This document shows, piece after piece, positions 1 to 64,000 of a stretch of 64,000 nucleotides of DNA. How positions within the stretch are numbered: the first letter of the stretch is position 1; every line of letters begins with the position of its first letter. This stretch comes from Ruegeria sp. HKCCD4315 (lineage in GTDB: Bacteria; Pseudomonadota; Alphaproteobacteria; Rhodobacterales; Rhodobacteraceae): NCBI RefSeq assembly GCF_013112245.1, contig NZ_WVRN01000002.1, positions 682,001 through 746,000 of the forward strand, written 5' to 3'. A model generated the notes under the pieces. It worked only from the letters and a program-made list of their open reading frames with translations, had not been told where the DNA came from and did no database searches. The position numbers and the translations under genes are program-made.

Positions 1-2
1 GG

Positions 3-320
3 CAGCTTGCCGTAATGGATGGCCCGGATCGCGGCAAAGTCATCGAGTTTCGGAAGGTGGCGGGCTTGCAGAAATCCCATCAAATCAAGATTGGCCGCGA
101 TCCAAACTGGGCAGATCTGACACTGTCCCGCAGCGAAAAAGCCTCGGGCCAACATTGTGTGTTAAGGGTTGAAAAGAAGGGTGTTCTGTACATCCGGGAC
201 ATGAACTCTTCCAACGGCACCTGGACAGGTGGTCGCCGGGTTGGACCCGAAAAATGGATGCCTCTGGCACCAGACGGTCGGTTCCGCGTCGGGAATATAA
301 CGGTCGCTGTGCTGCGGTGA
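3..320 (+). CDS. FHA-domain protein, C-terminal part (cut by window edge)
   Basis: The frame is open to the left edge, so this is probably the end of a longer protein rather than a 101-residue gene starting at the ATG at 15. The visible part is one forkhead-associated domain: a GRD segment after the second strand, SRSEKASGQHC in the phosphopeptide-loop region, and NSSNGTW at the end of the core. FHA domains bind phosphothreonine and usually serve Ser/Thr-kinase signalling or type VI secretion. The upstream partner is outside the window, so the pathway is unknown. A strong bidirectional terminator follows at 413-444. Confidence 0.75.
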   Translation, partial: QLAVMDGPDRGKVIEFRKVAGLQKSHQIKIGRDPNWADLTLSRSEKASGQHCVLRVEKKGVLYIRDMNSSNGTWTGGRRVGPEKWMPLAPDGRFRVGNITVAVLR

Positions 321-412
321 TGCGATCATAAGCCGCTGCTTCAAGTTTCAAACGCTCCAGCTTAGTTTCGCTGGCTGCAACCACCTTGAACCAGTTGACG
401 GGTCTTCAATTG

Positions 413-444
413 AAAACCAGGCGAGGGAATCCTCGCCTGGTTTT
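413..444. terminator. Bidirectional intrinsic terminator between FHA gene and katG
   Basis: A perfect 14-bp inverted repeat (413-426 and 431-444) encloses a GAAT loop. It has A-tracts on one side and a T-tract on the other, so it can terminate both the plus-strand FHA gene and the minus-strand katG. Confidence 0.9.
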
Positions 445-452
445 TTCATACT

Positions 453-2651
<2,199 letters not shown>

Positions 2652-2694
2652 TTACCTAGGGGTTCAGATAGGTTGACTCGTACCCGACCCTAGC

Positions 2695-2721
2695 GATAAA
2701 TGGAAATTTGTAATTTCTATC
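2695..2721. promoter_or_regulatory. Candidate OxyR operator between katG and oxyR
   Basis: In the 107-bp divergent gap an imperfect inverted repeat runs from GATAAAT to TTTCTATC, with an AT-rich centre. LysR-type sites of this layout commonly sit between regulator and target. The match to a defined OxyR consensus is only partial, so this is a position-based suggestion. Confidence 0.4.
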
Positions 2722-2740
2722 ATTGTGATTAGTTTTTCAA

Positions 2741-3673
2741 ATGAAAGCACTGACACTCAAGCACCTGCGTTACTTCGAGGCTCTTGCCACTCATGGTCAC
2801 TTCGGCAAAGCCGCGGCAGCCAGTGCAATCTCGCAGCCTGCCCTCTCCATTCAAATCAAAGAGCTGGAGGCCATAATGGGCGGTCCGCTGGTGGAACGCG
2901 CCGCGCGTGAGACCCGGCTGACGGCACTTGGAGAAGACGTTCTGAGCCACGGCCGTGAAATCCTGATGCGGGTCGAAGATTTGGGCAATCTGGTACAATC
3001 ACCGTCCGGCCCATTGTCAGGCCGTTTGCGGATTGGCGTTATCCCGACAGTGGCACCCTACCTGCTGCCGTCGATCATCAAGGCTTTGTCGCAGCGATTC
3101 CCACAACTGACAATCGAACCCAAAGAGACCATCACAGAGTCGGTGATCCGGGAGATTCTCGACTCGCGGCTGGATGTCGGCGTTGTCGCCCTACCTGTTT
3201 CCGAGCCCAGCCTTCGGGAGTTTTCGCTGTTCAACGAAGACTTCTTATTGGTCCGCCCAGCACATGACGCCAGCCTTCCGATGCCCAGTTCGTCGCAGCT
3301 CAGAACAATGCGGTTGTTGTTGCTGGAGGAAGGCCATTGTTTCCGTGACCAGGCCCTGTCTTTTTGTTCGATCCGCAACATCGAACCGCAGCAGATCATG
3401 GAGGGAAGTTCGCTTTCCACGCTCGTACAGATGGTTGGGGCCGGGATTGGCGTGACGCTGATACCGGAAATGGCAGTCGGCTTGGAAACCCGTTCCGCCG
3501 ACGTTTCAATCGCCCGGTTCCAGGACACACCGCCTGCCCGAACGATTGGATTGGTCTGGCGCAAAACAAACCCGCTCAGCGAAAACCTTCTCAAGATCGG
3601 TGCGATTGTGCGCAAAACCGCGGAAGAGAATATTCTGCACGCGGGACAAAATGGCCAAGCGATCGCTGATTGA
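2741..3673 (+). CDS. oxyR: LysR-type peroxide sensor OxyR
   Basis: A 310-residue LysR regulator. The N-terminal winged helix-turn-helix spans about residues 3-62 (HLRYFEALATHGHFGKAAA...SQPALS), followed by a periplasmic-binding-protein-like effector domain. The segment GHCFRDQALSFC places Cys200 and Cys209 nine residues apart, matching the redox-active Cys199/Cys208 pair of E. coli OxyR. Together with divergent katG this makes OxyR the secure call. It probably activates katG on peroxide oxidation and represses its own gene. No clear Shine-Dalgarno is visible before the ATG. Confidence 0.95.
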   Translation: MKALTLKHLRYFEALATHGHFGKAAAASAISQPALSIQIKELEAIMGGPLVERAARETRLTALGEDVLSHGREILMRVEDLGNLVQSPSGPLSGRLRIGVIPTVAPYLLPSIIKALSQRFPQLTIEPKETITESVIREILDSRLDVGVVALPVSEPSLREFSLFNEDFLLVRPAHDASLPMPSSSQLRTMRLLLLEEGHCFRDQALSFCSIRNIEPQQIMEGSSLSTLVQMVGAGIGVTLIPEMAVGLETRSADVSIARFQDTPPARTIGLVWRKTNPLSENLLKIGAIVRKTAEENILHAGQNGQAIAD

Positions 3674-3725
3674 GTGTGAGGCGAGTTCAGCCAGGCCTTT
3701 CAGCGCTCATCTGGCTGTCTGACGC

Positions 3726-4061
3726 TCACGCAGAAAAAACATCATAAGCTTTGAGAGCCTTTGCACTGTAAGCATAGGACGGCCCGCCGCCCATATAGGT
3801 CGCCATGGCCAACGCCTCGCACATCTCTTCGCGCGTGGCCCCCAAACGAACAAGCGACTTCACATGAAACCCGATGCAGCTGTCACAACGGGTCGCGACA
3901 GCGATGCCCAACGCGATGAATTCCTTGGTCTTCTCGCTCAATACACCGTCGGACTTGGCGGCCTTGCCCATGATGCCAAAGCCACGCACCGTTTCGGGAA
4001 CCTCTTTCGAGAAGGTGCCGATGTTGGCCTCGGTCTCGGCCATGAAATCTTTCCAGTCCAC
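3726..4061 (-). CDS. AhpD-like / carboxymuconolactone decarboxylase family protein
   Basis: Small (111 aa) all-helical CMD-family protein. The motif CDSCIGFH (Cys59, Cys62, His66) is the CxxC...H redox/proton-relay centre of AhpD-type alkylhydroperoxidases, so thiol peroxidase or disulfide reductase activity is likely. It follows the ABC permease by 11 bases on the same strand and is the last gene of that operon. It also lies near katG/oxyR, which suggests oxidative stress, but co-transcription points to a role linked to transporter or substrate metabolism. The exact substrate is unknown. Confidence 0.85.
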   Translation of the reverse strand: MDWKDFMAETEANIGTFSKEVPETVRGFGIMGKAAKSDGVLSEKTKEFIALGIAVATRCDSCIGFHVKSLVRLGATREEMCEALAMATYMGGGPSYAYSAKALKAYDVFSA

Positions 4062-4072
4062 AAGTAAGCTCC

Positions 4073-4831
4073 TTATCCGCGCTCATCTGCGCCCATGCGG
4101 CGTTCCAACCAGCGCACACCAGCACTGATGATCAGTACGAGGATCAAATATTCAAAGATCAGCAGTGTGTAGATTTCCAGCGGGCGGTATTCCGTCACCA
4201 CCAATTCATTCGCGCGGCGAGTCAATTCCTGCATCCCGATGACGCTGGCAAAGGCGCTCATCTTGACGATGTAGATGAACTGGTTGGCCAGCGGCGGTAG
4301 AATACGCCGGATCGCCTGAGGCAGGATCACGTAACGCATGGTCTGTACATAGTTCAGACCTATGGTTTGCGCCGCTTCACGCTGACCGCGCGCGATGGAT
4401 TGAATACCCGCGCGATAGATCTCGGCGGTAAAGGCACTGTCCGAAATCGCAAGGGTAATAATCGCGCCCCAGAATGGATCGATTGGGACGTTCATTCCCA
4501 TCGACTGGAACACGATGGGTAATCCGTAGAACACCCAAAACAGCATAGGCAGCAGTGGAATGGCGCGAATGAATTCCACATAAACCCTGTTGACCAGCCG
4601 CCAGCCGCGTTTCTCGGACAACCCCGGCAACGCCACCATCAGGCCCACGACAATTGACAGAACTGCGGCGATCAAAGAGATCTGGATCGTCGCCCACATG
4701 CCCGAAATCAGGAATTTTACATTGGTCCAGCCTGATGCCGTGGTGGGGTCGATCACATACCATCCCCAAGTCTGGGACGAGGAACAACCCGCAAGCAACA
4801 GCAAGGGCGCTATCAGAAGTAGTTTTTTCAT
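4073..4831 (-). CDS. Amino-acid-type ABC transporter permease with lipobox-like N terminus
   Basis: Inner-membrane permease of the polar amino acid (HAAT) family, 252 aa. The permease core starts near residue 40 (SGMWATIQISLIAAVLSIVVG). A typical EAA-type coupling loop is visible around REAAQTIGLNYVQTMRYVILPQA. The N terminus is unusual: positively charged, hydrophobic, then LLAGC (Cys16), which reads as a lipoprotein signal with lipobox. The gene follows its ATPase by 8 bases. With the divergent binding-protein gene it forms a complete importer. Substrate is inferred only as a small amino acid or related solute. Confidence 0.9.
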   Translation of the reverse strand: MKKLLLIAPLLLLAGCSSSQTWGWYVIDPTTASGWTNVKFLISGMWATIQISLIAAVLSIVVGLMVALPGLSEKRGWRLVNRVYVEFIRAIPLLPMLFWVFYGLPIVFQSMGMNVPIDPFWGAIITLAISDSAFTAEIYRAGIQSIARGQREAAQTIGLNYVQTMRYVILPQAIRRILPPLANQFIYIVKMSAFASVIGMQELTRRANELVVTEYRPLEIYTLLIFEYLILVLIISAGVRWLERRMGADERG

Positions 4832-4839
4832 AGCCCCTC

Positions 4840-5580
4840 TCAGTGCTGCAATATCTGCGATAGGAATTTACGACACCGCTCGGATTGCGGGTTGGTGAAG
4901 AAATGCTCGGGATTGCCTTCTTCGACGATCTCGCCCGCGTCCATGAAGATCATCTTGTCGGCCACCTTGCGCGCAAACCCCATCTCATGGGTTACAACAA
5001 CCATGGTCATGCCCTCATTCGCCAACTCGACCATGACATCCAGCACTTCCGAAATCATTTCGGGATCCAGCGCCGAGGTCGGCTCGTCAAATAAGAGCAC
5101 ACGCGGCTCCATGCACAGAGATCGCGCAATGGCGACGCGTTGTTGTTGGCCGCCGGACAACTGAATGGGTTTCTTGTCCGCCTGATCGGGAATATGCACA
5201 CGCTCCAGATAAAGACGTGCCTTTTCCTCGGCCTCTTTACGGCTGAGACCCCGCGCCTTGATCGGACCCAATGTCAGGTTCTCCAACACAGTCAGATGCG
5301 GAAACAGGTTGAATTGCTGAAACACCATTCCAACTTCAGACCGGATAGTCGCCGCAGATTTGGCGTCGTCCGTCAACTCGACCCCATCCACGCGGATGGT
5401 GCCTTTCTGGTGTTTTTCCAACCGGTTGATACACCGAACGACGGTCGACTTACCTGAGCCCGAAGGCCCGCAAATCACCACCTTTTCGCCGCTGTTGACC
5501 GTTAGATTAATGTCTTTGAGAACGTGAAACGTGTCGAACCACTTGTTCACGCCGACAAGTTCAATTGCGGCGTCTGGCAT
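4840..5580 (-). CDS. Amino-acid-type ABC transporter ATP-binding protein
   Basis: A 246-residue cytoplasmic ATPase of the GlnQ/HisP class. Walker A is GPSGSGKST, the Q-loop lies in [16 protein letters not shown], the ABC signature is LSGGQQQR, Walker B is [14 protein letters not shown] and the switch His is in [10 protein letters not shown]. It is the first gene of a minus-strand operon with the permease and the AhpD-like gene. The solute-binding protein gene starts 121 bases away on the other strand. Confidence 0.95.
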
Positions 5581-5701
5581 AAGCTGGTCTGCCCCTGTTT
5601 TAGTCGCGTTGTTTTATTTTCTTGAGGTTATCTTTGTCTTTCGGCTTAAATCAATGATGAATACGGCAGCAAGGCCGAAACGCCACCAACAGGAGAATTC
5701 A

Positions 5702-6472
5702 ATGAACACTTTTTGGAAAACCGCGGCTGCTGCCGCGCTTGGACTGGTATTGTCGAGCGCCGCACACGCGCAATCTGCACTGAATGAGGTGTTGGATTCC
5801 GGCGTGCTAAAGGTCGGCACTACCGGCGACTGGAACCCTATGTCGCTGCGTGACCCGGCCACCAACAGCTATAAAGGCTATGACATCGACATCATGAACG
5901 AGTTGGCCGCCGATCTAGGGGTTGAGGTTGAATATGTGCCAACCGATTGGAAAACACTGGTCAATGGCGTGGTGGCAGGCAAGTACCACCTGACCGGTTC
6001 GGCCTCAATCTCGCCGCCGCGCATGAAAGTGGCCGGTTTCTCGGATAGCTACATCGCGGTGGAGCTATTCCCGTACACGACCAAGGACAAGGCGGACAAA
6101 TTCGACGGTTACGACTCCATCAACCAGCCGGGTGTCACGGTTGCCACCACGCTGGGCACGACGTTTGAAAAGCGTGTGCGTGAATGGTTCCCGAACGCCG
6201 AGATCAAGGTGGTCGAAGCCCCGGCCCGTGGTTTTCAGGAAGTGATCGCTGGACGCGCAGATGTGTTCATCACGTCAAACATCGAAGGCTCAACACTTGA
6301 AGAGAAGTTCCCTGTGGTCCGTGTCAAGAATGCAGGTCCCCGGTCGCCGTCGCCCATCGCGATGATCCTGCCGCAGGGCGATCAGGTCTGGATCAACTAC
6401 GTGAACAACTGGATCGAAGTGAAAAAAGCGCAGGGCTTCTTCGAAGCTAACCGCGCGAAATGGGGTCTCTGA
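5702..6472 (+). CDS. Periplasmic solute-binding protein of amino-acid ABC transporter
   Basis: Family 3 extracellular binding protein, 256 aa. The ATG at 5702 is chosen because AGGAG lies at 5691-5695 and it begins a clean signal peptide (MNTFWKTAAAAALGLVLSSAAHA) cut before QSALNEVL. The mature part starts SGVLKVGTTGDWNPMSLRDPATNSYKG, typical of polar amino-acid binders and related cyclohexadienyl-dehydratase-like proteins. It is divergent from the ATPase-permease operon, so it is the likely receptor of that importer. A catalytic (PheC-like) role is a less likely alternative. A terminator follows at 6502-6528. Confidence 0.9.
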   Translation: MNTFWKTAAAAALGLVLSSAAHAQSALNEVLDSGVLKVGTTGDWNPMSLRDPATNSYKGYDIDIMNELAADLGVEVEYVPTDWKTLVNGVVAGKYHLTGSASISPPRMKVAGFSDSYIAVELFPYTTKDKADKFDGYDSINQPGVTVATTLGTTFEKRVREWFPNAEIKVVEAPARGFQEVIAGRADVFITSNIEGSTLEEKFPVVRVKNAGPRSPSPIAMILPQGDQVWINYVNNWIEVKKAQGFFEANRAKWGL

Positions 6473-6501
6473 TCCCTTTTCAGAAAGACCCTGCACCTTA
6501 A

Positions 6502-6528
6502 CGCCCGGTCTTCAGGATCGGGCGTTTT
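6502..6528 (+). terminator. Intrinsic terminator after binding-protein gene
   Basis: CGCCCG and CGGGCG arms, extended by a GTC/GAT pairing with one G-T, are followed by TTTT. It lies 29 bases after the stop of the binding-protein gene. Confidence 0.8.
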
Positions 6529-6575
6529 CTATTTTGACGTGACTGGGCAAAGTGCTTTGCGCACTAATTTTTCGA

Positions 6576-7286
6576 TTAATACGTCCGCGGAACCAGACCG
6601 GCCTGAAACCACTGAATGAACGAGACGATAGAAAACACGGGCAACCCGGTGGCCTGTTGGATATCGCGTGCATAGGGGCACATATTTGTGCATTCCAGCA
6701 CGATTGCACCCAAGTCAGGGTTGTCCGCAACCAAGGTACGCGCCGCCTGAACATTATCTTCACGCGCTTTCTGAACATCCAGCCTTAGCTCATTTCCAAG
6801 GATCGCGCGGGTGAACTCCTGCCCGCCTTCGGTTGTGCCAATCGGGGTATCCAACGGCACGTTGGCCGCGCGCAGATGATCTTTCGTCAGGGTCGAGGCT
6901 GAAATGGTCAATACCCCGGCGCGCTTGCCCGCAGGCAGGATGCGGTTCACCATTTCTACCTGCATCAAGGACGATGTTGCCACCGGAACCGGGACGGCTT
7001 GGGCCAGTTCTTTCTGGAACAAGGACAGGAAACCGCAATTGGTGGTTATGCCATCCACACCATCCCGCACCAGATCCTGAGCCGCCTCGATGAACGGATC
7101 CAACATCCCCTCGGCCCGGTGCCGAACCACCCGATCCGGCGAGGCATCGCGGACAATGCGATAGAGCACCGGAAACGGCCAAGTCAGCGCGTTGCCCATG
7201 TCACCCGGGATTCTCGGGAACTGGGCATCCAGCATCAGAATACCGACGGATGCGCCGTAGATGGATTTTCCCCCCTGCGCGATCAT
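6576..7286 (-). CDS. Aspartate/glutamate/hydantoin racemase superfamily protein
   Basis: A 236-residue protein with the two cysteine motifs of the Asp/Glu racemase superfamily: ITTNCGFLS in the N-terminal half and LECTNMCPY in the C-terminal half. These supply the two acid-base thiols of racemases and isomerases. Cofactor-independent racemisation or isomerisation of an amino acid, hydantoin or dicarboxylate is therefore likely. The substrate is unknown. It overlaps the upstream GntR gene by 4 bases (ATGA), so the two are translationally coupled. A divergent ThDP enzyme across the operator may belong to the same pathway. Confidence 0.85.
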   Translation of the reverse strand: MIAQGGKSIYGASVGILMLDAQFPRIPGDMGNALTWPFPVLYRIVRDASPDRVVRHRAEGMLDPFIEAAQDLVRDGVDGITTNCGFLSLFQKELAQAVPVPVATSSLMQVEMVNRILPAGKRAGVLTISASTLTKDHLRAANVPLDTPIGTTEGGQEFTRAILGNELRLDVQKAREDNVQAARTLVADNPDLGAIVLECTNMCPYARDIQQATGLPVFSIVSFIQWFQAGLVPRTY

Positions 7287-7987
7287 CCCTCGACCTCCTC
7301 GATTATCCGGGCCGAGATTTCTTCGGACCCTTCCATATAAATGCTGCTAATCCCGTGACGCACAGCGTCCTGCACCTGATCCATGCGCTTGGTGATATGA
7401 GCGCCCAGAACACGTGCGGCTTCTTCCGTATCCCGTTCCATCAACGCCTGCATAACTCGCTTATGCTCGTCTTTTGAACGTTGCACCCGGTCCATACTCA
7501 TGGAAATCCATCGGATATAGCGAATACGCTCATTGATCCGCGTCAGAGTTTGCAAAAGTTCCATATTGCCCGACAGTTTAGCTATCCCAAGGTGAAACGC
7601 CTCATCCCGGCTGACGGCTTCTTCGACGGTCAGGCCGGTGATATCGATGCCCGTTGAGTAAAGCTCATCCCGCAGATTCTGCAGGTCTTTGTCAGAGGCC
7701 TTGGAACACGCCGCACGCGCGGCGGCAGTTTCGATAATCTGGCGCAGCTCGAAAAGGTCAAACACGCTTTGCGCATCCAACGGGCGGCAGAAAAAACCTT
7801 GCCCGGGGCGAAAGTCAAAAAGCCGCTCGGCAACCAGCCGGTTCAACGCCTCGCGCAGTGGCGTTCGGCTGACGCCCAGATCCTTGGACAGAGCGACTTC
7901 GTTCAGACGATCCCCGGGGCGCAGACGAAACGAAACCGCCATCGCCTTAACCTGATCATATATGTCGTCGACCCTTGGACCCGCCAT
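7283..7987 (-). CDS. GntR-family (FCD subfamily) transcriptional regulator
   Basis: Winged-HTH repressor of the FadR/FCD subfamily, 234 aa from the ATG at 7987. That start is chosen because a GGAAGGGCAGG purine stretch precedes it; an upstream GTG at 8023 is possible. The HTH region contains LRPGDRLNEVALSKDLGVSRTPLREALNRLVAERL. The helical FCD domain follows, with FELRQIIETAAARAA, DEAFHLGIAKLSGN and HKRVMQALMERD carrying its metal/effector residues. It is coupled to the racemase-like gene and divergent from a ThDP enzyme, with a TATACA/TGTATA operator in between. It is probably an autorepressor relieved by a small organic acid. Confidence 0.9.
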   Translation of the reverse strand: MAGPRVDDIYDQVKAMAVSFRLRPGDRLNEVALSKDLGVSRTPLREALNRLVAERLFDFRPGQGFFCRPLDAQSVFDLFELRQIIETAAARAACSKASDKDLQNLRDELYSTGIDITGLTVEEAVSRDEAFHLGIAKLSGNMELLQTLTRINERIRYIRWISMSMDRVQRSKDEHKRVMQALMERDTEEAARVLGAHITKRMDQVQDAVRHGISSIYMEGSEEISARIIEEVEG

Positions 7988-8042
7988 TAACCTGCCCTTC
8001 CTCTTGTTTGCCACAGGTGCCACAGGCAGAGCTTGAAATCAA

Positions 8043-8073
8043 TATACAAAACTGTATACAGTTCTGCGTACAG
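8043..8073. promoter_or_regulatory. Multi-arm GntR/FCD operator
   Basis: Between the divergent GntR and ThDP genes there is a perfect 14-bp palindrome AACTGTATACAGTT (8050-8063). It is flanked by TATACA at 8043-8048 and a second near-palindrome CTGCGTACAG at 8064-8073. TGT-ATA-CA palindromes are typical of FCD-type GntR operators. The site lies 26 bases before the ThDP start codon and 56 before the GntR start, so it can control both promoters. Confidence 0.75.
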
Positions 8074-8098
8074 ATAGGAATCGAGAGGCTCGCAGATC

Positions 8099-9793
8099 AT
8101 GACAGGGACGAATTATCTGACCGGAGCAGAGGCTATGGTGCGTATGCTCGAGGCACATGGCGTGAAGCACATGTTCGGTCTGTGCGGCGATACCACCTTG
8201 CCGTTCTATGACGCTCTGGCGCGCATGGATCACGGTATTCAGCACATCTTGACACGGGATGAACGGCACGCAGCCTATATGGCGGATGGTTACGCGCGTG
8301 TGACAGGAAAACCCGGTGTCTGCGAAGGTCCCTCGGGCGGTGGCGCAACTTACATTCTGCCCGGCGTTGTCGAAGCCAATGAAAGTTCCGTTCCGATTCT
8401 GGCGATTACCTCGGACGTCGCGACAACCAGCCGGGGCAAGTACCCGTTGACCGAACTGGATCAGCCCGCCCTGTTCAAGCCGTTGGCCAAGTGGAACACC
8501 TCGCTGGACGACGCCGCGCGGCTTCCGGCCATGGTGCGGGCCGCCTTTCGGGCGATGACAACGGGCACGCCGGGGGCCACCCATCTGGCCCTGCCCTTCG
8601 ACACGCAAAAAGCGCAGGTGGATGAGGCCGAAATCTGGGCGGATGATAGGCATCGCAGCTATCCTGCCGAACGCGCTGCCCCAGACATGGATGCAATCGA
8701 AGCCGCGGCGGATATTCTGGCACGGGCCAAATCCGCTGTTGCTGTCTGTGGCGGCGGGCCGGTTCTGTCAGGTGCAACTGAAGCACTGCGGCAGGTCGCA
8801 AATTTGTTGGACATGCCCGTTGCCACAACCGTTTCCGGCCAGGGTTCCATCGCCGAAACCGACCCTCTGGCTTTGGGCGTTGTCGGGTCTAACGGAGGTG
8901 TGCCCGCAACACGTGCCGTCGTGGATCAGGCGGATGTTGTTCTGTTCATAGGCTGCCGCGCCGGCTCGGTCACAACCGAACGGTGGAGAAGCCCAGGGCG
9001 CGATGCCACGATCATTCACATCGACAGCGATCCCATGGTGATTGGCGCAAACTACCAGACCGAAGTAGCAATCTGCGCAGATGCCTGTCTGGCGCTCGAG
9101 GCTCTCACCCGCGCTTTAGAAGATCGGCAAGACCTGAACGCACAAGGCGGGGCGGATAAAGCCCGTGCCGCGTGGGATGCCAAGCTGGCCGCTTTCGCGC
9201 CACTGGCCGCAAGTCGTGAAATGCCGATCCGGCCCGAAGCTGTCATGGCTGCGTTGATGGATATTCTGGATGACGACGCAATCGTTGTGGCGGATCCAGG
9301 CACTCCCTGCCCCTATTTCAGCGCGCATTTTCGTTGGCGGACATCGGGACGGCAGTTCATCACCAACCGGGCGCATGGCGCTCTGGGCTATTCATTAGGT
9401 GCAGCGATGGGGGCACATGTCGGGCGTCCGTCGGTCAAGACCCTGGCCGTCATGGGCGATGGCTCGTTCGGCTTCACATGTGGTGAGTTCGAAACGATGG
9501 TGCGGCACAAAATGCCCATCACATCGATTGTCTTCTCAAACGCGGTCTTCGGCTGGATCAAAGCGGGTCAGGATGCGGGCTTTGGTCAAAGATTCTACAA
9601 CGTTGACTTCAACCGCACAGATCATGCCGCAGTGGCGTCAGCCTTTGGTGTGAAATCATGGACGGTCAAAGACCCCGAAGACCTGCCAAAAATCCTGAAG
9701 CAGGCCATCACACATGACGGTCCCACACTGGTCGACATCCATTCGCAACAGCTTCACAACGCGGCTGCGCCAGTATCCGAATGGGTAGCGTAA
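8099..9793 (+). CDS. ThDP-dependent enzyme, acetolactate-synthase-like large-subunit family
   Basis: A 564-residue three-domain thiamine diphosphate enzyme. The N-terminal PYR domain contains the cofactor-activating Glu in HILTRDERHAAYMADGYAR. A central domain follows. The C-terminal PP domain has the ThDP-binding motif GDGSFGFTCGEF...VFSNAVFGW. No regulatory subunit gene is nearby, so a true biosynthetic acetolactate synthase is unlikely. Decarboxylase, carboligase or oxo-acid lyase roles fit better. It is divergent from the GntR/racemase operon and shares its operator. Its last 40 bases overlap, tail to tail, the end of the following LysR gene. Confidence 0.85.
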   Translation: MTGTNYLTGAEAMVRMLEAHGVKHMFGLCGDTTLPFYDALARMDHGIQHILTRDERHAAYMADGYARVTGKPGVCEGPSGGGATYILPGVVEANESSVPILAITSDVATTSRGKYPLTELDQPALFKPLAKWNTSLDDAARLPAMVRAAFRAMTTGTPGATHLALPFDTQKAQVDEAEIWADDRHRSYPAERAAPDMDAIEAAADILARAKSAVAVCGGGPVLSGATEALRQVANLLDMPVATTVSGQGSIAETDPLALGVVGSNGGVPATRAVVDQADVVLFIGCRAGSVTTERWRSPGRDATIIHIDSDPMVIGANYQTEVAICADACLALEALTRALEDRQDLNAQGGADKARAAWDAKLAAFAPLAASREMPIRPEAVMAALMDILDDDAIVVADPGTPCPYFSAHFRWRTSGRQFITNRAHGALGYSLGAAMGAHVGRPSVKTLAVMGDGSFGFTCGEFETMVRHKMPITSIVFSNAVFGWIKAGQDAGFGQRFYNVDFNRTDHAAVASAFGVKSWTVKDPEDLPKILKQAITHDGPTLVDIHSQQLHNAAAPVSEWVA

Positions 9794-10674
9794 GAGGCGA
9801 TTGACGGGATCAGCTGATCCAGAAACTCCTGAGCGATCCTGGATAAGGGGCGACCTTTGGCTGTGATGATTGCAAGTTCCAACATGACTGCGGGTTTGAA
9901 AGGGCGGGTTTGATATCCGCTCTCTTCATCGAATGTTACGGTGAAGGGGTCGATCATCGCGACCCCCATGCCTTGCTTCACGAAGCTCAGCAGGTTTTCT
10001 GACAAGTGTGTGTGAACCTGCGTTCGCCATGTCCGCCCGGCACGTTGAAAGATGTCACGGGTTTTACGATGCGTCTGGTGTTCCGGGCCCATGACAATAA
10101 AAGGCTCATTTTCCAGAATTTCTGGCGTCAGAACGTCATGCGCTGACAAAGGACTGTCTTCCGGGAAAGTGGCCAGCGTTTCGAACTGAAACACCTGATA
10201 GTTCAGCGTGTCATGCAAAATGGGCATCTCGACGATACCGATCTCAAACAGGCCAGACGTCACCCATTCTTGAATCTTCGACGAGTATTGCGACTGAAAG
10301 CTGACGGACAGGTTCGGGCGACTTTCGGCAAACCGCGCGATCTCACGTGGCATGAAACCAAATGAAAGCAGGTGTGGCGCAGCAACCTGTAACTGACCGG
10401 GATGCTTGTTTTGCAAATCCGTTACTGCCTGCGCAACATGGTCCAACCCACGCACAACAGTGTCGACTTCGCGGTACAACAACTCGGCTTCGGGCGTAGG
10501 CAACAGACGCCCCTTGTTGCGTTCGAACAGAGGTAATCGCGCCTCGCGCTCCAGTTGCGCCAAAAGGTTGCTGATGCCGGGTTGCGAGATGCCAAGAACC
10601 GATGCTGCGCCGGTCACGGTTCCGGTTTCCATGATGGCGTGAAAGGCTTGAAGCTGACGAAAGCGCAATGACAT
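9754..10674 (-). CDS. LysR-family transcriptional regulator
   Basis: A 306-residue LysR protein from the ATG at 10674 (MSLRFRQLQAF). The longer upstream frame lacks family similarity. The HTH spans about residues 3-62 (AFHAIMETGTVTGAASVLGISQPGISNLLAQLE), then an effector domain. It resembles NocR/OccR-type regulators that sense amino acids or opines, but that is inference. It is divergent from the enolase-superfamily/DadA/TRAP operon starting at 10772, its likely target. TATAGTAT repeats lie between. The 3' end overlaps the ThDP gene by 40 bases. Confidence 0.88.
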   Translation of the reverse strand: MSLRFRQLQAFHAIMETGTVTGAASVLGISQPGISNLLAQLEREARLPLFERNKGRLLPTPEAELLYREVDTVVRGLDHVAQAVTDLQNKHPGQLQVAAPHLLSFGFMPREIARFAESRPNLSVSFQSQYSSKIQEWVTSGLFEIGIVEMPILHDTLNYQVFQFETLATFPEDSPLSAHDVLTPEILENEPFIVMGPEHQTHRKTRDIFQRAGRTWRTQVHTHLSENLLSFVKQGMGVAMIDPFTVTFDEESGYQTRPFKPAVMLELAIITAKGRPLSRIAQEFLDQLIPSIASYATHSDTGAAAL

Positions 10675-10677
10675 CGG

Positions 10678-10731
10678 TATAGTATCATTTTTTTTGATGA
10701 ACTGTCGAAGATATAGTATTTGAAATGATAT
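10678..10731. promoter_or_regulatory. Candidate LysR binding repeats
   Basis: The 97-bp divergent gap holds a direct repeat TATAGTAT at 10678-10685 and 10712-10719, 34 bases (about three helical turns) apart. The second copy is followed by an ATTT/AAAT-type palindrome ending at 10731. Placement suits an autoregulatory site abutting the LysR start plus an activator site for the operon. Confidence 0.5.
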
Positions 10732-10771
10732 GCCGGTCAAGGCAGGCTTCCGCACATCTATAGGGGGCCGA

Positions 10772-11905
10772 ATGAGCGATCTGTCACAAAAAATCACGGG
10801 CTATGACCTATGGCACCTCAAGCTGCCAGTGACCTCGCGGCGGGATCACGGCATTGGATCTGTCGAAGGCTTTTGTGAAATTGTTATCCTGCGGCTGACA
10901 TCCGAGGACGGCTCGCAAGGGTTTGGCGAAGCATCGCCCTGGTCAGTATTCACCGGCACGCCAGAGGCAACCTTTGCTGCGCTCGATCGGTATCTGCGCC
11001 CACTTGTTTTGGGCGCTAAGGTCGGAGACAGATCCGCGATCATGGCGCGCGCCGCTTATGCCGTGGCGCATTGCACCGAGGCCAAAGCCGCACTGGAAAC
11101 CGCGCTGCTGGATCTTGCAGGCCAGATCAGCAACGTTCCTGTTTGGTCCTTGTTGGGCGGGAAATGCCGGGACGCAATACCGCTGAGTTGTTCCATCGCC
11201 AACCCTGATTTCTCGCAAGACGTCGACCTGTTGGCACGGTTGCAGGACGATGGTGTCCGGATTGTCAAACTCAAGACCGGGTTCAAGGATCACGCCTTTG
11301 ACATCATGCGGCTGGAATACCTGGCCCAGAACTGCCCCGAGTTTTCGGTGCGCGTGGATTATAACCAAGGACTCAGTATCGAGGATGCCCCGGCACAGGT
11401 CCGCGACGTCGCCCGGTTCGATCCCGATTTCATCGAACAGCCCGTGCGCGCTCATCACTTCGGCATGATGGCCAAGCTGCGCCAAATGACAGATGTGCCT
11501 TTGCTGGCAGACGAGAGCGTTTTTGGCCCCGAAGACATAGAGCGTGCGGCACGCGAAGCGATTTGCGACGGTGTTTCCGTCAAGATCATGAAATCCGGCG
11601 GCCTGACGCGCGGTCAAACCGTTGCGCGTATTGCGGCGGCTCACGGCCTGACAGCCTATGGTGGCGACATGTTCGAGGCTGGCCTGGCCCATTTGGCCGG
11701 CACGCACATGATTGCCGCGACACCAGAAATCACTCTGGGCTGTGAGTTCTATCAGGCGTCGTATTTCCTGAAAGAGGACATATTGGAAGAACCGTTCCAG
11801 ATCAGGAACGGACAGGTGTGCGTGCCGGATGGTCCTGGGCTTGGCAGCAAACCAGACTTGGACAAACTGAACCACTTCGCAGTGTCAAAGGCGGTGGCGG
11901 CGTGA
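10772..11905 (+). CDS. Mandelate racemase/muconate lactonizing enzyme family (enolase superfamily)
   Basis: A 377-residue enolase-superfamily enzyme from the ATG at 10772, preceded by AGGGGG. Muconate-lactonizing subgroup residues are all present: KLK (Lys166/Lys168) on the second barrel strand, metal ligands Asp196 (VDYN), Glu222 (IEQP) and Asp247 (ADES), and the opposite Lys271 (KIMKSGG). The family abstracts a proton alpha to a carboxylate, giving racemases, epimerases, cycloisomerases or dehydratases. A 4-base GTGA overlap with a DadA-like oxidase suggests epimerisation of an L-amino acid or betaine to a D form that is then oxidised. The true substrate is unknown; plain muconate cyclisation is the alternative. 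Confidence 0.88.
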
Positions 11906-13152
11906 GCGAGAAGAAGACCATAGCCATCATCGGGGCTGGAATTGTCGGAGTCTCCGCGGCTATCTGGCTGCAGCGCGACGGTCACGATGTGATTTTGATC
12001 GACAAGGCCGGACCGGGCGAAGGAACCTCGCATGGCAATGGCGGCGTGCTTGCGTCATGCTCTATCGTGCCTGTGACGGTTCCGGGACTGCTCGGCAAAG
12101 CGCCGAAGATGCTGTTAAGCCCCTCTCAGCCGCTGTTCCTGAAATGGGGGTACTTACCGAAGTTATTGCCATGGCTAAGGCAGTATTTAAGCCATGCAAA
12201 CGCCACAGACGTGGAGCGGATCGCAGCAGCCCTGACGCCCATCGTGGGCGACAGCCTGAACGACCACAAAGCGCTGGCCGCCGGAACTGGCGCTGAGAAA
12301 TGGATCGTCCCCAGCGATTATCTGTTCCTTTATGAAAACCGAGCCCATTTCGAAGGCGATGCCTTTGGTTGGGGCATTCGGCGTAAGCATGGCTTTGCGT
12401 GGGAAGAATTGGAGGGCAAGGCTTTCCACGATTACGATCCCGTGTTCAGTCAGGATATTGGGTTTGCGGCCAAGCTGTCAGACCATGGCCACATCACTGA
12501 TCCGGGGCGATATGTCAAAGACCTAGCTACACATGTTGAAGCGCAAGGAGGTCGGATCATCCGAGCCAATGTCGAAGACGTCAGGCGCGAAGGCGGAAGC
12601 GTCACCGGCGTTCGCACGAGCGGTGAAACCATTGCGTGCGACACAGCTATCGTGACGGCAGGCGTCTGGTCAGGACCTTTGGCCAAGCGCCTGGGGGTTT
12701 CGGTCCCACTGGAAAGCGAACGCGGGTATCATCTTGAATTGGTGGAACCTTCTGCCATGCCGCGCAGCCCGGTCATGGTTGCATCGGGTAAGTTTGTTGC
12801 AACACCCATGGATGGGCGCATACGCTTGGCAGGCATTGTAGAGTTCGGAGGGCTGGATGCACCGCCCTCTCGCGCGCCGTTTGAATTGATGCGCAAGAAT
12901 GCCCGGGCAGCTTTCCCGGGCATAACATGGAAGGAGGAAGTGGAATGGATGGGGCACAGGCCTGCCCCGGCTGACTCGATCCCGATTATTGGCGACGTGC
13001 CCGGCATCAAGGGGGCCTATATGGGCTTTGGGCACCATCACATCGGCTTGACAGGCGGGCCAAAAACCGGACGCCTTTTGGCCCAAATGATCGCGGGCAG
13101 AACCCCAAACGCGGATGTCAGCGTCTACGCGCCGTCACGCTACACAACATAA
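11902..13152 (+). CDS. DadA-like D-amino-acid dehydrogenase (FAD)
   Basis: FAD-dependent oxidoreductase of the DAO/DadA family, 416 aa. The GTG at 11902 overlaps the stop of the upstream gene (GTGA) and directly precedes the dinucleotide-binding motif IGAGIVG (residues 10-16). The segment [20 protein letters not shown] is characteristic of DadA relatives, and the C terminus has [23 protein letters not shown]. It probably oxidises a D-amino acid or cyclic imino acid and feeds electrons to the respiratory chain. It is coupled to an enolase-superfamily enzyme and followed by a TRAP importer, a compact uptake-epimerise-oxidise module. Confidence 0.88.
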
Positions 13153-13204
13153 GAACAAGCTGATGAGAAACATCGGCGTTTCAAAATCCACTAGGGAGAA
13201 AACG

Positions 13205-14182
13205 ATGAAAAAACTGACAAACCTTCTGGCAGCGACAGCTCTGACTGCAGCTGCAGCCGCACCGGCCATGGCCGAAAAATGGGACATGCCGATGGCTTAT
13301 TCGGCGTCAAACTTCCACTCGGCCACAGGCGCGGAGTTCGCTAAATGCGTGACCACAGGCACTGGTGGTGAGATCGAGATCGTCACACACCCTTCCGGTT
13401 CACTGTTCAAGGGCGCCGATATCAAACGCGCAATTCAGACAGGGCAGGCCCCGATTGGTGAACGTCTTCTATCCGGCCACCAAAACGAAAACGCGCTGTT
13501 TGGCTTTGACTCGATTCCGTTCCTCGCGACCTCTTTCGACGACAGCGCCAAGCTTTGGGAGGCCGCCAAGCCATCTATTGAAAAAGTACTGGCCGAACAG
13601 AACCTGACGTTGCTTTACGCTGTACCGTGGCCGCCTCAGGGTCTGTATTTCAAGAACGAGGTAAACTCGGTCGCTGACATGAAGGGCATTAAGTTCCGCT
13701 CATACAACAATGCGACCTCGCGGTTGGCCGAGCTGACCGGGATGCTACCGGTGACGATTGAAGCGGCGGAAATCAGTCAGGCCTTTGCAACGGGTGTGGC
13801 AGATTCGATGGTGTCATCGGGATCGACCGGTTATGACCGCAAAGTCTGGGAAAGTCTGAACTATTTCTACGAAGTCGATGCGTGGTTGCCGCGTAATTAC
13901 GTGATGGTCAATTCTGATGTCTGGTCTGGTGTGTCTGATGCCAACAAGAACGTCATCAAAGGCTGCGCTGAACTGGCAGAGTACGCAGGCAACTGGCGCG
14001 CCAAGGAATATACCGGGTTCACCCTGCAGGGTTTGCGGGATGGCGGTATGACTGTTGGTCCGGCCTCTGAACAGATGACCAACGAGCTGAAAGAGATCGG
14101 CGTGACCATGACCAACGAATGGCTGGAAGCTGCCGGTGACGAAGGCAAAGCCATCGTCGACGCATTCAACGCGTCTCAGTAA
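13205..14182 (+). CDS. dctP: TRAP transporter substrate-binding protein (DctP family)
   Basis: Periplasmic receptor of a tripartite ATP-independent transporter, 325 aa. The ATG at 13205 is preceded by AGGGAG and starts a signal peptide (MKKLTNLLAATALTAAAAAPAMA). The mature protein contains the family's central Arg region (KFRSYNNATSRLAELTGMLPVTIEAAEISQAFATGVADSMVSS), used to bind a substrate carboxylate. It heads the dctPQM block and is followed by a hairpin with a T-run that probably raises its transcript over the membrane genes. The ligand is probably the substrate of the two upstream enzymes. Confidence 0.93.
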   Translation: MKKLTNLLAATALTAAAAAPAMAEKWDMPMAYSASNFHSATGAEFAKCVTTGTGGEIEIVTHPSGSLFKGADIKRAIQTGQAPIGERLLSGHQNENALFGFDSIPFLATSFDDSAKLWEAAKPSIEKVLAEQNLTLLYAVPWPPQGLYFKNEVNSVADMKGIKFRSYNNATSRLAELTGMLPVTIEAAEISQAFATGVADSMVSSGSTGYDRKVWESLNYFYEVDAWLPRNYVMVNSDVWSGVSDANKNVIKGCAELAEYAGNWRAKEYTGFTLQGLRDGGMTVGPASEQMTNELKEIGVTMTNEWLEAAGDEGKAIVDAFNASQ

Positions 14183-14193
14183 CCTTTCGATTT

Positions 14194-14221
14194 GGGCGGC
14201 GGTTCATCCGGCCGCCCTTTT
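14194..14221 (+). terminator. Intra-operon attenuating hairpin after dctP
   Basis: GGGCGGC and GCCGCCC arms around a 10-base loop are followed by TTTT, 12 bases after the dctP stop. Such hairpins usually give partial termination or protect the 3' end, keeping binding-protein levels above membrane-subunit levels. Confidence 0.75.
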
Positions 14222-14250
14222 CGCATCCAATCAAAAACAGCGGGGACAGT

Positions 14251-14784
14251 ATGGCGGTTTTGCGAGGGCTTCGGTCCGTACTCGACTTCATCTATCTGGC
14301 GGCAGGGGTTTTAGCGGCACTCAGCCTGATCGCCATTCTGTTGCTGATCGTCGTGCAGATGCTTGCCCGCTGGACCGGTGAAGTGTTTCCCGGAGCACCC
14401 GACTATGCCGGTTACGCGATGGCCGCAGCATCTTTTCTGGCTTTTGCCAATGCACTGAACCGGGGCAGTCATATCCGGGTTTCCATCCTTCTGAACGCCG
14501 TTCCGGATGGGGTAAGGCGTATTCTGGAGGTCTGGTGCTTCGCCATAGGCACCGCTGTCATGTGGTATTTTTGCTGGTACGCATATCGCTTTGTCTATTG
14601 GAGCTGGAAGTTCAACGACATTAGCCAAGGCCAGGACCGAACTGCCCTTTGGATCCCACAATCCGCGATGCTGTTAGGCGCGATCATTCTGGCCATTGCA
14701 CTGACTGATCATTTAATCCACGTGCTTTTCAAGGGCGAACACCGCATCGTCCGCGATCTCGCCGATCAGAGCCACGGAGAGTAA
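14251..14784 (+). CDS. dctQ: TRAP transporter small permease (DctQ family)
   Basis: Small integral membrane subunit, 177 aa, with four hydrophobic segments near residues 10-35, 50-70, 90-115 and 130-155. Family features include the loop AAASFLAFANALNRGSHIRVSILL. It lies between dctP and dctM, with a 3-base gap to dctM. Its partners are the flanking large permease and binding protein. Confidence 0.9.
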   Translation: MAVLRGLRSVLDFIYLAAGVLAALSLIAILLLIVVQMLARWTGEVFPGAPDYAGYAMAAASFLAFANALNRGSHIRVSILLNAVPDGVRRILEVWCFAIGTAVMWYFCWYAYRFVYWSWKFNDISQGQDRTALWIPQSAMLLGAIILAIALTDHLIHVLFKGEHRIVRDLADQSHGE

Positions 14785-14787
14785 ATC

Positions 14788-16101
14788 ATGGAAAACCTCT
14801 CTGTCATCATCCTCTTTCTCTTTGTTCTCTTCACTTTGCTGGGCACCGGCGTCTGGGTCGGGTTGGCCCTGATGGGCGTAGCCTGGGTCGGGATGGAACT
14901 GTTCACCACCCGCCCCGTCGGGGACGTGATGATCACCACCATCTGGTCGGCGTCGTCGTCGTGGACCCTGACCGCACTGCCCATGTTCATCTGGATGGGT
15001 GAAATCCTGTATCGAACGCGATTATCGGAAGACATGTTCAAGGGCCTGTCCCCGTGGATGGCCCCTTTGCCAGGCGGGCTGGTACACACCAATATCGTTG
15101 GTTGCACGGTTTTTGCGGCTGTCTCGGGCTCGTCAGCGGCCACGCTTACAACGGTTGGCAAAATGTCGATCCCCGAACTGCGCAAGCGCAATTATCCCGA
15201 ACGCATGATCATCGGAACATTGACCGGCGCGGCGACACTCGGGCTGATGATCCCGCCCTCGCTGACCCTGATCGTCTACGGTGTGACAATCAATGAATCC
15301 ATCACCAAGCTGTTCTTTGCCGGGATCCTTCCCGGTCTGGTTCTGGCGGCGATGTTCATGGGATACGTGGCGATCTATTCCAAACTCGGCAAAGACTGGA
15401 GCCCCAATACCGAAGCCAAGCTGAGTTTCTCAGAAAAGATCAAGAACTCTCGCTTCCTTCTGCCTGTAATCCTTTTGATCATGGTGGTTATTGGGTCGAT
15501 GTATCTGGGATATGCCACCGCGACCGAGGCCGCGGCTTTTGGGGTCATCGGCGGGCTGCTGTTGGCGGCGGGTCAGGGATCTTTGAGTTGGAAAACCTTT
15601 ACCGAAAGTCTGATGGGGGCCACTCGCACCAGCGCGATGATTGCGCTCATTCTGGCGGGCGCGGCGTTCCTTTCGCTGTCCATGGGCTTTACAGGCTTGC
15701 CGCGTGGTCTGGCCGATCTGATTGCTGGCTGGGAACTGACCCGGTTCGAACTGCTCATGGTGCTGCTGGTTTTCTACATCATTCTGGGTTGTTTTCTGGA
15801 CGGTATCTCTTCGGTCGTACTGACAATGGCGGTGGTCGAGCCCATGATCCGCGACGCCGGGATCGACTTGATCTGGTTCGGCATCTTCATTGTGGTCGTC
15901 GTCGAGATGGCGCAGATCACGCCTCCGATCGGGTTCAACCTGTTTGTGATGCAGGGCATGACCAACCACGAGATGAGCTATATCGCGCGGGCGGCCATTC
16001 CAATGTTCCTGATCATGGTTCTGATGGTCTTTATCCTGATCTGGTTCCCTGATCTCGCGACCTGGTTGCCTGAAAACCTGCGACAAAGCCCTGGCGGATA
16101 A
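14788..16101 (+). CDS. dctM: TRAP transporter large permease (DctM family)
   Basis: The main translocation subunit, 437 aa, about twelve hydrophobic segments. Family motifs include MPLPGGLVHTNIVGCTVFAAVSGSS, TLTGAATLGLMIPPSLTLIVYG and QITPPIGFNLFVMQGM. It imports an organic acid-type solute using an ion gradient together with DctP and DctQ. The stop is 7 bases before the next transporter gene. Confidence 0.95.
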   Translation: MENLSVIILFLFVLFTLLGTGVWVGLALMGVAWVGMELFTTRPVGDVMITTIWSASSSWTLTALPMFIWMGEILYRTRLSEDMFKGLSPWMAPLPGGLVHTNIVGCTVFAAVSGSSAATLTTVGKMSIPELRKRNYPERMIIGTLTGAATLGLMIPPSLTLIVYGVTINESITKLFFAGILPGLVLAAMFMGYVAIYSKLGKDWSPNTEAKLSFSEKIKNSRFLLPVILLIMVVIGSMYLGYATATEAAAFGVIGGLLLAAGQGSLSWKTFTESLMGATRTSAMIALILAGAAFLSLSMGFTGLPRGLADLIAGWELTRFELLMVLLVFYIILGCFLDGISSVVLTMAVVEPMIRDAGIDLIWFGIFIVVVVEMAQITPPIGFNLFVMQGMTNHEMSYIARAAIPMFLIMVLMVFILIWFPDLATWLPENLRQSPGG

Positions 16102-16108
16102 GGCGGTT

Positions 16109-17050
16109 TTGAACCCGCTTCATCTGGCCGCGCGCCATGGACCTTATGTTCTGATCGGCGGATTGGCAGCAGGTCTTCTGTTGCCATCTCTGGCGGAACC
16201 AATGCGAGATCTGCTGGCCCCTTTGGTCGTTCTGTTGCTGTTCGTGACTGTGCTGAGGATGGACCCCAAAGCCATCGTTGGGTCATTGAGCGACCTGCCC
16301 AAAGTCGCCCTTACAGTTGTCGGATTTCAGCTGGTGACGCCGATGATCGTCATAGCATTTGGATATGCCTGTGGGTGGACCGGAACGCCAGTGCTGCTGT
16401 GCCTGCTGATCATGACGGCGGCCCCGTCTATTTCAGGCAGCCCGAATATGTGCATGATGATGGGTCACGCACCAGAACACGCGATGCGGCTGATGGTTGT
16501 CAGCACAGCTCTGCTGCCTTTGACCGCACTGCCCATTTTCCTGTTCATGCCCGCACTTGGCGATATTCAGGCGGTTTTAGAGGCTGGCTTGCGTCTTTCA
16601 CTTACAATTTTAGGTGCAACCGGTGCAGCCATATTCGTACGAAAGACAGTCCTGCGCGCGCCTTCGCAATCCACTTTGCTAAGTCTTGAAGGATTGGGAA
16701 CGCTTACGCTGGCTATATTTGTTATTGGCCTGATGCCGTCGGTCAGCGCAACAGCGTTGGAGGATCCGGCTTTGGCTGCATTCTGGATCGCCTTTGCCTG
16801 TCTGGCCAACTTTGGCGCACAGATTGTCATGTTTCAATTGACGCGAAGCAGGCTTCCCGCGGCGCGGGCAGCGGCAGTTTCGTTGATCGCTGGTAACCGA
16901 AACATCGCGATCTTTTTTGTAGCCCTGCCGCCCGAGGTGACTGCGCCAATCATGGCCTTCATCGGCGCCTATCAGATACCTATGTACCTCACGCCCATGA
17001 TCATGCGGCGTTTTTACGGTCGCGGAACCCCTGATGGCCGTTCGACGTAA
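16109..17050 (+). CDS. Bile acid:sodium symporter-like (BASS/AEC-type) membrane transporter
   Basis: A polytopic membrane protein of 313 aa with about nine to ten hydrophobic segments. The discontinuous helix-type motif TAAPSISGSPNMCMMMG and the related ISLIAGNRNIAIFF-type segment resemble BASS/arsenite-permease-like carriers. The TTG at 16109 follows GGATAAGGCGG; a later ATG is possible. It sits 7 bases after dctM, so it is the last gene of the six-gene operon. It may export a product or provide a second uptake route. The substrate is unknown. Confidence 0.75.
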   Translation: MNPLHLAARHGPYVLIGGLAAGLLLPSLAEPMRDLLAPLVVLLLFVTVLRMDPKAIVGSLSDLPKVALTVVGFQLVTPMIVIAFGYACGWTGTPVLLCLLIMTAAPSISGSPNMCMMMGHAPEHAMRLMVVSTALLPLTALPIFLFMPALGDIQAVLEAGLRLSLTILGATGAAIFVRKTVLRAPSQSTLLSLEGLGTLTLAIFVIGLMPSVSATALEDPALAAFWIAFACLANFGAQIVMFQLTRSRLPAARAAAVSLIAGNRNIAIFFVALPPEVTAPIMAFIGAYQIPMYLTPMIMRRFYGRGTPDGRST

Positions 17051-17238
17051 AGGCTGACCAAACGCGCAGAATCCTAGGATCGGCCCGGCGAACACCCCAA
17101 TCTAATGCAAAAAGAACGATTTTGTTGAAGGTCAACACAAGTACGCGCGTCGCTTCCGGCGCAATGCCAGAACCCGTGTTAACCTTCCACGCCGGGGTAT
17201 CAGCCAAGACTAACCCGCATAGATCGATCGGGGAGAGC
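17051..17238. repeat. Convergent spacer with imperfect inverted repeat
   Basis: This 188-base gap between convergent genes has no supported gene. It holds an imperfect 16-base inverted repeat, 17123-17138 against 17176-17191, matching at about 13 of 16 positions around a 37-base spacer. It might fold as a large stem-loop terminator, but no T-run follows. Confidence 0.3.
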
Positions 17239-18909
17239 TCAGTCTTTTTGCGGTGCCGTGAACAGGTCTTTGCGCAAGGTCATCAACGCACTTGGGTCAA
17301 TTTTGGCCTGAATAACCGTTGTTTCATTCGACGCGATGGCCTTTTGCAACGCCGGGCCCATGCCACCGGGCCCATCGACCCATATACCTTTCCCACCACA
17401 TAGTTCGGCAAATTTGTCAAAACGGGGCGATTGAATTTCTGAACCCAGCAAACGGCCTCCGTAAAACTCTTGCTGGTAAGCCTTTTCCGCTCCCCAAGCC
17501 TGGTTGTCCAAAACAACGATGGTGATTGGCAGATTGTGCTGAATGGCAGTCTGAATCTCGATCATTGTATAGCCGACGGCGCCATCACCCATCACAGCCA
17601 CGGCAGGGCGATCTGGCGTAGCGGCCTTGGCTCCGATTGCGGCAGCGAGACCAAAGCCAACAAGACCAAAATCCAAAGGTGTGATCAGAGACATCGGTGC
17701 ATAGTGGGCCAGCCGGTCTGCGGCTTGCAGGCAAGTGTTGCCCGTGTCCAGCGTTACGATGGCGTTTTCGGGCAAGGTCGCGCGGATTTCGGCCAGAGCA
17801 CGGCGCGGGTGCATAGGCAAACTGTCTAGCTCTGCCTCAGTCGCGCGCACGGCTTCGAGGTCGGACATGCCAGACCGAAACGCTTCGCGCCACGGATCGC
17901 AATCCGGGCGCGTTGCTGTATCTGTCAAAGCTTCGGCAGTCAGGCGGGCATCGCCCTGTGCCGCGATCTCGGCGGGGAAATAACGACCAACTGCTGCACC
18001 TTCGATATCGACATGGGCAATCCGGGTATCAGCCCCGACATAGTCGTTGGAATGAAAGGTCGAGTTGAACCCAAGGCGGGCTCCGAGGACCACCATGACA
18101 TCCGCCTCGCGCGTCAGCCTGCTGGCGACCACATTGCCGCGTGGCCCGGCTTGCCCTGCAAACCACGGGTGGCCGTGGGGCATGACGTCGGCATGGCCGG
18201 TTGAGGCGACGACAGGAACGTCAAGCTTTTCGGCCAACGCCGTCAAAGCGTCGCGCCCGTCCCCCCATTTGAAGCCCCCACCGGCAAAGATCACCGGCCT
18301 TTCGGCCCCAGATAGCAGCTTGGCAATGGCGGCGACGTCCGACGGTGCGGCAGGGCCGGGGCGCGCGATGTTCACCCGGGTCGGCTCAAAAGCTGGTATC
18401 TCAGCGGCAAACAAGTCACGCGGGACATGCAGCACCACTGGTCCGCGTCGGCCAGTGTTGGCCAACCGGATGGCGTCTTCCAGCATCGGTGCCAGCCGCG
18501 CCGGATCTGTCACCATGACCGAACGCTTGGAAATAGGTGCAAACAACGCGACCTGATCTATTTCCTGAAACGTATCCTTGCATTGATCGGCACGGGTGAT
18601 CGCTCCGGCAATCACCACAAGTGGGGAATAGGCCAGTTGCGCCTCGGCCACTGCTGTCACGATGTTGACCACGCCGGGCCCCGCTTGCGCGCCCAGAACC
18701 ACACCAGGTTTGCCCGTCATCCGTGCCCAAGCATCAGCCATATGGCCCGCAGCACGTTCGTCCCGCGCTCCGACATATGCGATCTGACCGCCTTTATACA
18801 TGGCATCGTAGAGTTCCAGCATCGAGCCGCCCAACAGGCCGAAAACGGTATCGATGCCGTTGGCTTTCAGAACGCGATAGACGGCTTCTCCGCCGTTGAT
18901 GGTGGTCAT
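17239..18909 (-). CDS. ThDP-dependent enzyme, acetolactate-synthase-like family
   Basis: A 556-residue ThDP enzyme and the last gene of the MttB-led operon. The PYR domain has the conserved Glu in VGARDERAAGHMADAWARMTG. The PP domain has GDGAVGYTMIEIQTAIQHNLPITIVVLDNQAW, the ThDP/Mg site. The ATG at 18909 has GGAG upstream and lies 2 bases after the amidase stop. No small regulatory subunit is present, so a catabolic decarboxylase or carboligase is more likely than biosynthetic acetolactate synthase. Placement suggests it acts on an oxo-acid released by the upstream amidase, transaminase or oxidases. Confidence 0.85.
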   Translation of the reverse strand: MTTINGGEAVYRVLKANGIDTVFGLLGGSMLELYDAMYKGGQIAYVGARDERAAGHMADAWARMTGKPGVVLGAQAGPGVVNIVTAVAEAQLAYSPLVVIAGAITRADQCKDTFQEIDQVALFAPISKRSVMVTDPARLAPMLEDAIRLANTGRRGPVVLHVPRDLFAAEIPAFEPTRVNIARPGPAAPSDVAAIAKLLSGAERPVIFAGGGFKWGDGRDALTALAEKLDVPVVASTGHADVMPHGHPWFAGQAGPRGNVVASRLTREADVMVVLGARLGFNSTFHSNDYVGADTRIAHVDIEGAAVGRYFPAEIAAQGDARLTAEALTDTATRPDCDPWREAFRSGMSDLEAVRATEAELDSLPMHPRRALAEIRATLPENAIVTLDTGNTCLQAADRLAHYAPMSLITPLDFGLVGFGLAAAIGAKAATPDRPAVAVMGDGAVGYTMIEIQTAIQHNLPITIVVLDNQAWGAEKAYQQEFYGGRLLGSEIQSPRFDKFAELCGGKGIWVDGPGGMGPALQKAIASNETTVIQAKIDPSALMTLRKDLFTAPQKD

Positions 18910-18911
18910 GT

Positions 18912-20279
18912 TCAGTCTCCGGAAATTTGGCGTTCAATCTGGCGGGCAAAGCGCAGCAGCCGCGCGTCCGACCCTTTCGGACCGGTGATGTGAAGACCCA
19001 CGGGCATACCGTCGGAGGACTGCCCCATGGGGATGGAAATCGATGGAAGCTCTAACGTCGGTGTCAGAGTCACTGTACGCCAGTCTTCGGTGATTTCCCC
19101 GTCTCGCAGGTCAGCGCTGAACGGCAATCCAGTGGCGGTGGGCCAAAGGGCAAAATCATAGTGGGCGAAGAATGTAGCAACAGAGTCCCAGACATGACGG
19201 CGTGTCGTCTGATAGGCGATCAAACCGGCAAAGCTTTGCCGTTCTCCCTGTGCGCAAGCCGTGCGATAGCTGTCTGTGGCCAGCGTCATGTCGGGATCGA
19301 GCGCCGCGCGAATTTGCAGGGCACATTGGCCCCGAATGATGTCGCCATATGCAAGCAGCGGCGCAAGGTCCGGGGCTGTGTTTTCATCGACATGCCAGCC
19401 CAAAGCGCGGAAAACATCTGCGATTGGTGCCAATGCCGCCTGAACCGATGGCTCAACACTTGACCCGAAGGGCGAAAGGCTCAACGCCACGCGGCCCGCA
19501 GTCAGCGGGGTATCAATCTCAACCGGGGCCGGGTAAGCGCCGGTGTATGCCAATGGCTGGTTGGGCGTCGGGCCTTGCATCACACTCAGCATCAAAGCGA
19601 GGTCCGAAACCGTACGCGCCATCGGGCATGGCACGGACAAACCGTCAAACGGGGCCGGGTTTGGATCCATGGGCACCAAACCCGATGTTGGCCGCATACC
19701 TACTACACCGCACCATGCAGCAGGTGTACGGGCACTGCCCCCAAGATCCGAGCCATCAGCAAGGGCAACCATGTTGGCCGCCAACGCGGCAGCCGCGCCA
19801 CCAGAACTGCCCGCAACCGTCTTTTCAGGGTTCAATGGATTGCGCGTCGTGCCCGATACAAAGTTCGTGGTCTGGCCAGAAAATGTGAACTCGGGCGTGT
19901 TTGTCTTGCCAACGATCACGGCACCTGCCGCCCTCAGACGCGCGACGTGTAGCGCGTCACTGGACGGGACATGATCAGAAAAGCTTCTTGATCCATGCGT
20001 TGTGCGCAGACCGGCGGTATCAAAACAGTCTTTGATCGCGACCGGCAACCCGTGCAGTGGCCCTGCGAACTGCCCCCGCGCGGCCATCCTGTCCAGTTCA
20101 TCAGCACGGGCGCTGGCAGCGTCCCAATCCAGCGTGACAAAGGCGTTCACACCGGCTGGATCGCCTTCGATACACGCGCGATAGGCTGCCAAAACCTCCG
20201 AGCTGCTCAGGGTTCCTTTACGCAGGTCTCCCGCAAGCTCGATGGCCGACTTCTGAGTGATATCTATCGGTTGCAGCAA
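18912..20279 (-). CDS. Amidase (amidase-signature family)
   Basis: A 455-residue amidase-signature hydrolase with the full Ser-cisSer-Lys triad: Lys83 (PVAIKD), cis-Ser158 (AGSSGG) and nucleophile Ser182 (GSDLGGSAR), with the family's 24-residue Ser-Ser spacing. The TTG at 20279 is supported by GAGGA seven bases upstream, inside the end of the preceding gene. It hydrolyses a carboxamide and releases ammonia or an amine. It sits three bases after the second DMGDH-like gene and two before the ThDP enzyme, in the six-gene operon. Confidence 0.92.
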   Translation of the reverse strand: MLQPIDITQKSAIELAGDLRKGTLSSSEVLAAYRACIEGDPAGVNAFVTLDWDAASARADELDRMAARGQFAGPLHGLPVAIKDCFDTAGLRTTHGSRSFSDHVPSSDALHVARLRAAGAVIVGKTNTPEFTFSGQTTNFVSGTTRNPLNPEKTVAGSSGGAAAALAANMVALADGSDLGGSARTPAAWCGVVGMRPTSGLVPMDPNPAPFDGLSVPCPMARTVSDLALMLSVMQGPTPNQPLAYTGAYPAPVEIDTPLTAGRVALSLSPFGSSVEPSVQAALAPIADVFRALGWHVDENTAPDLAPLLAYGDIIRGQCALQIRAALDPDMTLATDSYRTACAQGERQSFAGLIAYQTTRRHVWDSVATFFAHYDFALWPTATGLPFSADLRDGEITEDWRTVTLTPTLELPSISIPMGQSSDGMPVGLHITGPKGSDARLLRFARQIERQISGD

Positions 20280-20282
20280 GAG

Positions 20283-22694
20283 TTATTCCTCGGATCGGGG
20301 TCGCAAATTCTGCGGATCGAAGAGCGCATCTTGATGTACCGTAACCGGGATGTCACGATTTAGAATTCGAACGCTGAGGCCCGTTTGCGGGGTACCCTTG
20401 CGAACAAACAACCACCCCAGGGACTTGCCGATCGTATAGCCATACCCACCCGATGTGGTCAGGCCCACAGGCCGATCGTTCAGCAACACCGGTTCGCCAC
20501 CATGAATGTCGATGTCTTCTGAGTGCAGCTCTGCATAGAATAGCTGCCATGCCGGATCTCGGCTGAGCAGCGCATTGCGGCCCAGAAAATCGCGTCCTTC
20601 GCTCACGACAAAGCGTTCGAGACCGACGTCAAGCGGGCCGACATCCGTGGTCAGATCCCCGCTGGCGCGATAAGCCTTTTCCATACGCATCCCGTTGAAC
20701 GCGTAAGAACCCAGATCCGTCAAACCGTGTTTGGACCCGGCTTCGAAAAGCGCGTCGTAGATTGCACCAATCTGATCCAGCGGCGCGTGCAATTCCCAGC
20801 CCAATTCGCCGACAAACGAAACGCGTAGAGCATAGCAAGGAATTCCTGCAACGCGGATTTCCTGCCCAGATAACCAAGGGAAAGCGCGATTGGACAGATC
20901 AACGTCTGTCAGTTCAGACAGGATACGGCGGGTCGCGGGGCCTGACAGTGCCAGCATCCCCCAATCTGCCGAGCGGTTGATCATCGTCACATCCTCGCCG
21001 GGTCGGATGTGGGACTTGATCCAATCGAAATCCGGTGTGGCGCGGGCAATGGGGGAACCTGTGAAGAACCGGTCTTCGGCCATGCGCCAGATCGTGATTT
21101 CTGTCTCGAACCTTCCCTGCGCCGTCAGCAAATGGTTCAGGCTCATCCGCCCGTCTTTCGAAGGTATTCGGTTGGCCGACAGCCGGTCCAGCAAAGCGCC
21201 CGCATCCTTGCCCGAGATCTCGAACTGGGCAAAAGCGCAGAGATCGATGACACCGGCGGCATTGCGCGTTGCTTTTGCCTCGGCCGTCGCGTTTGCATGC
21301 CACGGCTGATGACCCCAGCCGATCTGTTCTGCTTCGCCTACTCCACCGAAATAGCGCGGACGCTCCCAACCGGCGACTTCTCCGAAAACTGCACCCTTGG
21401 CGGCAAGGCGGTCATACAGTGGGTGTTTTTTCAGCGGCCGAAGGCTGTGGAACTGCTTACCCGGGCAAGGCGTGTCATGGCGGCGCATGAACTCGTCCTT
21501 GGTGCGCTCGACAATGAAGTTGTCCGAGGCGAAATCTCCGTATCGGCGCGGGTCGAAACCGCGGGTGTTGATTTCGGCTTCACCATGCACCATCCAATCG
21601 GCCAGCACTTTGCCCGCGCCGCCGCCCCAGGCCAGCCCGATGGACGAGCCGCAGGACAACCAGACGTTCGGCGCACCCGATGGCCCGACCAGCATTCCGC
21701 CATCAGGTGTGTGCGTGATTGCCCCACGCACGACGCGTTTGATGCCAAGATCAGCCAGAATTGGCATTTTGTCGAAAGCCACCATCAGGAAATCGCCAAT
21801 CGAGTCGTAATCGGCCTGGAACAGCTCATTCTCCGCCGCCCAAGGCGCGCCTTCGGGCATTTCCCAGACCGTTGGGCAGACATGGCCTTCGTAAATTCCG
21901 ATCAAGCCGGATTTCTGCTCCTGCCGGATGTAACCGCCAAAGGCATTGTCCCGCATCACGGGCAATTCCGGACGGTCGGCGAACTGTGGTACGGTGTCCG
22001 TCACAAGATAGTGGTGAAGGCACGACACCGAGGGGATTTTCAGCCCGAACCACTCCCCCACCTGATTGGCGTAAGACCCAGCGGCAATCACCACATGTTC
22101 GGCCAGCACATCGCCTTTTTCGGTGCGCAACAGCCACATATCGCCTTTGCGGGACGCCCCGATCATCCGGTTGTGCCGTTCAATCCGGGCGCCGCGCGAC
22201 CGGGTTGCAGCAGCCAGCGCCATGGTCACGCTTGAGGGGTCGATATGACCATCCTCGTAAGTGCGCACCGCAGCTTTAACGTCGTCGACTTTGTAGAAGG
22301 GATTAACCTGCGCCACCTCTTCCGGGCCGATCAGATCCATTGGCAGATCCAACAGCTTGCCCACGCCCATGATCGACTTCATCCAATCGACTTCATCGTC
22401 GGTGGTGGCAATCCGGATGCCGCCGACTTCGTGCCAACCTATGCTCTGTCCGGTTTCGGCCTCGACCCGTTTATAGGTTTCGATGGAGGTTTTGTTGATC
22501 CACCCCATCAGGCGACTGCCTACCGCATGGGCAATCTGTCCGGCCGCGTGCCAAGTGGAACCGCTGGTCAATTCGGCCTTTTCAAAAAGGATCGTGTCAG
22601 TCCAGCCATTCTCGGCCAGTTGAAACTGCGCGGCCACGCCCATGATACCGCCGCCAATGATCGCCACTTGGGTGGATTGGATCGTGTCGCTCAT
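20283..22694 (-). CDS. Dimethylglycine/sarcosine-dehydrogenase-like flavoprotein (FAD + GCV_T)
   Basis: An 803-residue two-part enzyme. The N-terminal DAO-type FAD domain has IIGGGIMG (13-19), and the SGSTWHAAG segment's His49 aligns with the covalent FAD-linking His of dimethylglycine and sarcosine dehydrogenases. From about residue 430 an aminomethyltransferase-type half follows (FAO_M, GCV_T; SFVGELGWELH, GSYAFNGMRMEKAYRASGDLTTD), which binds folate in relatives. It is expected to oxidise an N-methyl amine and transfer the C1 unit to tetrahydrofolate. ATG at 22694 overlaps the upstream paralogue's stop by 4 bases. The next gene is the amidase. Confidence 0.9.
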   Translation of the reverse strand: MSDTIQSTQVAIIGGGIMGVAAQFQLAENGWTDTILFEKAELTSGSTWHAAGQIAHAVGSRLMGWINKTSIETYKRVEAETGQSIGWHEVGGIRIATTDDEVDWMKSIMGVGKLLDLPMDLIGPEEVAQVNPFYKVDDVKAAVRTYEDGHIDPSSVTMALAAATRSRGARIERHNRMIGASRKGDMWLLRTEKGDVLAEHVVIAAGSYANQVGEWFGLKIPSVSCLHHYLVTDTVPQFADRPELPVMRDNAFGGYIRQEQKSGLIGIYEGHVCPTVWEMPEGAPWAAENELFQADYDSIGDFLMVAFDKMPILADLGIKRVVRGAITHTPDGGMLVGPSGAPNVWLSCGSSIGLAWGGGAGKVLADWMVHGEAEINTRGFDPRRYGDFASDNFIVERTKDEFMRRHDTPCPGKQFHSLRPLKKHPLYDRLAAKGAVFGEVAGWERPRYFGGVGEAEQIGWGHQPWHANATAEAKATRNAAGVIDLCAFAQFEISGKDAGALLDRLSANRIPSKDGRMSLNHLLTAQGRFETEITIWRMAEDRFFTGSPIARATPDFDWIKSHIRPGEDVTMINRSADWGMLALSGPATRRILSELTDVDLSNRAFPWLSGQEIRVAGIPCYALRVSFVGELGWELHAPLDQIGAIYDALFEAGSKHGLTDLGSYAFNGMRMEKAYRASGDLTTDVGPLDVGLERFVVSEGRDFLGRNALLSRDPAWQLFYAELHSEDIDIHGGEPVLLNDRPVGLTTSGGYGYTIGKSLGWLFVRKGTPQTGLSVRILNRDIPVTVHQDALFDPQNLRPRSEE

Positions 22695-25090
22695 GCAAAA
22701 GCTACCTTTACGGGTTTGAGAGAGGCTTTGGCTGTGTAACGGGCGCACGCGATTTCGACTTCGAACCCGTCCAAAACGTCTTGGGTTTCAAGCAGGCCCA
22801 AAGGCGCGTTGATCAGGCCAAGCGCCACGGAACGACCAAACCGGTAGCTCCATGCGGCTGAGGTGATCTGCCCCACGACCTTGCCGTCAAAGTAAATGGG
22901 TTCATCATGCAGCGGGATCGCGTCAGGATCGTCGAACAGGATCGACACGATTTGCCGTTCGGGACTGTGATCGCGCAAGGCGTCTTCGCCCACAAAACCC
23001 GTGCCCATGGCGCAAAACGCACCTAGCCCGGCTTCAAGCGGCGTGGTGCCCGGTGTGAGTTCGTGACCGAATGCCCGAAAACCGCTTTCGATGCGCAAAG
23101 ATCCACTTGCGTAAAGACCCGCATGGGTTGCACCTGCGGTGACCAGCGCCTCATAGGCGGCCATGGCCATGTCGGCAGGGATGTAAAGCTCAAAGCCTTC
23201 TTCCCCGGTAAAGCTCAGCCGACCTGCCCAACCTCGGGCCAAACCAATCTCGACGGGTGCAAAGCAGAACCGCTTGAGGTCCGGGACAGCCGCGTTTGTC
23301 GTGGCCTGAAGCACGTCTCGGGCCCGTGCACCAGCAAGGCCCAGAATGGCATACCCGCTGGTAACGTCCGTGAACTCCGCACGGTAATCACTTCTTGTGT
23401 CCCGCATCCGCTGCATCACACGAACGGTTTCATTGGCCCCGACGATCAGCAGAAAAGTTTCTTGCCCATGCCGCTGAACGGTCAGATCGCTTTCCACGCC
23501 GCCCTTCGCATTCAGGATCTGGGTATACGCAATGCGCCCCTCGGGCACGTCCATCTGCGCGGCACAGAGCCGGTTCAGAAAGGCACAGGCATCCGGCCCC
23601 TGCACCATGATTTTACCAAAGGCGCTTTGATCCAGAATGGCAGCGCCCGATCGGCAGGTTTCGACCTCTTGCCCGACCTGTTCGCGCCATGCAGGCGCGC
23701 CGAAGGTCAGTGGCAGATGGGCAGGTTCGCCCCCGAAATGCACGGCACGTTCCCAACCGCCCCGCGCTTCGAACCGCGCCCCGGCGGCGACGAGACCGGC
23801 ATGGATTGGCGAACGACGCTGACCCCTTGCGGTCTCCATCGAACGACCGGGAAACGGGTTGTCATAGTGGCGTCCAAGAACTTCAGGAATACGGGCTTCC
23901 AACGCGCCCAGAACGTTCATTTCGGGGCTGAAGCGGCGAATGTCGGCCTCGTTCAACTCCATCGTGGGTTCTCCGGCGATGATCCATTCTGCCATGGCTT
24001 TGCCTGCCCCACCTGCCAGAGCAATTCCGGTCGAATTCATCCCTCCCATCAGGAACAGCCCCGGCACTTCGGGGCTTTCGCCCAGCATGAATTGGCTGTC
24101 GAGCGTGAAGCTTTCCGGGCCGTTCAGCAACATCCGAACCTCGGCCTTTTCCAGTGCCGGAATGCGGCGCAGTGCGTTTTCCATCATCGGCATGAAATGA
24201 TCCCAATCCTCGTCCAGCAGATCGAACGAGAAATCGGCGGGCAGCCGATCCAGCGGCAGGCCTTTGGCATGGCGTTCGAACGAGCCAACAAGCAGCCCTT
24301 CGACATCGTCGCGGGCATAGAGAAACGCATCCTGATCGTTCAGCGTTGGCAGGTGCGCGCCTTTGCCAAGGGCCTGAACCTCGGGCAAGGGCTTGGTCAG
24401 AATGTAGAAATGTTCACAGGCATAAAGCGGCATGTGCGCCCCGGCCATGGCCGCGACCTCACGCGACCAAAGCCCACAGGCGATCACAACCTCGTCGGCC
24501 TCGATCACATGGTCACCGACCTCGACGCCCGATATCCGCCCGCCTATCTTTTGCAGCCCAGTCACGCGGGTATCTTCAAAGATCTGAACCCCTCGTGCCC
24601 GTGCACCCTTGGACAGCGCCAGAGCCACGTCGGAGGGGTTGACCCGTCCGTCCGACGGCGACCAAACCGCGCCGATCACGTCATCGACCTCGATCAGCGG
24701 CCACAAGTCCTTGGCACGGGACGCATCCACAACCTCGGCCTCAAGCCCAAAGGCGCGGCCAAGCGAGACCTGACGTTTGATATTCGTCAGTCGGTCCTGG
24801 TTGGTGGCCAGCGTCAGCGAGCCGGTTTGGGTCCATCCCGTGGCTTGCCCGGTTTCACGTTCCAGTTCACCATAAAGGTCGATGGAATAGTTGATCAGCT
24901 TGGTCAGTGTCGCCGACGGGCGCAAGCGCCGCACCAGACCAGCCGCATGCCACGTCGTGCCGCTGGTCAGTTTCGAGCGTTCCAAAACGACAATATCTTT
25001 CCGACCTTCGCGGGCCAAATGATAGGCAATCGAACAGCCGATGACGCCGCCACCAATGATGACGGTGCGGGCATGGGTGGGCAATGTCAT
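22691..25090 (-). CDS. Dimethylglycine-dehydrogenase-like flavoprotein (FAD + GCV_T)
   Basis: A 799-residue paralogue of the next gene with the same architecture. The FAD motif is GGGVIG (13-18). LTSGTTWHAAG carries the presumed flavin-linking His48. The C-terminal aminomethyltransferase-like region contains LSFTGEEGFELYIPADM and SGSLRIESGFRAFGHELTPGTTPLEAGL, close to DMGDH/GcvT folate-site motifs. It probably demethylates a different N-methyl amine, or a different methylation state, from its partner. Four-base ATGA overlaps join it to the aminotransferase upstream and the second flavoprotein downstream. Confidence 0.9.
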   Translation of the reverse strand: MTLPTHARTVIIGGGVIGCSIAYHLAREGRKDIVVLERSKLTSGTTWHAAGLVRRLRPSATLTKLINYSIDLYGELERETGQATGWTQTGSLTLATNQDRLTNIKRQVSLGRAFGLEAEVVDASRAKDLWPLIEVDDVIGAVWSPSDGRVNPSDVALALSKGARARGVQIFEDTRVTGLQKIGGRISGVEVGDHVIEADEVVIACGLWSREVAAMAGAHMPLYACEHFYILTKPLPEVQALGKGAHLPTLNDQDAFLYARDDVEGLLVGSFERHAKGLPLDRLPADFSFDLLDEDWDHFMPMMENALRRIPALEKAEVRMLLNGPESFTLDSQFMLGESPEVPGLFLMGGMNSTGIALAGGAGKAMAEWIIAGEPTMELNEADIRRFSPEMNVLGALEARIPEVLGRHYDNPFPGRSMETARGQRRSPIHAGLVAAGARFEARGGWERAVHFGGEPAHLPLTFGAPAWREQVGQEVETCRSGAAILDQSAFGKIMVQGPDACAFLNRLCAAQMDVPEGRIAYTQILNAKGGVESDLTVQRHGQETFLLIVGANETVRVMQRMRDTRSDYRAEFTDVTSGYAILGLAGARARDVLQATTNAAVPDLKRFCFAPVEIGLARGWAGRLSFTGEEGFELYIPADMAMAAYEALVTAGATHAGLYASGSLRIESGFRAFGHELTPGTTPLEAGLGAFCAMGTGFVGEDALRDHSPERQIVSILFDDPDAIPLHDEPIYFDGKVVGQITSAAWSYRFGRSVALGLINAPLGLLETQDVLDGFEVEIACARYTAKASLKPVKVAFA

Positions 25091-26379
25091 GACAACACTC
25101 CGTCGCGGACCATATCCGAAATAGTGTCGCGGAAAAGTGCGACCGCCTCGTCAATCAGGCCGGGTGTATGCGGCAGGCCAGTTACGCAGGAGGTGAAAGA
25201 CATGAAATCCACGCCTCGCTCTAACAACCCGTCACGCAAGCTTTTGACGACAGCGGGCGGCGTTTTTCGGATTTTTGCGGCATCCAGCCCTTCAATGGAT
25301 CGTCCACCGAAATAGAGGTGGCAGGTCGAGCTGTCGCCATAAGCCAATGCCTGCACGTCCAGTTCAATGAAGGCTGCGTTGAAGCCATCCCGCAGACGCG
25401 CGGCCATTGCATCGGCATGGGCCTGAACGTCGCCGGTCGAAAGAATTTCCATCGCCTTAACCGCCCCCGCAGCCACCAAGGGGGCCGCGTTGAAAGTGCC
25501 TTTGTGTCCGACCGGAGGCGATAGCCCTTCACGAGTCTCGCCGGGGCTGAGCAAATCCATGACGTGAGCCCGACCAACAACGGCCCCGCCCGGCAGACCA
25601 CCAGTGACGATCTTGGCCAATGTTGTCAGATCCGGCGTCACCCCATCTCGCGCCTGACGGCCGCCCGGCGACCAGCGTAGACCCGTGATTACCTCATCAA
25701 AAACAAGCACATGGCCCGTTCTTTCGGTCAAGGCTCGCACCCCCTGCAGAAAACCGTCCGGCAGCGGGACCGAGCCATAATTTGCGCCGGAGGCTTCGAC
25801 AAAGACGGTTCCGATCTGTGGATCGCTGTCCAGCAGGTCGGCAACGGCGTCCAGATCCGGCGGGGATACCACCGTCAGGTCGGTCACGGCCTGCGGTATA
25901 CCCAGACTCGGCGCTGTGTTGGTGCCGGGTTTGGCACCTTTCATCAACATGTCATGCCAGCCGTGGAAATGGCCGTCGATACGCAGCACCTTGTCACGGC
26001 CCGAGTACGCCCGACCCAGCCGCAGGGCCAGCATTGTTGACTCTGTACCAGACCCGGTGAACCGCACACGGTCGGCAGAGGGAAACAGGCGTGCCAGCCA
26101 TTCGGCCCATTCAACCTCAAGCGGATGACAGTCTGCGGTGTAAGGCATCCTCTCCATCTGACGGGCCACTGCTTCAGCAATCTCAGGGTGGGCATGACCC
26201 AGAATCTGACTGGCCGCGCCTAGTTTGAAATCGATGTAACGCTTGCCGTCCACATCCCATTTCTCGGCCCCTTTGGCGCGGTCGAAATAGATCGGATACG
26301 GGGTTTTGTAACGCAACTCGTGACTGACGCCACCAGGCATAACCGCACGGGCGCGGGCGCTTAGGTTTTGACTTTTCAT
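25087..26379 (-). CDS. Class III aminotransferase (glutamate-1-semialdehyde aminomutase-like)
   Basis: PLP enzyme of fold type I, 430 aa, from the ATG at 26379, which overlaps the MttB stop (ATGA). FTGSGTESTMLALRLGRAYSGR binds PLP phosphate, HFHGWHD stacks the ring, Asp228 in VFDEV pairs with the pyridine nitrogen, and Lys256 in LAKIVTGG forms the Schiff base. Sequence resembles GSA aminomutase (PGGVSHELR start), but the operon context indicates catabolic transamination or amine transfer rather than haem synthesis. The substrate is unknown. Confidence 0.9.
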   Translation of the reverse strand: MKSQNLSARARAVMPGGVSHELRYKTPYPIYFDRAKGAEKWDVDGKRYIDFKLGAASQILGHAHPEIAEAVARQMERMPYTADCHPLEVEWAEWLARLFPSADRVRFTGSGTESTMLALRLGRAYSGRDKVLRIDGHFHGWHDMLMKGAKPGTNTAPSLGIPQAVTDLTVVSPPDLDAVADLLDSDPQIGTVFVEASGANYGSVPLPDGFLQGVRALTERTGHVLVFDEVITGLRWSPGGRQARDGVTPDLTTLAKIVTGGLPGGAVVGRAHVMDLLSPGETREGLSPPVGHKGTFNAAPLVAAGAVKAMEILSTGDVQAHADAMAARLRDGFNAAFIELDVQALAYGDSSTCHLYFGGRSIEGLDAAKIRKTPPAVVKSLRDGLLERGVDFMSFTSCVTGLPHTPGLIDEAVALFRDTISDMVRDGVLS

Positions 26380-27920
26380 GAGGATCTGCCGGTTTGCTGT
26401 CGTGTCAGACGGATGTCGAAACACGTGCGCAACGCGCGGTCAACGTCGTCGGGAATGTGCTGCGGGAAGTGATTGGACAAAATCTCGCGCGCTTTTTCCC
26501 GAGCAACGTCACCGACAGGCTGAGAGCCGTCTTCCTGCCATTCCCGCGGCGTCCTCCGGTCACCGATTTCGGGATAGAAATAGTCTGATTTCATCCTGTT
26601 GAATGTATGCTGTTCACCCAAATAATGCCCCTCGCCCCGGCAAACGTCGGCGATTACGTCGGCAGCGATGTTTTCAGGCGTGGCTTCGATCCCGCGCAAA
26701 GTGCGTAGGATATTCCCCAGCATGTCATTGTCACTGACATAAGCCGCATGGCTAACGCCCAGCAAGCTGGCCTGCATCCCGGCCGCCTGGGTGACAATGT
26801 TCGAACCCGCGTGTGCAGCCATGGTGACAGCAAGCGATTTCTCGGCCCCGTATTGCGCATCCAAACACTTGGCATCGGTAATGCCCGCAATAGAGGAGGT
26901 TGGCAGGTCGAAATGCCGCCCCATCTGTGCAGCGCCCGCCATGAGGATCGCCTGCTCCCCTCCGCCGCCGCACATAGAGCCGGTGCGCAGATCCGCAACC
27001 AACGGTTTTGGTGCAAAGATCGCCTTGACCTCTGGGTCGACAAGACGGGCGAACACCAGCCCTGCCAGCGTTTCCGCAACGGCCTGAACCAATGAACCGG
27101 CAATGGTTGCCGGGCTGGTAGCACCGGCCTGTCCAGCGCTGATCAATTGAACCGGGAACCCGGCCAGAATTGCGGCTTCGAGAACTTCACACGCTTCTTC
27201 GGCAAAGCGCATGGGTGGCACGACGTGGCACACCATCACAGTCAAGAAAGGACGCGCGCGAAAGGCCTCTTCACTGCCGGCAATGGCATAACACAGCTGT
27301 GCGATCGCGGGCACATTGTCGGGCTCGGTGATCGAGATCGACACATGCTTGGACGTCCCCGCCAGACATGCATAAGCCGTGTTGAGATCCATAACCGCGT
27401 TGTCTTCGATATCCCGGGCAACCACTGAACGGCTGAAATGGTGGATATTGTCCATCTGGTCGACAATGCGGGCCGCGTCATACAGGTCAGCCAGTGTCGA
27501 GTCCCGATAGACGCCCGTGTCCAGATCAAAAACACCGGGGGCCGCGCCGCCACTGGACATGTGCGCGCGGGCCTGACTGATATCCAGATCATGTTCAGGA
27601 ACTTGACCGCAAAGGCTAAAATCACGGTTTGCTTCGCTGATCGCCTGACGCACCAAAGCGCGGGGGAACTGCAAACGGTGGTCATCTGTCAATGACCCAC
27701 CCGCAGCAACCACCTTTTCGATCATCGAAGGTATAGCCTGACTCAGGCCAAGCGTTTCCAGAAGGGTCAGCGCCGTTTCTTCAACCAGCGCGACCTCTTG
27801 GGGAGAAAGCGGCTTGAAACGCCCGCCACAGATACCTGGCCAAACAGGCGGGTTCGACTCGGGTTCTGTTGTTTGGGTGAGGCGCTGTTTGCGGCCACGC
27901 CTGCGCACTGTAGCGGTCAT
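26376..27920 (-). CDS. Trimethylamine methyltransferase (MttB) superfamily protein, non-pyrrolysine
   Basis: A 514-residue MttB-superfamily protein and the first gene of the operon. The reading frame is continuous, with no in-frame amber codon, so it belongs to the non-pyrrolysine group that includes glycine-betaine methyltransferase MtgB. Typical segments are DIEDNAVMDLNTAYACLAGTSKH, MVCHVVPPMRFAEEACEVLE and EQHTFNRMKSDYFYPEIGDR. A basic tail (TATVRRRGRKQR) precedes the barrel. Relatives methylate a corrinoid protein from a quaternary amine, but no corrinoid carrier gene was recognised here. A four-base overlap ties it to the aminotransferase. Confidence 0.9.
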   Translation of the reverse strand: MTATVRRRGRKQRLTQTTEPESNPPVWPGICGGRFKPLSPQEVALVEETALTLLETLGLSQAIPSMIEKVVAAGGSLTDDHRLQFPRALVRQAISEANRDFSLCGQVPEHDLDISQARAHMSSGGAAPGVFDLDTGVYRDSTLADLYDAARIVDQMDNIHHFSRSVVARDIEDNAVMDLNTAYACLAGTSKHVSISITEPDNVPAIAQLCYAIAGSEEAFRARPFLTVMVCHVVPPMRFAEEACEVLEAAILAGFPVQLISAGQAGATSPATIAGSLVQAVAETLAGLVFARLVDPEVKAIFAPKPLVADLRTGSMCGGGGEQAILMAGAAQMGRHFDLPTSSIAGITDAKCLDAQYGAEKSLAVTMAAHAGSNIVTQAAGMQASLLGVSHAAYVSDNDMLGNILRTLRGIEATPENIAADVIADVCRGEGHYLGEQHTFNRMKSDYFYPEIGDRRTPREWQEDGSQPVGDVAREKAREILSNHFPQHIPDDVDRALRTCFDIRLTRQQTGRSS

Positions 27921-28027
27921 TTTACATGAGTCCAGATTACCTACTTGCCATGATTACAGCCCAAACAGCAGTTTACAAATGGTCTTTCCTCAGCGACTAG
28001 TAAGTTTCACTCATCATTAGGACGGTT
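27921..28027. promoter_or_regulatory. Divergent promoter region, MttB operon / GcvA-like LysR
   Basis: This 107-base gap must hold both promoters. An imperfect CTAGT...ATTAG inverted repeat near 27997-28020 is the only operator-like element I can see. It is a weak call. Confidence 0.35.
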
Positions 28028-28906
28028 ATGCTCCCCTCTCTTTCCGCACTACGCGCTTTCGATGCAGCCGCGAAAACCGGCAGTTTTCGCGCCGCCGCCG
28101 AGCATCTTGTGGTGACGCCAACGGCCATCAGCCACCACATCCGTGGACTGGAAGATCAACTGGGCACCCTATTGTTTGAACGCGTGGGGCGCGAGGTCAG
28201 ACTAACGGAGGATGGAACACGGCTGGCCGAAACGACTGGACGGGCGTTTGGGATGCTGGAAGACACGGTTGGAGCCTTGCGCAGAACATCACGCAAGGTT
28301 GTGCGATTGGCCGCCGGACCCATCTTAACGGCCCGGTGGCTGATGCCACGCATCAGCGACCTTTGGCAGAGTTTCCCCGAGGTCGAGCTTGAGGTCGTGC
28401 CTTCGTATCGTCCGCGGATGGCGGACCAAACCCACGCAGATATTGTTCTGAGCTGGCATCGATTGGCGGACATGCCGCGCGGCTCACTCAAACTGCTGGA
28501 ACTTCGACCTGTCGCCATAGCAAGCGCGCAGTACATCGACCAATATGGGCCCATCGATGCGCCTGAAGATCTATTGAACAAACCCATCCTGCACCAACGC
28601 AATCATTGGGGCTGGTTGGACTGGTTTGCCGCGATGAACGTGCAGCCGGGGTCCCCCCTGATGGGCGTTGTGTTTGAAGATGCAAACATTCTGTTACGCG
28701 GGGCTGCCGAAGGACAAGGCGCAGTGGTGGGCTGGCTGCCACTGATTGATCAAGATCTCAGGGAGGGGCGGATTTTGCGCCTGTTCGACGAAGATATCAA
28801 ACCCACACACGGCTATTTTGTCGAGGCACAGGACGGAAGCCGGGACAAGCGTGAAGTCCGGGACGTTATTGAGTGGCTGAGGTCCCAGAGCTGCGAACCT
28901 GGCTAA
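28028..28906 (+). CDS. LysR-family regulator, GcvA-like
   Basis: A 292-residue LysR regulator starting MLPSLSALRAFDAAAKTGSFRAAAEHLVVTPTAISHHIRGLE, the HTH signature of the GcvA subgroup that often controls glycine, amine or amino-acid catabolic genes. The effector domain includes RILRLFDEDIKPTHGYFVEAQDG near the C terminus. It is divergent from the six-gene MttB-led operon, its likely target. The next gene is convergent. The 112-base gap to it (28907-29018) has a short CGCTG/CAGCG hairpin but no convincing terminator. Confidence 0.9.
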   Translation: MLPSLSALRAFDAAAKTGSFRAAAEHLVVTPTAISHHIRGLEDQLGTLLFERVGREVRLTEDGTRLAETTGRAFGMLEDTVGALRRTSRKVVRLAAGPILTARWLMPRISDLWQSFPEVELEVVPSYRPRMADQTHADIVLSWHRLADMPRGSLKLLELRPVAIASAQYIDQYGPIDAPEDLLNKPILHQRNHWGWLDWFAAMNVQPGSPLMGVVFEDANILLRGAAEGQGAVVGWLPLIDQDLREGRILRLFDEDIKPTHGYFVEAQDGSRDKREVRDVIEWLRSQSCEPG

Positions 28907-29018
28907 AAACATTGGCCATTGAACGCAAAAGCACGCCGCTGAAGGCAGCGCGCTTAATTTGTCTCGTCGGACACAGATCGGTTTTGACCTGGCGCGTCCT
29001 TCTAAGCCTATGTAAAGC

Positions 29019-31436
29019 TTAGCTTCGCAGTCTGCTGCCCATGGGGTCAAACGGCGCCTCTGACAGAACACGCCCTTTGTGCGCCTTGCCAATCACCTGA
29101 ATCACCACCTCATCTCCGGGTTGCGCCACTTCGGGGTTGCGGAAGCCAATGGCCAGTGATTTCCCGACCGAATAGCCATACGCCCCGGATGTGACCCGGC
29201 CAACAGGCGTGCCGTCGGGTGTAAAAATCGGCTCACTGCCGGTGGCATCTGCGTCCTCGGTCACGTCCAGTTCGAAGACCGTCAGAACTTCTCGTGGGGC
29301 GTTGTCCTTTACGGAAAGGTAGGCGTCCTTGTGAAGGAAATCCTTGTCGAGCTTGATCAGACCGGTCAGCCCAACCTCTTGCGGCCAGTATTCCTGGCTG
29401 TATTCCCGACCCCAGGATCCATAGCCCTTTTCGATGCGCAACGACCCCAGCGCACGCCCGCCAACGGGACCGCCACCGCAGTCTTTGGCGGCCTCAAGCA
29501 ATGCGGTGTAAAGCGCGACCTGATCAGCCTCGGCGCAGTGCAGCTCCCAACCCAGATCACCTGAAAAACTGACGCGGATGGCCACACAGTCCACACCTGC
29601 AACGGTGATTTTCTGGGATCGCATGAAACGGAACGCTTCATTGGACAGATCGGCATTGGTCAGACGTGCCAATGCCTCACGCGATTTCGGACCTGCGACG
29701 TTGAACCCGGCAATGCGGTCTGTCGCGACCTCCAGCGTGGTGCCCTCGGGCATCTCGACCATCTGGAAAAAGCGTTGATGATAGCGCTCGGCCATACCCG
29801 ATCCGATCATCATGTATTCGTCTTCGGCCAGCTTGGTAATGGTAAAGTCCCCTGCCACGCCACCGCGAACCGAGATCAGAGGCGTCAGGCAACTGCGCCC
29901 GACTTCGGTTGGCACACGGTTGGCCACTAGACGGTCCAGCCAGTCGTAAGCACCCGGTCCTTTGATCACGTAATTTGCAAAGTTCGAGATGTCGATGACG
30001 CCCACGCTGTCGCGCAGCATCTGCACCTCGCGACCAACCGGATCGAACCAATTTTGGCGGGTAAAACCGGTTGTCTCTTGGGCGCCGGGTTCATCCGCGA
30101 ACCACAGCGGGTGTTCCCAACCGCAGTTCAGACCAAAGACACAGCCCATCTGTTTTTGCATCTCAAAGGCCGGGCGCACACGGGCCGGACGGCCAGCGCT
30201 GCGTTCTTCATTGGGGAAGTGGATCTTGAAACGGTGCGTATAGGCGTCTTCCACCCGCGCTTTGGTGAATTTCTTGTCGGCCCAGTCGCCAAACCGTGCC
30301 AGATCCCAAGCGAACATGTCATATTGCGGCTCGCCCTCGATCATCCACTGCGCTGCCAGCAAGCCCAACCCACCTGATTGCGAAAAGCCCGGGATCAGAC
30401 CGCCACAGAGGAAATAATTCTTCAATTCTGGCACAGGCCCCCACAGCATGTTGGCATCGGGCGACCAGATCATCGGCCCGTTGATCACCCGCTTGACCCC
30501 GGCTGTTGCTGCAACCGGTACGCGTTCGGTCGCGCGGATCACGTTTTCCATGATCCGGTCCAAATCGTCAGGGAACAGATCGTGGGCAAAATCCAACGGT
30601 GTGCCCTCTTCGGCCCAGAACTTCATATCCTTTTCATAGGCACCAATAAGAAGCCCGTTGCCTTCCTGCCGGAAGTAATACTCGCCATCCCGGTCGGCGA
30701 TCGAAGGTAAGCGACGGCCCAGATTGGCGACTTCATCGATGGTTTCGGTCACGAAATACTGATGTTCGGTCGGTTGCAGCGGCAGCGTCAGCCCTGCCAG
30801 AGCCGCCACTTCGCGACCCCAAAGACCAGATGCATTGACCACCCATTGTGTGTGGATATCGCCTTTTGGTGTCCGAACAATCCAGCTGCCGTCCTGTTGC
30901 TGCTCGGTCCCTGTTACGGGGCAGAACCGCTCGATTGTTGCGCCCATGGCACGTGCCCCGGCAGCATAAGCATGGGGCACGCCCGAAGGGTCCACATTGC
31001 CGCCATCGGGTTCGTACATGATGCAACGGATGTCATCGAACTGAGCCAGCGGGTGAAGCTCTTTTGCTTCTTCGCGGCTGACCTCGTGAAAATTCAGGCC
31101 GTAAAAACGCGCTTTGGCCTCTTGCAGGCGCAATTGCTGCTCGCGTTCTTCGGTTTGTGCCAAGTACAGCGAGCCCGGCTGGAACACGCCGCAGCTTTGG
31201 CCGGTTTCCTTCTCCAGCTCTTTATACAGGTTCATCGTATAGTGCTGGATTCGCGTGATGTTGTTGTTGTCGTGCAGCCCGTGAATATTGGCCGCCGCGT
31301 GCCAGGTCGAGCCACTGGTCAGTTCATCACGCTCCAGCAGGATCGAGTCCGTCCAGCCGAGTTTGGCAAGGTGATACAAAATCGACGTACCGGCGAGACC
31401 GCCACCGATGACAACAGCTTGTGCGTGGGTTTTCAT
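29019..31436 (-). CDS. Dimethylglycine/sarcosine-dehydrogenase-like flavoprotein (FAD + GCV_T)
   Basis: The third protein of this architecture, 805 aa. FAD motif GGGLAG (11-16). LTSGSTWHAAAN has the presumed flavin-linking His46. The C-terminal aminomethyltransferase-like half contains VSFSGDLGWELHCAEADQ and GSLRIEKGYGSWGREYSQEYWPQEVGL. It probably oxidises an N-methylated amino acid with C1 transfer to folate. It lies 28 bases after a class V aminotransferase on the same strand and forms a two-gene unit separate from the MttB operon. Which methyl amine it uses is unknown. Confidence 0.9.
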   Translation of the reverse strand: MKTHAQAVVIGGGLAGTSILYHLAKLGWTDSILLERDELTSGSTWHAAANIHGLHDNNNITRIQHYTMNLYKELEKETGQSCGVFQPGSLYLAQTEEREQQLRLQEAKARFYGLNFHEVSREEAKELHPLAQFDDIRCIMYEPDGGNVDPSGVPHAYAAGARAMGATIERFCPVTGTEQQQDGSWIVRTPKGDIHTQWVVNASGLWGREVAALAGLTLPLQPTEHQYFVTETIDEVANLGRRLPSIADRDGEYYFRQEGNGLLIGAYEKDMKFWAEEGTPLDFAHDLFPDDLDRIMENVIRATERVPVAATAGVKRVINGPMIWSPDANMLWGPVPELKNYFLCGGLIPGFSQSGGLGLLAAQWMIEGEPQYDMFAWDLARFGDWADKKFTKARVEDAYTHRFKIHFPNEERSAGRPARVRPAFEMQKQMGCVFGLNCGWEHPLWFADEPGAQETTGFTRQNWFDPVGREVQMLRDSVGVIDISNFANYVIKGPGAYDWLDRLVANRVPTEVGRSCLTPLISVRGGVAGDFTITKLAEDEYMMIGSGMAERYHQRFFQMVEMPEGTTLEVATDRIAGFNVAGPKSREALARLTNADLSNEAFRFMRSQKITVAGVDCVAIRVSFSGDLGWELHCAEADQVALYTALLEAAKDCGGGPVGGRALGSLRIEKGYGSWGREYSQEYWPQEVGLTGLIKLDKDFLHKDAYLSVKDNAPREVLTVFELDVTEDADATGSEPIFTPDGTPVGRVTSGAYGYSVGKSLAIGFRNPEVAQPGDEVVIQVIGKAHKGRVLSEAPFDPMGSRLRS

Positions 31437-31464
31437 GAATCTGTTTCCCTAGATATGACGCGGC

Positions 31465-32715
31465 TCAGGCGGCGATTTCTTTCATAGCGGCAAGGAATTG
31501 AGCGACCTCGCCAGTTGAGTTGTAGTGACACATCGAAACCCGCACGCACGAGTCGTAGCCCAACGGGGTGAGAATATTCCCTGAATAGTGATCTGCTTTG
31601 CGCAGATGGGTACGAATGCCCTGATCGTTCAGTCGTTTCACCACATCGACAGAGGCTACACCCTCAACACGCAGCGAGACCAAGCCTTCGCGCGCCGGGT
31701 TGTCGACCCCACCCAGAATGGTGACTTTCTCCATCTCGGCCAGGCCGCTCAGGTTGCCAGTGCCGTGGATCATCGCATCGGTCAGCGCTTTTTCCTGCGC
31801 GTGGATGGCATCACCCGCCGCCAGGAACTTGCCACGCCGGTCTCGGGCATCGCTGACTTGGCTTCCCAACCACTCGAAATAAGACACAACATCGGACATG
31901 GTGGCATAAGCCCCGGTGTCGCGTGTCCCCATTTCCCAATTTTCCGCAGGGCCATCCAAAAGAGCGTTGTGGTCCAACGCGGTCAATCGGTCGGATATCC
32001 AGGCAACACCATATCCATGACGCGAAAACACTTTGTAGGGTGAGATCACGTATCCATCGACGTCATAGGCAGTCAGGTCGATCCGACCATGCGCCGCGTG
32101 CTGGATGCCATCGACGATAATGAAACAGTCGGGTGCTACGGCGCGGATTACTTTTGATACGGCGGCCACATCCACGCCCATCCCTGTCACCGGCGACGTG
32201 TGCAGGATCGTTGCCACTTTTGTCTCCGGGGTGACGGCTGCTGCATAGGCATCGGCCGTCACAAGCCCCGTCTCGTTATCATGCGGTATCAACACATGTT
32301 CCTGCCCGGCAATGCGTGCCCAACGATCGCACGCCGAACGCGTGGCGGGGTGTTCCAGCGTCGATCCCAGTACGACACCTGAACCTGTGCCCAGACAGGC
32401 GTTCATGATCAACCGAAACAGTAATTCAGTGCCGCTTTCCCCAACAAAGAACTGCCCGCCGGGCGCATTCATGAAATCTCGCATATCGGCTTTTGCGGCA
32501 TTGATGGTATCAACAAGCGCATGTGACCCCGGGTTGTCGCGCCCCTGATTGTCCGGGATCGCCGCGTAACGCACAGAACTGTCCAGAACCGAATTCAGGG
32601 TCAGCGCGCCGCCTGCATTTTCGAAAAAAATGCGCTCACCCTGTTCGGGGCAATGGTCGATCTGGGCAAACTGGTTGCGGATCTGCTCTAGCAGGCTTTC
32701 TGATATCTGGCTCAT
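31465..32715 (-). CDS. Class V aminotransferase / cysteine-desulfurase-like protein
   Basis: PLP enzyme of 416 aa from the ATG at 32715 (MSQISESLLEQIR); a GTG ten codons upstream is possible and no strong Shine-Dalgarno supports either. PLP residues are visible: IVDGIQHAAHG (Asp202 and His) and the Schiff-base Lys228 in SPYKVFSRHG. No active-site Cys loop of true IscS/NifS is obvious, and no iron-sulfur genes are adjacent. A catabolic lyase, transaminase or epimerase is therefore likelier than sulfur transfer. It is co-directional with a DMGDH-like gene downstream. Confidence 0.85.
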   Translation of the reverse strand: MSQISESLLEQIRNQFAQIDHCPEQGERIFFENAGGALTLNSVLDSSVRYAAIPDNQGRDNPGSHALVDTINAAKADMRDFMNAPGGQFFVGESGTELLFRLIMNACLGTGSGVVLGSTLEHPATRSACDRWARIAGQEHVLIPHDNETGLVTADAYAAAVTPETKVATILHTSPVTGMGVDVAAVSKVIRAVAPDCFIIVDGIQHAAHGRIDLTAYDVDGYVISPYKVFSRHGYGVAWISDRLTALDHNALLDGPAENWEMGTRDTGAYATMSDVVSYFEWLGSQVSDARDRRGKFLAAGDAIHAQEKALTDAMIHGTGNLSGLAEMEKVTILGGVDNPAREGLVSLRVEGVASVDVVKRLNDQGIRTHLRKADHYSGNILTPLGYDSCVRVSMCHYNSTGEVAQFLAAMKEIAA

Positions 32716-32880
32716 GACACGCGATGCTTTGTGTTGATGGTGCACGGTATGTCGCGGACCCTATGACGGTTCCACCTGCAGGACATGCAAAAAAAACGGA
32801 TGCAATGCAGTCGAATTTTCTGCACCAAAGGCAAACACCGATTGGCTGGCTGGGGTGCAGTCGGGGTATCGAACGCACAG

Positions 32881-33792
32881 CTAGGAATGGACAGATTGAC
32901 CAATCTGACCCTCCGTTTCAGCCGCGACTTTCAACAACCAGTTTTGAAACAGTCGAACCGCTGGCGTGGCATTCGCCTCGCGCAGATTGGCATAATACGC
33001 CCATGGGCTGTCGAGGTTCAGGGCAAATGGCTCGATCAGAAGCCCCCGTTCGACATAAGGCCGGGCCAGCGATTTCGGCAAAGCCACACATCCCAGGGAT
33101 TTTGCCGCCAATTCCAGCGCCAGGTTCGAACTGTTGCTTCTTGGGCCTTCTTTCTGGTCCAGATCCTTTAGCCCAAATTTTGCCGCCACTTTTTCCCAAT
33201 ACGCCGAGCGACCCAGAATATGGATCAGTTGCGCATCGTGCAATTGCTGTGGGTCAGTCAAAGGTTGATCACCGACGGTATAGCCCGGCGCACAGACCAC
33301 CGTCAGCTTTTCCGCCCACAAACGCGTCAGACTTTCAGATGCATCATCCCTATGGTTAACCGTGATCGAAATGTCCGAAACGTTGGGGTCCACATCCGTC
33401 CAGATGGTCCCGTGGACAGTCACGGAAATACCCGGGTGATTTTCGGAAAATCCCCGAATGACGTCGGGCAGCCAGTTTGCGGCGAGGCTAACAGGACAGG
33501 AGACGACCACAGTTCGGGTATGCGGTCGAAGTACAAGTGACTGAGTGGCTACGTCAATTTCCTGCAACGCATGGCGCACTGAAGGTAGATACGCTTTGCC
33601 CACATCGGTGAGTGACAGAGACCGTGGGTGGCGCACAAATAGCGGTCGTTTGAGAAACTCCTCAAGCGACCGGACGTGATTGCTGACGGCAGATTGCGTG
33701 CAATTCAACTCTTCCGCGGCACTTGTAAAGCTCAGATGGCGGGCAGCAGCCTCGAAGGAGCGCAGAAAAGACAGGTGCGGCAGGTTCATCAT
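32881..33792 (-). CDS. LysR-family regulator, GcvA/AmpR-like
   Basis: A 303-residue LysR protein from the ATG at 33792 (MMNLPHLSFLRSFEAAARHLSFTSAAEELNCTQSAVSNHVRSLE). The open frame continues upstream to 33969 without family similarity, so the shorter start is chosen. It is divergent from the MmgE/PrpD-sarcosine oxidase operon and presumably controls it. The 165-base gap to the class V aminotransferase gene holds nothing I recognise. Confidence 0.9.
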   Translation of the reverse strand: MMNLPHLSFLRSFEAAARHLSFTSAAEELNCTQSAVSNHVRSLEEFLKRPLFVRHPRSLSLTDVGKAYLPSVRHALQEIDVATQSLVLRPHTRTVVVSCPVSLAANWLPDVIRGFSENHPGISVTVHGTIWTDVDPNVSDISITVNHRDDASESLTRLWAEKLTVVCAPGYTVGDQPLTDPQQLHDAQLIHILGRSAYWEKVAAKFGLKDLDQKEGPRSNSSNLALELAAKSLGCVALPKSLARPYVERGLLIEPFALNLDSPWAYYANLREANATPAVRLFQNWLLKVAAETEGQIGQSVHS

Positions 33793-33855
33793 GTGCAGTG
33801 ATCCGGTGCGGTATATATGTCGAGTATGGCGTGACCGGCCCGGCCTCTCGTTCTT

Positions 33856-33880
33856 TTGCGACATAAACACTGTTACGCAA
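33856..33880. promoter_or_regulatory. Candidate LysR operator upstream of sox operon
   Basis: An inverted repeat TTGCG-N15-CGCAA lies in the 175-base divergent gap, about 65 bases from the LysR start and 88 from the MmgE/PrpD start. Size and position suit a LysR recognition site. Confidence 0.4.
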
Positions 33881-33967
33881 GCGACATGGCCACCAGCGGA
33901 CCCACAAAAATTCCGGTGCCATAGCCCAAAGATTGTTTTCGTGCCGCCGGACACAATTAAGCCTACC

Positions 33968-35368
33968 ATGCGAGCTGAGACCGGTATCCAGACTTCAAAC
34001 GCAAGCAGGCAGCCCGTGGCAGACAGATTTCACAAAATAGCATGTTTTACTCTTGAAACGACTGCCGGAGATATCCCGGAGTCGACGCTGAGCGCCGCAG
34101 CCAGAATGACGCTGGACACGCTGGGCATCACAATCGGCTCAGGCCCCATGACAGCAGGGGTGATCGCGCGCGAAAGCGCACTTGCCTTGTACGGCGCCGG
34201 TGACGAAACATTCAGCGCACGTATGATGTTTGATGGGCGTCGGGTCAGCGCCGCTGGGGCGGCTTATGCCGCTGCTACACAAACTGACAACCTGGACGGG
34301 CATGACGGCTACAACCCGACCAAAGGCCATATCGGGGTGGCGGTCGTTCCCGCGCTTGCAGCAGTCGCGGAAACGATAGGGGATATTTCTGGCCCCGAGG
34401 CACTGAGCGCCGTGACCATCGGCTACGAAGTTGCAGGGCGCGCCGGTATTTCACTGCACAACACTGTCAGCGATTACCATACTTCAGGCGCTTGGAACGC
34501 GTTGGGGGTGGTGGCTGTCGCTGCGCGATTGCGCGGAATGAACCAAGACCAGATGCGGCAGGCCATGGGTATCGCCGAGTATCACGGACCCCGCAGCCAG
34601 ATGATGCGCGAAATCGCCAATCCCACAATGCTGCATGACGGCTCGGGCTGGGGTGCGTTGGTCGGGCTCTCGTCGACCCTACTGGCCGAAAAAGGATTTA
34701 CTGGCGCCCCCGCCATCACCGTCGAAGCCGACGAGGTCGCGCCATATTGGCAGGATCTGGGCCAGTTCTGGCAGATGGAGCATCAATACGTGAAGCCTTA
34801 TCCGATCTGCCGCTGGGCGCACGCTGCAATCGACGCCACACGCGCCCTGATGCGGGATCATGACATTACGCACAAGGACATCGCATCAATCCGCGTCAAC
34901 ACGTTCCGCGAAAGTGCTTGTTTGTTTCAGGGAATGCCGGACGACACGTCAAAGGCGCAATACTCCCTGCCGTTTGCGGTCGCCACCATGGCCGCGTATG
35001 GGCGGATAGGGGTCGAACATATAACAGGGTCCGGATTGTCAGACCCTCTTGTTGCGTCGATTGTAGACCGCGTTTCCGTTTTTGAAACCGAACGCCATTC
35101 GGCGCGTTTCCCGAAAAGCCGCATTGCTGATGTTTCCATAACCTTGAAAGACGGCCGCATTCTGGACTCTGGCGACGTTCACGCCCGGGGTGGGCCCGAG
35201 GCGCCGATGAATGACGCGGAAGTGGACGAAAAATTCATGGAGTTTGCGGCCCCCTCGCTGGGAGACACCCGCGCCGCTGCCATCCGCGATGCCGTATGGG
35301 GGCTGTGCCAGCCGGGTTCCAGGTTCTCGGACCTTTCAGCGCTGCTCTATGACGCGCCAAAAGCGTAG
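33968..35368 (+). CDS. MmgE/PrpD family protein
   Basis: A 466-residue protein from the ATG at 33968. MmgE/PrpD members include 2-methylcitrate dehydratase, cis-aconitate decarboxylase and iminodisuccinate epimerase, all acting on polycarboxylates. Recognisable segments are AAATQTDNLDGHDGYNPTKGHIGVAVVPA (family His/Lys pocket), RSQMMREIANPTMLHDGSGWGAL and KPYPICRWAHAAIDA. No methylcitrate-cycle genes are nearby, so a catabolic role tied to the adjoining sarcosine oxidase operon is inferred. It is the first gene after the LysR-controlled promoter; soxB starts 15 bases later. Confidence 0.85.
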   Translation: MRAETGIQTSNASRQPVADRFHKIACFTLETTAGDIPESTLSAAARMTLDTLGITIGSGPMTAGVIARESALALYGAGDETFSARMMFDGRRVSAAGAAYAAATQTDNLDGHDGYNPTKGHIGVAVVPALAAVAETIGDISGPEALSAVTIGYEVAGRAGISLHNTVSDYHTSGAWNALGVVAVAARLRGMNQDQMRQAMGIAEYHGPRSQMMREIANPTMLHDGSGWGALVGLSSTLLAEKGFTGAPAITVEADEVAPYWQDLGQFWQMEHQYVKPYPICRWAHAAIDATRALMRDHDITHKDIASIRVNTFRESACLFQGMPDDTSKAQYSLPFAVATMAAYGRIGVEHITGSGLSDPLVASIVDRVSVFETERHSARFPKSRIADVSITLKDGRILDSGDVHARGGPEAPMNDAEVDEKFMEFAAPSLGDTRAAAIRDAVWGLCQPGSRFSDLSALLYDAPKA

Positions 35369-35383
35369 GTGGGGCTTACTGGA

Positions 35384-36625
35384 ATGCCATTTACGCTCCT
35401 GAAATACGGGTTGTCTTCGACCTATCCCGTGACCGGTGACATCCCGGCGACGCCCGATCTAAAGCCCAACTATGACGTGGTGATCGTGGGCGGCGGGGGC
35501 CACGGTTTGGCCTGCGCACACTACCTGTCCAAGTATCACGGCATCTCAAACGTCGCCGTTCTAGAAAAAGGCTATCTGGCCGGTGGCAATACCGCCCGGA
35601 ACACCACAACAATCCGCTCGAACTATATCACCAAAGAGGGCATCGCATTCTACAAGGAAGGCGTTCAGCTTTATGAGGAGATGAGCGAAGAGCTAGACTT
35701 CAACGTGATGTTCAGCCAGCGCGGTCAGCTGACTTTGGCCCATACCGAGGCCACCTTGCGCAGTTTCCACCTGCGCGCCGAGATGGGCAAGCACGCGGGC
35801 ACCAATATTGAAGTGGTGGATGCGCAAACCGTAAAAGAACTCAGCCCGCATCTGAACATGGACCAAGGCGGCCCGCTTGAGATCATGGGCGGGCTATGGC
35901 ACGCCGATGGCGGCACAGCTCGGCATGACGCGGTGGCATGGGGCTATGCGGCGCAGGCCAGCCGTCGGGGCGTAGAAATCCACCAGCGCACCGAGGTCGA
36001 AGGCTTTGACATCAACGGCGGCAAGATCACCACGGTCCGCACCAACCGGGGCAACATCTCTGCCGGTCAGGTGATGATTGCCGTGGGCGGTATGAATTAC
36101 GATATGGCCCTGAAGGCAGGCGTTGAGCTGCCGATCCGCTGCTTTCCCTTGCAGGCCATGGTGACACAGCCGCTGAAACCCTGGCTGCACACGCTGGTCA
36201 GCTCGGTCAGCCTGCACACCTATCTGGTGCAATCTTCTCGCGGAGAGATCGTGATCGGCGGCGGCTCGGACCCGTATCAGCTGTATTCCACTCGCTCGAC
36301 GCTGGATATGAAAGAGCATCTGGCCGAAGGCGCAGTGCATCTGTTCCCCTTCCTGCAAGGTGTGCGTCTGCTGCGGCAATGGGCCGGGATCACCGATATG
36401 ACGCCCGATTATTCGCCCATCATGGGGGCCAGCCCGCTGTCGAACCTGTGGCTGGATTGCGGCTGGGGCACGTGGGGGTTCAAGGCGACGCCCGTAGCCG
36501 GGAAGTACATGGCCCAGACCATCGCCAACCAAAAGGTCGCGCCGATCCTCGAACCCTTCACCATGGAACGCTTCGCAACGTTCGCTCTGCTCAATGAAAT
36601 GGGCGCAACCGCCGCGAGCCACTGA
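35384..36625 (+). CDS. soxB: Sarcosine oxidase beta subunit family protein
   Basis: A 413-residue FAD subunit of heterotetrameric sarcosine oxidase. FAD motif IVGGGGHGLACAHYLSKYHG, then LAGGNTARNTTTIRSNY. His181 in GGTARHDAVAWGY aligns with the His that carries the covalent FMN in characterised enzymes. The ATG at 35384 is preferred to a GTG at 35369. Beta oxidises sarcosine or a related secondary amine. The gene order soxB-D-A-G is the standard one. The operon position after an MmgE/PrpD gene is unusual. Confidence 0.95.
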   Translation: MPFTLLKYGLSSTYPVTGDIPATPDLKPNYDVVIVGGGGHGLACAHYLSKYHGISNVAVLEKGYLAGGNTARNTTTIRSNYITKEGIAFYKEGVQLYEEMSEELDFNVMFSQRGQLTLAHTEATLRSFHLRAEMGKHAGTNIEVVDAQTVKELSPHLNMDQGGPLEIMGGLWHADGGTARHDAVAWGYAAQASRRGVEIHQRTEVEGFDINGGKITTVRTNRGNISAGQVMIAVGGMNYDMALKAGVELPIRCFPLQAMVTQPLKPWLHTLVSSVSLHTYLVQSSRGEIVIGGGSDPYQLYSTRSTLDMKEHLAEGAVHLFPFLQGVRLLRQWAGITDMTPDYSPIMGASPLSNLWLDCGWGTWGFKATPVAGKYMAQTIANQKVAPILEPFTMERFATFALLNEMGATAASH

Positions 36626-36626
36626 C

Positions 36627-36887
36627 ATGAAGATCCTGACCTGCCCGATGAACGGCCCCCGCAATATCAACGAATTCCAGTGCTTTGGCCCCGTGAAAGC
36701 CGACCCCGATCCTGCCACAACCTCGGATCAGGATTGGGCGCGGCATTTGTTCCGTGCTGACAATACGACCGGAGTGATCACCGAGTGGTGGCGACACGTG
36801 CCGTCGAACTATTTCTTTCTGGCCGAGCGCAACGCGACGACCAACGAGGTGATGCGTACCTTCGACGCATCGGAGATCGCTCAATGA
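36627..36887 (+). CDS. soxD: Sarcosine oxidase delta subunit family protein, zinc ligands altered
   Basis: An 86-residue delta subunit starting one base after soxB. The fold signature CPMNGPRNINEFQCFG and EWWRHVPSNYFF align with the characterised delta subunit, where zinc is held by CPxCGPR, a His and a further Cys. Here Cys6 and His57 remain, but Asn9 and Asn61 replace the other two Cys. The zinc site is therefore probably lost. The reading frame is otherwise intact and overlaps soxA by 4 bases, so it is unlikely to be a decaying gene. Confidence 0.9.
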   Translation: MKILTCPMNGPRNINEFQCFGPVKADPDPATTSDQDWARHLFRADNTTGVITEWWRHVPSNYFFLAERNATTNEVMRTFDASEIAQ

Positions 36888-39706
36888 CCCGCCTGCCCGA
36901 ACCCTATGGCACGCGCATTCGGCGCGACACCCCGGTGCGGTTTACCTTTGAAGGTCAAAACTTTAGCGGGTTTGACGGCGACGTAATCGCCTCGGCGCTG
37001 GCCGTGAACGGCCAGTGGATGCTGTCGCGCAGTTTCAAGTACCACCGCCCGCGCGGGTTGATGTCTATGGCGGGATCAGAGGCGGACACGCTGGTGCAGT
37101 TGCCCTCGGACCCCAACGTGCAGGCGGACCGCCACCCGATCACCGAAGGGCTGACGGTCACGGCACAAAACGTCAATGGCTCACTTGCGCGGGACCGGGA
37201 TGCGTTTCTCGACAAGCTGGGCCGTTTCATGCCCGTGGGCTTCTATTACCGCACCTTCATGGGCCCCACGCGTAATAGTTGGTTAAAGCTCTGGGAGCCA
37301 TTGATCCGCAAGAAGGCGGGTCTGGGTGTGCTCGACACAAACGCCGAACATAAGGACTTCGAAAAAGCAAACCTGTTCTGCGACCTGCTGGTCGTGGGTG
37401 GCGGTCTGGCGGGACTGACTGCAGCGATTGAAGCCGCTGAGGCAGGCGCCGATGTGATCCTGGCCGAGATGGAGCCGGATCTGGGTGGTGCGTTAACTTA
37501 CCGCCGCGACGGCGCGGACCGGCTGGCACACCTGACAGAGCGCGCAGATAAATTGGCCAACCTCCGGATCATGACCTCAACGATTGTGAATGGCTGGTAC
37601 GAGGATAACTGGTTGCCGTTGATCCGAGGCAACAAACTGTTCAAAACCCGCGCGCGAGAGGTCATTCTGGCAACCGGCTGCATCGAACAGCCCGCTGTGT
37701 TCCGCAACAACGACTTGCCAGGGATCATGCTGGGTTCGGCCGCGCAACGTCTGATACGCCACTATGCGGTCAAACCCGGTCAGCGTGCGGTGGTTCTGGC
37801 CGCCAATCCCGAAGGCTATCGCGTCGCGCAGGACTTGCGGGACGCGGGGGTCGAACTGGCCGCAATTGTTGACCCGCGCGATGGCGGCTCGGGCGAAGCA
37901 CTACAGGGCGTCCAGACCATTGCAGGCGATATCACTGAGGCGCACGGTAAAACCCATGTCACCGGCATCACAGTCGCCGGTCAGCGGATCGACTGCGATC
38001 TGGTGGTGGTCTCCGTCGGGTCAGCGCCCAGTTGGCAGTTGCCTTGTCAGGCTGGCGCAAAACTCAGCTACGATGACGCGACCGCCCGGTTCTCTCTGAC
38101 TTTGCCCAGTGGCCCACTTGGAACCGCAGGCAGCATCAACGGACCGGTCGCTGCGGATGTGGTGATCAATGATGCCCGCATCGCGAGCCATGCGGCGCTG
38201 GCTCGGCTGGGTCTGCCGCATGAAAAGATAGCCCAGATCGCCGACCCTGAAGCTGAATTGGCCAATTTCGAGCCCAACATCACCCCGCACCCCAAAGGCA
38301 AGGATTTCATCGACCGCGACGAGGATATTCAAGTCAAAGACCTGCAAAATGCGGCGAAAGAGGGCTATCGCGAGCTGGAGCTGATCAAGCGGTTTACCAC
38401 TGTGGGCATGGGACCATCGCAGGGTCGCCACTCCGCTCTGGCAACGGCGCGGGTTGTGGCCGACGCCACCGGGCGCAGTATTGCCGAGACCGGCGTGACC
38501 ACGGCGCGGCCCCCTTTTGCGCCGGAAACGCTGGGGGTATTGTCCGGGCATCACCATCCCGCGCAGCGGCGCAGCGCGTTGCATCAGGAGCACCTTCGCC
38601 TTAACGCTGATGTGCGACCGGTCGGCGCGTGGTGGCGGCCCTATTTCTACGGGCCTAAAGCCGATGCCAACCGGCTGATCGAAGAAGAAGTCAAAGCGGT
38701 ACGCGAAGGTGTCGGCGTGCTGGATGTCTCGACCCTTGGCGGGTTGGAAGTGCGCGGCCCGGATGCGGGCGAATTCCTCAACCGTATCTATACGATGGCG
38801 TATAAAAAACAGCCCGTCGGAAGATGCCGGTATTGTCTGATGACCAATGAAATGGGCACCGTGATAGATGATGGCGTCGCCTATCGTCTGGCTGAAGACA
38901 TGTATTATGTCACAGCCACCACCGGTGCTGTGGCCCGCGTCTATGCGGATATGCTGTTCTGGAACGCGCAATGGCGGCTGGATGTGGATGTGCTGAATGT
39001 CACTTCTGCTTTCTCCGGGTTCAACATCACCGGGCCAAAGGCGCGTCAGGTGGTCGAAGCACTGGACAGCGACATCGACTTCTCGCGCGACGGGTTTGCC
39101 TATCTTGACGGGCGCTCGGGTTCGGTGTCGAGCATACCAGTACGTGCCATGCGGATCGGCTTTACCGGCGAGCTGAGCTATGAGCTTCACTGCCCTTCAA
39201 GCTACGCCAAAACCCTATGGGATGCGATTTTGGCGGCGGGCGAACCCGTTGGTCTACGCCCTTACGGCCTTGAGGCAAGCCGGATCTTACGCCTAGAAAA
39301 AGGGCATATTCTGATTGGGCAGGATACAGACGCGCTGACCTCGCCGGACGAGCTGGGCTTTGACTGGGCCGTGTCCAAGACCAAACCGTTCTTCGTCGGC
39401 AAACGCTCCATCGAGATGCGCCGGAACAAGGGGCTGTCCCGCAAGCTGGTGGGCCTTAGCTTTGAAGGGGGCGATGTTCCGCACGAAAGCTGTCTGGTTC
39501 TGCGTGACGAAGTGCCGGTGGGGCATGTAACCTCGGTTCTGTGGTCCCCTACCCTGCGTAAACATATCGCGTTGGCCTATGTGGACGGGCGCGACGCTGA
39601 AATCGGCTCTCCTGTCACGGTGAAGTGTCGCAATGGCAATCGGGTTCAGGTGCCGGTCGAAGGTCATGCCTTCTTTGACCCGGACAACACGCGGCAGGAG
39701 GTATAA
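36884..39706 (+). CDS. soxA: Sarcosine oxidase alpha subunit family protein
   Basis: A 940-residue alpha subunit; ATG at 36884 overlaps soxD (ATGA). Order: an N-terminal 2Fe-2S-ferredoxin-like fold without cysteines (FEGQNFSGFDGDVIASALAVNG, SRSFKYHRPRG), an NAD-binding Rossmann region with VVGGGLAGLTAA (about 171-180), and from about residue 590 a folate-binding aminomethyltransferase half (AWWRPYFYG, ITGPKARQVVEAL, MRIGFTGELSYELH). The enzyme passes the methyl-derived C1 unit to tetrahydrofolate. It needs the neighbouring beta, gamma and delta subunits. Confidence 0.95.
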   Translation: MTRLPEPYGTRIRRDTPVRFTFEGQNFSGFDGDVIASALAVNGQWMLSRSFKYHRPRGLMSMAGSEADTLVQLPSDPNVQADRHPITEGLTVTAQNVNGSLARDRDAFLDKLGRFMPVGFYYRTFMGPTRNSWLKLWEPLIRKKAGLGVLDTNAEHKDFEKANLFCDLLVVGGGLAGLTAAIEAAEAGADVILAEMEPDLGGALTYRRDGADRLAHLTERADKLANLRIMTSTIVNGWYEDNWLPLIRGNKLFKTRAREVILATGCIEQPAVFRNNDLPGIMLGSAAQRLIRHYAVKPGQRAVVLAANPEGYRVAQDLRDAGVELAAIVDPRDGGSGEALQGVQTIAGDITEAHGKTHVTGITVAGQRIDCDLVVVSVGSAPSWQLPCQAGAKLSYDDATARFSLTLPSGPLGTAGSINGPVAADVVINDARIASHAALARLGLPHEKIAQIADPEAELANFEPNITPHPKGKDFIDRDEDIQVKDLQNAAKEGYRELELIKRFTTVGMGPSQGRHSALATARVVADATGRSIAETGVTTARPPFAPETLGVLSGHHHPAQRRSALHQEHLRLNADVRPVGAWWRPYFYGPKADANRLIEEEVKAVREGVGVLDVSTLGGLEVRGPDAGEFLNRIYTMAYKKQPVGRCRYCLMTNEMGTVIDDGVAYRLAEDMYYVTATTGAVARVYADMLFWNAQWRLDVDVLNVTSAFSGFNITGPKARQVVEALDSDIDFSRDGFAYLDGRSGSVSSIPVRAMRIGFTGELSYELHCPSSYAKTLWDAILAAGEPVGLRPYGLEASRILRLEKGHILIGQDTDALTSPDELGFDWAVSKTKPFFVGKRSIEMRRNKGLSRKLVGLSFEGGDVPHESCLVLRDEVPVGHVTSVLWSPTLRKHIALAYVDGRDAEIGSPVTVKCRNGNRVQVPVEGHAFFDPDNTRQEV

Positions 39707-39708
39707 GG

Positions 39709-40260
39709 ATGCAGATCTATCCGTTGCAACCGGGCGGGGCCGCCGAGGGTGTGACCCTTGCGTCAGGACCGGTCACGCTGTCTGAAATGACCGCTCTGCC
39801 ACGCTTTGGCCTGAAGGGCCGCGGTAGCGCCGACTGGCTTGCCGCACAAGGGCGTAAACTGCCCGAGATCAATCGATTGAGCGATGGTGTTCTACGCCTT
39901 GGCGGCAATGATCTTGTTGTCATCGAAGGGGCCGACGACCTGCGCGCCGCATGGCAGGCAGCAGACGCGCCCAAAGGTTATAATGCATGGCGCGAAGAAA
40001 CATGGGCCTGGATGCATTTGTCCGGCCCGCGGCTTGATGATCTGATGGCCAAGATTTGCCCAGTGAACCTGCGTGCAAACGCATTCACCGAAGGCCATAT
40101 CTTCCAAACCCGCGTCGGTTACACAGAAGCGGTTGTGTGGCGCGCGCATCATAAGGGGTTGGACGGATTCTGCGTTCTTTTCGACATCTCCGCCACTGCC
40201 TTTTTCGCCCAAGCCATTGAAACCGCCGCTCAGGAGTTCAAGAAAGAGGCTGCACTGTGA
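39709..40260 (+). CDS. soxG: Sarcosine oxidase gamma subunit family protein
   Basis: A 183-residue protein two bases after soxA, in the place and size range of the gamma subunit, which helps form the alpha-beta interface. Family-like segments are LPRFGLKGRGSADWLAAQGRKLPEINRLS and WAWMHLSGPRLDDLMAKICPVNLR. It belongs to the GcvT-like fold family without catalytic residues. The stop overlaps the next gene's GTG by 4 bases. Confidence 0.9.
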   Translation: MQIYPLQPGGAAEGVTLASGPVTLSEMTALPRFGLKGRGSADWLAAQGRKLPEINRLSDGVLRLGGNDLVVIEGADDLRAAWQAADAPKGYNAWREETWAWMHLSGPRLDDLMAKICPVNLRANAFTEGHIFQTRVGYTEAVVWRAHHKGLDGFCVLFDISATAFFAQAIETAAQEFKKEAAL

Positions 40261-41222
40261 ATTCCCCTGTCACCATCCTTCACACAGACAACCCCGCTGC
40301 GTCCAAGGCCCTACTGGCCCAGCGGCACCCGGATTTGGAAATCCACACCTGTGACAGTTACGAGGCTTTGCCGCAGATGATCGCGGATACCAAAGCTGAG
40401 GTGGTCTATTCCGTCCGCTTTGCAGGCACACCCGGCTTTCCCCGCCAGGTACTGATTGATGCGCCCAGCGTCAAATGGGTTTCGGTCGGCGGCTCGGGCA
40501 CCGACCATATGAATCCTTGGGACCCTGAAACCCTTACCGTGACCAACGCCGCCGGGGTGGCCGCTGACATGATGGCGCAATATGCGCTGGGGGCAATGTT
40601 CCACTTTACGTTGGAACTGCCTGGGTTTCGCGCGGCTCAAACCCGTCGCGAATGGGTGTCGGGCACGGTTGAACCAATTGACGGCAAAACGGTACTAATC
40701 CTCGGCCTCGGCCAAACCGGTATGGCTGTCGCCGCACGGTACAAGGCGATGGGTTTGACCACGGTCGGTGTACGGGCCCGTCCAAAACAGACCCCAAACG
40801 TAGATGAAGTGTATGGCATGGACGATCTGCACGACCTTTGGGCGCGTGCGGATTTCATCGTCGTCTGTGTCCCGCTGCTGGACAGTACCAAAGGTCTGGT
40901 CAATGCCCGCGCATTTGCCGGCATGAAGCCCGGCGCCGTGATCATCGACGTCTCGCGCGGCGGTGTGATAGATGAAGCCCCTCTGGTTTACGCGCTGGAA
41001 ACCGGCGCGTTGAAAGGCGCGGCGCTTGATGTCTTTACCATCGAACCACTGCCTTCAGACCATGTGCTTTGGGGCTTCGAAAATGTGATCATCACCCCAC
41101 ATTGCTCATCGGTTTATGAGGGGTGGGACCTGAAATCGGTCGAGATGTTTTCTGACAACCTCTGGCGCTATCGCAAGGGTGAAGCGCTGACCAATATCGT
41201 TAACCCCGAACGAGGATACTGA
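40257..41222 (+). CDS. D-2-hydroxyacid dehydrogenase family protein
   Basis: A 321-residue NAD(P)-dependent dehydrogenase beginning at a GTG that overlaps soxG. Coenzyme motif GLGQTG (150-155) follows ILIL-type strand residues. The catalytic set is complete: Arg234 (DVSRGG), Glu263 (TIEP) and His282 (TPHCSS). It reduces a 2-oxo acid or oxidises a D-2-hydroxy acid such as glyoxylate/glycerate-type substrates. Co-expression with sarcosine oxidase and an MttB homologue suggests it handles the carbon skeleton left after demethylation. That is inference. Confidence 0.9.
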   Translation: MNSPVTILHTDNPAASKALLAQRHPDLEIHTCDSYEALPQMIADTKAEVVYSVRFAGTPGFPRQVLIDAPSVKWVSVGGSGTDHMNPWDPETLTVTNAAGVAADMMAQYALGAMFHFTLELPGFRAAQTRREWVSGTVEPIDGKTVLILGLGQTGMAVAARYKAMGLTTVGVRARPKQTPNVDEVYGMDDLHDLWARADFIVVCVPLLDSTKGLVNARAFAGMKPGAVIIDVSRGGVIDEAPLVYALETGALKGAALDVFTIEPLPSDHVLWGFENVIITPHCSSVYEGWDLKSVEMFSDNLWRYRKGEALTNIVNPERGY

Positions 41223-41223
41223 C

Positions 41224-42771
41224 ATGGCAAGAGAAAGACGCAGCACCCGGGGTGGCGGGCGACGTGGCAAAAGCGATCGCGGTAGCGCGGCCATCCGGCA
41301 GTTGCCCTGGCAGGATGTGATCAACACGTCACCCAAGATGGAATTGCTGAGCGAAGAGCAACTGGATCAGCTTCACGCCACGTCGATGCGTATCCTGTCT
41401 GAAGCAGGTATTCGTGTCATGGGCGACAACGTGATGGACCTGTTTGAACAGGCCGGAGCCCTGGTGGACCGCGACACCAAGACGATCCGTATCGACGAAA
41501 GCATCGTCAATGAGGCTCTGAAAACCGTTCCGAAGACCTTTACGCTGACAGGCCGCAACTCGGACAAACGGATTACGTTGGGTGGCGACCACGTCAATTT
41601 CGGTCTCGTGGCCGGTCCGCCGAATGTGCATGATTGCATCAACGGGCGACGTTCGGGCAATTATGAAGACTATTGCAACTTCATCAAGCTGGCGCATCAT
41701 TTCAACGCCATCCACCTGATCGGCAATCAGGTGACCGCGCCGCAGGAAATGCCAGCCAACAACCGACATCTGGATACCTACAACGCAAACCTCAGTTATA
41801 GCGACCTCAGTTTTCACGCCACAGCGATTGGCCGAGGGCGGGCGATGGATGGCATCAATATGATGGCCATCGCGCGGGGTATCTCGTTGGATCAAATGCG
41901 AGCAGATCCGGGGCTGATTACCATCATTTCCGTGAACTCGCCCCGCCTGTTTGATGACGCGATGGGCGACGGATTGATTGCCATGGCCGAACATGGCCAG
42001 CCGGTCACGATCACGCCCTTCACCCTGATGGGCGCTATGACCCCTGTCACCCTTCCCGCCGCTTTGGCCCAGCAAAATGCCGAGGCGCTGTTCGGCGTGA
42101 CCCTGACCCAATTGGTCAATCCCGGCACGCCGGTGATGTACGGGGCGTTCACGTCGAACGTGGACATGCGCTCGGGGGCGCCCGCCTTTGGAACGCCAGA
42201 AAACACCAAGGCCAATATGATCAGCGGTCAGCTGACCCGCCGTTATGGCATTCCCTACCGAACTTCGAACGCCAACGCCTCGAACGTGGTCGATTTGCAG
42301 GCAGCCTATGAGACGATGATGGCAACTTGGGGCGCTGTGCTGGGTGGGGCCAATCTGGTCTATCACGCAGCCGGTTGGCTCGAAGGTGGGCTGACGGCGT
42401 CTTATGAGAAGCTCGTCATGGATGTGGAAATCCTGCAAAACATGATGGAGTATCTGAAGCCTCTGAAATTCGACGAAAGCGAACTGGCGCTGGACGCGAT
42501 CAAAGACGTGCCCACTGGTGGCCATTTCTTTGGCACTGAACACACGATGGAGCGCTATGAAACTGCGTTTTATGCCCCCATGCTGTCCGACTGGCAAAAC
42601 CATGGCGCATGGGAAGCCGCGGGGTCCAAGACAGCGCTGAACCGGGCTACCGAAATCTGGCAGCAGGCGCTGCGCGAATACGAAGAACCGGTAATGGACC
42701 CAGCGATCCGCGAGGAGTTGGACGCTTATATTGCCAAGCGCAAAGAAGAAATCGGTTCCGACGAGCCCTAA
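41224..42771 (+). CDS. Trimethylamine methyltransferase (MttB) superfamily protein, non-pyrrolysine
   Basis: A 515-residue MttB-superfamily protein, one base after the dehydrogenase. It has a basic N-terminal tail (ARERRSTRGGGRRGKSDRG), a barrel start LLSEEQLDQLHATSMRILSEAGIRVMG, then FGLVAGPPNVHDCINGRRSGNYEDYCNFIKLAHHF, and an ending TGGHFFGTEHTMERYETAFYAP. The frame has no internal stop, so no pyrrolysine. It is the last gene of the sox operon and ends at a bidirectional terminator. Relatives demethylate quaternary amines such as glycine betaine; no corrinoid partner is adjacent. Confidence 0.9.
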   Translation: MARERRSTRGGGRRGKSDRGSAAIRQLPWQDVINTSPKMELLSEEQLDQLHATSMRILSEAGIRVMGDNVMDLFEQAGALVDRDTKTIRIDESIVNEALKTVPKTFTLTGRNSDKRITLGGDHVNFGLVAGPPNVHDCINGRRSGNYEDYCNFIKLAHHFNAIHLIGNQVTAPQEMPANNRHLDTYNANLSYSDLSFHATAIGRGRAMDGINMMAIARGISLDQMRADPGLITIISVNSPRLFDDAMGDGLIAMAEHGQPVTITPFTLMGAMTPVTLPAALAQQNAEALFGVTLTQLVNPGTPVMYGAFTSNVDMRSGAPAFGTPENTKANMISGQLTRRYGIPYRTSNANASNVVDLQAAYETMMATWGAVLGGANLVYHAAGWLEGGLTASYEKLVMDVEILQNMMEYLKPLKFDESELALDAIKDVPTGGHFFGTEHTMERYETAFYAPMLSDWQNHGAWEAAGSKTALNRATEIWQQALREYEEPVMDPAIREELDAYIAKRKEEIGSDEP

Positions 42772-42774
42772 AGA

Positions 42775-42801
42775 AAAGGCCGGGTTATCAGCCCGGCCTT
42801 T
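42775..42801. terminator. Bidirectional intrinsic terminator between convergent operons
   Basis: A perfect 10-bp stem (42775-42784 and 42792-42801), arms AAAGGCCGGG and CCCGGCCTTT around a 7-base loop. It lies four bases past the MttB homologue stop and two bases before the end of the convergent isomerase gene, and serves both. Confidence 0.9.
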
Positions 42802-42803
42802 GT

Positions 42804-43544
42804 TTACAACAGATCGAACAAGCGCCCCGGCACGTTTCCTTGTCGGGGCAAGCCCAAAGCCCGCATCAGCGCAAACATCATGGCCTGATTGGACGTCACC
42901 ACGGGTTTGCCCAGCGTGGCTTCGATCCGGTCTACGGCCTCGACCGCGCGCATGTCGGTACAGCTGAGCACGATGGCTTCGGCTTCTGGATGGTCGGCCT
43001 GACAGGCCAGATCGAACACCTCATCCGGGGTTAGTTCACCCTGCCCGTAATTCCCAAGTTCACGACCAATATCTGCGCATTTGACTGTTGTGATCTGGTT
43101 CTGTGCCAGAAAATCAACCGCCTGCGTGTTGATCTCGCCCAGATAGGGTGACGAGAACCCCACTTTGGTCACGCCCAAAGCCTTGATCGCATAGATCAAT
43201 GATCCGGCGGCGGTAAAAGATAGTGCACCGGACCCTGCCTTGATGTCCTGTGCCAATTGCTCATCAAATGACGGGCCGTGTGTCAGGGTGGCGGACGTGC
43301 AGCCATAGAGCACCGCATCAGGCCGCACGCCTGCTATCATCTTCAGATCATGGCTGATGTCCGAGGCGCCGAGTCCAGCCATCTGGTCCGAACCTGGGAT
43401 CTCATCCACATCATATCCACCCATGCGCTGAAAATGCACCGTCGTGTCCGGGCAACGCATCAGCATCATGTCTGCCTCAAGGTTGGTGTTGGTGAACGGC
43501 ACCAGCACACCGATCTTGGCCCGTGTTCGGGTTTCGTGGGTCAT
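42804..43544 (-). CDS. Maleate isomerase / Asp-Glu racemase superfamily protein
   Basis: A 246-residue protein from the ATG at 43544, which overlaps the aminotransferase stop (ATGA). It starts KIGVLVPFTNTNLEADMMLM, the maleate cis-trans isomerase / arylmalonate decarboxylase-like pattern, and has VLYGCTSATLTHG and IVLSCTDMRA carrying the two catalytic cysteines. Isomerisation or racemisation of a dicarboxylate or amino-acid derivative is likely. It is last in the HyuA-HyuB-aminotransferase operon. It might process the N-carbamoyl or dicarboxylate product of the hydantoinase. The substrate is not certain. Confidence 0.85.
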   Translation of the reverse strand: MTHETRTRAKIGVLVPFTNTNLEADMMLMRCPDTTVHFQRMGGYDVDEIPGSDQMAGLGASDISHDLKMIAGVRPDAVLYGCTSATLTHGPSFDEQLAQDIKAGSGALSFTAAGSLIYAIKALGVTKVGFSSPYLGEINTQAVDFLAQNQITTVKCADIGRELGNYGQGELTPDEVFDLACQADHPEAEAIVLSCTDMRAVEAVDRIEATLGKPVVTSNQAMMFALMRALGLPRQGNVPGRLFDLL

Positions 43545-44608
43545 GACGTCACCTCTTTCAAAACGGTCAGGCACCGATCCATTACGGGTTCTTCACAGAT
43601 GGTGGCGCGCAGACAATCGCCCAGACCATAGCCCCCCATGCCGCGCATCAGTAAACCTTGGGCACGCAGGGCAGCATCTGCCTTTTGCGCCATCTCCACA
43701 TCCGCAAAACGGATCAACACGAAATTCGTATGGCTGGGCGCGACCGTCAGCCCCAGAGCGCGGCACCCATTGGCGAACTGATCCCGAATAGCAGCGGTTT
43801 TGGAAACCGTATCCAGCATATGGTCCTGATCCCGCATCGCTGCGGTCGCCATGGCCTGCGAAGGGATCGAGACATTGTTCGGGTTCAACAGCTTCCGCAC
43901 CTCACCGGCAATAGCGTCGGGGAACAGACCCCAACCCACGCGCGCGCCCGCCAATCCGTAGGCCTTGGAAAAGGTTCGCATGACCACAGTGTCGCCGCGA
44001 TCTACCAGCGCGAAGACTTCGTCCGGGTTTTGATCCTGATCGGCGAACTCGGCATAGGCCTGGTCGAACACCAACAACACGTCCGCCGGTAACGCGTTAC
44101 GCAGGCGGACAATTTCGGCATTCGGGATCAATGTCCCGGTGGGGTTGCCCGGGTTACAGACAAAAGCAATCCGCGTTTGAGGTGTGATAGCGGCCAATAT
44201 GTCATCAACCGAAACGGTCAAATCCACCTCACGCGCTTTCACGTAGTCGGCCTGCACTTGCGCCGTTGCAGAAGCCACGTAAGCATAGCCATAATCCGTT
44301 CCCAGCACCCGGTCGCCCGGCCCGGCGAATGCCCGGATCAGGCATCCGATCAACTCCATAGAGCCCGCACCGCACAGGATATTCCCGGCCGCGACACCAT
44401 GGGTTTCGGCAATTGCAGCGCGAAGCTCTGGCCAATCGGGATCGGGGTAAAGTGGCATTTGATCCAACGCCGCCTGCCCTGCCGCAACCGCCGCTGGACT
44501 GGCTGGAAAGGCGCTTTCGTTTTGGGCCAGAGACACGGTTTCGGGCCCACCCAAATCCGCCAGCGCGTAAGCTGCCATCAGGCGGACATGCTCGACTGCG
44601 CGGATCAT
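43541..44608 (-). CDS. Class I/II aminotransferase, histidinol-phosphate-aminotransferase-like
   Basis: PLP enzyme of fold type I, 355 aa. PLP contacts include CNPGNPTGTL, FDQAYAEF (Asp182, Tyr185) and Lys215 in RTFSKAYGLAGARVGWG. It resembles HisC, but no histidine genes are nearby, and its place between hyuB and an isomerase, with 4-base overlaps on both sides, points to amino-acid catabolism. It interconverts an amino acid and an oxo acid. The specific pair is unknown. Confidence 0.9.
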   Translation of the reverse strand: MIRAVEHVRLMAAYALADLGGPETVSLAQNESAFPASPAAVAAGQAALDQMPLYPDPDWPELRAAIAETHGVAAGNILCGAGSMELIGCLIRAFAGPGDRVLGTDYGYAYVASATAQVQADYVKAREVDLTVSVDDILAAITPQTRIAFVCNPGNPTGTLIPNAEIVRLRNALPADVLLVFDQAYAEFADQDQNPDEVFALVDRGDTVVMRTFSKAYGLAGARVGWGLFPDAIAGEVRKLLNPNNVSIPSQAMATAAMRDQDHMLDTVSKTAAIRDQFANGCRALGLTVAPSHTNFVLIRFADVEMAQKADAALRAQGLLMRGMGGYGLGDCLRATICEEPVMDRCLTVLKEVTS

Positions 44609-46257
44609 GACGTCCCTCCATATGCTTTCGCGCCTGCTTCGGTCACGAGACCACGTTTGAGGTCCAGCGCCAGAGCCTTTGGATCCCGTTCTGAAGGATC
44701 GCCAAAGCCTCCACCGCCCGGCGTGTCGAAGATCAGGTAATCATCGCCTTCCACTCGCAGTTCTCCTTTGCCGGGAATGTCACCGTTGCCATCGCGGAAC
44801 CGGATGCGCCCCGGGGCACCGGGCTGGCCGCCCATTCGGCCCAAGGCTGGGAACTTCAGACGCTCGACCGAAAGGAAAACGATGAAAGGCGCGTTGTTGG
44901 ACGAGGTCATTTCGATCCTTTGTCCCAACCCTCCGCGATATTTACCTGCGCCGCCTGAATCCGGCAGCAGTTCGCGCCGCCACATCACGACTGGTGCGAC
45001 GCTTTCAGTGATCTCGACCTGCGATCCAAACACGCCCGAGGGGTAGGCGGTTGCAGACAATCCGTCTGCGTGGGGTCGCGCGCCGGTGCCACCATTGTGG
45101 ACCGGTTCGATCGCAAATTCCCGCCCGCCATTGGCTGCAACTTCGGGCGCGTGGCGCATCGGCAGGTCGAACATACAAGAAGCTCCTTCAGCCGGGACCT
45201 GATCCGGCAAGGCTTGATGCAAGCACCCCAGGACCAAATCAGGTGTCACCTGTCCCAACGTATGGCGCATCGCAACCGGCACCGGGCGTTGCGCATTCAG
45301 GATGCAGCCCTTGGGGCCATCCACCGTGAACGGCTCCAGCGAGCCTGCATTGTTCGGAATGTCCGGGCCAACGATGCAGCGCAAGGCAAACACCGTATAG
45401 GCCGTTGCATAGTTCAACGGGACGTTGATACCTTTTTTCGAACAACCCGATGTGCCGGTAAAATCCACATGCATCCCGTCCTTGGTGACAGTCAGCGTGG
45501 CGTGCAACTCCAGCTCATTCTCATATCCGTCCATGCGCAGCACGTTCTTGTAAACGCCTTCTGGCACCTCGGCGATGGCCTCTAGCGCGCCCTTGCGCGA
45601 GGTTTCGATGATATAGCTGCCCAACGTGTCCAGATCGTCGATCCCGAACTCTTCCATCATCGCCACCAGACGGTTCACACCGGCTTCGCAACAAGCGATC
45701 AGAGCGTAGATGTCGCCTTCGTTGGCAATCGGCTCGCGCGAGTTGGCGCGGATAATGTCCATCAAAAGCGCGTTGGGCGTACCTTCTTCGACCAGTTTAC
45801 AAGGCGGGATCAAAAGGCCTTCGTCGTAGATGTCTGACCCCTCTGGCCCCATCCCCAGACCACCCAGATCGACCAGATGCGAGGTGCACGATGTAAACCC
45901 AACAACTTTGCCATCCTTGAACGCGGGCATCATCAGCAGAAAGTCGTTCAGGTGCCCCGAGGCCAGCCACGGATCATTGGTCATGTAGATGTCGCCGGGT
46001 TTCATGTCCTGCAGCGCAAATCGCTCTCGCAAGTGCAGAACAGCTTCGGCCATTGTGTTGATATGGCCGGGCGTGCCGGTCACGGCCTGGGCCAGCATCC
46101 GACCATTGACGTCAAAGATACCGGCGGAAATATCGCCACATTCGCGTACAATGGGCGAGAACGCGGCACGGATCAGGGTTTGGCCCTGCTCTTCTACTAC
46201 GGCCAGCAGGCGGTTCCACATCACTTGCAAACGGGCGGGGGAAAGTTCAGCAGTCAT
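44605..46257 (-). CDS. hyuB: Hydantoinase B / oxoprolinase family protein
   Basis: A 550-residue HyuB-type subunit. Family segments are RAAFSPIVRECGDISAGIFD, GTPGHINTM, GDIYMTNDPWLASGHLNDFL and GGAGKYRGGLGQRIEM, ending DYLIFDTPGGGGFGDPSERD. With HyuA it should hydrolyse a cyclic amide (N-methylhydantoin, hydantoin or 5-oxoproline) at the cost of ATP. Four-base overlaps join it to hyuA upstream and the aminotransferase downstream. Acetone carboxylase is the main alternative in this family, but no gamma subunit gene is present. Confidence 0.93.
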   Translation of the reverse strand: MTAELSPARLQVMWNRLLAVVEEQGQTLIRAAFSPIVRECGDISAGIFDVNGRMLAQAVTGTPGHINTMAEAVLHLRERFALQDMKPGDIYMTNDPWLASGHLNDFLLMMPAFKDGKVVGFTSCTSHLVDLGGLGMGPEGSDIYDEGLLIPPCKLVEEGTPNALLMDIIRANSREPIANEGDIYALIACCEAGVNRLVAMMEEFGIDDLDTLGSYIIETSRKGALEAIAEVPEGVYKNVLRMDGYENELELHATLTVTKDGMHVDFTGTSGCSKKGINVPLNYATAYTVFALRCIVGPDIPNNAGSLEPFTVDGPKGCILNAQRPVPVAMRHTLGQVTPDLVLGCLHQALPDQVPAEGASCMFDLPMRHAPEVAANGGREFAIEPVHNGGTGARPHADGLSATAYPSGVFGSQVEITESVAPVVMWRRELLPDSGGAGKYRGGLGQRIEMTSSNNAPFIVFLSVERLKFPALGRMGGQPGAPGRIRFRDGNGDIPGKGELRVEGDDYLIFDTPGGGGFGDPSERDPKALALDLKRGLVTEAGAKAYGGTS

Positions 46258-48350
46258 TTTGCGCCTCCTTTCTGGTCCTGGACCAGGACAAGGTTGCCAA
46301 TGGCATCCATGTGCGCCGAGAAATCGGCAGATACGAGCGTGGTGGTTTGCGGTTCATGGATCAGCGCCGGGCCGCGTACATGGTCACCGGGTTTCAGGTC
46401 GGCACGGGCCACAAAGGCCGCGTTTTTCGCAGCACCATCCACATCGCAGGTGATGGGTCGCGTTTCAGTGACGTCAAACGCCGAGAGGTCCGGTGTTTGA
46501 GGCACCGGCGGCACAGAACTGTCCGGCGTTGCGACCCGAACCGCCCAATTGAGAATCTCAATCTCCATCCCCGGCACGGGGCGCGAGAATTGCTTTTTGT
46601 ATTCCTCTTCAAAGGCGGCGGTCAGCGGCGTAATATCGTCGCGCGTCAGGGCACGATCCGGTAGCTGGATCTCGATCTCGTGGCCCTGCCCGTTATATCG
46701 CATAAAGGCAGTGCGCTGGCTTTCGGTCGGTGCATCGCCTGCCCCTTTGGCAACAACCTCTTTTGCTTCGGCAATCATTGTATCGAAAAGGGCGTTCACC
46801 CCATCCATATCCATACTGTCGAGCAAGGAATAGCGTGAGCGGACGATTTCGAACGACACCGGCGCAAACAGGAAGCCAACCGCCGAACCGACACCCGGAT
46901 TGGGTGGGATCACGATACGCGACACCCCGGCTGAGCGTGCAACGCGGCTTGCATGCAACGGCCCGTTGCCGCCAAAGGCTATCATCGTGCGCGGCCCCAG
47001 ATCCTTACCGCTTTCAACGGCATGCATACGCCCGGCGCTGGCCATGCTTTCATCCACGATCCGGCTGACGCCGTCCGCCGATCCGACCGCATCCAAGTCC
47101 AGTTTCTCGCCAATCACGCGCTTCAACGCGGCCTTTGAGCCTTCGGGGTCCAGTTGAATATGCCCCTCGGCAAACGTGTCTGGCACGATATAGCCAAGCG
47201 TGATGTCGCTGTCGGTCACGGTTGGATCCGTGCCGCCGCGCATGAAGGCCACCGGCCCGGGTTCTGACCCCGCGGATTTGGGGCCAACGGTCAGACGGCC
47301 CAGACGGTCAACACCTGCTATCGAGCCACCACCAGCGCCGATTTCAATCATCTCAATCACCGGGATACGCACCGGCATGCCCGAGCCTTTGATGAACCGT
47401 GCCGCACGGGCAATTTCAAAGGATCTGGAAGTCTGAGGACGCGCGTTGTCGATCAGGCAAAGCTTGGCTGTGGTGCCACCGACATCAAATGACAGGACCT
47501 GATCCAGCCCAGACCGCGCCGCAATCCGTGCAGCCAGAATGGCCCCACCCGCAGGGCCGGATTCAACCAGACGGATTGGAAACCGTGCAGCAGTTTCCAC
47601 GGTGCACATCCCACCACCCGCAGTCATCATCAAGATCGGACAAGTTACACCCTCGGCCGCGAACTGCTCGACGAACCGGGACAGATAAGATTCCATCAAC
47701 GGTTGAATGTAGGCGTTTGCGACGGTGGTGCAGAGCCGGTCAAACTCACGCGCTTCGGGACTGACGTCGGACGAGATCGAAACCGTTAAGTCGGGACGGT
47801 GTTCAGCCAGAAGATCGCGCAAGCGTTGTTCGTGGGTGGGGTTGGCGTAAGAGTGCATAAGGCAGATCGCCACCGCCTCGGCACCGCTGGCATCGAGCTC
47901 GATCAGCAGGTGCTCAATCTGCGCCTCATCCAAATCGATCAGAACCTCGCCTTCGGCCGACATACGTTCGCGGATGACGAAGGATCGTTCACGCGGCACC
48001 AGAAGGTCCGGCTTTTCAAGATTAATGTCGTATTGGGAATAGCGCCGCTCGTACCCGATATCGAGAATGTCTCGGAACCCTTCGGTGCAGATCGTTGCCA
48101 CAACCGCCCCACGCCGTTCAATCAGCGCGTTGGTCGCAAGCGTCGTACCATGAATAAACCCGGTAACTTCCTTTAGCGACCGACCGGTCTGCGTCATGAC
48201 ACGCTGAGCGCCTTCCATAGCGCCTTCGGCTGGGTTTTTATGCGTGGTCAGGGTTTTCGTCGACGCCAGTATCGTCTCATCCCCCGAGACCAGAACTGTG
48301 TCGGTAAAGGTGCCACCAATATCGATGGCAAGGCGTAACGCGGTAGTCAT
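46254..48350 (-). CDS. hyuA: Hydantoinase A / oxoprolinase family protein
   Basis: A 698-residue ATP-binding HyuA-type subunit. The actin-like phosphate loop is at the N terminus (LAIDIGGTFTDTVLV), followed by GFIHGTTLATNALIERRGA, and a second nucleotide motif SFDVGGTTAKLCLID with IEIGAGGGSIA. First gene of a four-gene operon. The pair HyuA/HyuB near a sarcosine oxidase recalls N-methylhydantoin breakdown, which yields N-carbamoylsarcosine; no N-carbamoylsarcosine amidohydrolase gene was recognised here. The upstream gap 48351-48572 must hold its promoter; no clear operator was found there. Confidence 0.93.
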   Translation of the reverse strand: MTTALRLAIDIGGTFTDTVLVSGDETILASTKTLTTHKNPAEGAMEGAQRVMTQTGRSLKEVTGFIHGTTLATNALIERRGAVVATICTEGFRDILDIGYERRYSQYDINLEKPDLLVPRERSFVIRERMSAEGEVLIDLDEAQIEHLLIELDASGAEAVAICLMHSYANPTHEQRLRDLLAEHRPDLTVSISSDVSPEAREFDRLCTTVANAYIQPLMESYLSRFVEQFAAEGVTCPILMMTAGGGMCTVETAARFPIRLVESGPAGGAILAARIAARSGLDQVLSFDVGGTTAKLCLIDNARPQTSRSFEIARAARFIKGSGMPVRIPVIEMIEIGAGGGSIAGVDRLGRLTVGPKSAGSEPGPVAFMRGGTDPTVTDSDITLGYIVPDTFAEGHIQLDPEGSKAALKRVIGEKLDLDAVGSADGVSRIVDESMASAGRMHAVESGKDLGPRTMIAFGGNGPLHASRVARSAGVSRIVIPPNPGVGSAVGFLFAPVSFEIVRSRYSLLDSMDMDGVNALFDTMIAEAKEVVAKGAGDAPTESQRTAFMRYNGQGHEIEIQLPDRALTRDDITPLTAAFEEEYKKQFSRPVPGMEIEILNWAVRVATPDSSVPPVPQTPDLSAFDVTETRPITCDVDGAAKNAAFVARADLKPGDHVRGPALIHEPQTTTLVSADFSAHMDAIGNLVLVQDQKGGAK

Positions 48351-48572
48351 TTGGTATTCCGTTGTCGTCTGAAAGCATGCAGGTAGTTCGCCCCGCAGGG
48401 CGGCTACCGGCGCGGTGTCACCAGATCACAACCGGTTGCACGGCGGTCCAGACGATTGGGGATACACAAACGAGTCATACCGTTTTTTGGCCCCTTGACC
48501 AAAATCCCACTAGCGAGTTTGCGACATTACTGTCCTCAAGCGACACAATCTTGTCCACCTCGCCGATAGACT

Positions 48573-49094
48573 TCAGGTCATATCCACTTTGTGTGTTTGA
48601 TGAGAGGGGACAGAGACCAGATCATCCGCAAGCAAGTCATCAACAAAAAGACTTAAAAGTTGCAATCGGCCCGATACTCCGGCCTTTCGGTAAATTGACG
48701 CACATTGCGCTTTGATCGTGCCCTGTTTTGTCGCCCGAATTTCAGCGATTTCAGCGATCGCGTATCCTTTTATCGCCAGAATGGCGACGTCCCGTTCGGC
48801 CTGAGTCAACGACCATGCCTGGAACCGCGCTTCAAGCACCTCGCCAAACGCGCCAGAGGCGACTTTCATCTGATCCTCAAGCTTGGCCTGACGGCTCAGC
48901 ATTTTGCGCAGCTCGACCGTGGTGAACGCCAACCCACTAATCAACGCGACGGTGACCAGCAATTCGACAAGATCACTTTCTGCCAGAAAAAAAGTGGAGT
49001 TGGGCCAAAAGTCCAAAACAATGTCCAACAGGAAGTAAGCGCTACAGCTAGCCTGCACCGCAAATAAGGACCATAAAACTGTGGCACGTGTCAT
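48573..49094 (-). CDS. Membrane-anchored LuxR-type HTH protein
   Basis: A 173-residue protein from the ATG at 49094. Two hydrophobic segments near residues 7-28 and 41-60 are followed by a short charged, possibly coiled linker (ELRKMLSRQAKLEDQMKVASGAFGEVLEARFQAW). A LuxR/GerE-type HTH covers about 93-155 (LTQAERDVAILAIKGYAIAEIAEIRATKQGTIKAQCASIYRKAGVSGRLQLL). The layout suggests a membrane-tethered transcription factor without a response-regulator or autoinducer domain. The target is unknown; it precedes the hyu operon on the same strand, 222 bases away. Confidence 0.8.
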   Translation of the reverse strand: MTRATVLWSLFAVQASCSAYFLLDIVLDFWPNSTFFLAESDLVELLVTVALISGLAFTTVELRKMLSRQAKLEDQMKVASGAFGEVLEARFQAWSLTQAERDVAILAIKGYAIAEIAEIRATKQGTIKAQCASIYRKAGVSGRLQLLSLFVDDLLADDLVSVPSHQTHKVDMT

Positions 49095-49150
49095 GATTTT
49101 GCTTTCGGTCAGTCCGGGGTGCGTCCGGAGCTGGACACACCCCATTTATA

Positions 49151-49426
49151 TCAGCTGTCGTCCTCGTCGTCTTCCAGCTCAATTTCCAGAACGGCGCCGG
49201 TTTCGGGCGAAACTTCGATCTCATAGGTCTTGCCGTCGAGTGACGCATAAACTTCAATCTCGTCCTCTTCGACTTCGAACTTTGTGATGGAATAGCCCTT
49301 GGCTTCCAAAGCCGCGCGAATTGCACCCTCAGAGGATCCCAGCACATCATTCACGTTGATTTGCGCCAACGCCAAGCCCGGTGTCGCAAAAGCCGCCAGC
49401 ACTGCCAGTTTGCCAATTTTGTTCAT
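49151..49426 (-). CDS. Exported PepSY-domain protein
   Basis: A 91-residue exported protein from the ATG at 49426, six bases after AAAGGA. The signal peptide MNKIGKLAVLAAFATPGLALA is cut before Gln. The PepSY-like domain covers about residues 27-84 (EGAIRAALEAKGYSITKFEVEEDEIEVYASLDGKTYEIEVSPETGAVLEIELED). It ends in an acidic tail. PepSY proteins often inhibit proteases or bind periplasmic ligands. It lies 56 bases upstream of the LuxR-type gene on the same strand and may be co-transcribed. Specific function is unknown. Confidence 0.8.
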   Translation of the reverse strand: MNKIGKLAVLAAFATPGLALAQINVNDVLGSSEGAIRAALEAKGYSITKFEVEEDEIEVYASLDGKTYEIEVSPETGAVLEIELEDDEDDS

Positions 49427-49558
49427 TTGCATTCCTTTCAAGGATATCAGTCACCGCGAGATTGCGGTTGTCCTGAACTGTGCGGCTTGCTGGCTCAACA
49501 AAATTGGACTTTTGGCAGAATTCAACCGGCTTAGGTCAAAGGTTTATGCAGAAAAACG

Positions 49559-51199
49559 TTAGAGCGGCTGACAGTTTCCAAACCTGTTCAGTACATTGCG
49601 CGTGATCTGCTCGACCTGACGATCTTGGCGCACAAGGCCCATCACCCATTCACACGTGCCTGCGGTAAAGACCTCTCCAAGCCCACGTTTCCAATAGATG
49701 ACCGCCCCGTTGCCCCGGCTGCTGCGATCCAGTGTCTCGTCCGTGCAAACCCCAAACATGCTTTCGGCTTTAAACACCGCATCTGAGCTTCCGATATACA
49801 AGGTCTCGCCCCAGATTTCGTGGTCAGGCTCGATATTGGTCGCCAGACCAAGTGCAAGGATCTGTACGCCCAAATCCGCGCCATCCAAGCCGGTGGGAAA
49901 GGGCAGCCCGTCATCCATTCTGTAATCCAGCCCATCGACTTCATACCCGAAGATACGCGCACCTGCGCCCAATTGGTCGCCGTATCCCAGTTGTGCGCCT
50001 TCAAACGCCCAGTGGTCGGGTCGATAGACCGTAAATCCGCCACTTCCCTGCCCGACACATCGGCCCAGACCTGCATAGACGCCCTTCAAGCCGTTAACCC
50101 CAAAGGTCCGGGCACCAGGCCAGTTAGCGGGAAAGACCTCCCACGCCGATGTCACGAGATGTTCGCGGTCGCTCGCCACCAAAGGGTCAAGATCTGCGGT
50201 GTATTTATAGCAAACCTGGGTTCGGCCCTGATCTTCGATCCGGGTTTGCCACAGGAAGTTTCCAGCAAATCGGGCGACACGCCCGCCACCTTCCGTAAAG
50301 CTGTCGACAGCGTGGCGCATATTGGCTGACCAATATTCGTCGTGGCCCACAAAAACAGCGCATTGATAGTCCTTCAACAGGTCCGGGTCAGCCTCAAGAT
50401 CATGCTGGGTCGCGAAATCGAACTCGTACCCTTCCGCTTCGGCCCAGCGCGCAAAATGACGCTCGTAGCTGGCCCATCCCGCCGAGGCGTATTTCTTGGA
50501 ATATCCATAGGAATAGGCCCATTCCATATAGGGGTAGCGCACCATATCTCCTGGTTTATGCGGTGTATCCGGCACAGCACGCGGGGCACCTACAGGAAGC
50601 TTACAAAATCCCCGTGACCACGGCCGTTGTGTCGACACCACCGGAGAGAACGACTTGCCCTCGGGTCCGGTGATGCCTTCGTAGTGATTGGACCCTCCCC
50701 AGCAATTGTAGGCCAGCCATGTCCCAGTGGCGCAGATCAGTACAAAAGGTGCTGCTGGTTTTTCAGGCGCGCGCCGCAGCAGGAACAAGTGATGCTCTTC
50801 CACCCGATCCCCATCTTGTTCCGCACGCAATGTCACCAGGTAGCCGCCTTCACGCCAGTCGTCCGGTATCCTGAACTCGTAAGTCACCTCCCACCCGCAT
50901 CCGGTGACCGAGCAATCTTTGGGCGTCCTCTGATGCACACCTTTCAAGCCGCTCTCGCGATGCATCACCTCGTAAGTTGCACCATCGCGCCCGATCTCCA
51001 GATCCCACTCCCGAGCGGTGGTAGAAACGCGCAGAGCCAACAGTTCGCCCGGCGCATAAGTCATACGCTCTGTGTACCCCCATATCTCAAGAACCGACGC
51101 GTCACGGGACGGCCCGATGTAGTAGTGGTCGAGAATATGTCGCGCCTTGGCGCGGGTTCTTGGGGTGATGGCAGGGCCTTGGTCCTCAGAACGCGTCAT
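49559..51199 (-). CDS. N,N-dimethylformamidase-large-subunit-like protein
   Basis: A 546-residue protein resembling the catalytic region of N,N-dimethylformamidase large subunits, with characteristic WLAYNCWGGSNHYEG, GHDEYWSANMRHAVDSFTEGGGRVARFAGNFLWQTR and YWKRGLGEVFTAGTCEW segments. Characterised large subunits are about 760 residues and pair with a small subunit; this one is shorter and no small subunit lies beside it. Hydrolysis of an amide or N-methylamide is a reasonable guess, not established. It starts 9 bases after the CoA-transferase stop, so the two are probably co-transcribed. Confidence 0.7.
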   Translation of the reverse strand: MTRSEDQGPAITPRTRAKARHILDHYYIGPSRDASVLEIWGYTERMTYAPGELLALRVSTTAREWDLEIGRDGATYEVMHRESGLKGVHQRTPKDCSVTGCGWEVTYEFRIPDDWREGGYLVTLRAEQDGDRVEEHHLFLLRRAPEKPAAPFVLICATGTWLAYNCWGGSNHYEGITGPEGKSFSPVVSTQRPWSRGFCKLPVGAPRAVPDTPHKPGDMVRYPYMEWAYSYGYSKKYASAGWASYERHFARWAEAEGYEFDFATQHDLEADPDLLKDYQCAVFVGHDEYWSANMRHAVDSFTEGGGRVARFAGNFLWQTRIEDQGRTQVCYKYTADLDPLVASDREHLVTSAWEVFPANWPGARTFGVNGLKGVYAGLGRCVGQGSGGFTVYRPDHWAFEGAQLGYGDQLGAGARIFGYEVDGLDYRMDDGLPFPTGLDGADLGVQILALGLATNIEPDHEIWGETLYIGSSDAVFKAESMFGVCTDETLDRSSRGNGAVIYWKRGLGEVFTAGTCEWVMGLVRQDRQVEQITRNVLNRFGNCQPL

Positions 51200-51208
51200 G
51201 GGTTGGTG

Positions 51209-53683
51209 TCACTCCGGCAGGTAGCGGTCTGACCAGCTTTCACCTGCCGAACCGCTGGCGATCATTGCGTCAATTTCCGCGTCAGAAAACCCGACTTCGC
51301 TCAGGATTGATCGTGTGTCCGCGCCGTACTTTGGCATCGGTCCGGGGATTACGATCCTAGCTCGTTCAGGCCGAACTGCGTTCGGAGCAACAAGATCACA
51401 CCAACGACCCATAGGGTGCAAATCATGCCGGATGACGCTGAACGTATTCTGCGTCAGATCAACCTGACCAGAGCTTTCGAGATGCAAAACAGCATCACGT
51501 GTGTCGTGCAGCGAACCCAGCGGCACAACAGTTGAAGACGTGCCCGTGAAAGCTTGTTGCCAAAATGCGGCGGGTTGCGTGGCAATCCGATCTGCCAGGG
51601 CTTTGGCCATCTGCGGTTCCGGCATGTCAGCAATATCTGCCAGTTCGTCAACGTGGCGCAAGGCGTCTCGTTGATCTTTTGGTGCCGCGAAGAAAAGCCA
51701 ACCGTCAGCGGCACGGTAACAGTGGTAATACGGGCCCCATCCCAACGCCGAACGCCCTGCGGGTTCGTCAAAATGGGCGCGGGTTTCAAAATCATACATC
51801 AGCTGTGCTTGAATGAGGTTCCCTGCCCCAGCCAGCGCCGCTCGCGCGATTCCGCCTTTGCCGGTTTTCTGCAGCCTCAGAAGTGCCGCGCCCAGCGCAA
51901 CACAGGCGCAATATCCGGTCAGAACGTCGATCGTGCCGAAATGCGCGTGTTCTTCCGGTGTCTCCATCCCTCCGCCAAAGCGCACCATCACCCCGGTCGC
52001 GGCTTGTGCCAGATCATCATAGCCCAAATGGTCCGATTTGGGGCCGCGTGCAGGACCCCCGAAAGCATCCAGTTGAACCAAAATGAGCCGTGGGTTGATC
52101 GCGGCCAGCTGCTCTGGGCCAAGGCCCAAGGCGTCGCGCTGTTCGTCCGTGCCGTTCATCGTAATGACGTCTGACGCTTCGATGAGCCGCCGCAAAGCGC
52201 GCTGTCCCTGCTCTGAACCGAGGTTCAGCAACACGCTGCGTTTGCCACGATGGGCGTGTAAACCAAATACAACCGTGTTCCACGGATCGACCGAAGGTTC
52301 TGCCGGCTGAACCGAGGTAACCTGAGCCCCGTAGCGCGTCAGCGTAGAGCCTATGGTTGGACCAGCGATGACATTGGTCAGGTCCAGGACTCTAAGCCCC
52401 TCGAGCCAGCAGCTTTCTTCCACACCCGCCACCCCGTTGCGCGGTGACTCGGCCAGGATAGCGGAAATGGGCGCATTGTCCGGGTCCGGTCCCGGCTGTT
52501 TGCCAAGCGCCCCGGCGTCATCGGCAAGCCAAGCCACATTGCCCATCTGTTTCATGTCGCCGTGACGCGGGTCTTGCACCTCAACCACCAGTCCCGAAGC
52601 CAAAGCGTGCGGATCTGCCAGCCATTCCCCGGTGAACCGCTGCGCCGTAGCAGGAGCTTTGGCGGCACCGAACAAGGCTTCCCATTCATGAGAAGGCTTG
52701 GTTCGAAACGCCTGTTTCATTGCAGCAGATACCCGTGCCCGGTCTCTGGCGCCGACCGGGTAATTTCGCAAAGACCATTCATCAGGCCAGTCTGTTGTGT
52801 CCAAGTAAGCATCAAAATCCGGCAATTCGTCTGCCAACGCCCCTAGACCCAGAACCTCCAGCACGCGCCGGGGATGCGTTTTCACACTGCCTGCGACCAC
52901 ATAAAATCCTCGGCCATCAGCGCAGGTATAGGTTCGGTAGAATGGATCCAGAAACTCTTCCAGTTCTGCAAAGCTCAGGTCCATTGGCAGACCTTCGGCC
53001 GTGCGTCGGTCCAGCTCCACCTCTCGAGGGGATTTGTAGCGTTCGGGATAATCCTCAATCTGCTCGCAATTATAAACCAACCCTTCCAGCAAGGCCGAGG
53101 CCAAAGGGACTTCGATGTGATCCCCCCCATTCCGGTCGCGCGCTGTCAAGGCAAATTGCACCGCCATTGCCCCAAAGGCTGCTCCGTAAGCCGATGCCAG
53201 GGTGAGCGGCGTAAAGGACGGGTTGATCCCCATCAAACGCCGGTTCAACCCCATATCCGTAAACTGCCCTGTGCGCGCAGCGATCACCGCCTCCCACGCT
53301 GGTAAATTCGCAAGAGCCGGGTCGTTCGACGCGAACCCCGGCAATGAGACAGATACGATGCGCGGATTGATATCACGCAGCGCCTGAGGGCCAAGTCCCA
53401 AGCGGCTCATCACGCCGGGGCGGAAGTTTTCGATCACGACGTCGGCTCTTGCCACCAGATCGCGCGCTAATTTCAAACCCTCATCCGACTTGAGGTCGAT
53501 GGTAATGGCCGACTTGCCCCGCGACAGCATGTCGGTGGCCGGATCCTTTAAGCGCGGTCCGCCGGGCGGATCGATACGGATCACCTCGGCCCCCATGTCG
53601 GCCAGCATCATGCCAACCAAAGGACCAGCCAGATACTGGCCAAAGTCGAGAACGCGGATATGGTCGAGAGGTCTTGATGTCAT
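51209..53683 (-). CDS. Tandem class III (CaiB/BaiF) CoA-transferase
   Basis: An 824-residue fusion of two CaiB/BaiF domains. The first begins at HIRVLDFGQYLAGPLVGMMLADMGAEVIRID (about residue 7). The second starts near residue 430 with LRVLDLTNVIAGPTIGSTLTRYGAQVTSVQ. Each repeats the family's nucleotide-contact and knot-forming pattern, so the protein probably folds like the usual interlocked dimer in one chain. Family members move CoA between carboxylates. The partner gene is the dimethylformamidase-like hydrolase, so the acid may be produced there. The 269-base gap upstream carries no recognised gene. Confidence 0.85.
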   Translation of the reverse strand: MTSRPLDHIRVLDFGQYLAGPLVGMMLADMGAEVIRIDPPGGPRLKDPATDMLSRGKSAITIDLKSDEGLKLARDLVARADVVIENFRPGVMSRLGLGPQALRDINPRIVSVSLPGFASNDPALANLPAWEAVIAARTGQFTDMGLNRRLMGINPSFTPLTLASAYGAAFGAMAVQFALTARDRNGGDHIEVPLASALLEGLVYNCEQIEDYPERYKSPREVELDRRTAEGLPMDLSFAELEEFLDPFYRTYTCADGRGFYVVAGSVKTHPRRVLEVLGLGALADELPDFDAYLDTTDWPDEWSLRNYPVGARDRARVSAAMKQAFRTKPSHEWEALFGAAKAPATAQRFTGEWLADPHALASGLVVEVQDPRHGDMKQMGNVAWLADDAGALGKQPGPDPDNAPISAILAESPRNGVAGVEESCWLEGLRVLDLTNVIAGPTIGSTLTRYGAQVTSVQPAEPSVDPWNTVVFGLHAHRGKRSVLLNLGSEQGQRALRRLIEASDVITMNGTDEQRDALGLGPEQLAAINPRLILVQLDAFGGPARGPKSDHLGYDDLAQAATGVMVRFGGGMETPEEHAHFGTIDVLTGYCACVALGAALLRLQKTGKGGIARAALAGAGNLIQAQLMYDFETRAHFDEPAGRSALGWGPYYHCYRAADGWLFFAAPKDQRDALRHVDELADIADMPEPQMAKALADRIATQPAAFWQQAFTGTSSTVVPLGSLHDTRDAVLHLESSGQVDLTQNTFSVIRHDLHPMGRWCDLVAPNAVRPERARIVIPGPMPKYGADTRSILSEVGFSDAEIDAMIASGSAGESWSDRYLPE

Positions 53684-53912
53684 GCGCGGCACTTTTGTTT
53701 CAGGCTGATATGAGAAAACACACCGCAGGAAGACAGAGGCACATCTGAGTGATCAGGGTTTGGTTGCACCGCATTGTGTCCTCCCAAGCGCGTTAGCACC
53801 ATCTTGGGCGCGAATGAGCGGAGGAGGTTGTTTGAATCGACCAGCCAATGTCGCAATTTGACCGCTTTAATCGCAGCAAAAAGGTCTTTGGTGCAGCGCG
53901 GCGCTTGGAAGA

Positions 53913-53932
53913 GCCTTTCATTGCAGAAAGGC
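53913..53932 (-). terminator. Hairpin after the last gene of the paa operon
   Basis: A 7-bp stem (GCCTTTC / GAAAGGC) with a 6-base loop lies about 20 bases past the ferritin-like gene's stop on the minus strand. No good T-run follows, so termination would be partial or Rho-assisted. Confidence 0.4.
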
Positions 53933-53952
53933 GAAACGGGGAAATTAGGAAG

Positions 53953-54714
53953 TTATTCGGGTGTGGTCAGACCCAACTGCCCAAGAGCGGCCTGTGCCGA
54001 TTGGCTCCAACGTTCTTTCAAAGCGCTGTTTCGGTTGTGACGCAAACCGATTGAAGTCAGGAAAGCGAACCGTTTCGGATCATCTCCACCAAAGGACAGC
54101 GCGACGCGGGGCCACCAATAGTCCACGGCATGTTGCATCTGCTCTGTTTCTCCGCCTTCTGCCAGCTTCACTGCGCCTTCTAGGGCAAGTGCGCCATGAT
54201 GTGCTTCGACAGGGGCGATCTGTCGGAAGGCTTCAGCCAGCGGTTGGTAAGAAACCGTCGAAAACTCAGCCAGTTGTTCGGCCACCGCGCGGCTCATCAA
54301 CAGGTTCATGATCACAGCGTCGGTCCAGCCCGAGATCGGATAATTGAACACAGCAAGGCGCATGTCATGTGCGCTGCGCGTTGCGCCGATATCGTCATCG
54401 CGATCCAGTCGCGCGGTCCATGGATGGTGCGTGGCGTATCGTTCGGTATCTGCGCCAAACTCGCCCATTATTTTAAGAACGCGATCTGCATGATCGGTTT
54501 TCTCAAGCACTATTTTTGCTGCCGCGATCCGTTCCTTGATGCCCGGCCCCTGATTGATGATATCCGCAAAACCCGCGGCGCCAGCCAATTCGCTGTCCAC
54601 AAAGGTGGCCATCAGCTTCATCAATTCGGCGCGGTAGCGTGGTGGCACGTTTGTCGGATTGGTCAGAACTCCGCCTGCGGCCAGATAGCTGTCGAGTGTC
54701 ATGGCTTCGGTCAT
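53953..54714 (-). CDS. Phenylacetic-acid-type (PaaA/PaaC family) ferritin-like protein
   Basis: A 253-residue all-helical protein of the PaaA/PaaC family, from the ATG at 54714. It is the last gene of the paa operon, 13 bases after paaE. Where PaaA has DEAGH, this protein has EKTDH (Glu71, Asp74, His75), so one iron ligand is shifted or altered. Where PaaA has EESFH, it keeps EAHH (Glu170, His173). It may be a helper or inactive subunit, or act on another substrate. Function unknown. Confidence 0.75.
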   Translation of the reverse strand: MTEAMTLDSYLAAGGVLTNPTNVPPRYRAELMKLMATFVDSELAGAAGFADIINQGPGIKERIAAAKIVLEKTDHADRVLKIMGEFGADTERYATHHPWTARLDRDDDIGATRSAHDMRLAVFNYPISGWTDAVIMNLLMSRAVAEQLAEFSTVSYQPLAEAFRQIAPVEAHHGALALEGAVKLAEGGETEQMQHAVDYWWPRVALSFGGDDPKRFAFLTSIGLRHNRNSALKERWSQSAQAALGQLGLTTPE

Positions 54715-54727
54715 TGATCCTCTCCCT

Positions 54728-55801
54728 TTACTGGTCGTAGTCCACGACCACACGGTCGGTCACCGGATAAGCCTGACAGCTCAGCACATAGCCTTTTTCG
54801 ACCTCGTAATCCTCGAGCGCGTGATTGGCGAGCATTTCGACTTCGCCTTCCAGAATGCGACAGCGACAGGTGGAACAAACCCCGGCCTTGCACGCGTATG
54901 GCGCGTCCATAGCGTTTTCCAAGGCTGCGTCCAAAATGGATTGATCCTTGGGCAGGGTTACTGTCTGGGTCGAGCCGTCCAGAGTGATTGAAGCGCTAGT
55001 CTGGTTCGCCTGCGTGCCCGCCTCTGCTGCATTTGTCTTGCGCTTGGCCCGCCCAGGTTGGGCGCTGGCAAATAGCTCGAACTTGATCTGGCTGTCCTCA
55101 AGCCCGTGATCTCGCAGAGCAGCCGCGATCCCCAGCATCATTGGCTCTGGTCCACAAATAAAGGCCGTATCCACGTTTTTGATGTTGATCCAGTGTTCGA
55201 ACAGCTCGCCGCATTTTTCCTGCGTCACAAGCCCCGTGAACAAGTCGATCTCCTGCGCGTCGGTCTCAAGAATATGGATCACGTTCAGGCGACCCATATA
55301 GAGGTTTTTCAGGTCCTCCAGCTCCTCTCGGAACATGATCGTGTTGATGCCTTTGTTGGCGTAGATCAGCGTGAAGCGGGACTTGGGTTCACGCGCCAGC
55401 GTTGTTTTCAGGATCGAAAGGACGGGTGTAATCCCCGATCCGCCAGCAAAGCCGAGGTATTGTTTTTCCGCGTCCGCTTCGATTGGCACATGAAAGCTGC
55501 CCATTGGCGGCATCGCTTGAACAACGTCACCAACGCTCAACTCTACATTGGCCCAGCTTGAGAAAGCGCCCCCTTCGACGCGTTTGATGCCAACTTGAAG
55601 AACGCCGTCATCCTTTCCCGCGCAGATCGAATACGAGCGGCGCAGTTCTTCGCCTTCAAAATCGCGCCGGAAGGTCAGGTATTGACCCGCAGTGAAATCG
55701 AACTGTTCCGCTGCGCCATTCACAGGCTCAAGCGTCACAACAACCGCATCGCGGATGGTTTTGTGGATGTCGGTGACTTTCAGGTCATGAAAACGTGCCA
55801 T
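54728..55801 (-). CDS. paaE: Phenylacetyl-CoA epoxidase reductase PaaE
   Basis: A 357-residue reductase that feeds electrons from NAD(P)H to the PaaABC epoxidase. The ATG at 55801 is preceded by GGAGGA; longer upstream reading has no family match. The FAD site is RRSYSIC, the nucleotide site is GGSGITPVLS, and the C-terminal plant-type 2Fe-2S ferredoxin has the cluster CKAGVCSTCRC plus a distal Cys in VLSCQAYP. Between paaD and the extra ferritin-like gene. Confidence 0.97.
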   Translation of the reverse strand: MARFHDLKVTDIHKTIRDAVVVTLEPVNGAAEQFDFTAGQYLTFRRDFEGEELRRSYSICAGKDDGVLQVGIKRVEGGAFSSWANVELSVGDVVQAMPPMGSFHVPIEADAEKQYLGFAGGSGITPVLSILKTTLAREPKSRFTLIYANKGINTIMFREELEDLKNLYMGRLNVIHILETDAQEIDLFTGLVTQEKCGELFEHWINIKNVDTAFICGPEPMMLGIAAALRDHGLEDSQIKFELFASAQPGRAKRKTNAAEAGTQANQTSASITLDGSTQTVTLPKDQSILDAALENAMDAPYACKAGVCSTCRCRILEGEVEMLANHALEDYEVEKGYVLSCQAYPVTDRVVVDYDQ

Positions 55802-55814
55802 CCGGTGCTCCTCC

Positions 55815-56273
55815 TCAGATGCACTTGAAATAGTCAAAAGGTTCCAGGCAGTCAGTGCAGCGCCAGTGGGCCTTGCATGGGGTCGAGCCGAACTGGCTGA
55901 CTTTTTCAACAGCCTTGCTGTCGCAATGCGGGCACCGTTCTGGCCCGCCCGCCGGTTGCGGTGGCGCAATGCCATAGTCTTCCAGCTTGGCGCGGCCTTT
56001 TTCACTTAGCCAATCGGTGGTCCAGGCGGGCGAAATGCTGGTTTCGATCCTCACTTCGCTGATCCCATGGTCTCGCAGCGCGGTTTCGATATCCATGCTG
56101 ATGACGGAAGTCGCCGGACAGCCTGAGTACGTTGGTGTGACGGTCACAACCAACGTTCCGGCGTCCCAATGCACACCGCGAACGATTCCCAGATCCACGA
56201 CCGAGATCACCGGTATCTCGGGATCGGGAACAGCATCCAACCAACTCCAGATCTGATCAGTCGAGGATTGCAT
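55815..56273 (-). CDS. paaD: Phenylacetate pathway protein PaaD
   Basis: A 152-residue PaaD, a MIP18/DUF59-type protein thought to mature the metal or cluster site of the epoxidase system. It has DPEIPVISVVDLGIVRGV and PTYSGCPA near the N terminus, and a C-terminal cysteine cluster, CPHCDS and CTDC. It is six bases downstream of paaC and precedes paaE by 13 bases, the standard order. Confidence 0.95.
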   Translation of the reverse strand: MQSSTDQIWSWLDAVPDPEIPVISVVDLGIVRGVHWDAGTLVVTVTPTYSGCPATSVISMDIETALRDHGISEVRIETSISPAWTTDWLSEKGRAKLEDYGIAPPQPAGGPERCPHCDSKAVEKVSQFGSTPCKAHWRCTDCLEPFDYFKCI

Positions 56274-56279
56274 CCGCTC

Positions 56280-57038
56280 TCACCACTTGGCTCCGGGATA
56301 GGCGCGTTGCAGCCATTGCATCTGCGTCAGCAGATGACCCAGATGCTCGGTATGCATGCGCCCGTCACGCCCGCCCTTATGGGCAAACTGGCTTTCTGAA
56401 ATGCTCAGTGTTGCCTGGGTCAGGATCCTTCCGATCAAAGCGTCATATTCTTCTCGCAAGTCAGTCGGATTGGGTGCGATACCTGCGGCGACCATCTGGG
56501 CGTCGACTTCATCGCTTGCGAACATCTCACCGACATAGGGCCACAAATAATCGAGAGCTTCCTGCATACGGGCATGGCTTTCCTCTGTCCCGTCGCCCAG
56601 CCCCACTACGGTGTCGCCCGAGCGTTCGAGGTGATAGGCAACCTCTTTGCTGGCTTTGGCAGCAATTGCAGCGACACGTTCGTCCGAGGATGCCATCAAG
56701 CGCCCCAGCATGATCGAATGCCAGGCGTCGAACAGGAACTGGCGCATCAATGTGCGGCCGAAATCTCCATTCGGAACCTCGACCAGCAGTATATTGCGGA
56801 AATCCCAGGCGTCGCGCAGAAAGGCCAGATCATCGGCGGATTTGCCACCTTCTATCTCACCCGCAAGACCAAGCCACATCTGGGTCTGACCGATCAGGTC
56901 CAGCGCTGTGTTGGCTAGCGCTATGTCTTCCTCCAGAACCGGCGCGTGGCCGCACCACTCGCTGACGCGATGACCGAGGATCAGAGTGTTGTCTCCCATC
57001 CGCAGCAGGAATTGCAGGAATGCTTCATCCCGGGTCAT
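56280..57038 (-). CDS. paaC: Phenylacetyl-CoA epoxidase structural subunit PaaC
   Basis: A 252-residue ferritin-like partner of PaaA that does not bind iron in known complexes. Characteristic segments are RDAWDFRNILLVEVPNGDFGRTLMRQFLFDAWHS and YHLERSGDTVVGLGDGTEESHARMQ. The ATG at 57038 shares one base with the paaB stop; a GTG one codon earlier is also possible. It acts in the cytoplasmic PaaABC(E) complex that epoxidises phenylacetyl-CoA. Confidence 0.97.
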   Translation of the reverse strand: MTRDEAFLQFLLRMGDNTLILGHRVSEWCGHAPVLEEDIALANTALDLIGQTQMWLGLAGEIEGGKSADDLAFLRDAWDFRNILLVEVPNGDFGRTLMRQFLFDAWHSIMLGRLMASSDERVAAIAAKASKEVAYHLERSGDTVVGLGDGTEESHARMQEALDYLWPYVGEMFASDEVDAQMVAAGIAPNPTDLREEYDALIGRILTQATLSISESQFAHKGGRDGRMHTEHLGHLLTQMQWLQRAYPGAKW

Positions 57039-57322
57039 CACATCGCCCCCACTTCATCGGGGATGTCAAAGAAAGTCGGGTGACGATACACCTTGCTTTC
57101 GCTGGGTTCGTACAGCGGGCCTTTATCACTGGGCGATGAGGCCGAGATGTTGTTTGCCTCGACAACCCAGATCGAAACGCCTTCGTTACGGCGCGTATAG
57201 ACGTCACGCGCATTCTTGATTGCCATTTCGGCATCCGGGGCGTGCAGCGATCCAACATGTCGGTGGCTCATACCGTGTTGGCCACGGATAAAGATTTCCC
57301 ACAGGGGCCATTCGTTGTTCAT
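57038..57322 (-). CDS. paaB: Phenylacetyl-CoA epoxidase subunit PaaB
   Basis: A 94-residue bridging subunit of the phenylacetyl-CoA epoxidase. It starts NNEWPLWEIFIRGQHGMSHRHVGSLHAPDAEMAIKNARDVYTRR, the normal PaaB pattern. AAGGAGG precedes the ATG. It sits between paaA and paaC, overlapping the latter by one base. Confidence 0.98.
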   Translation of the reverse strand: MNNEWPLWEIFIRGQHGMSHRHVGSLHAPDAEMAIKNARDVYTRRNEGVSIWVVEANNISASSPSDKGPLYEPSESKVYRHPTFFDIPDEVGAM

Positions 57323-57340
57323 CGGGTTTCCTCCTTGGGT

Positions 57341-58318
57341 TCACTCTGCTGCCAGATTGCCGGATTGCTTCTTGCGGGCGTGCGCCAACAGACCGTCCCG
57401 CACCCATTTCCCGTCATCCCAGGCCTTGTTGCGTGCAGCCAGACGATCCACGTTGCACGGGCCATTGCCCTTGATCACGTCGAAGAATTCCGACCAGTCA
57501 GGTTCTGAGAAATCATAGTGCCCACGTTCTTCGTTCCATTGCAGGTCTGGGTCGGGGATGGTCAGGCCCAAATACTCGGCCTGCGGCACGGTCTGGTCGA
57601 CAAACTTTTGACGCAGCTCATCATTTGTATTGATCTTGATTTTCCACGCCATCGACTGGGCAGAATGAACCGAGTCCTTGTCGGATGGGCCGAACATCAT
57701 CAGTGACGGATACCAGAAGCGGTTCATCGCATCCTGAGCCATCTTGCGCTGCTCGGGCGTGCCTTCGGCCATTTTGCGGATCGCGTCGTAACCTTGCCGC
57801 TGATGGAAGCTCTCTTCCTTGCAGATACGGATCATTGCGCGTGAATAAGGCCCGTAAGACGTGCGTTGCAGCGGCACTTGATTCATGATCGCCGCACCGT
57901 CAACCAGCCATCCAACAGCACCAATATCGGCCCAGTTCAACGTCGGATAGTTGAAGATCGACGAGTATTTCATACGCCCATCAAGCAGCATCTCGGTGAT
58001 CTCGTCCCGGCTGACACCCAGCGTCTCAGCTGCGCAGTAGAGGTAAAGCCCGTGCCCGGCTTCATCCTGCACCTTGGCCAACAAGATCGCCTTGCGCTCC
58101 AGTGTCGGCGCGCGGGTAATCCAGTTGCCTTCGGGCAATTGCCCCACGATCTCAGAGTGCGCATGCTGACCGATCTGACGGATCAGGGTCTTACGATAAG
58201 CCTGAGGCATCCAGTCCTTGGGCTCGATCTTGATATCGGCATCAATCCGCGCCTGAAACTCTGCCAGTTTCTCCGGATCTTCGTTTGATGCTTCGGATTT
58301 AACCATCTGAGCATACAT
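57341..58318 (-). CDS. paaA: Phenylacetyl-CoA epoxidase catalytic subunit PaaA
   Basis: A 325-residue di-iron oxygenase subunit that forms the ring 1,2-epoxide of phenylacetyl-CoA. The two ExxH iron motifs are intact: Glu86-His89 in VQDEAGHG and Glu169-His172 in [19 protein letters not shown] Shine-Dalgarno lies before the ATG. It follows the thiolase gene by 15 bases and leads paaABCDE. Confidence 0.98.
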
Positions 58319-58333
58319 GTCCCGTCTCCTCCG

Positions 58334-59536
58334 TTACACGCGTTCAAGAATGAGGGCCGCGCCCTGCCCGACGCCCACACACATGGTGCAGAGCGCATAG
58401 CGACCCCCGGTTCGCTTCAATTGATAGGCTGCAGTCAGCACCAGACGCGCGCCGCTCATGCCCAGCGGGTGGCCCAAAGCGATGGCCCCGCCATTGGGGT
58501 TTACGTGGGGCGCATCGTCCGGCAGGCCCAACTCGCGCAATGTTGCCAAACCCTGAGAGGCAAATGCCTCATTCAATTCGATCACATCCATCTGTTCGAT
58601 GCTCAGACCTGCACGGGCCAGAACTTTGCGGCTGGCAGGCACCGGGCCGATGCCCATCACACGCGGTGCAACACCCGCAACCGACATCCCCACCACACGG
58701 GCCATAGGGGTCAGACCGTTCTTGGCCGCTGCCGCCTCATTCGCCATCAGAATGGCTGCCGCGCCATCATTTACACCCGAAGCATTGCCTGCTGTGACGG
58801 TCTTTTCCGGTCCGTTCACCCCTTTGAGACCCGACAGCTTTTCTGCTGTGGTTCCCGGACGCGGGTGTTCATCCGTATCCACGATGATAGGGTCGCCCTT
58901 TCGCTGTGGCACCGAAACCGGAGTGATTTCATCGCCGAAAACACCCGCCGCATGAGCGGCCGCCCACCGGGCCTGGCTGCGCGCAGCAAAGGCATCCTGA
59001 TCTTCACGACTGATACCATAGTCTTCGGCCACGTTGTCGGCAGTCTGCGGCATGGAATCCACGCCGTAGTCCTGTTTCATCTTCGGGTTCACGAAACGCC
59101 ATCCGATCGTGGTGTCGTACACTGCGTTGTTGCGAGTGAACGCCGAAGTTGCCTTAGGCATCACAAACGGTGCGCGGGACATGCTTTCCACGCCCCCCGC
59201 AATGGCCAGATCGTAATCGCCTGCCTTGACGCCACGGGCTACCATTCCAACGGCATCCATACCGCTGGCGCAAAGGCGGTTCACCGTTGTGCCCGGAACG
59301 TCGATTGGCAGCCCGGCCAACAAGGCCGCCATGCGTGCAACGTTCCTGTTGCTCTCTCCGGCCTGATTGGCATCGCCATAGATCACATCGTCGACGCTGG
59401 CCCAATCGACCTGAGGGTTGCGTTCTTTCAACGCCGCCAATGGCAAAGCCGCAAGATCATCCGTGCGAACGGAAGACAGCGCTCCGCCATACCGCCCAAT
59501 CGGTGTACGCGTCGCGTCGCAAATGAATGCGTCCAT
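58334..59536 (-). CDS. Acetyl-CoA acyltransferase, PaaJ/PcaF-type thiolase
   Basis: A 400-residue thiolase. Nucleophile Cys89 ([13 protein letters not shown]), His356 (LGHPLGMSG) and Cys386 (TMCVGVGQG) form the active site. Family and neighbourhood indicate cleavage of 3-oxoadipyl-CoA, and probably 3-oxo-5,6-dehydrosuberyl-CoA, in phenylacetate breakdown. It is the first gene of the operon that continues into paaABCDE, and an operator-like motif lies 32 bases upstream. Assignment as PaaJ rather than PcaF rests on context. Confidence 0.92.
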
Positions 59537-59567
59537 GCCTGAGGTCTCCTGTTCGCGTCAGTATTCA

Positions 59568-59584
59568 TTAACCGTCTGGTCGGT
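59568..59584. promoter_or_regulatory. Shared paa operator motif, site 1 (upstream of thiolase-paaABCDE)
   Basis: TTAACCGTCTGGTCGGT lies 32 bases before the thiolase start. It matches the site before paaZ at 15 of 17 positions. The inverted AACCG...CGGTT arms resemble operators of TetR-type phenylacetate regulators. In this copy the central palindrome is imperfect. No other feature is seen in the surrounding 221-base gap (59537-59757). Confidence 0.6.
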
Positions 59585-59757
59585 TTTTATAAAAGCAACC
59601 GATTCGAGGCAAGCTTTATGTTACCTTTATTTGATCTCTTTCACCATTTTTGTAACATAAAAGATCAGAACTTTATCGTTGCGATATTTGGGGCCGATTA
59701 GGGCGGTGATCCCAACAACATTAAGCTGACCGCGCGACACTCACGTCCCGCTCGGAA

Positions 59758-60573
59758 TCAATCCCCCAATACGGCTTCCAGTGACGCAAGGCTCGGGCGA
59801 GGCAACCTGTCTAACAGCTGCGCCACGGACTGTCGGCACTCCGCACCTTTCCAGTCTTCTGGCAGAAAGGCAGGTGGCAAAGGGGGATGGCGCAGGATTA
59901 GCCGCCGCCACCCATGAACGATCAGAACACGCAGAACGGCAGTTTGCATGGGGTCGCCCATCCCTTTGGTCGGCAAATGCTGTTCGACGAACTGAAGTGT
60001 GGTCCAGAACTGACTGTAAGCATCTTTCAGAGGTTCAGGTCCACATAGATCCCGCATCCAATCGGGCACTGATATGGCACTGCTTTCAATCCCCAAAAGG
60101 TCTTCCAGCCCATCAGGGACCGGGCCCGGCGCCATGGCCATAGAGGCATTGACAGAGATATAATCCCCAATGAGCATCAGATCTGACAGTTCTTTGCGGG
60201 AACTTTCAGAACTGCTGGCGATCAGCACATGCCAGATGTCGGGCTTTTCGGTCTCACGGGAATAAATACGCGGCGCGGCGGCGGCACTTTGGCTGCGACC
60301 AAAATCCGTCAAGCGGTGCACGCTGTTGCGCCCCACCCGCGTACTTTCGATCCAACCTTCTTTCCGCAGCCGATGTAGTGCAACACGCGTCGCCTCAGAC
60401 TTGATTCCGGCCAGACTGGTGAGCGCCGTGATCAAGCTGCCGCTGACCTGGTCCGATCCGCTGGGCGCCAAATCTCCAAATATCGTAACCAGCACTGACC
60501 ACACCCGCTGTGTGCCGGTGTTGGTCAGTTGACTGACACAGGTTTCGAACCAATCAGGGCTGATGTCTTTCAT
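59758..60573 (-). CDS. paaX: PaaX-family transcriptional regulator
   Basis: A 271-residue PaaX-like repressor from the ATG at 60573. The N-terminal winged HTH contains SLITALTSLAGIKSEATRVALHRLRKEGWIESTRVGRNS, and the C-terminal domain has LRVLIVHGWRRLILRHPPLP. PaaX represses paa genes and is relieved by phenylacetyl-CoA in characterised bacteria. It lies between paaZ (61 bases upstream) and the thiolase operon. Overall sequence is PaaX-like, though ligand sensing is assumed. Confidence 0.9.
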   Translation of the reverse strand: MKDISPDWFETCVSQLTNTGTQRVWSVLVTIFGDLAPSGSDQVSGSLITALTSLAGIKSEATRVALHRLRKEGWIESTRVGRNSVHRLTDFGRSQSAAAAPRIYSRETEKPDIWHVLIASSSESSRKELSDLMLIGDYISVNASMAMAPGPVPDGLEDLLGIESSAISVPDWMRDLCGPEPLKDAYSQFWTTLQFVEQHLPTKGMGDPMQTAVLRVLIVHGWRRLILRHPPLPPAFLPEDWKGAECRQSVAQLLDRLPRPSLASLEAVLGD

Positions 60574-60634
60574 ACACGAAGTATAATCGGGCCGAAGGGA
60601 ATTACCATCCGGCCCATCGCACGCATGCAAGTAG

Positions 60635-62665
60635 CTAGTAAGCAACCATCGTCAACAGCTCATATTCTGCGACCTGTTCGTCATCTTGCTGGGTTAGCGT
60701 GACGTGCCAACGAACTTCGCCATATTCATCATTGCGTTTGGTTTTGGCCTTGACCGTCAGGCGAACTTTGATGCTGTCACCGGCTTCAACCGGCTTCATA
60801 AAGCGTAACCCATCAAGGCCCGTGTTGGCCAGCACCGGCCCTTCATTTGGTTCGACGAACAATCCAGCGGCAAATGACAGCAACAAGTAGCCATGGGCGA
60901 CGCGCCCCGGAAAGAATGGGTTCCGTTCCGCCGCGGCCTGATCCATGTGGGCGTAGAAGGTATCTCCTGTGAAAGTGGCGAAGTGTTCAATGTCTTCCAT
61001 GGTGATGGTGCGGGGTTCCGTGTGAATCGTCTCGCCAATCGCAAGGTCATGAAACCGCCGCGTGAACGGGTGGGCTGGGCCTTTGACCTCGGTCGCGCCG
61101 GGCACCCATCTTTTTCCAATCGCGGTCAACAGATCAGGTGAACCCTGAATGGCTGTCCTTTGCATATAGTGTTTAACACCACGCACGCCGCCCATCTCTT
61201 CGCCGCCGCCGGCGCGCCCGGGGCCACCATGCACCATATGAGGCAAAGGTGAACCGTGACCGGTGGATTCTTTCATCGAGTCACGGTTGTTGAAGTACAA
61301 ACGCCCATGATAGGCCCCTGCCCCAATGGCGACCTGACGCGCCACGTCAGGATCATGCGTGATGACCGACGCCACCAAGGATCCCTGTCCTCGGTTTGCC
61401 AGTTCAATCGCATGGTCGAGATCGCGATAGCCCATGACCGTGCTGACCGGACCAAAAGCTTCGGTATCGTGCACACGCTGCGCCGCGTCAGGGTTGGCAC
61501 AATGGTAAAGCATGGGCGGCAGGAACGCCCCTTTTTCGGGATCTGCTCCATCGACCTCAAAATCATCCGGGTTGCCAAAGACACGCTCGGCCTCTTGGCC
61601 AATGATCGCCGCCTTTTCCAGAACGTCACGTTTCTGACCATTCGAGACCAATGCGCCCATGCGGGTGGTTTCTAGCCTTGGGTCGCCGATAACGGTCTTG
61701 GCCAGCCGTGCGGACAACGCCTCTATCACGGCTTGCACCTGCGCCTCTGGCGCGATGATCCGACGGATTGCGGTACATTTCTGACCAGCCTTCGCCGTCA
61801 TCTCGCGCTGGACCTCTTTGACGAAAAGGTCAAACTCGGGTGTACCCGGTACGGCATCAGGGCCAAGAATCGAACAGTTCAGGCTGTCCTGTTCGGCGAC
61901 GAACCGTACAGAGTTTTCAAGGATCACGGGGTTGGATCGCAATTTCAACGCCGTATCTGCCGAGCCGGTAAAGCTGACCACATCCTGCAGGGTCAAACGG
62001 TCCAGCATGTCGCCCAAACCGCCCGACACCAACTGAAGCGCCCCGGCGGGCAAAATACCGGATTCCAACATCAACCGCACACACAGCTCGGTCACGTAGC
62101 AAGAATTCGTCGCCGGTTTAACGATGGCAGGAACACCTGCCAACAGAGTTGGCGCCAGTTTCTCCAACATACCCCAGACCGGAAAGTTAAACGCATTTAT
62201 GTGAACCGCCACGCCGTGCAACGGGGTGCAGATGTGTTGGCCCAAAAACGTCCCGTTGCGCGATAGTTGCTCAACATCACCGTCCAGATAGACATGACCA
62301 TCCGGCATTTCCCGGCGTCCTTTCGAGGCAAAGACAAACATCGTGCCAATGCCGCCGTCGATGTCGATCATATGGTCCGACTGCGTCGCGCCTGTGTTGA
62401 AAGACAGATCATAGAGCGCCTGCTTGTGCTGGCCCAGATGCAACGACACCGCCTTGAGCATTTTGGCCCGCTCATGAAAGGTCATCTTGCGTAGGGCCGG
62501 CCCGCCGACGTCGCGCGCATAGTCCAGCATTCCTTGCACATTCAGTGCCGCGTTGCCTGCGGTTGCAATGACCTCGCCCGTTACGGCGCTGGCAATAGTG
62601 CGCGCCCCGGCACCAGGCGGCACCCATGCACCGGCGACAAAGCTGGATATCTGTTGGATGGTCAT
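60635..62665 (-). CDS. paaZ: Bifunctional oxepin-CoA hydrolase / aldehyde dehydrogenase PaaZ
   Basis: A 676-residue fusion. The N-terminal aldehyde dehydrogenase has general base Glu258 (VAEQDS) and nucleophile Cys297 (GQKCTAIRRI). The C-terminal (R)-hydratase MaoC hotdog carries FTGDTFYAHMDQAAAERNPFFPGRVAHGYL. The hydratase opens the oxepin-CoA ring and the dehydrogenase oxidises the aldehyde. It is followed by the paaX-like gene and preceded by an operator-like motif. Full length with both active sites intact. Confidence 0.97.
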   Translation of the reverse strand: MTIQQISSFVAGAWVPPGAGARTIASAVTGEVIATAGNAALNVQGMLDYARDVGGPALRKMTFHERAKMLKAVSLHLGQHKQALYDLSFNTGATQSDHMIDIDGGIGTMFVFASKGRREMPDGHVYLDGDVEQLSRNGTFLGQHICTPLHGVAVHINAFNFPVWGMLEKLAPTLLAGVPAIVKPATNSCYVTELCVRLMLESGILPAGALQLVSGGLGDMLDRLTLQDVVSFTGSADTALKLRSNPVILENSVRFVAEQDSLNCSILGPDAVPGTPEFDLFVKEVQREMTAKAGQKCTAIRRIIAPEAQVQAVIEALSARLAKTVIGDPRLETTRMGALVSNGQKRDVLEKAAIIGQEAERVFGNPDDFEVDGADPEKGAFLPPMLYHCANPDAAQRVHDTEAFGPVSTVMGYRDLDHAIELANRGQGSLVASVITHDPDVARQVAIGAGAYHGRLYFNNRDSMKESTGHGSPLPHMVHGGPGRAGGGEEMGGVRGVKHYMQRTAIQGSPDLLTAIGKRWVPGATEVKGPAHPFTRRFHDLAIGETIHTEPRTITMEDIEHFATFTGDTFYAHMDQAAAERNPFFPGRVAHGYLLLSFAAGLFVEPNEGPVLANTGLDGLRFMKPVEAGDSIKVRLTVKAKTKRNDEYGEVRWHVTLTQQDDEQVAEYELLTMVAY

Positions 62666-62728
62666 GAGCGTCTCCTCATCAGTGTCTGGATCCTCACATC
62701 ACCTAGTCGAACGTGTGAGGTCATATCT

Positions 62729-62745
62729 TTAACCGTACGGTCGGT
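62729..62745. promoter_or_regulatory. Shared paa operator motif, site 2 (upstream of paaZ)
   Basis: TTAACCGTACGGTCGGT lies 64 bases before the paaZ start, in the 117-base gap after the P450 stop. It contains the perfect palindrome ACCGTACGGT and matches site 1 at 15 of 17 positions. The same regulator probably controls both units. Confidence 0.65.
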
Positions 62746-62782
62746 CGTTATTTTTGCACAGCAACACCACAAACCGTACCCT

Positions 62783-63970
62783 TCAAACCTGCGCGGGCAA
62801 TCGCGCGAAACCCCGAAACCGGATACGGCCACCGCGTTCAGCACCATCGGTGATGCAAAAATTCGGGAAGCGGGCCAGAAACCGCCCGACTGCCACGCGG
62901 CCCTCCATACGGGCCAAGGTCAGGCCAACGCAGGTGTGGGGTCCACCTGCAAAGGCGTGGTGTTTATTGGGGCGCCGGTCCAACATCACTTCATCAGGCT
63001 GCGCAAACTGTCGCGGGTCGCGGTTGGCGGCTCCGATGCAAAGATGGATATCTGTTCCAGCGGGAATGGTTTGGCCGTGGAAGATGACATCCTCGGCGGT
63101 TAAACGGTTGCCGAATTGGTTGGGGCTTTCCAATCTTAGAAACTCGTCCACGGCGGTGTTTATAAGCTCTGGGTCGGCCAGCAACTCGGCACGCTTGTCA
63201 CGGTGCCGGTCCAGCAACTCCAGCGCATTGCCGATCAGATTGGTCGTGGTCTCATGCCCAGCATTCAGGATGAAAATGCAGTTCTGGTACAGCTCGACCT
63301 CGGTCAACCCGCCATCGGTGTCATCCTGCATCAATCGTGTCAGCACGTCCGTTGACGGGTCACCTGGATTGGCGCGACGATCATCCATGATGTGGCGCAG
63401 GAATGCCTTGAAGTCAGACACCGCGCAATTGCCCCAGTCTTCTTGTTCCCGGGTCAGCTGAGGCTCCAAAGCGCCCAAAATGGCCAGAGACCAATCCCGC
63501 AGTGGGCCGCGCTCGGATCGGGGAATGCCCAGTAAGTTGCCGATGATTTCAATCGGGATGGCCCCGGCAAAATCCTCGATCAACTCAACAGAGCCCTTGG
63601 CCTGCATCTGGTCCAGCAAGCCGTCGACAAGCTGCACCAGGCCAGGCTCCATCTGCGCCAGCGCGCGCGGGTTCATCGCACCGACCATCACCTTACGAAC
63701 ACGGGTGTGCAAAGGCGGATCATTGAACACCAAACTGGTCGTGTGATGTTCGTATAAAGGGCTGTCGACCCCGTATTTCGGCCCAAAAACCGCCTTCTTG
63801 TCCGAAATGAAACGTTTTGTGTCCCGATACACCAGATCCAGATCGTCATAGCGCGACAGGATGACAGACCCATCGGCTTGAAAGCAGACGGGCGTGTTTT
63901 CGCGCAGCGCAGCATAGGCCGGATAAGGGTCTGCGTGAAAACCGGTTGGAAGTGCGGTCAGCGAGAACAT
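62783..63970 (-). CDS. Cytochrome P450
   Basis: A soluble bacterial P450 of 395 aa. The oxygen-binding I helix has NAGHETTTN, the K helix has EFLRLESP (ExxR), and the haem-ligand loop is FAGGPHTCVG with Cys347. It needs separate redox partners, none of which is visible nearby. It ends 117 bases before paaZ, with the shared operator in between, so it is probably a separate unit. A link to aromatic or monoterpenoid oxidation is speculative. The remaining 30 bases at the right edge hold no feature I can support. Confidence 0.93.
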   Translation of the reverse strand: MFSLTALPTGFHADPYPAYAALRENTPVCFQADGSVILSRYDDLDLVYRDTKRFISDKKAVFGPKYGVDSPLYEHHTTSLVFNDPPLHTRVRKVMVGAMNPRALAQMEPGLVQLVDGLLDQMQAKGSVELIEDFAGAIPIEIIGNLLGIPRSERGPLRDWSLAILGALEPQLTREQEDWGNCAVSDFKAFLRHIMDDRRANPGDPSTDVLTRLMQDDTDGGLTEVELYQNCIFILNAGHETTTNLIGNALELLDRHRDKRAELLADPELINTAVDEFLRLESPNQFGNRLTAEDVIFHGQTIPAGTDIHLCIGAANRDPRQFAQPDEVMLDRRPNKHHAFAGGPHTCVGLTLARMEGRVAVGRFLARFPNFCITDGAERGGRIRFRGFARLPAQV

Positions 63971-64000
63971 CAGTGTCCCATCGCCCCCATATGTTCAGGC

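Follow-up and report, generated by a model that had tools for sequence, protein, structure and literature searches.

Results

Gene set, junctions and upstream region

Six genes lie one behind the other on the same strand of the window, the 64,000-nucleotide stretch of Ruegeria sp. HKCCD4315 DNA analysed here (Table 1). An earlier note on this DNA had described them as a chain led by an MttB homologue, with ATGA overlaps at the first three junctions followed by gaps of 3 and 2 bases, and had judged every gene intact; both descriptions are borne out here, the reading frames being open and the sequences constrained. Using a simple Nei-Gojobori script, dN/dS values for the six genes were found to lie between 0.048 and 0.14 in comparison with locus L041 and between 0.046 and 0.097 in comparison with L115, as expected under purifying selection. 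The six domain assignments are backed by NCBIfam and Pfam profile matches. The TTG start of the amidase gene is supported, because an ATG is found at the equivalent place in L115 and a GAGGA-type ribosome site precedes the gene in the window, L041, L078 and L115.

Table 1. Genes and intergenic element of the operon region (window positions)
Feature	Position	Strand	Remarks
ThDP enzyme, sister clade of Xsc	17239..18909	-	556 aa; three TPP domains
Amidase, accessory	18912..20279	-	455 aa, TTG start; PF01425
DMGDH-like flavoprotein B	20283..22694	-	803 aa; DAO, FAO_M, GCV_T, GCV_T_C
DMGDH-like flavoprotein A	22691..25090	-	799 aa; DAO, FAO_M, GCV_T, GCV_T_C
Class-III aminotransferase (AT), GSAM / D-phenylglycine aminotransferase-like	25087..26379	-	430 aa; Aminotran_3
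MttB-superfamily methyltransferase, non-pyrrolysine	26376..27920	-	514 aa; PF06253
Conserved dyad and TTTGTAAA-like element, LysR-MttB intergenic region	27972..28015		candidate operator and promoter
LysR-type regulator gene, GcvA-like	28028..28906	+	HTH_1, LysR_substrate; divergent from operon

A LysR-type gene, absent from the earlier note, stands divergently beside MttB and is kept with the operon in most loci; its best NCBIfam match is the GcvA subfamily (211 bits against a cut-off of 288). In an alignment of 26 LysR-MttB intergenic regions, a dyad pattern was present in 21 (1.3 in shuffles) and a TTTGTAAA-like element in 25 (6.5 in shuffles), both patterns having been picked after inspection and the 26 sequences being related. 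A promoter scan of positions 16900-29100, which is a pattern scan alone, gave 3 promoter-like sites against a shuffle mean of 4.2, and the terminator pattern scan gave no excess over shuffles. The junction spacing and the conserved gene order predict a single transcription unit starting from the LysR-MttB region. A third DMGDH-like gene (29019..31436) was left out of this unit, because, of 41 loci, L078 and L113 alone have it nearby; a search of its product for the WHAAG pattern gave no match.

Conservation and variants of the locus

The earlier note had proposed gene order in relatives as a check on the operon, and this order proved to be conserved in Ruegeria and its marine relatives: MttB, AT, DMGDH-A, DMGDH-B and ThDP occur in 29 of the 39 named orthologous loci. 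With the amidase set aside, the order LysR, MttB, AT, DMGDH-A, DMGDH-B, ThDP was found in 14 of 15 other loci of the same genus (20-kb stretches), the lone exception, L053, lying at a contig end; the two sets share genomes and their counts are therefore kept separate. The five-gene core, lacking the amidase, is also present in Ruegeria pomeroyi DSS-3, with SPO_RS21400 as its MttB gene and SPO_RS21380 as its ThDP gene. The amidase gene itself is carried by nine of the 39 named loci and always stands directly upstream of ThDP.

In seven of the 39 loci a single OYE-family flavoprotein replaces the AT and both DMGDH-like proteins. As a single protein can thus take the place of the whole AT-DMGDH block, it is MttB and ThDP that stay constant in the operon. 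The best PDB match of the OYE-family protein is 2,4-dienoyl-CoA reductase (279 bits), with histamine dehydrogenase at 192 and trimethylamine dehydrogenase at 174 bits. The AT gene is missing from L084, and the AT proteins of the loci fall into two groups with 59-63% and 70-92% identity to that of the window. A single DMGDH-like gene is found in Roseovarius indicus (MttB 51% identical) and in locus L056 of genome G037 (MttB 48%), and the 15 loci whose MttB is 40-45% identical (L116-L128, L130 and L131) do not carry the operon. ALDH genes accompany many of the orthologous loci, the transporters vary between loci, and the genes flanking the operon in relatives differ locus by locus.

Aminotransferase, flavoproteins and amidase

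The AT matches Aminotran_3 with 171.5 bits and has D-phenylglycine aminotransferase as its best PDB match (257 bits). It falls below the cut-off of TIGR00713, the equivalog for glutamate-1-semialdehyde aminomutase (hemL; 272.7 versus 527.3 bits). Both flavoproteins have the full architecture of DMGDH and dimethylglycine oxidase (DMGO), with four domains in one chain and the WHAAG motif, whose histidine we take to be a functional residue of this family. The best PDB match is dimethylglycine dehydrogenase in both cases (A, 415.5 bits, WHAAG at residue 47; B, 500 bits, WHAAG at residue 48), and the two proteins are about 30% identical, as measured on the R. pomeroyi copies. The amidase matches PF01425 with 302.4 bits. 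Its K/S/S residues and the AT lysine are visible by eye in the sequences, and regular expressions for the amidase and AT lysine motifs gave no match in the window proteins.

MttB and the corrinoid hub

MttB matches PF06253 with 469.8 bits (gathering cut-off 25) and aligns over 465 residues (MttB residues 35-499) with the glycine betaine methyltransferase MtgB (177 bits). It is not a pyrrolysine MttB: it misses the cut-off of the pyrrolysine equivalog TIGR02369 (325 versus 525 bits), and Ile350 aligns to Pyl334 of Methanosarcina barkeri MttB, as positioned in an excerpt of PMC9842639.

The genome encodes 13 MttB homologues as against one PF02607 corrinoid protein, which adjoins a DUF1638 gene. 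Six of the 13, the operon MttB among them, are lower-scoring PF06253 proteins (334.8-469.4 bits), the other seven reaching 562-789 bits; in the stretches examined, a full-length DMGDH-like gene lies near six of the 13 MttB genes. One RACo-type activator and two pterin-binding genes are also present. The MetH reactivation domain PF02965 gave no match in this genome, and 7 of 14 control genomes were matched. A hub gene set of the MtgBCD type is present, with a free-standing corrinoid protein, its DUF1638 neighbour, a RamA-type activator and a pterin protein, each of the two pterin-binding genes being a candidate for the MtgD type. Across the genus there are 4 to 16 MttB matches per genome (37 genomes) and, as a rule, one corrinoid protein. 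According to an excerpt of PMC12478193, a shared corrinoid hub serves glycine betaine in R. pomeroyi, and mtgC and mtgD of this organism are required for methionine synthesis and glycine betaine use alike. The MetH reactivation domain is missing from most, not all, MtgBCD genomes. A corrinoid gene was sought in the operon and in the stretches around all 13 MttB genes and none was found, and for this reason we can only infer that the operon MttB uses the shared hub.

The ThDP enzyme and its relation to Xsc

Among curated families, the ThDP enzyme comes closest to the two Xsc models, PRK07525 (407.5 of 620 bits) and TIGR03457 (396.8 of 676.4 bits). Of the Xsc-invariant columns, 15 are kept by 95% or more of 19 operon-type enzymes, and none of these 15 recurs in more than one of the four other ThDP paralogues. 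However, a true Xsc is rejected: both cut-offs are missed, 31 further Xsc-invariant columns are consistently changed, the enzyme falls in trees into a sister clade outside the Xsc clade, and a full Xsc adjoining pta is encoded elsewhere in the genome. Sister-clade enzymes that are 44-47% identical to the window ThDP, and share its replacements at three marked positions, end the L175-L182 clusters of other Rhodobacterales, clusters which presumably resemble those for trigonelline. PDB searches with the hydrolase and the monooxygenase of these clusters gave no pointer to their substrate. By gene order, the operon ThDP gene corresponds to SPOA0309 of R. pomeroyi, which the 2014 reannotation lists in a table (PMC4334477) as a sulphoacetaldehyde acetyltransferase.

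Discussion

A probable catabolic operon for a trimethylammonium compound

The earlier note had proposed degradation by MttB-type demethylation, two oxidative N-demethylations, transamination, amide hydrolysis and ThDP chemistry. Most of this scheme agrees with how the genes are ordered and constrained and with the corrinoid hub; amide hydrolysis as a core step does not, given the restricted distribution of the amidase and its absence from R. pomeroyi. A further change is that the corrinoid protein and pterin methyltransferase needed by MttB are encoded elsewhere in the genome. We favour, with a probability of roughly 0.6, an operon under LysR control for the breakdown of a trimethylammonium compound, R-N+(CH3)3, on which MttB, the DMGDH-like proteins, the AT and the ThDP enzyme would act in this order. 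MttB would pass one methyl group to the MtgC-type corrinoid protein that the cell shares among its pathways, whose gene lies on a different contig; an MtgD-type pterin enzyme would transfer this group onward to tetrahydrofolate. The two DMGDH-like flavoproteins would then strip off the two remaining methyl groups by oxidation, delivering them to folate via their fused GcvT domains, after which the AT would take off the amino group and leave a carbonyl compound for C-C cleavage or decarboxylation by the ThDP enzyme. The amidase may open an optional way into the route for amides or acylated compounds, and the OYE-family flavoprotein would stand in for the DMGDH and AT steps, perhaps by releasing dimethylamine in an oxidation. 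Among substrate classes, betaines of the amino-acid type, which bear a carboxylate, are the most likely, glycine betaine and carnitine excepted. Several observations weigh against this reading: the operon contains no corrinoid gene, the AT is missing from L084 and falls into two identity groups, the ThDP enzyme scores below the Xsc cut-offs, transporters vary between loci, the loci with the more distant MttB proteins (40-45% identity) lack the operon, and R. indicus and L056 have a single DMGDH-like gene.

The same pathway logic would also cover a sulfonate betaine, as a special case. MttB and the DMGDH-like proteins would convert taurobetaine or lower N-methylated taurines to taurine, the AT would yield sulfoacetaldehyde, and a diverged second Xsc would form acetyl phosphate and sulfite. 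The affinity of the ThDP enzyme to the Xsc models, the 15 shared columns and the SPOA0309 annotation all point this way. However, scores more than 200 bits under both cut-offs and the 31 changed columns speak against it, as do the sister clade with its three replacements in monooxygenase clusters, the ALDH genes alongside many loci and the full Xsc beside pta already in the genome, and we regard a sulfonate substrate as unlikely.

It is quite unlikely that the substrates are N-methyl amino acids of the secondary or tertiary kind, or amides of these, with MttB in some other or auxiliary role that involves no corrinoid-dependent demethylation. While the lower-scoring PF06253 group of MttB, the distance of the corrinoid gene and the amidase of the window operon would suit this idea, MttB heads the unit and is retained even in the OYE-type loci, its alignment with the glycine betaine methyltransferase takes in residues 35-499, and the hub genes are present. 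That the operon merely duplicates other routes for glycine betaine, choline or carnitine seems highly improbable, although MttB and two DMGDH-like proteins would suit glycine betaine and MttB is distantly related to its methyltransferase. We know of no place for the AT and ThDP enzymes in the usual glycine betaine route through glycine. Furthermore, the pfam06253 proteins reported as increased in R. pomeroyi on these three compounds are, in the excerpt of PMC12478193, SPO2108 and SPO2134 and not the megaplasmid MttB, and the three compounds were rejected as substrates on this ground. Homarine was downgraded only; Mgd has a part in its catabolism (PMC13390433, in excerpt).

Returning to the trimethylammonium operon, it is possible, at somewhat less than even odds, that it represents an undescribed pathway in which MttB, acting through the corrinoid hub of methionine synthase, begins the breakdown of a marine betaine that has gone unrecognised, an exchangeable module for C-N removal (two DMGDH-like proteins and the AT, or one OYE-family flavoprotein) follows, and a new ThDP family sister to Xsc acts last. 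Among the papers listed by the literature searches, some mention single genes of the operon, and none describes it as a pathway in its title or at the start of its abstract. As the ThDP superclade also ends the flavin-monooxygenase clusters L175-L182, its general role may be to finish off the carbonyl fragments that N-methylated compounds leave. Only a minority of the MttB homologues of the genus have a known substrate, and this operon couples one MttB to a complete set of downstream genes; its occurrence in R. pomeroyi DSS-3, a laboratory model, makes the substrate directly testable. Should the ThDP activity be new, it would form a further branch next to Xsc and open a new path in the turnover of marine methylated nitrogen compounds.

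Comparison with known systems

One of the closest systems is MtgBCD with its split methionine synthase in R. pomeroyi DSS-3, where an excerpt of PMC12478193 likewise describes a PF06253 protein with one free-standing corrinoid protein, DUF1638, a RamA-type activator, a pterin protein and no MetH. The window MttB differs in sharing an operon with the AT, two DMGDH-like proteins and ThDP, and its substrate is probably not glycine betaine. The non-pyrrolysine MttB proteins of anaerobes, MtgB (2QNE, 9YCE) and the Eubacterium set (PMC12478193, in excerpt), belong to the same superfamily and also lack pyrrolysine, whereas the window MttB stands in an aerobic setting and no corrinoid gene adjoins it. 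Dimethylglycine dehydrogenase (4PAB, 5L46) and dimethylglycine oxidase (1PJ5) have the domain order DAO, FAO_M, GCV_T, GCV_T_C and the WHAAG motif in common with the flavoproteins, but the operon has two unlike copies side by side. Xsc (TIGR03457) has WGAEK and the H/D/H residues at 239-247 in common with the operon ThDP, which is set apart by its score below the cut-off, its separate sister clade and the 31 changed columns. The L175-L182 clusters of luciferase-like monooxygenase, ALDH, AA_synth, hydrolase and ThDP genes likewise end in a related ThDP; unlike the operon, their shared core is built without MttB, DMGDH or a class-III AT.

Gene layout and conservation of the operon

The earlier note had proposed a tightly coupled six-gene operon, and on re-examination of the window the six reading frames were found on the minus strand at the positions it gave, encoding, from 5' to 3', an MttB homologue, a class III aminotransferase (AT), two flavoproteins (DMGDH-A and DMGDH-B), an amidase and a ThDP enzyme, with a LysR gene diverging upstream of MttB. 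The ATGA overlaps at the MttB/AT, AT/DMGDH-A and DMGDH-A/DMGDH-B junctions, the 3-base gap before the amidase gene and the 2-base gap before the ThDP gene are as described, and the domains assigned to the six proteins coincide with our own domain results. The amidase gene has a TTG start codon preceded by a ribosome site of the GAGGA type; the homologous locus L115 has ATG at this position. dN/dS of the six genes was 0.048–0.14 against the homologous locus L041 and 0.046–0.097 against L115, and 0.052–0.177 against Ruegeria pomeroyi for the five genes in common. The window spans positions 682001-746000 of contig C2 (897,372 bases); the genome, 4.74 Mb in size, is in four contigs. Among 41 loci compared, the third DMGDH-like gene of the window (see table) is near the operon in L078 and L113 only, and its product has no match to the WHAAG pattern.

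Features flanking the operon (window positions)
Feature	Position	Strand	Remarks
Another ThDP enzyme gene, LysR, enolase-superfamily, DAO flavoprotein, TRAP transporter (DctP, DctQ, DctM)	8099-17050	mostly opposite to operon	3' of operon
Third DMGDH-like gene	29019-31436	-	beyond LysR gene
Class-V aminotransferase gene	31465-32745	-	beyond LysR gene
Second methyl-amine type cluster	33980-42771	+	MmgE/PrpD, DAO flavoprotein, sarcosine-oxidase-alpha-like, 2-hydroxyacid dehydrogenase, second MttB homologue (671.5 bits)
Hydantoinase A + B, class I/II aminotransferase, arylmalonate-decarboxylase-like gene	42804-48350	-	near-touching or overlapping

Amidase aside, the proposed arrangement also holds in relatives. 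Sixteen of 37 same-genus genomes have an MttB orthologue (at least 79% identity), one of them being the genome of the window (same-genus contigs that can be matched to named records carry the label Ruegeria), and the order LysR, MttB, AT, DMGDH-A, DMGDH-B, ThDP is kept in 14 of the 15 other same-genus loci, compared as 20-kb stretches; the exception, L053, lies at a contig end and has MttB and DMGDH-A with no recognised AT between them. MttB at 63–92% identity occurs in 39 of 54 named loci, and 29 of these 39 have MttB, AT, both DMGDHs and ThDP, including L103, in which DMGDH-A is split into two pieces. AT is missing from L084, and L081 and L094 are truncated by contig ends. The operon was not found in the 15 loci with MttB at 40–45% identity. 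By their labels the carriers belong to Ruegeria, Shimia, Leisingera, Tropicibacter, Pelagimonas, Halocynthiibacter and other Rhodobacteraceae; further carriers are metagenome-assembled genomes recorded as Rhizobiaceae, Rhodospirillales, Alphaproteobacteria, Gammaproteobacteria or Thiotrichales, labels that binning may explain.

The LysR protein is GcvA-like, scoring 211 bits where the subfamily cut-off is 288. Of 26 aligned intergenic regions, 21 contain the dyad AGT-N3/5-CT(C/T)A (shuffle mean 1.3) and 25 an element resembling TTTGTAAA (shuffles 6.5); as both patterns were picked after inspection and the 26 sequences are related to one another, these counts speak for conservation only. Promoter-like sites were not above shuffles in the scanned operon region. 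Just past the LysR gene, Halocynthiibacter namhaensis (L104, 5829-8614) has cobalamin synthesis genes with CobU and CobS domains, seen in this one locus.

Replacement of the central block

The main comparative argument for the mechanism is one of replacement: MttB and ThDP are constant, and the block between them is swapped, being either DMGDH-A, DMGDH-B and AT or a single OYE-family flavoprotein. In seven of the 39 loci (L100, L108, L109, which is cut, L110, L111, L112 and L114) the OYE-family protein, roughly 650 aa long, follows MttB and takes the place of AT and both DMGDHs, and an eighth such cluster, L153, lies outside the 39 (MttB 54%, OYE 53% and ThDP 58% identical). Either version could convert the dimethylamine that MttB would leave into a carbonyl compound; the reaction of the OYE-family protein is a guess, because its closest relative is dienoyl-CoA reductase. 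Within the 31 loci having AT, its identity to that of the window is 59–63% in 13 and 70–92% in 18, and in the former group the DMGDHs and ThDP are still 69–93% identical. The amidase occurs in nine of the 39 loci, one of them OYE-type, always directly upstream of ThDP. A betaine-aldehyde-dehydrogenase-like ALDH separates MttB from AT in 11 of the 39, and four OYE-type loci have a more distant ALDH nearby. In 12 of the 39, a TcuA-like flavoprotein gene is near the operon; where it lies 3' of ThDP, as in several relatives, it is in two pieces in L093 (10506-11960) and in L150.

The ThDP enzyme and the nature of the substrate

We favour a quaternary-amine pathway as a class, at a probability of roughly 0.6, with each reaction predicted from its protein family. 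A sulfonate version, a special case in which the ThDP enzyme would act as sulfoacetaldehyde acetyltransferase (Xsc), appears unlikely. The best curated matches of the ThDP enzyme are indeed two Xsc models, both well below cut-off, and of 167 Xsc-invariant columns 15 are kept in 95% or more of 19 operon-type sequences and in at most one of four other ThDP paralogues; 31 are consistently different in the operon type. This genome also encodes a true Xsc (927 bits), whose gene lies with those for Pta and a molybdopterin oxidoreductase. In trees with 14 Xsc and the four other paralogues, a small taxon sample, the enzymes of the operon type group together as the sister clade of Xsc.

At a threshold of E 1e-140, this type was found in 21 of 292 Rhodobacterales genomes, 12 at 82–100% and nine at 44–47% identity. 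Longer stretches were obtained for eight of the nine (L175–L182; L174 was left out), and all eight have a divergent LysR gene and the gene order ALDH, luciferase-like monooxygenase, AA_synth, alpha/beta hydrolase, ThDP; a flavin reductase gene is present in five as well (families assigned on the L178 proteins and one L175 protein). These clusters may resemble those of the trigonelline type. In L175, genes for an MttB homologue (41%) and for a DMGDH-like protein lie close to the cluster. The two ThDP clades are jointly sister to Xsc (support 0.999) and have Y or F for H at position 94, D for G at 112 and Y for N at 478. On these grounds we tentatively favour, as substrate of the enzyme in the window, a carbonyl compound other than sulfoacetaldehyde.

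The operon of R. pomeroyi DSS-3

The megaplasmid of R. pomeroyi DSS-3 carries LysR (SPO_RS21405), MttB (SPO_RS21400), AT (SPO_RS21395), the two flavoproteins (SPO_RS21390 and SPO_RS21385) and ThDP (SPO_RS21380) without the amidase; from MttB to ThDP, identities to the window are 83, 61, 86, 86 and 88%. Two TcuA-like pieces lie behind the ThDP gene, where the PLSDB table, which omits pseudogenes, has no gene. By their order and by tag SPOA0318, which we take to be the methionine gamma-lyase gene, we infer that the MttB-to-ThDP genes are the old tags SPOA0313 to SPOA0309. On this mapping, the ThDP gene would be SPOA0309, called sulphoacetaldehyde acetyltransferase in the 2014 reannotation (PMC4334477), and the operon would include SPOA0310, which appears with the label 'Glycine' in Table 1 of PMC9723723 among genes raised in late diatom co-culture.

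MttB, the corrinoid hub and comparison with known systems

MttB matches PF06253 with 469.8 bits, misses the pyrrolysine equivalog cut-off (325 of 525 bits) and has Ile350 at the pyrrolysine position in a HMMER alignment with Methanosarcina barkeri MttB, that position being taken from PMC9842639. The genome has 13 PF06253 genes on contigs C1 and C2, seven at 562–789 and six at 335–469 bits. In 20-kb stretches, with the window taken whole, no corrinoid gene was near any of the 13, and a full-length DMGDH-like gene was near six. A single PF02607 corrinoid protein gene adjoins a DUF1638 gene; there are one RACo-type activator and two pterin-binding genes, one presumably folP, and a MetH reactivation domain was not found in the genome. 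Across the genus, PF02607 has a single match in 53 of 54 genomes and two matches in the remaining one.

The MttB superfamily is already known, as are the shared corrinoid hub and enzymes of the DMGDH kind; in open-licence full-text literature we found no described pathway in which a conserved operon combines MttB and DMGDHs with AT and a ThDP enzyme from the sister clade of Xsc. The corrinoid gene set of this genome matches the arrangement in R. pomeroyi, for which PMC12478193 reports that loss of mtgC or mtgD abolishes both methionine synthesis and the use of glycine betaine. SPO2108 and SPO2134 are the pfam06253 proteins reported there as raised on glycine betaine, choline and carnitine, and the authors suggest that other pfam06253 proteins act on other methylated compounds.
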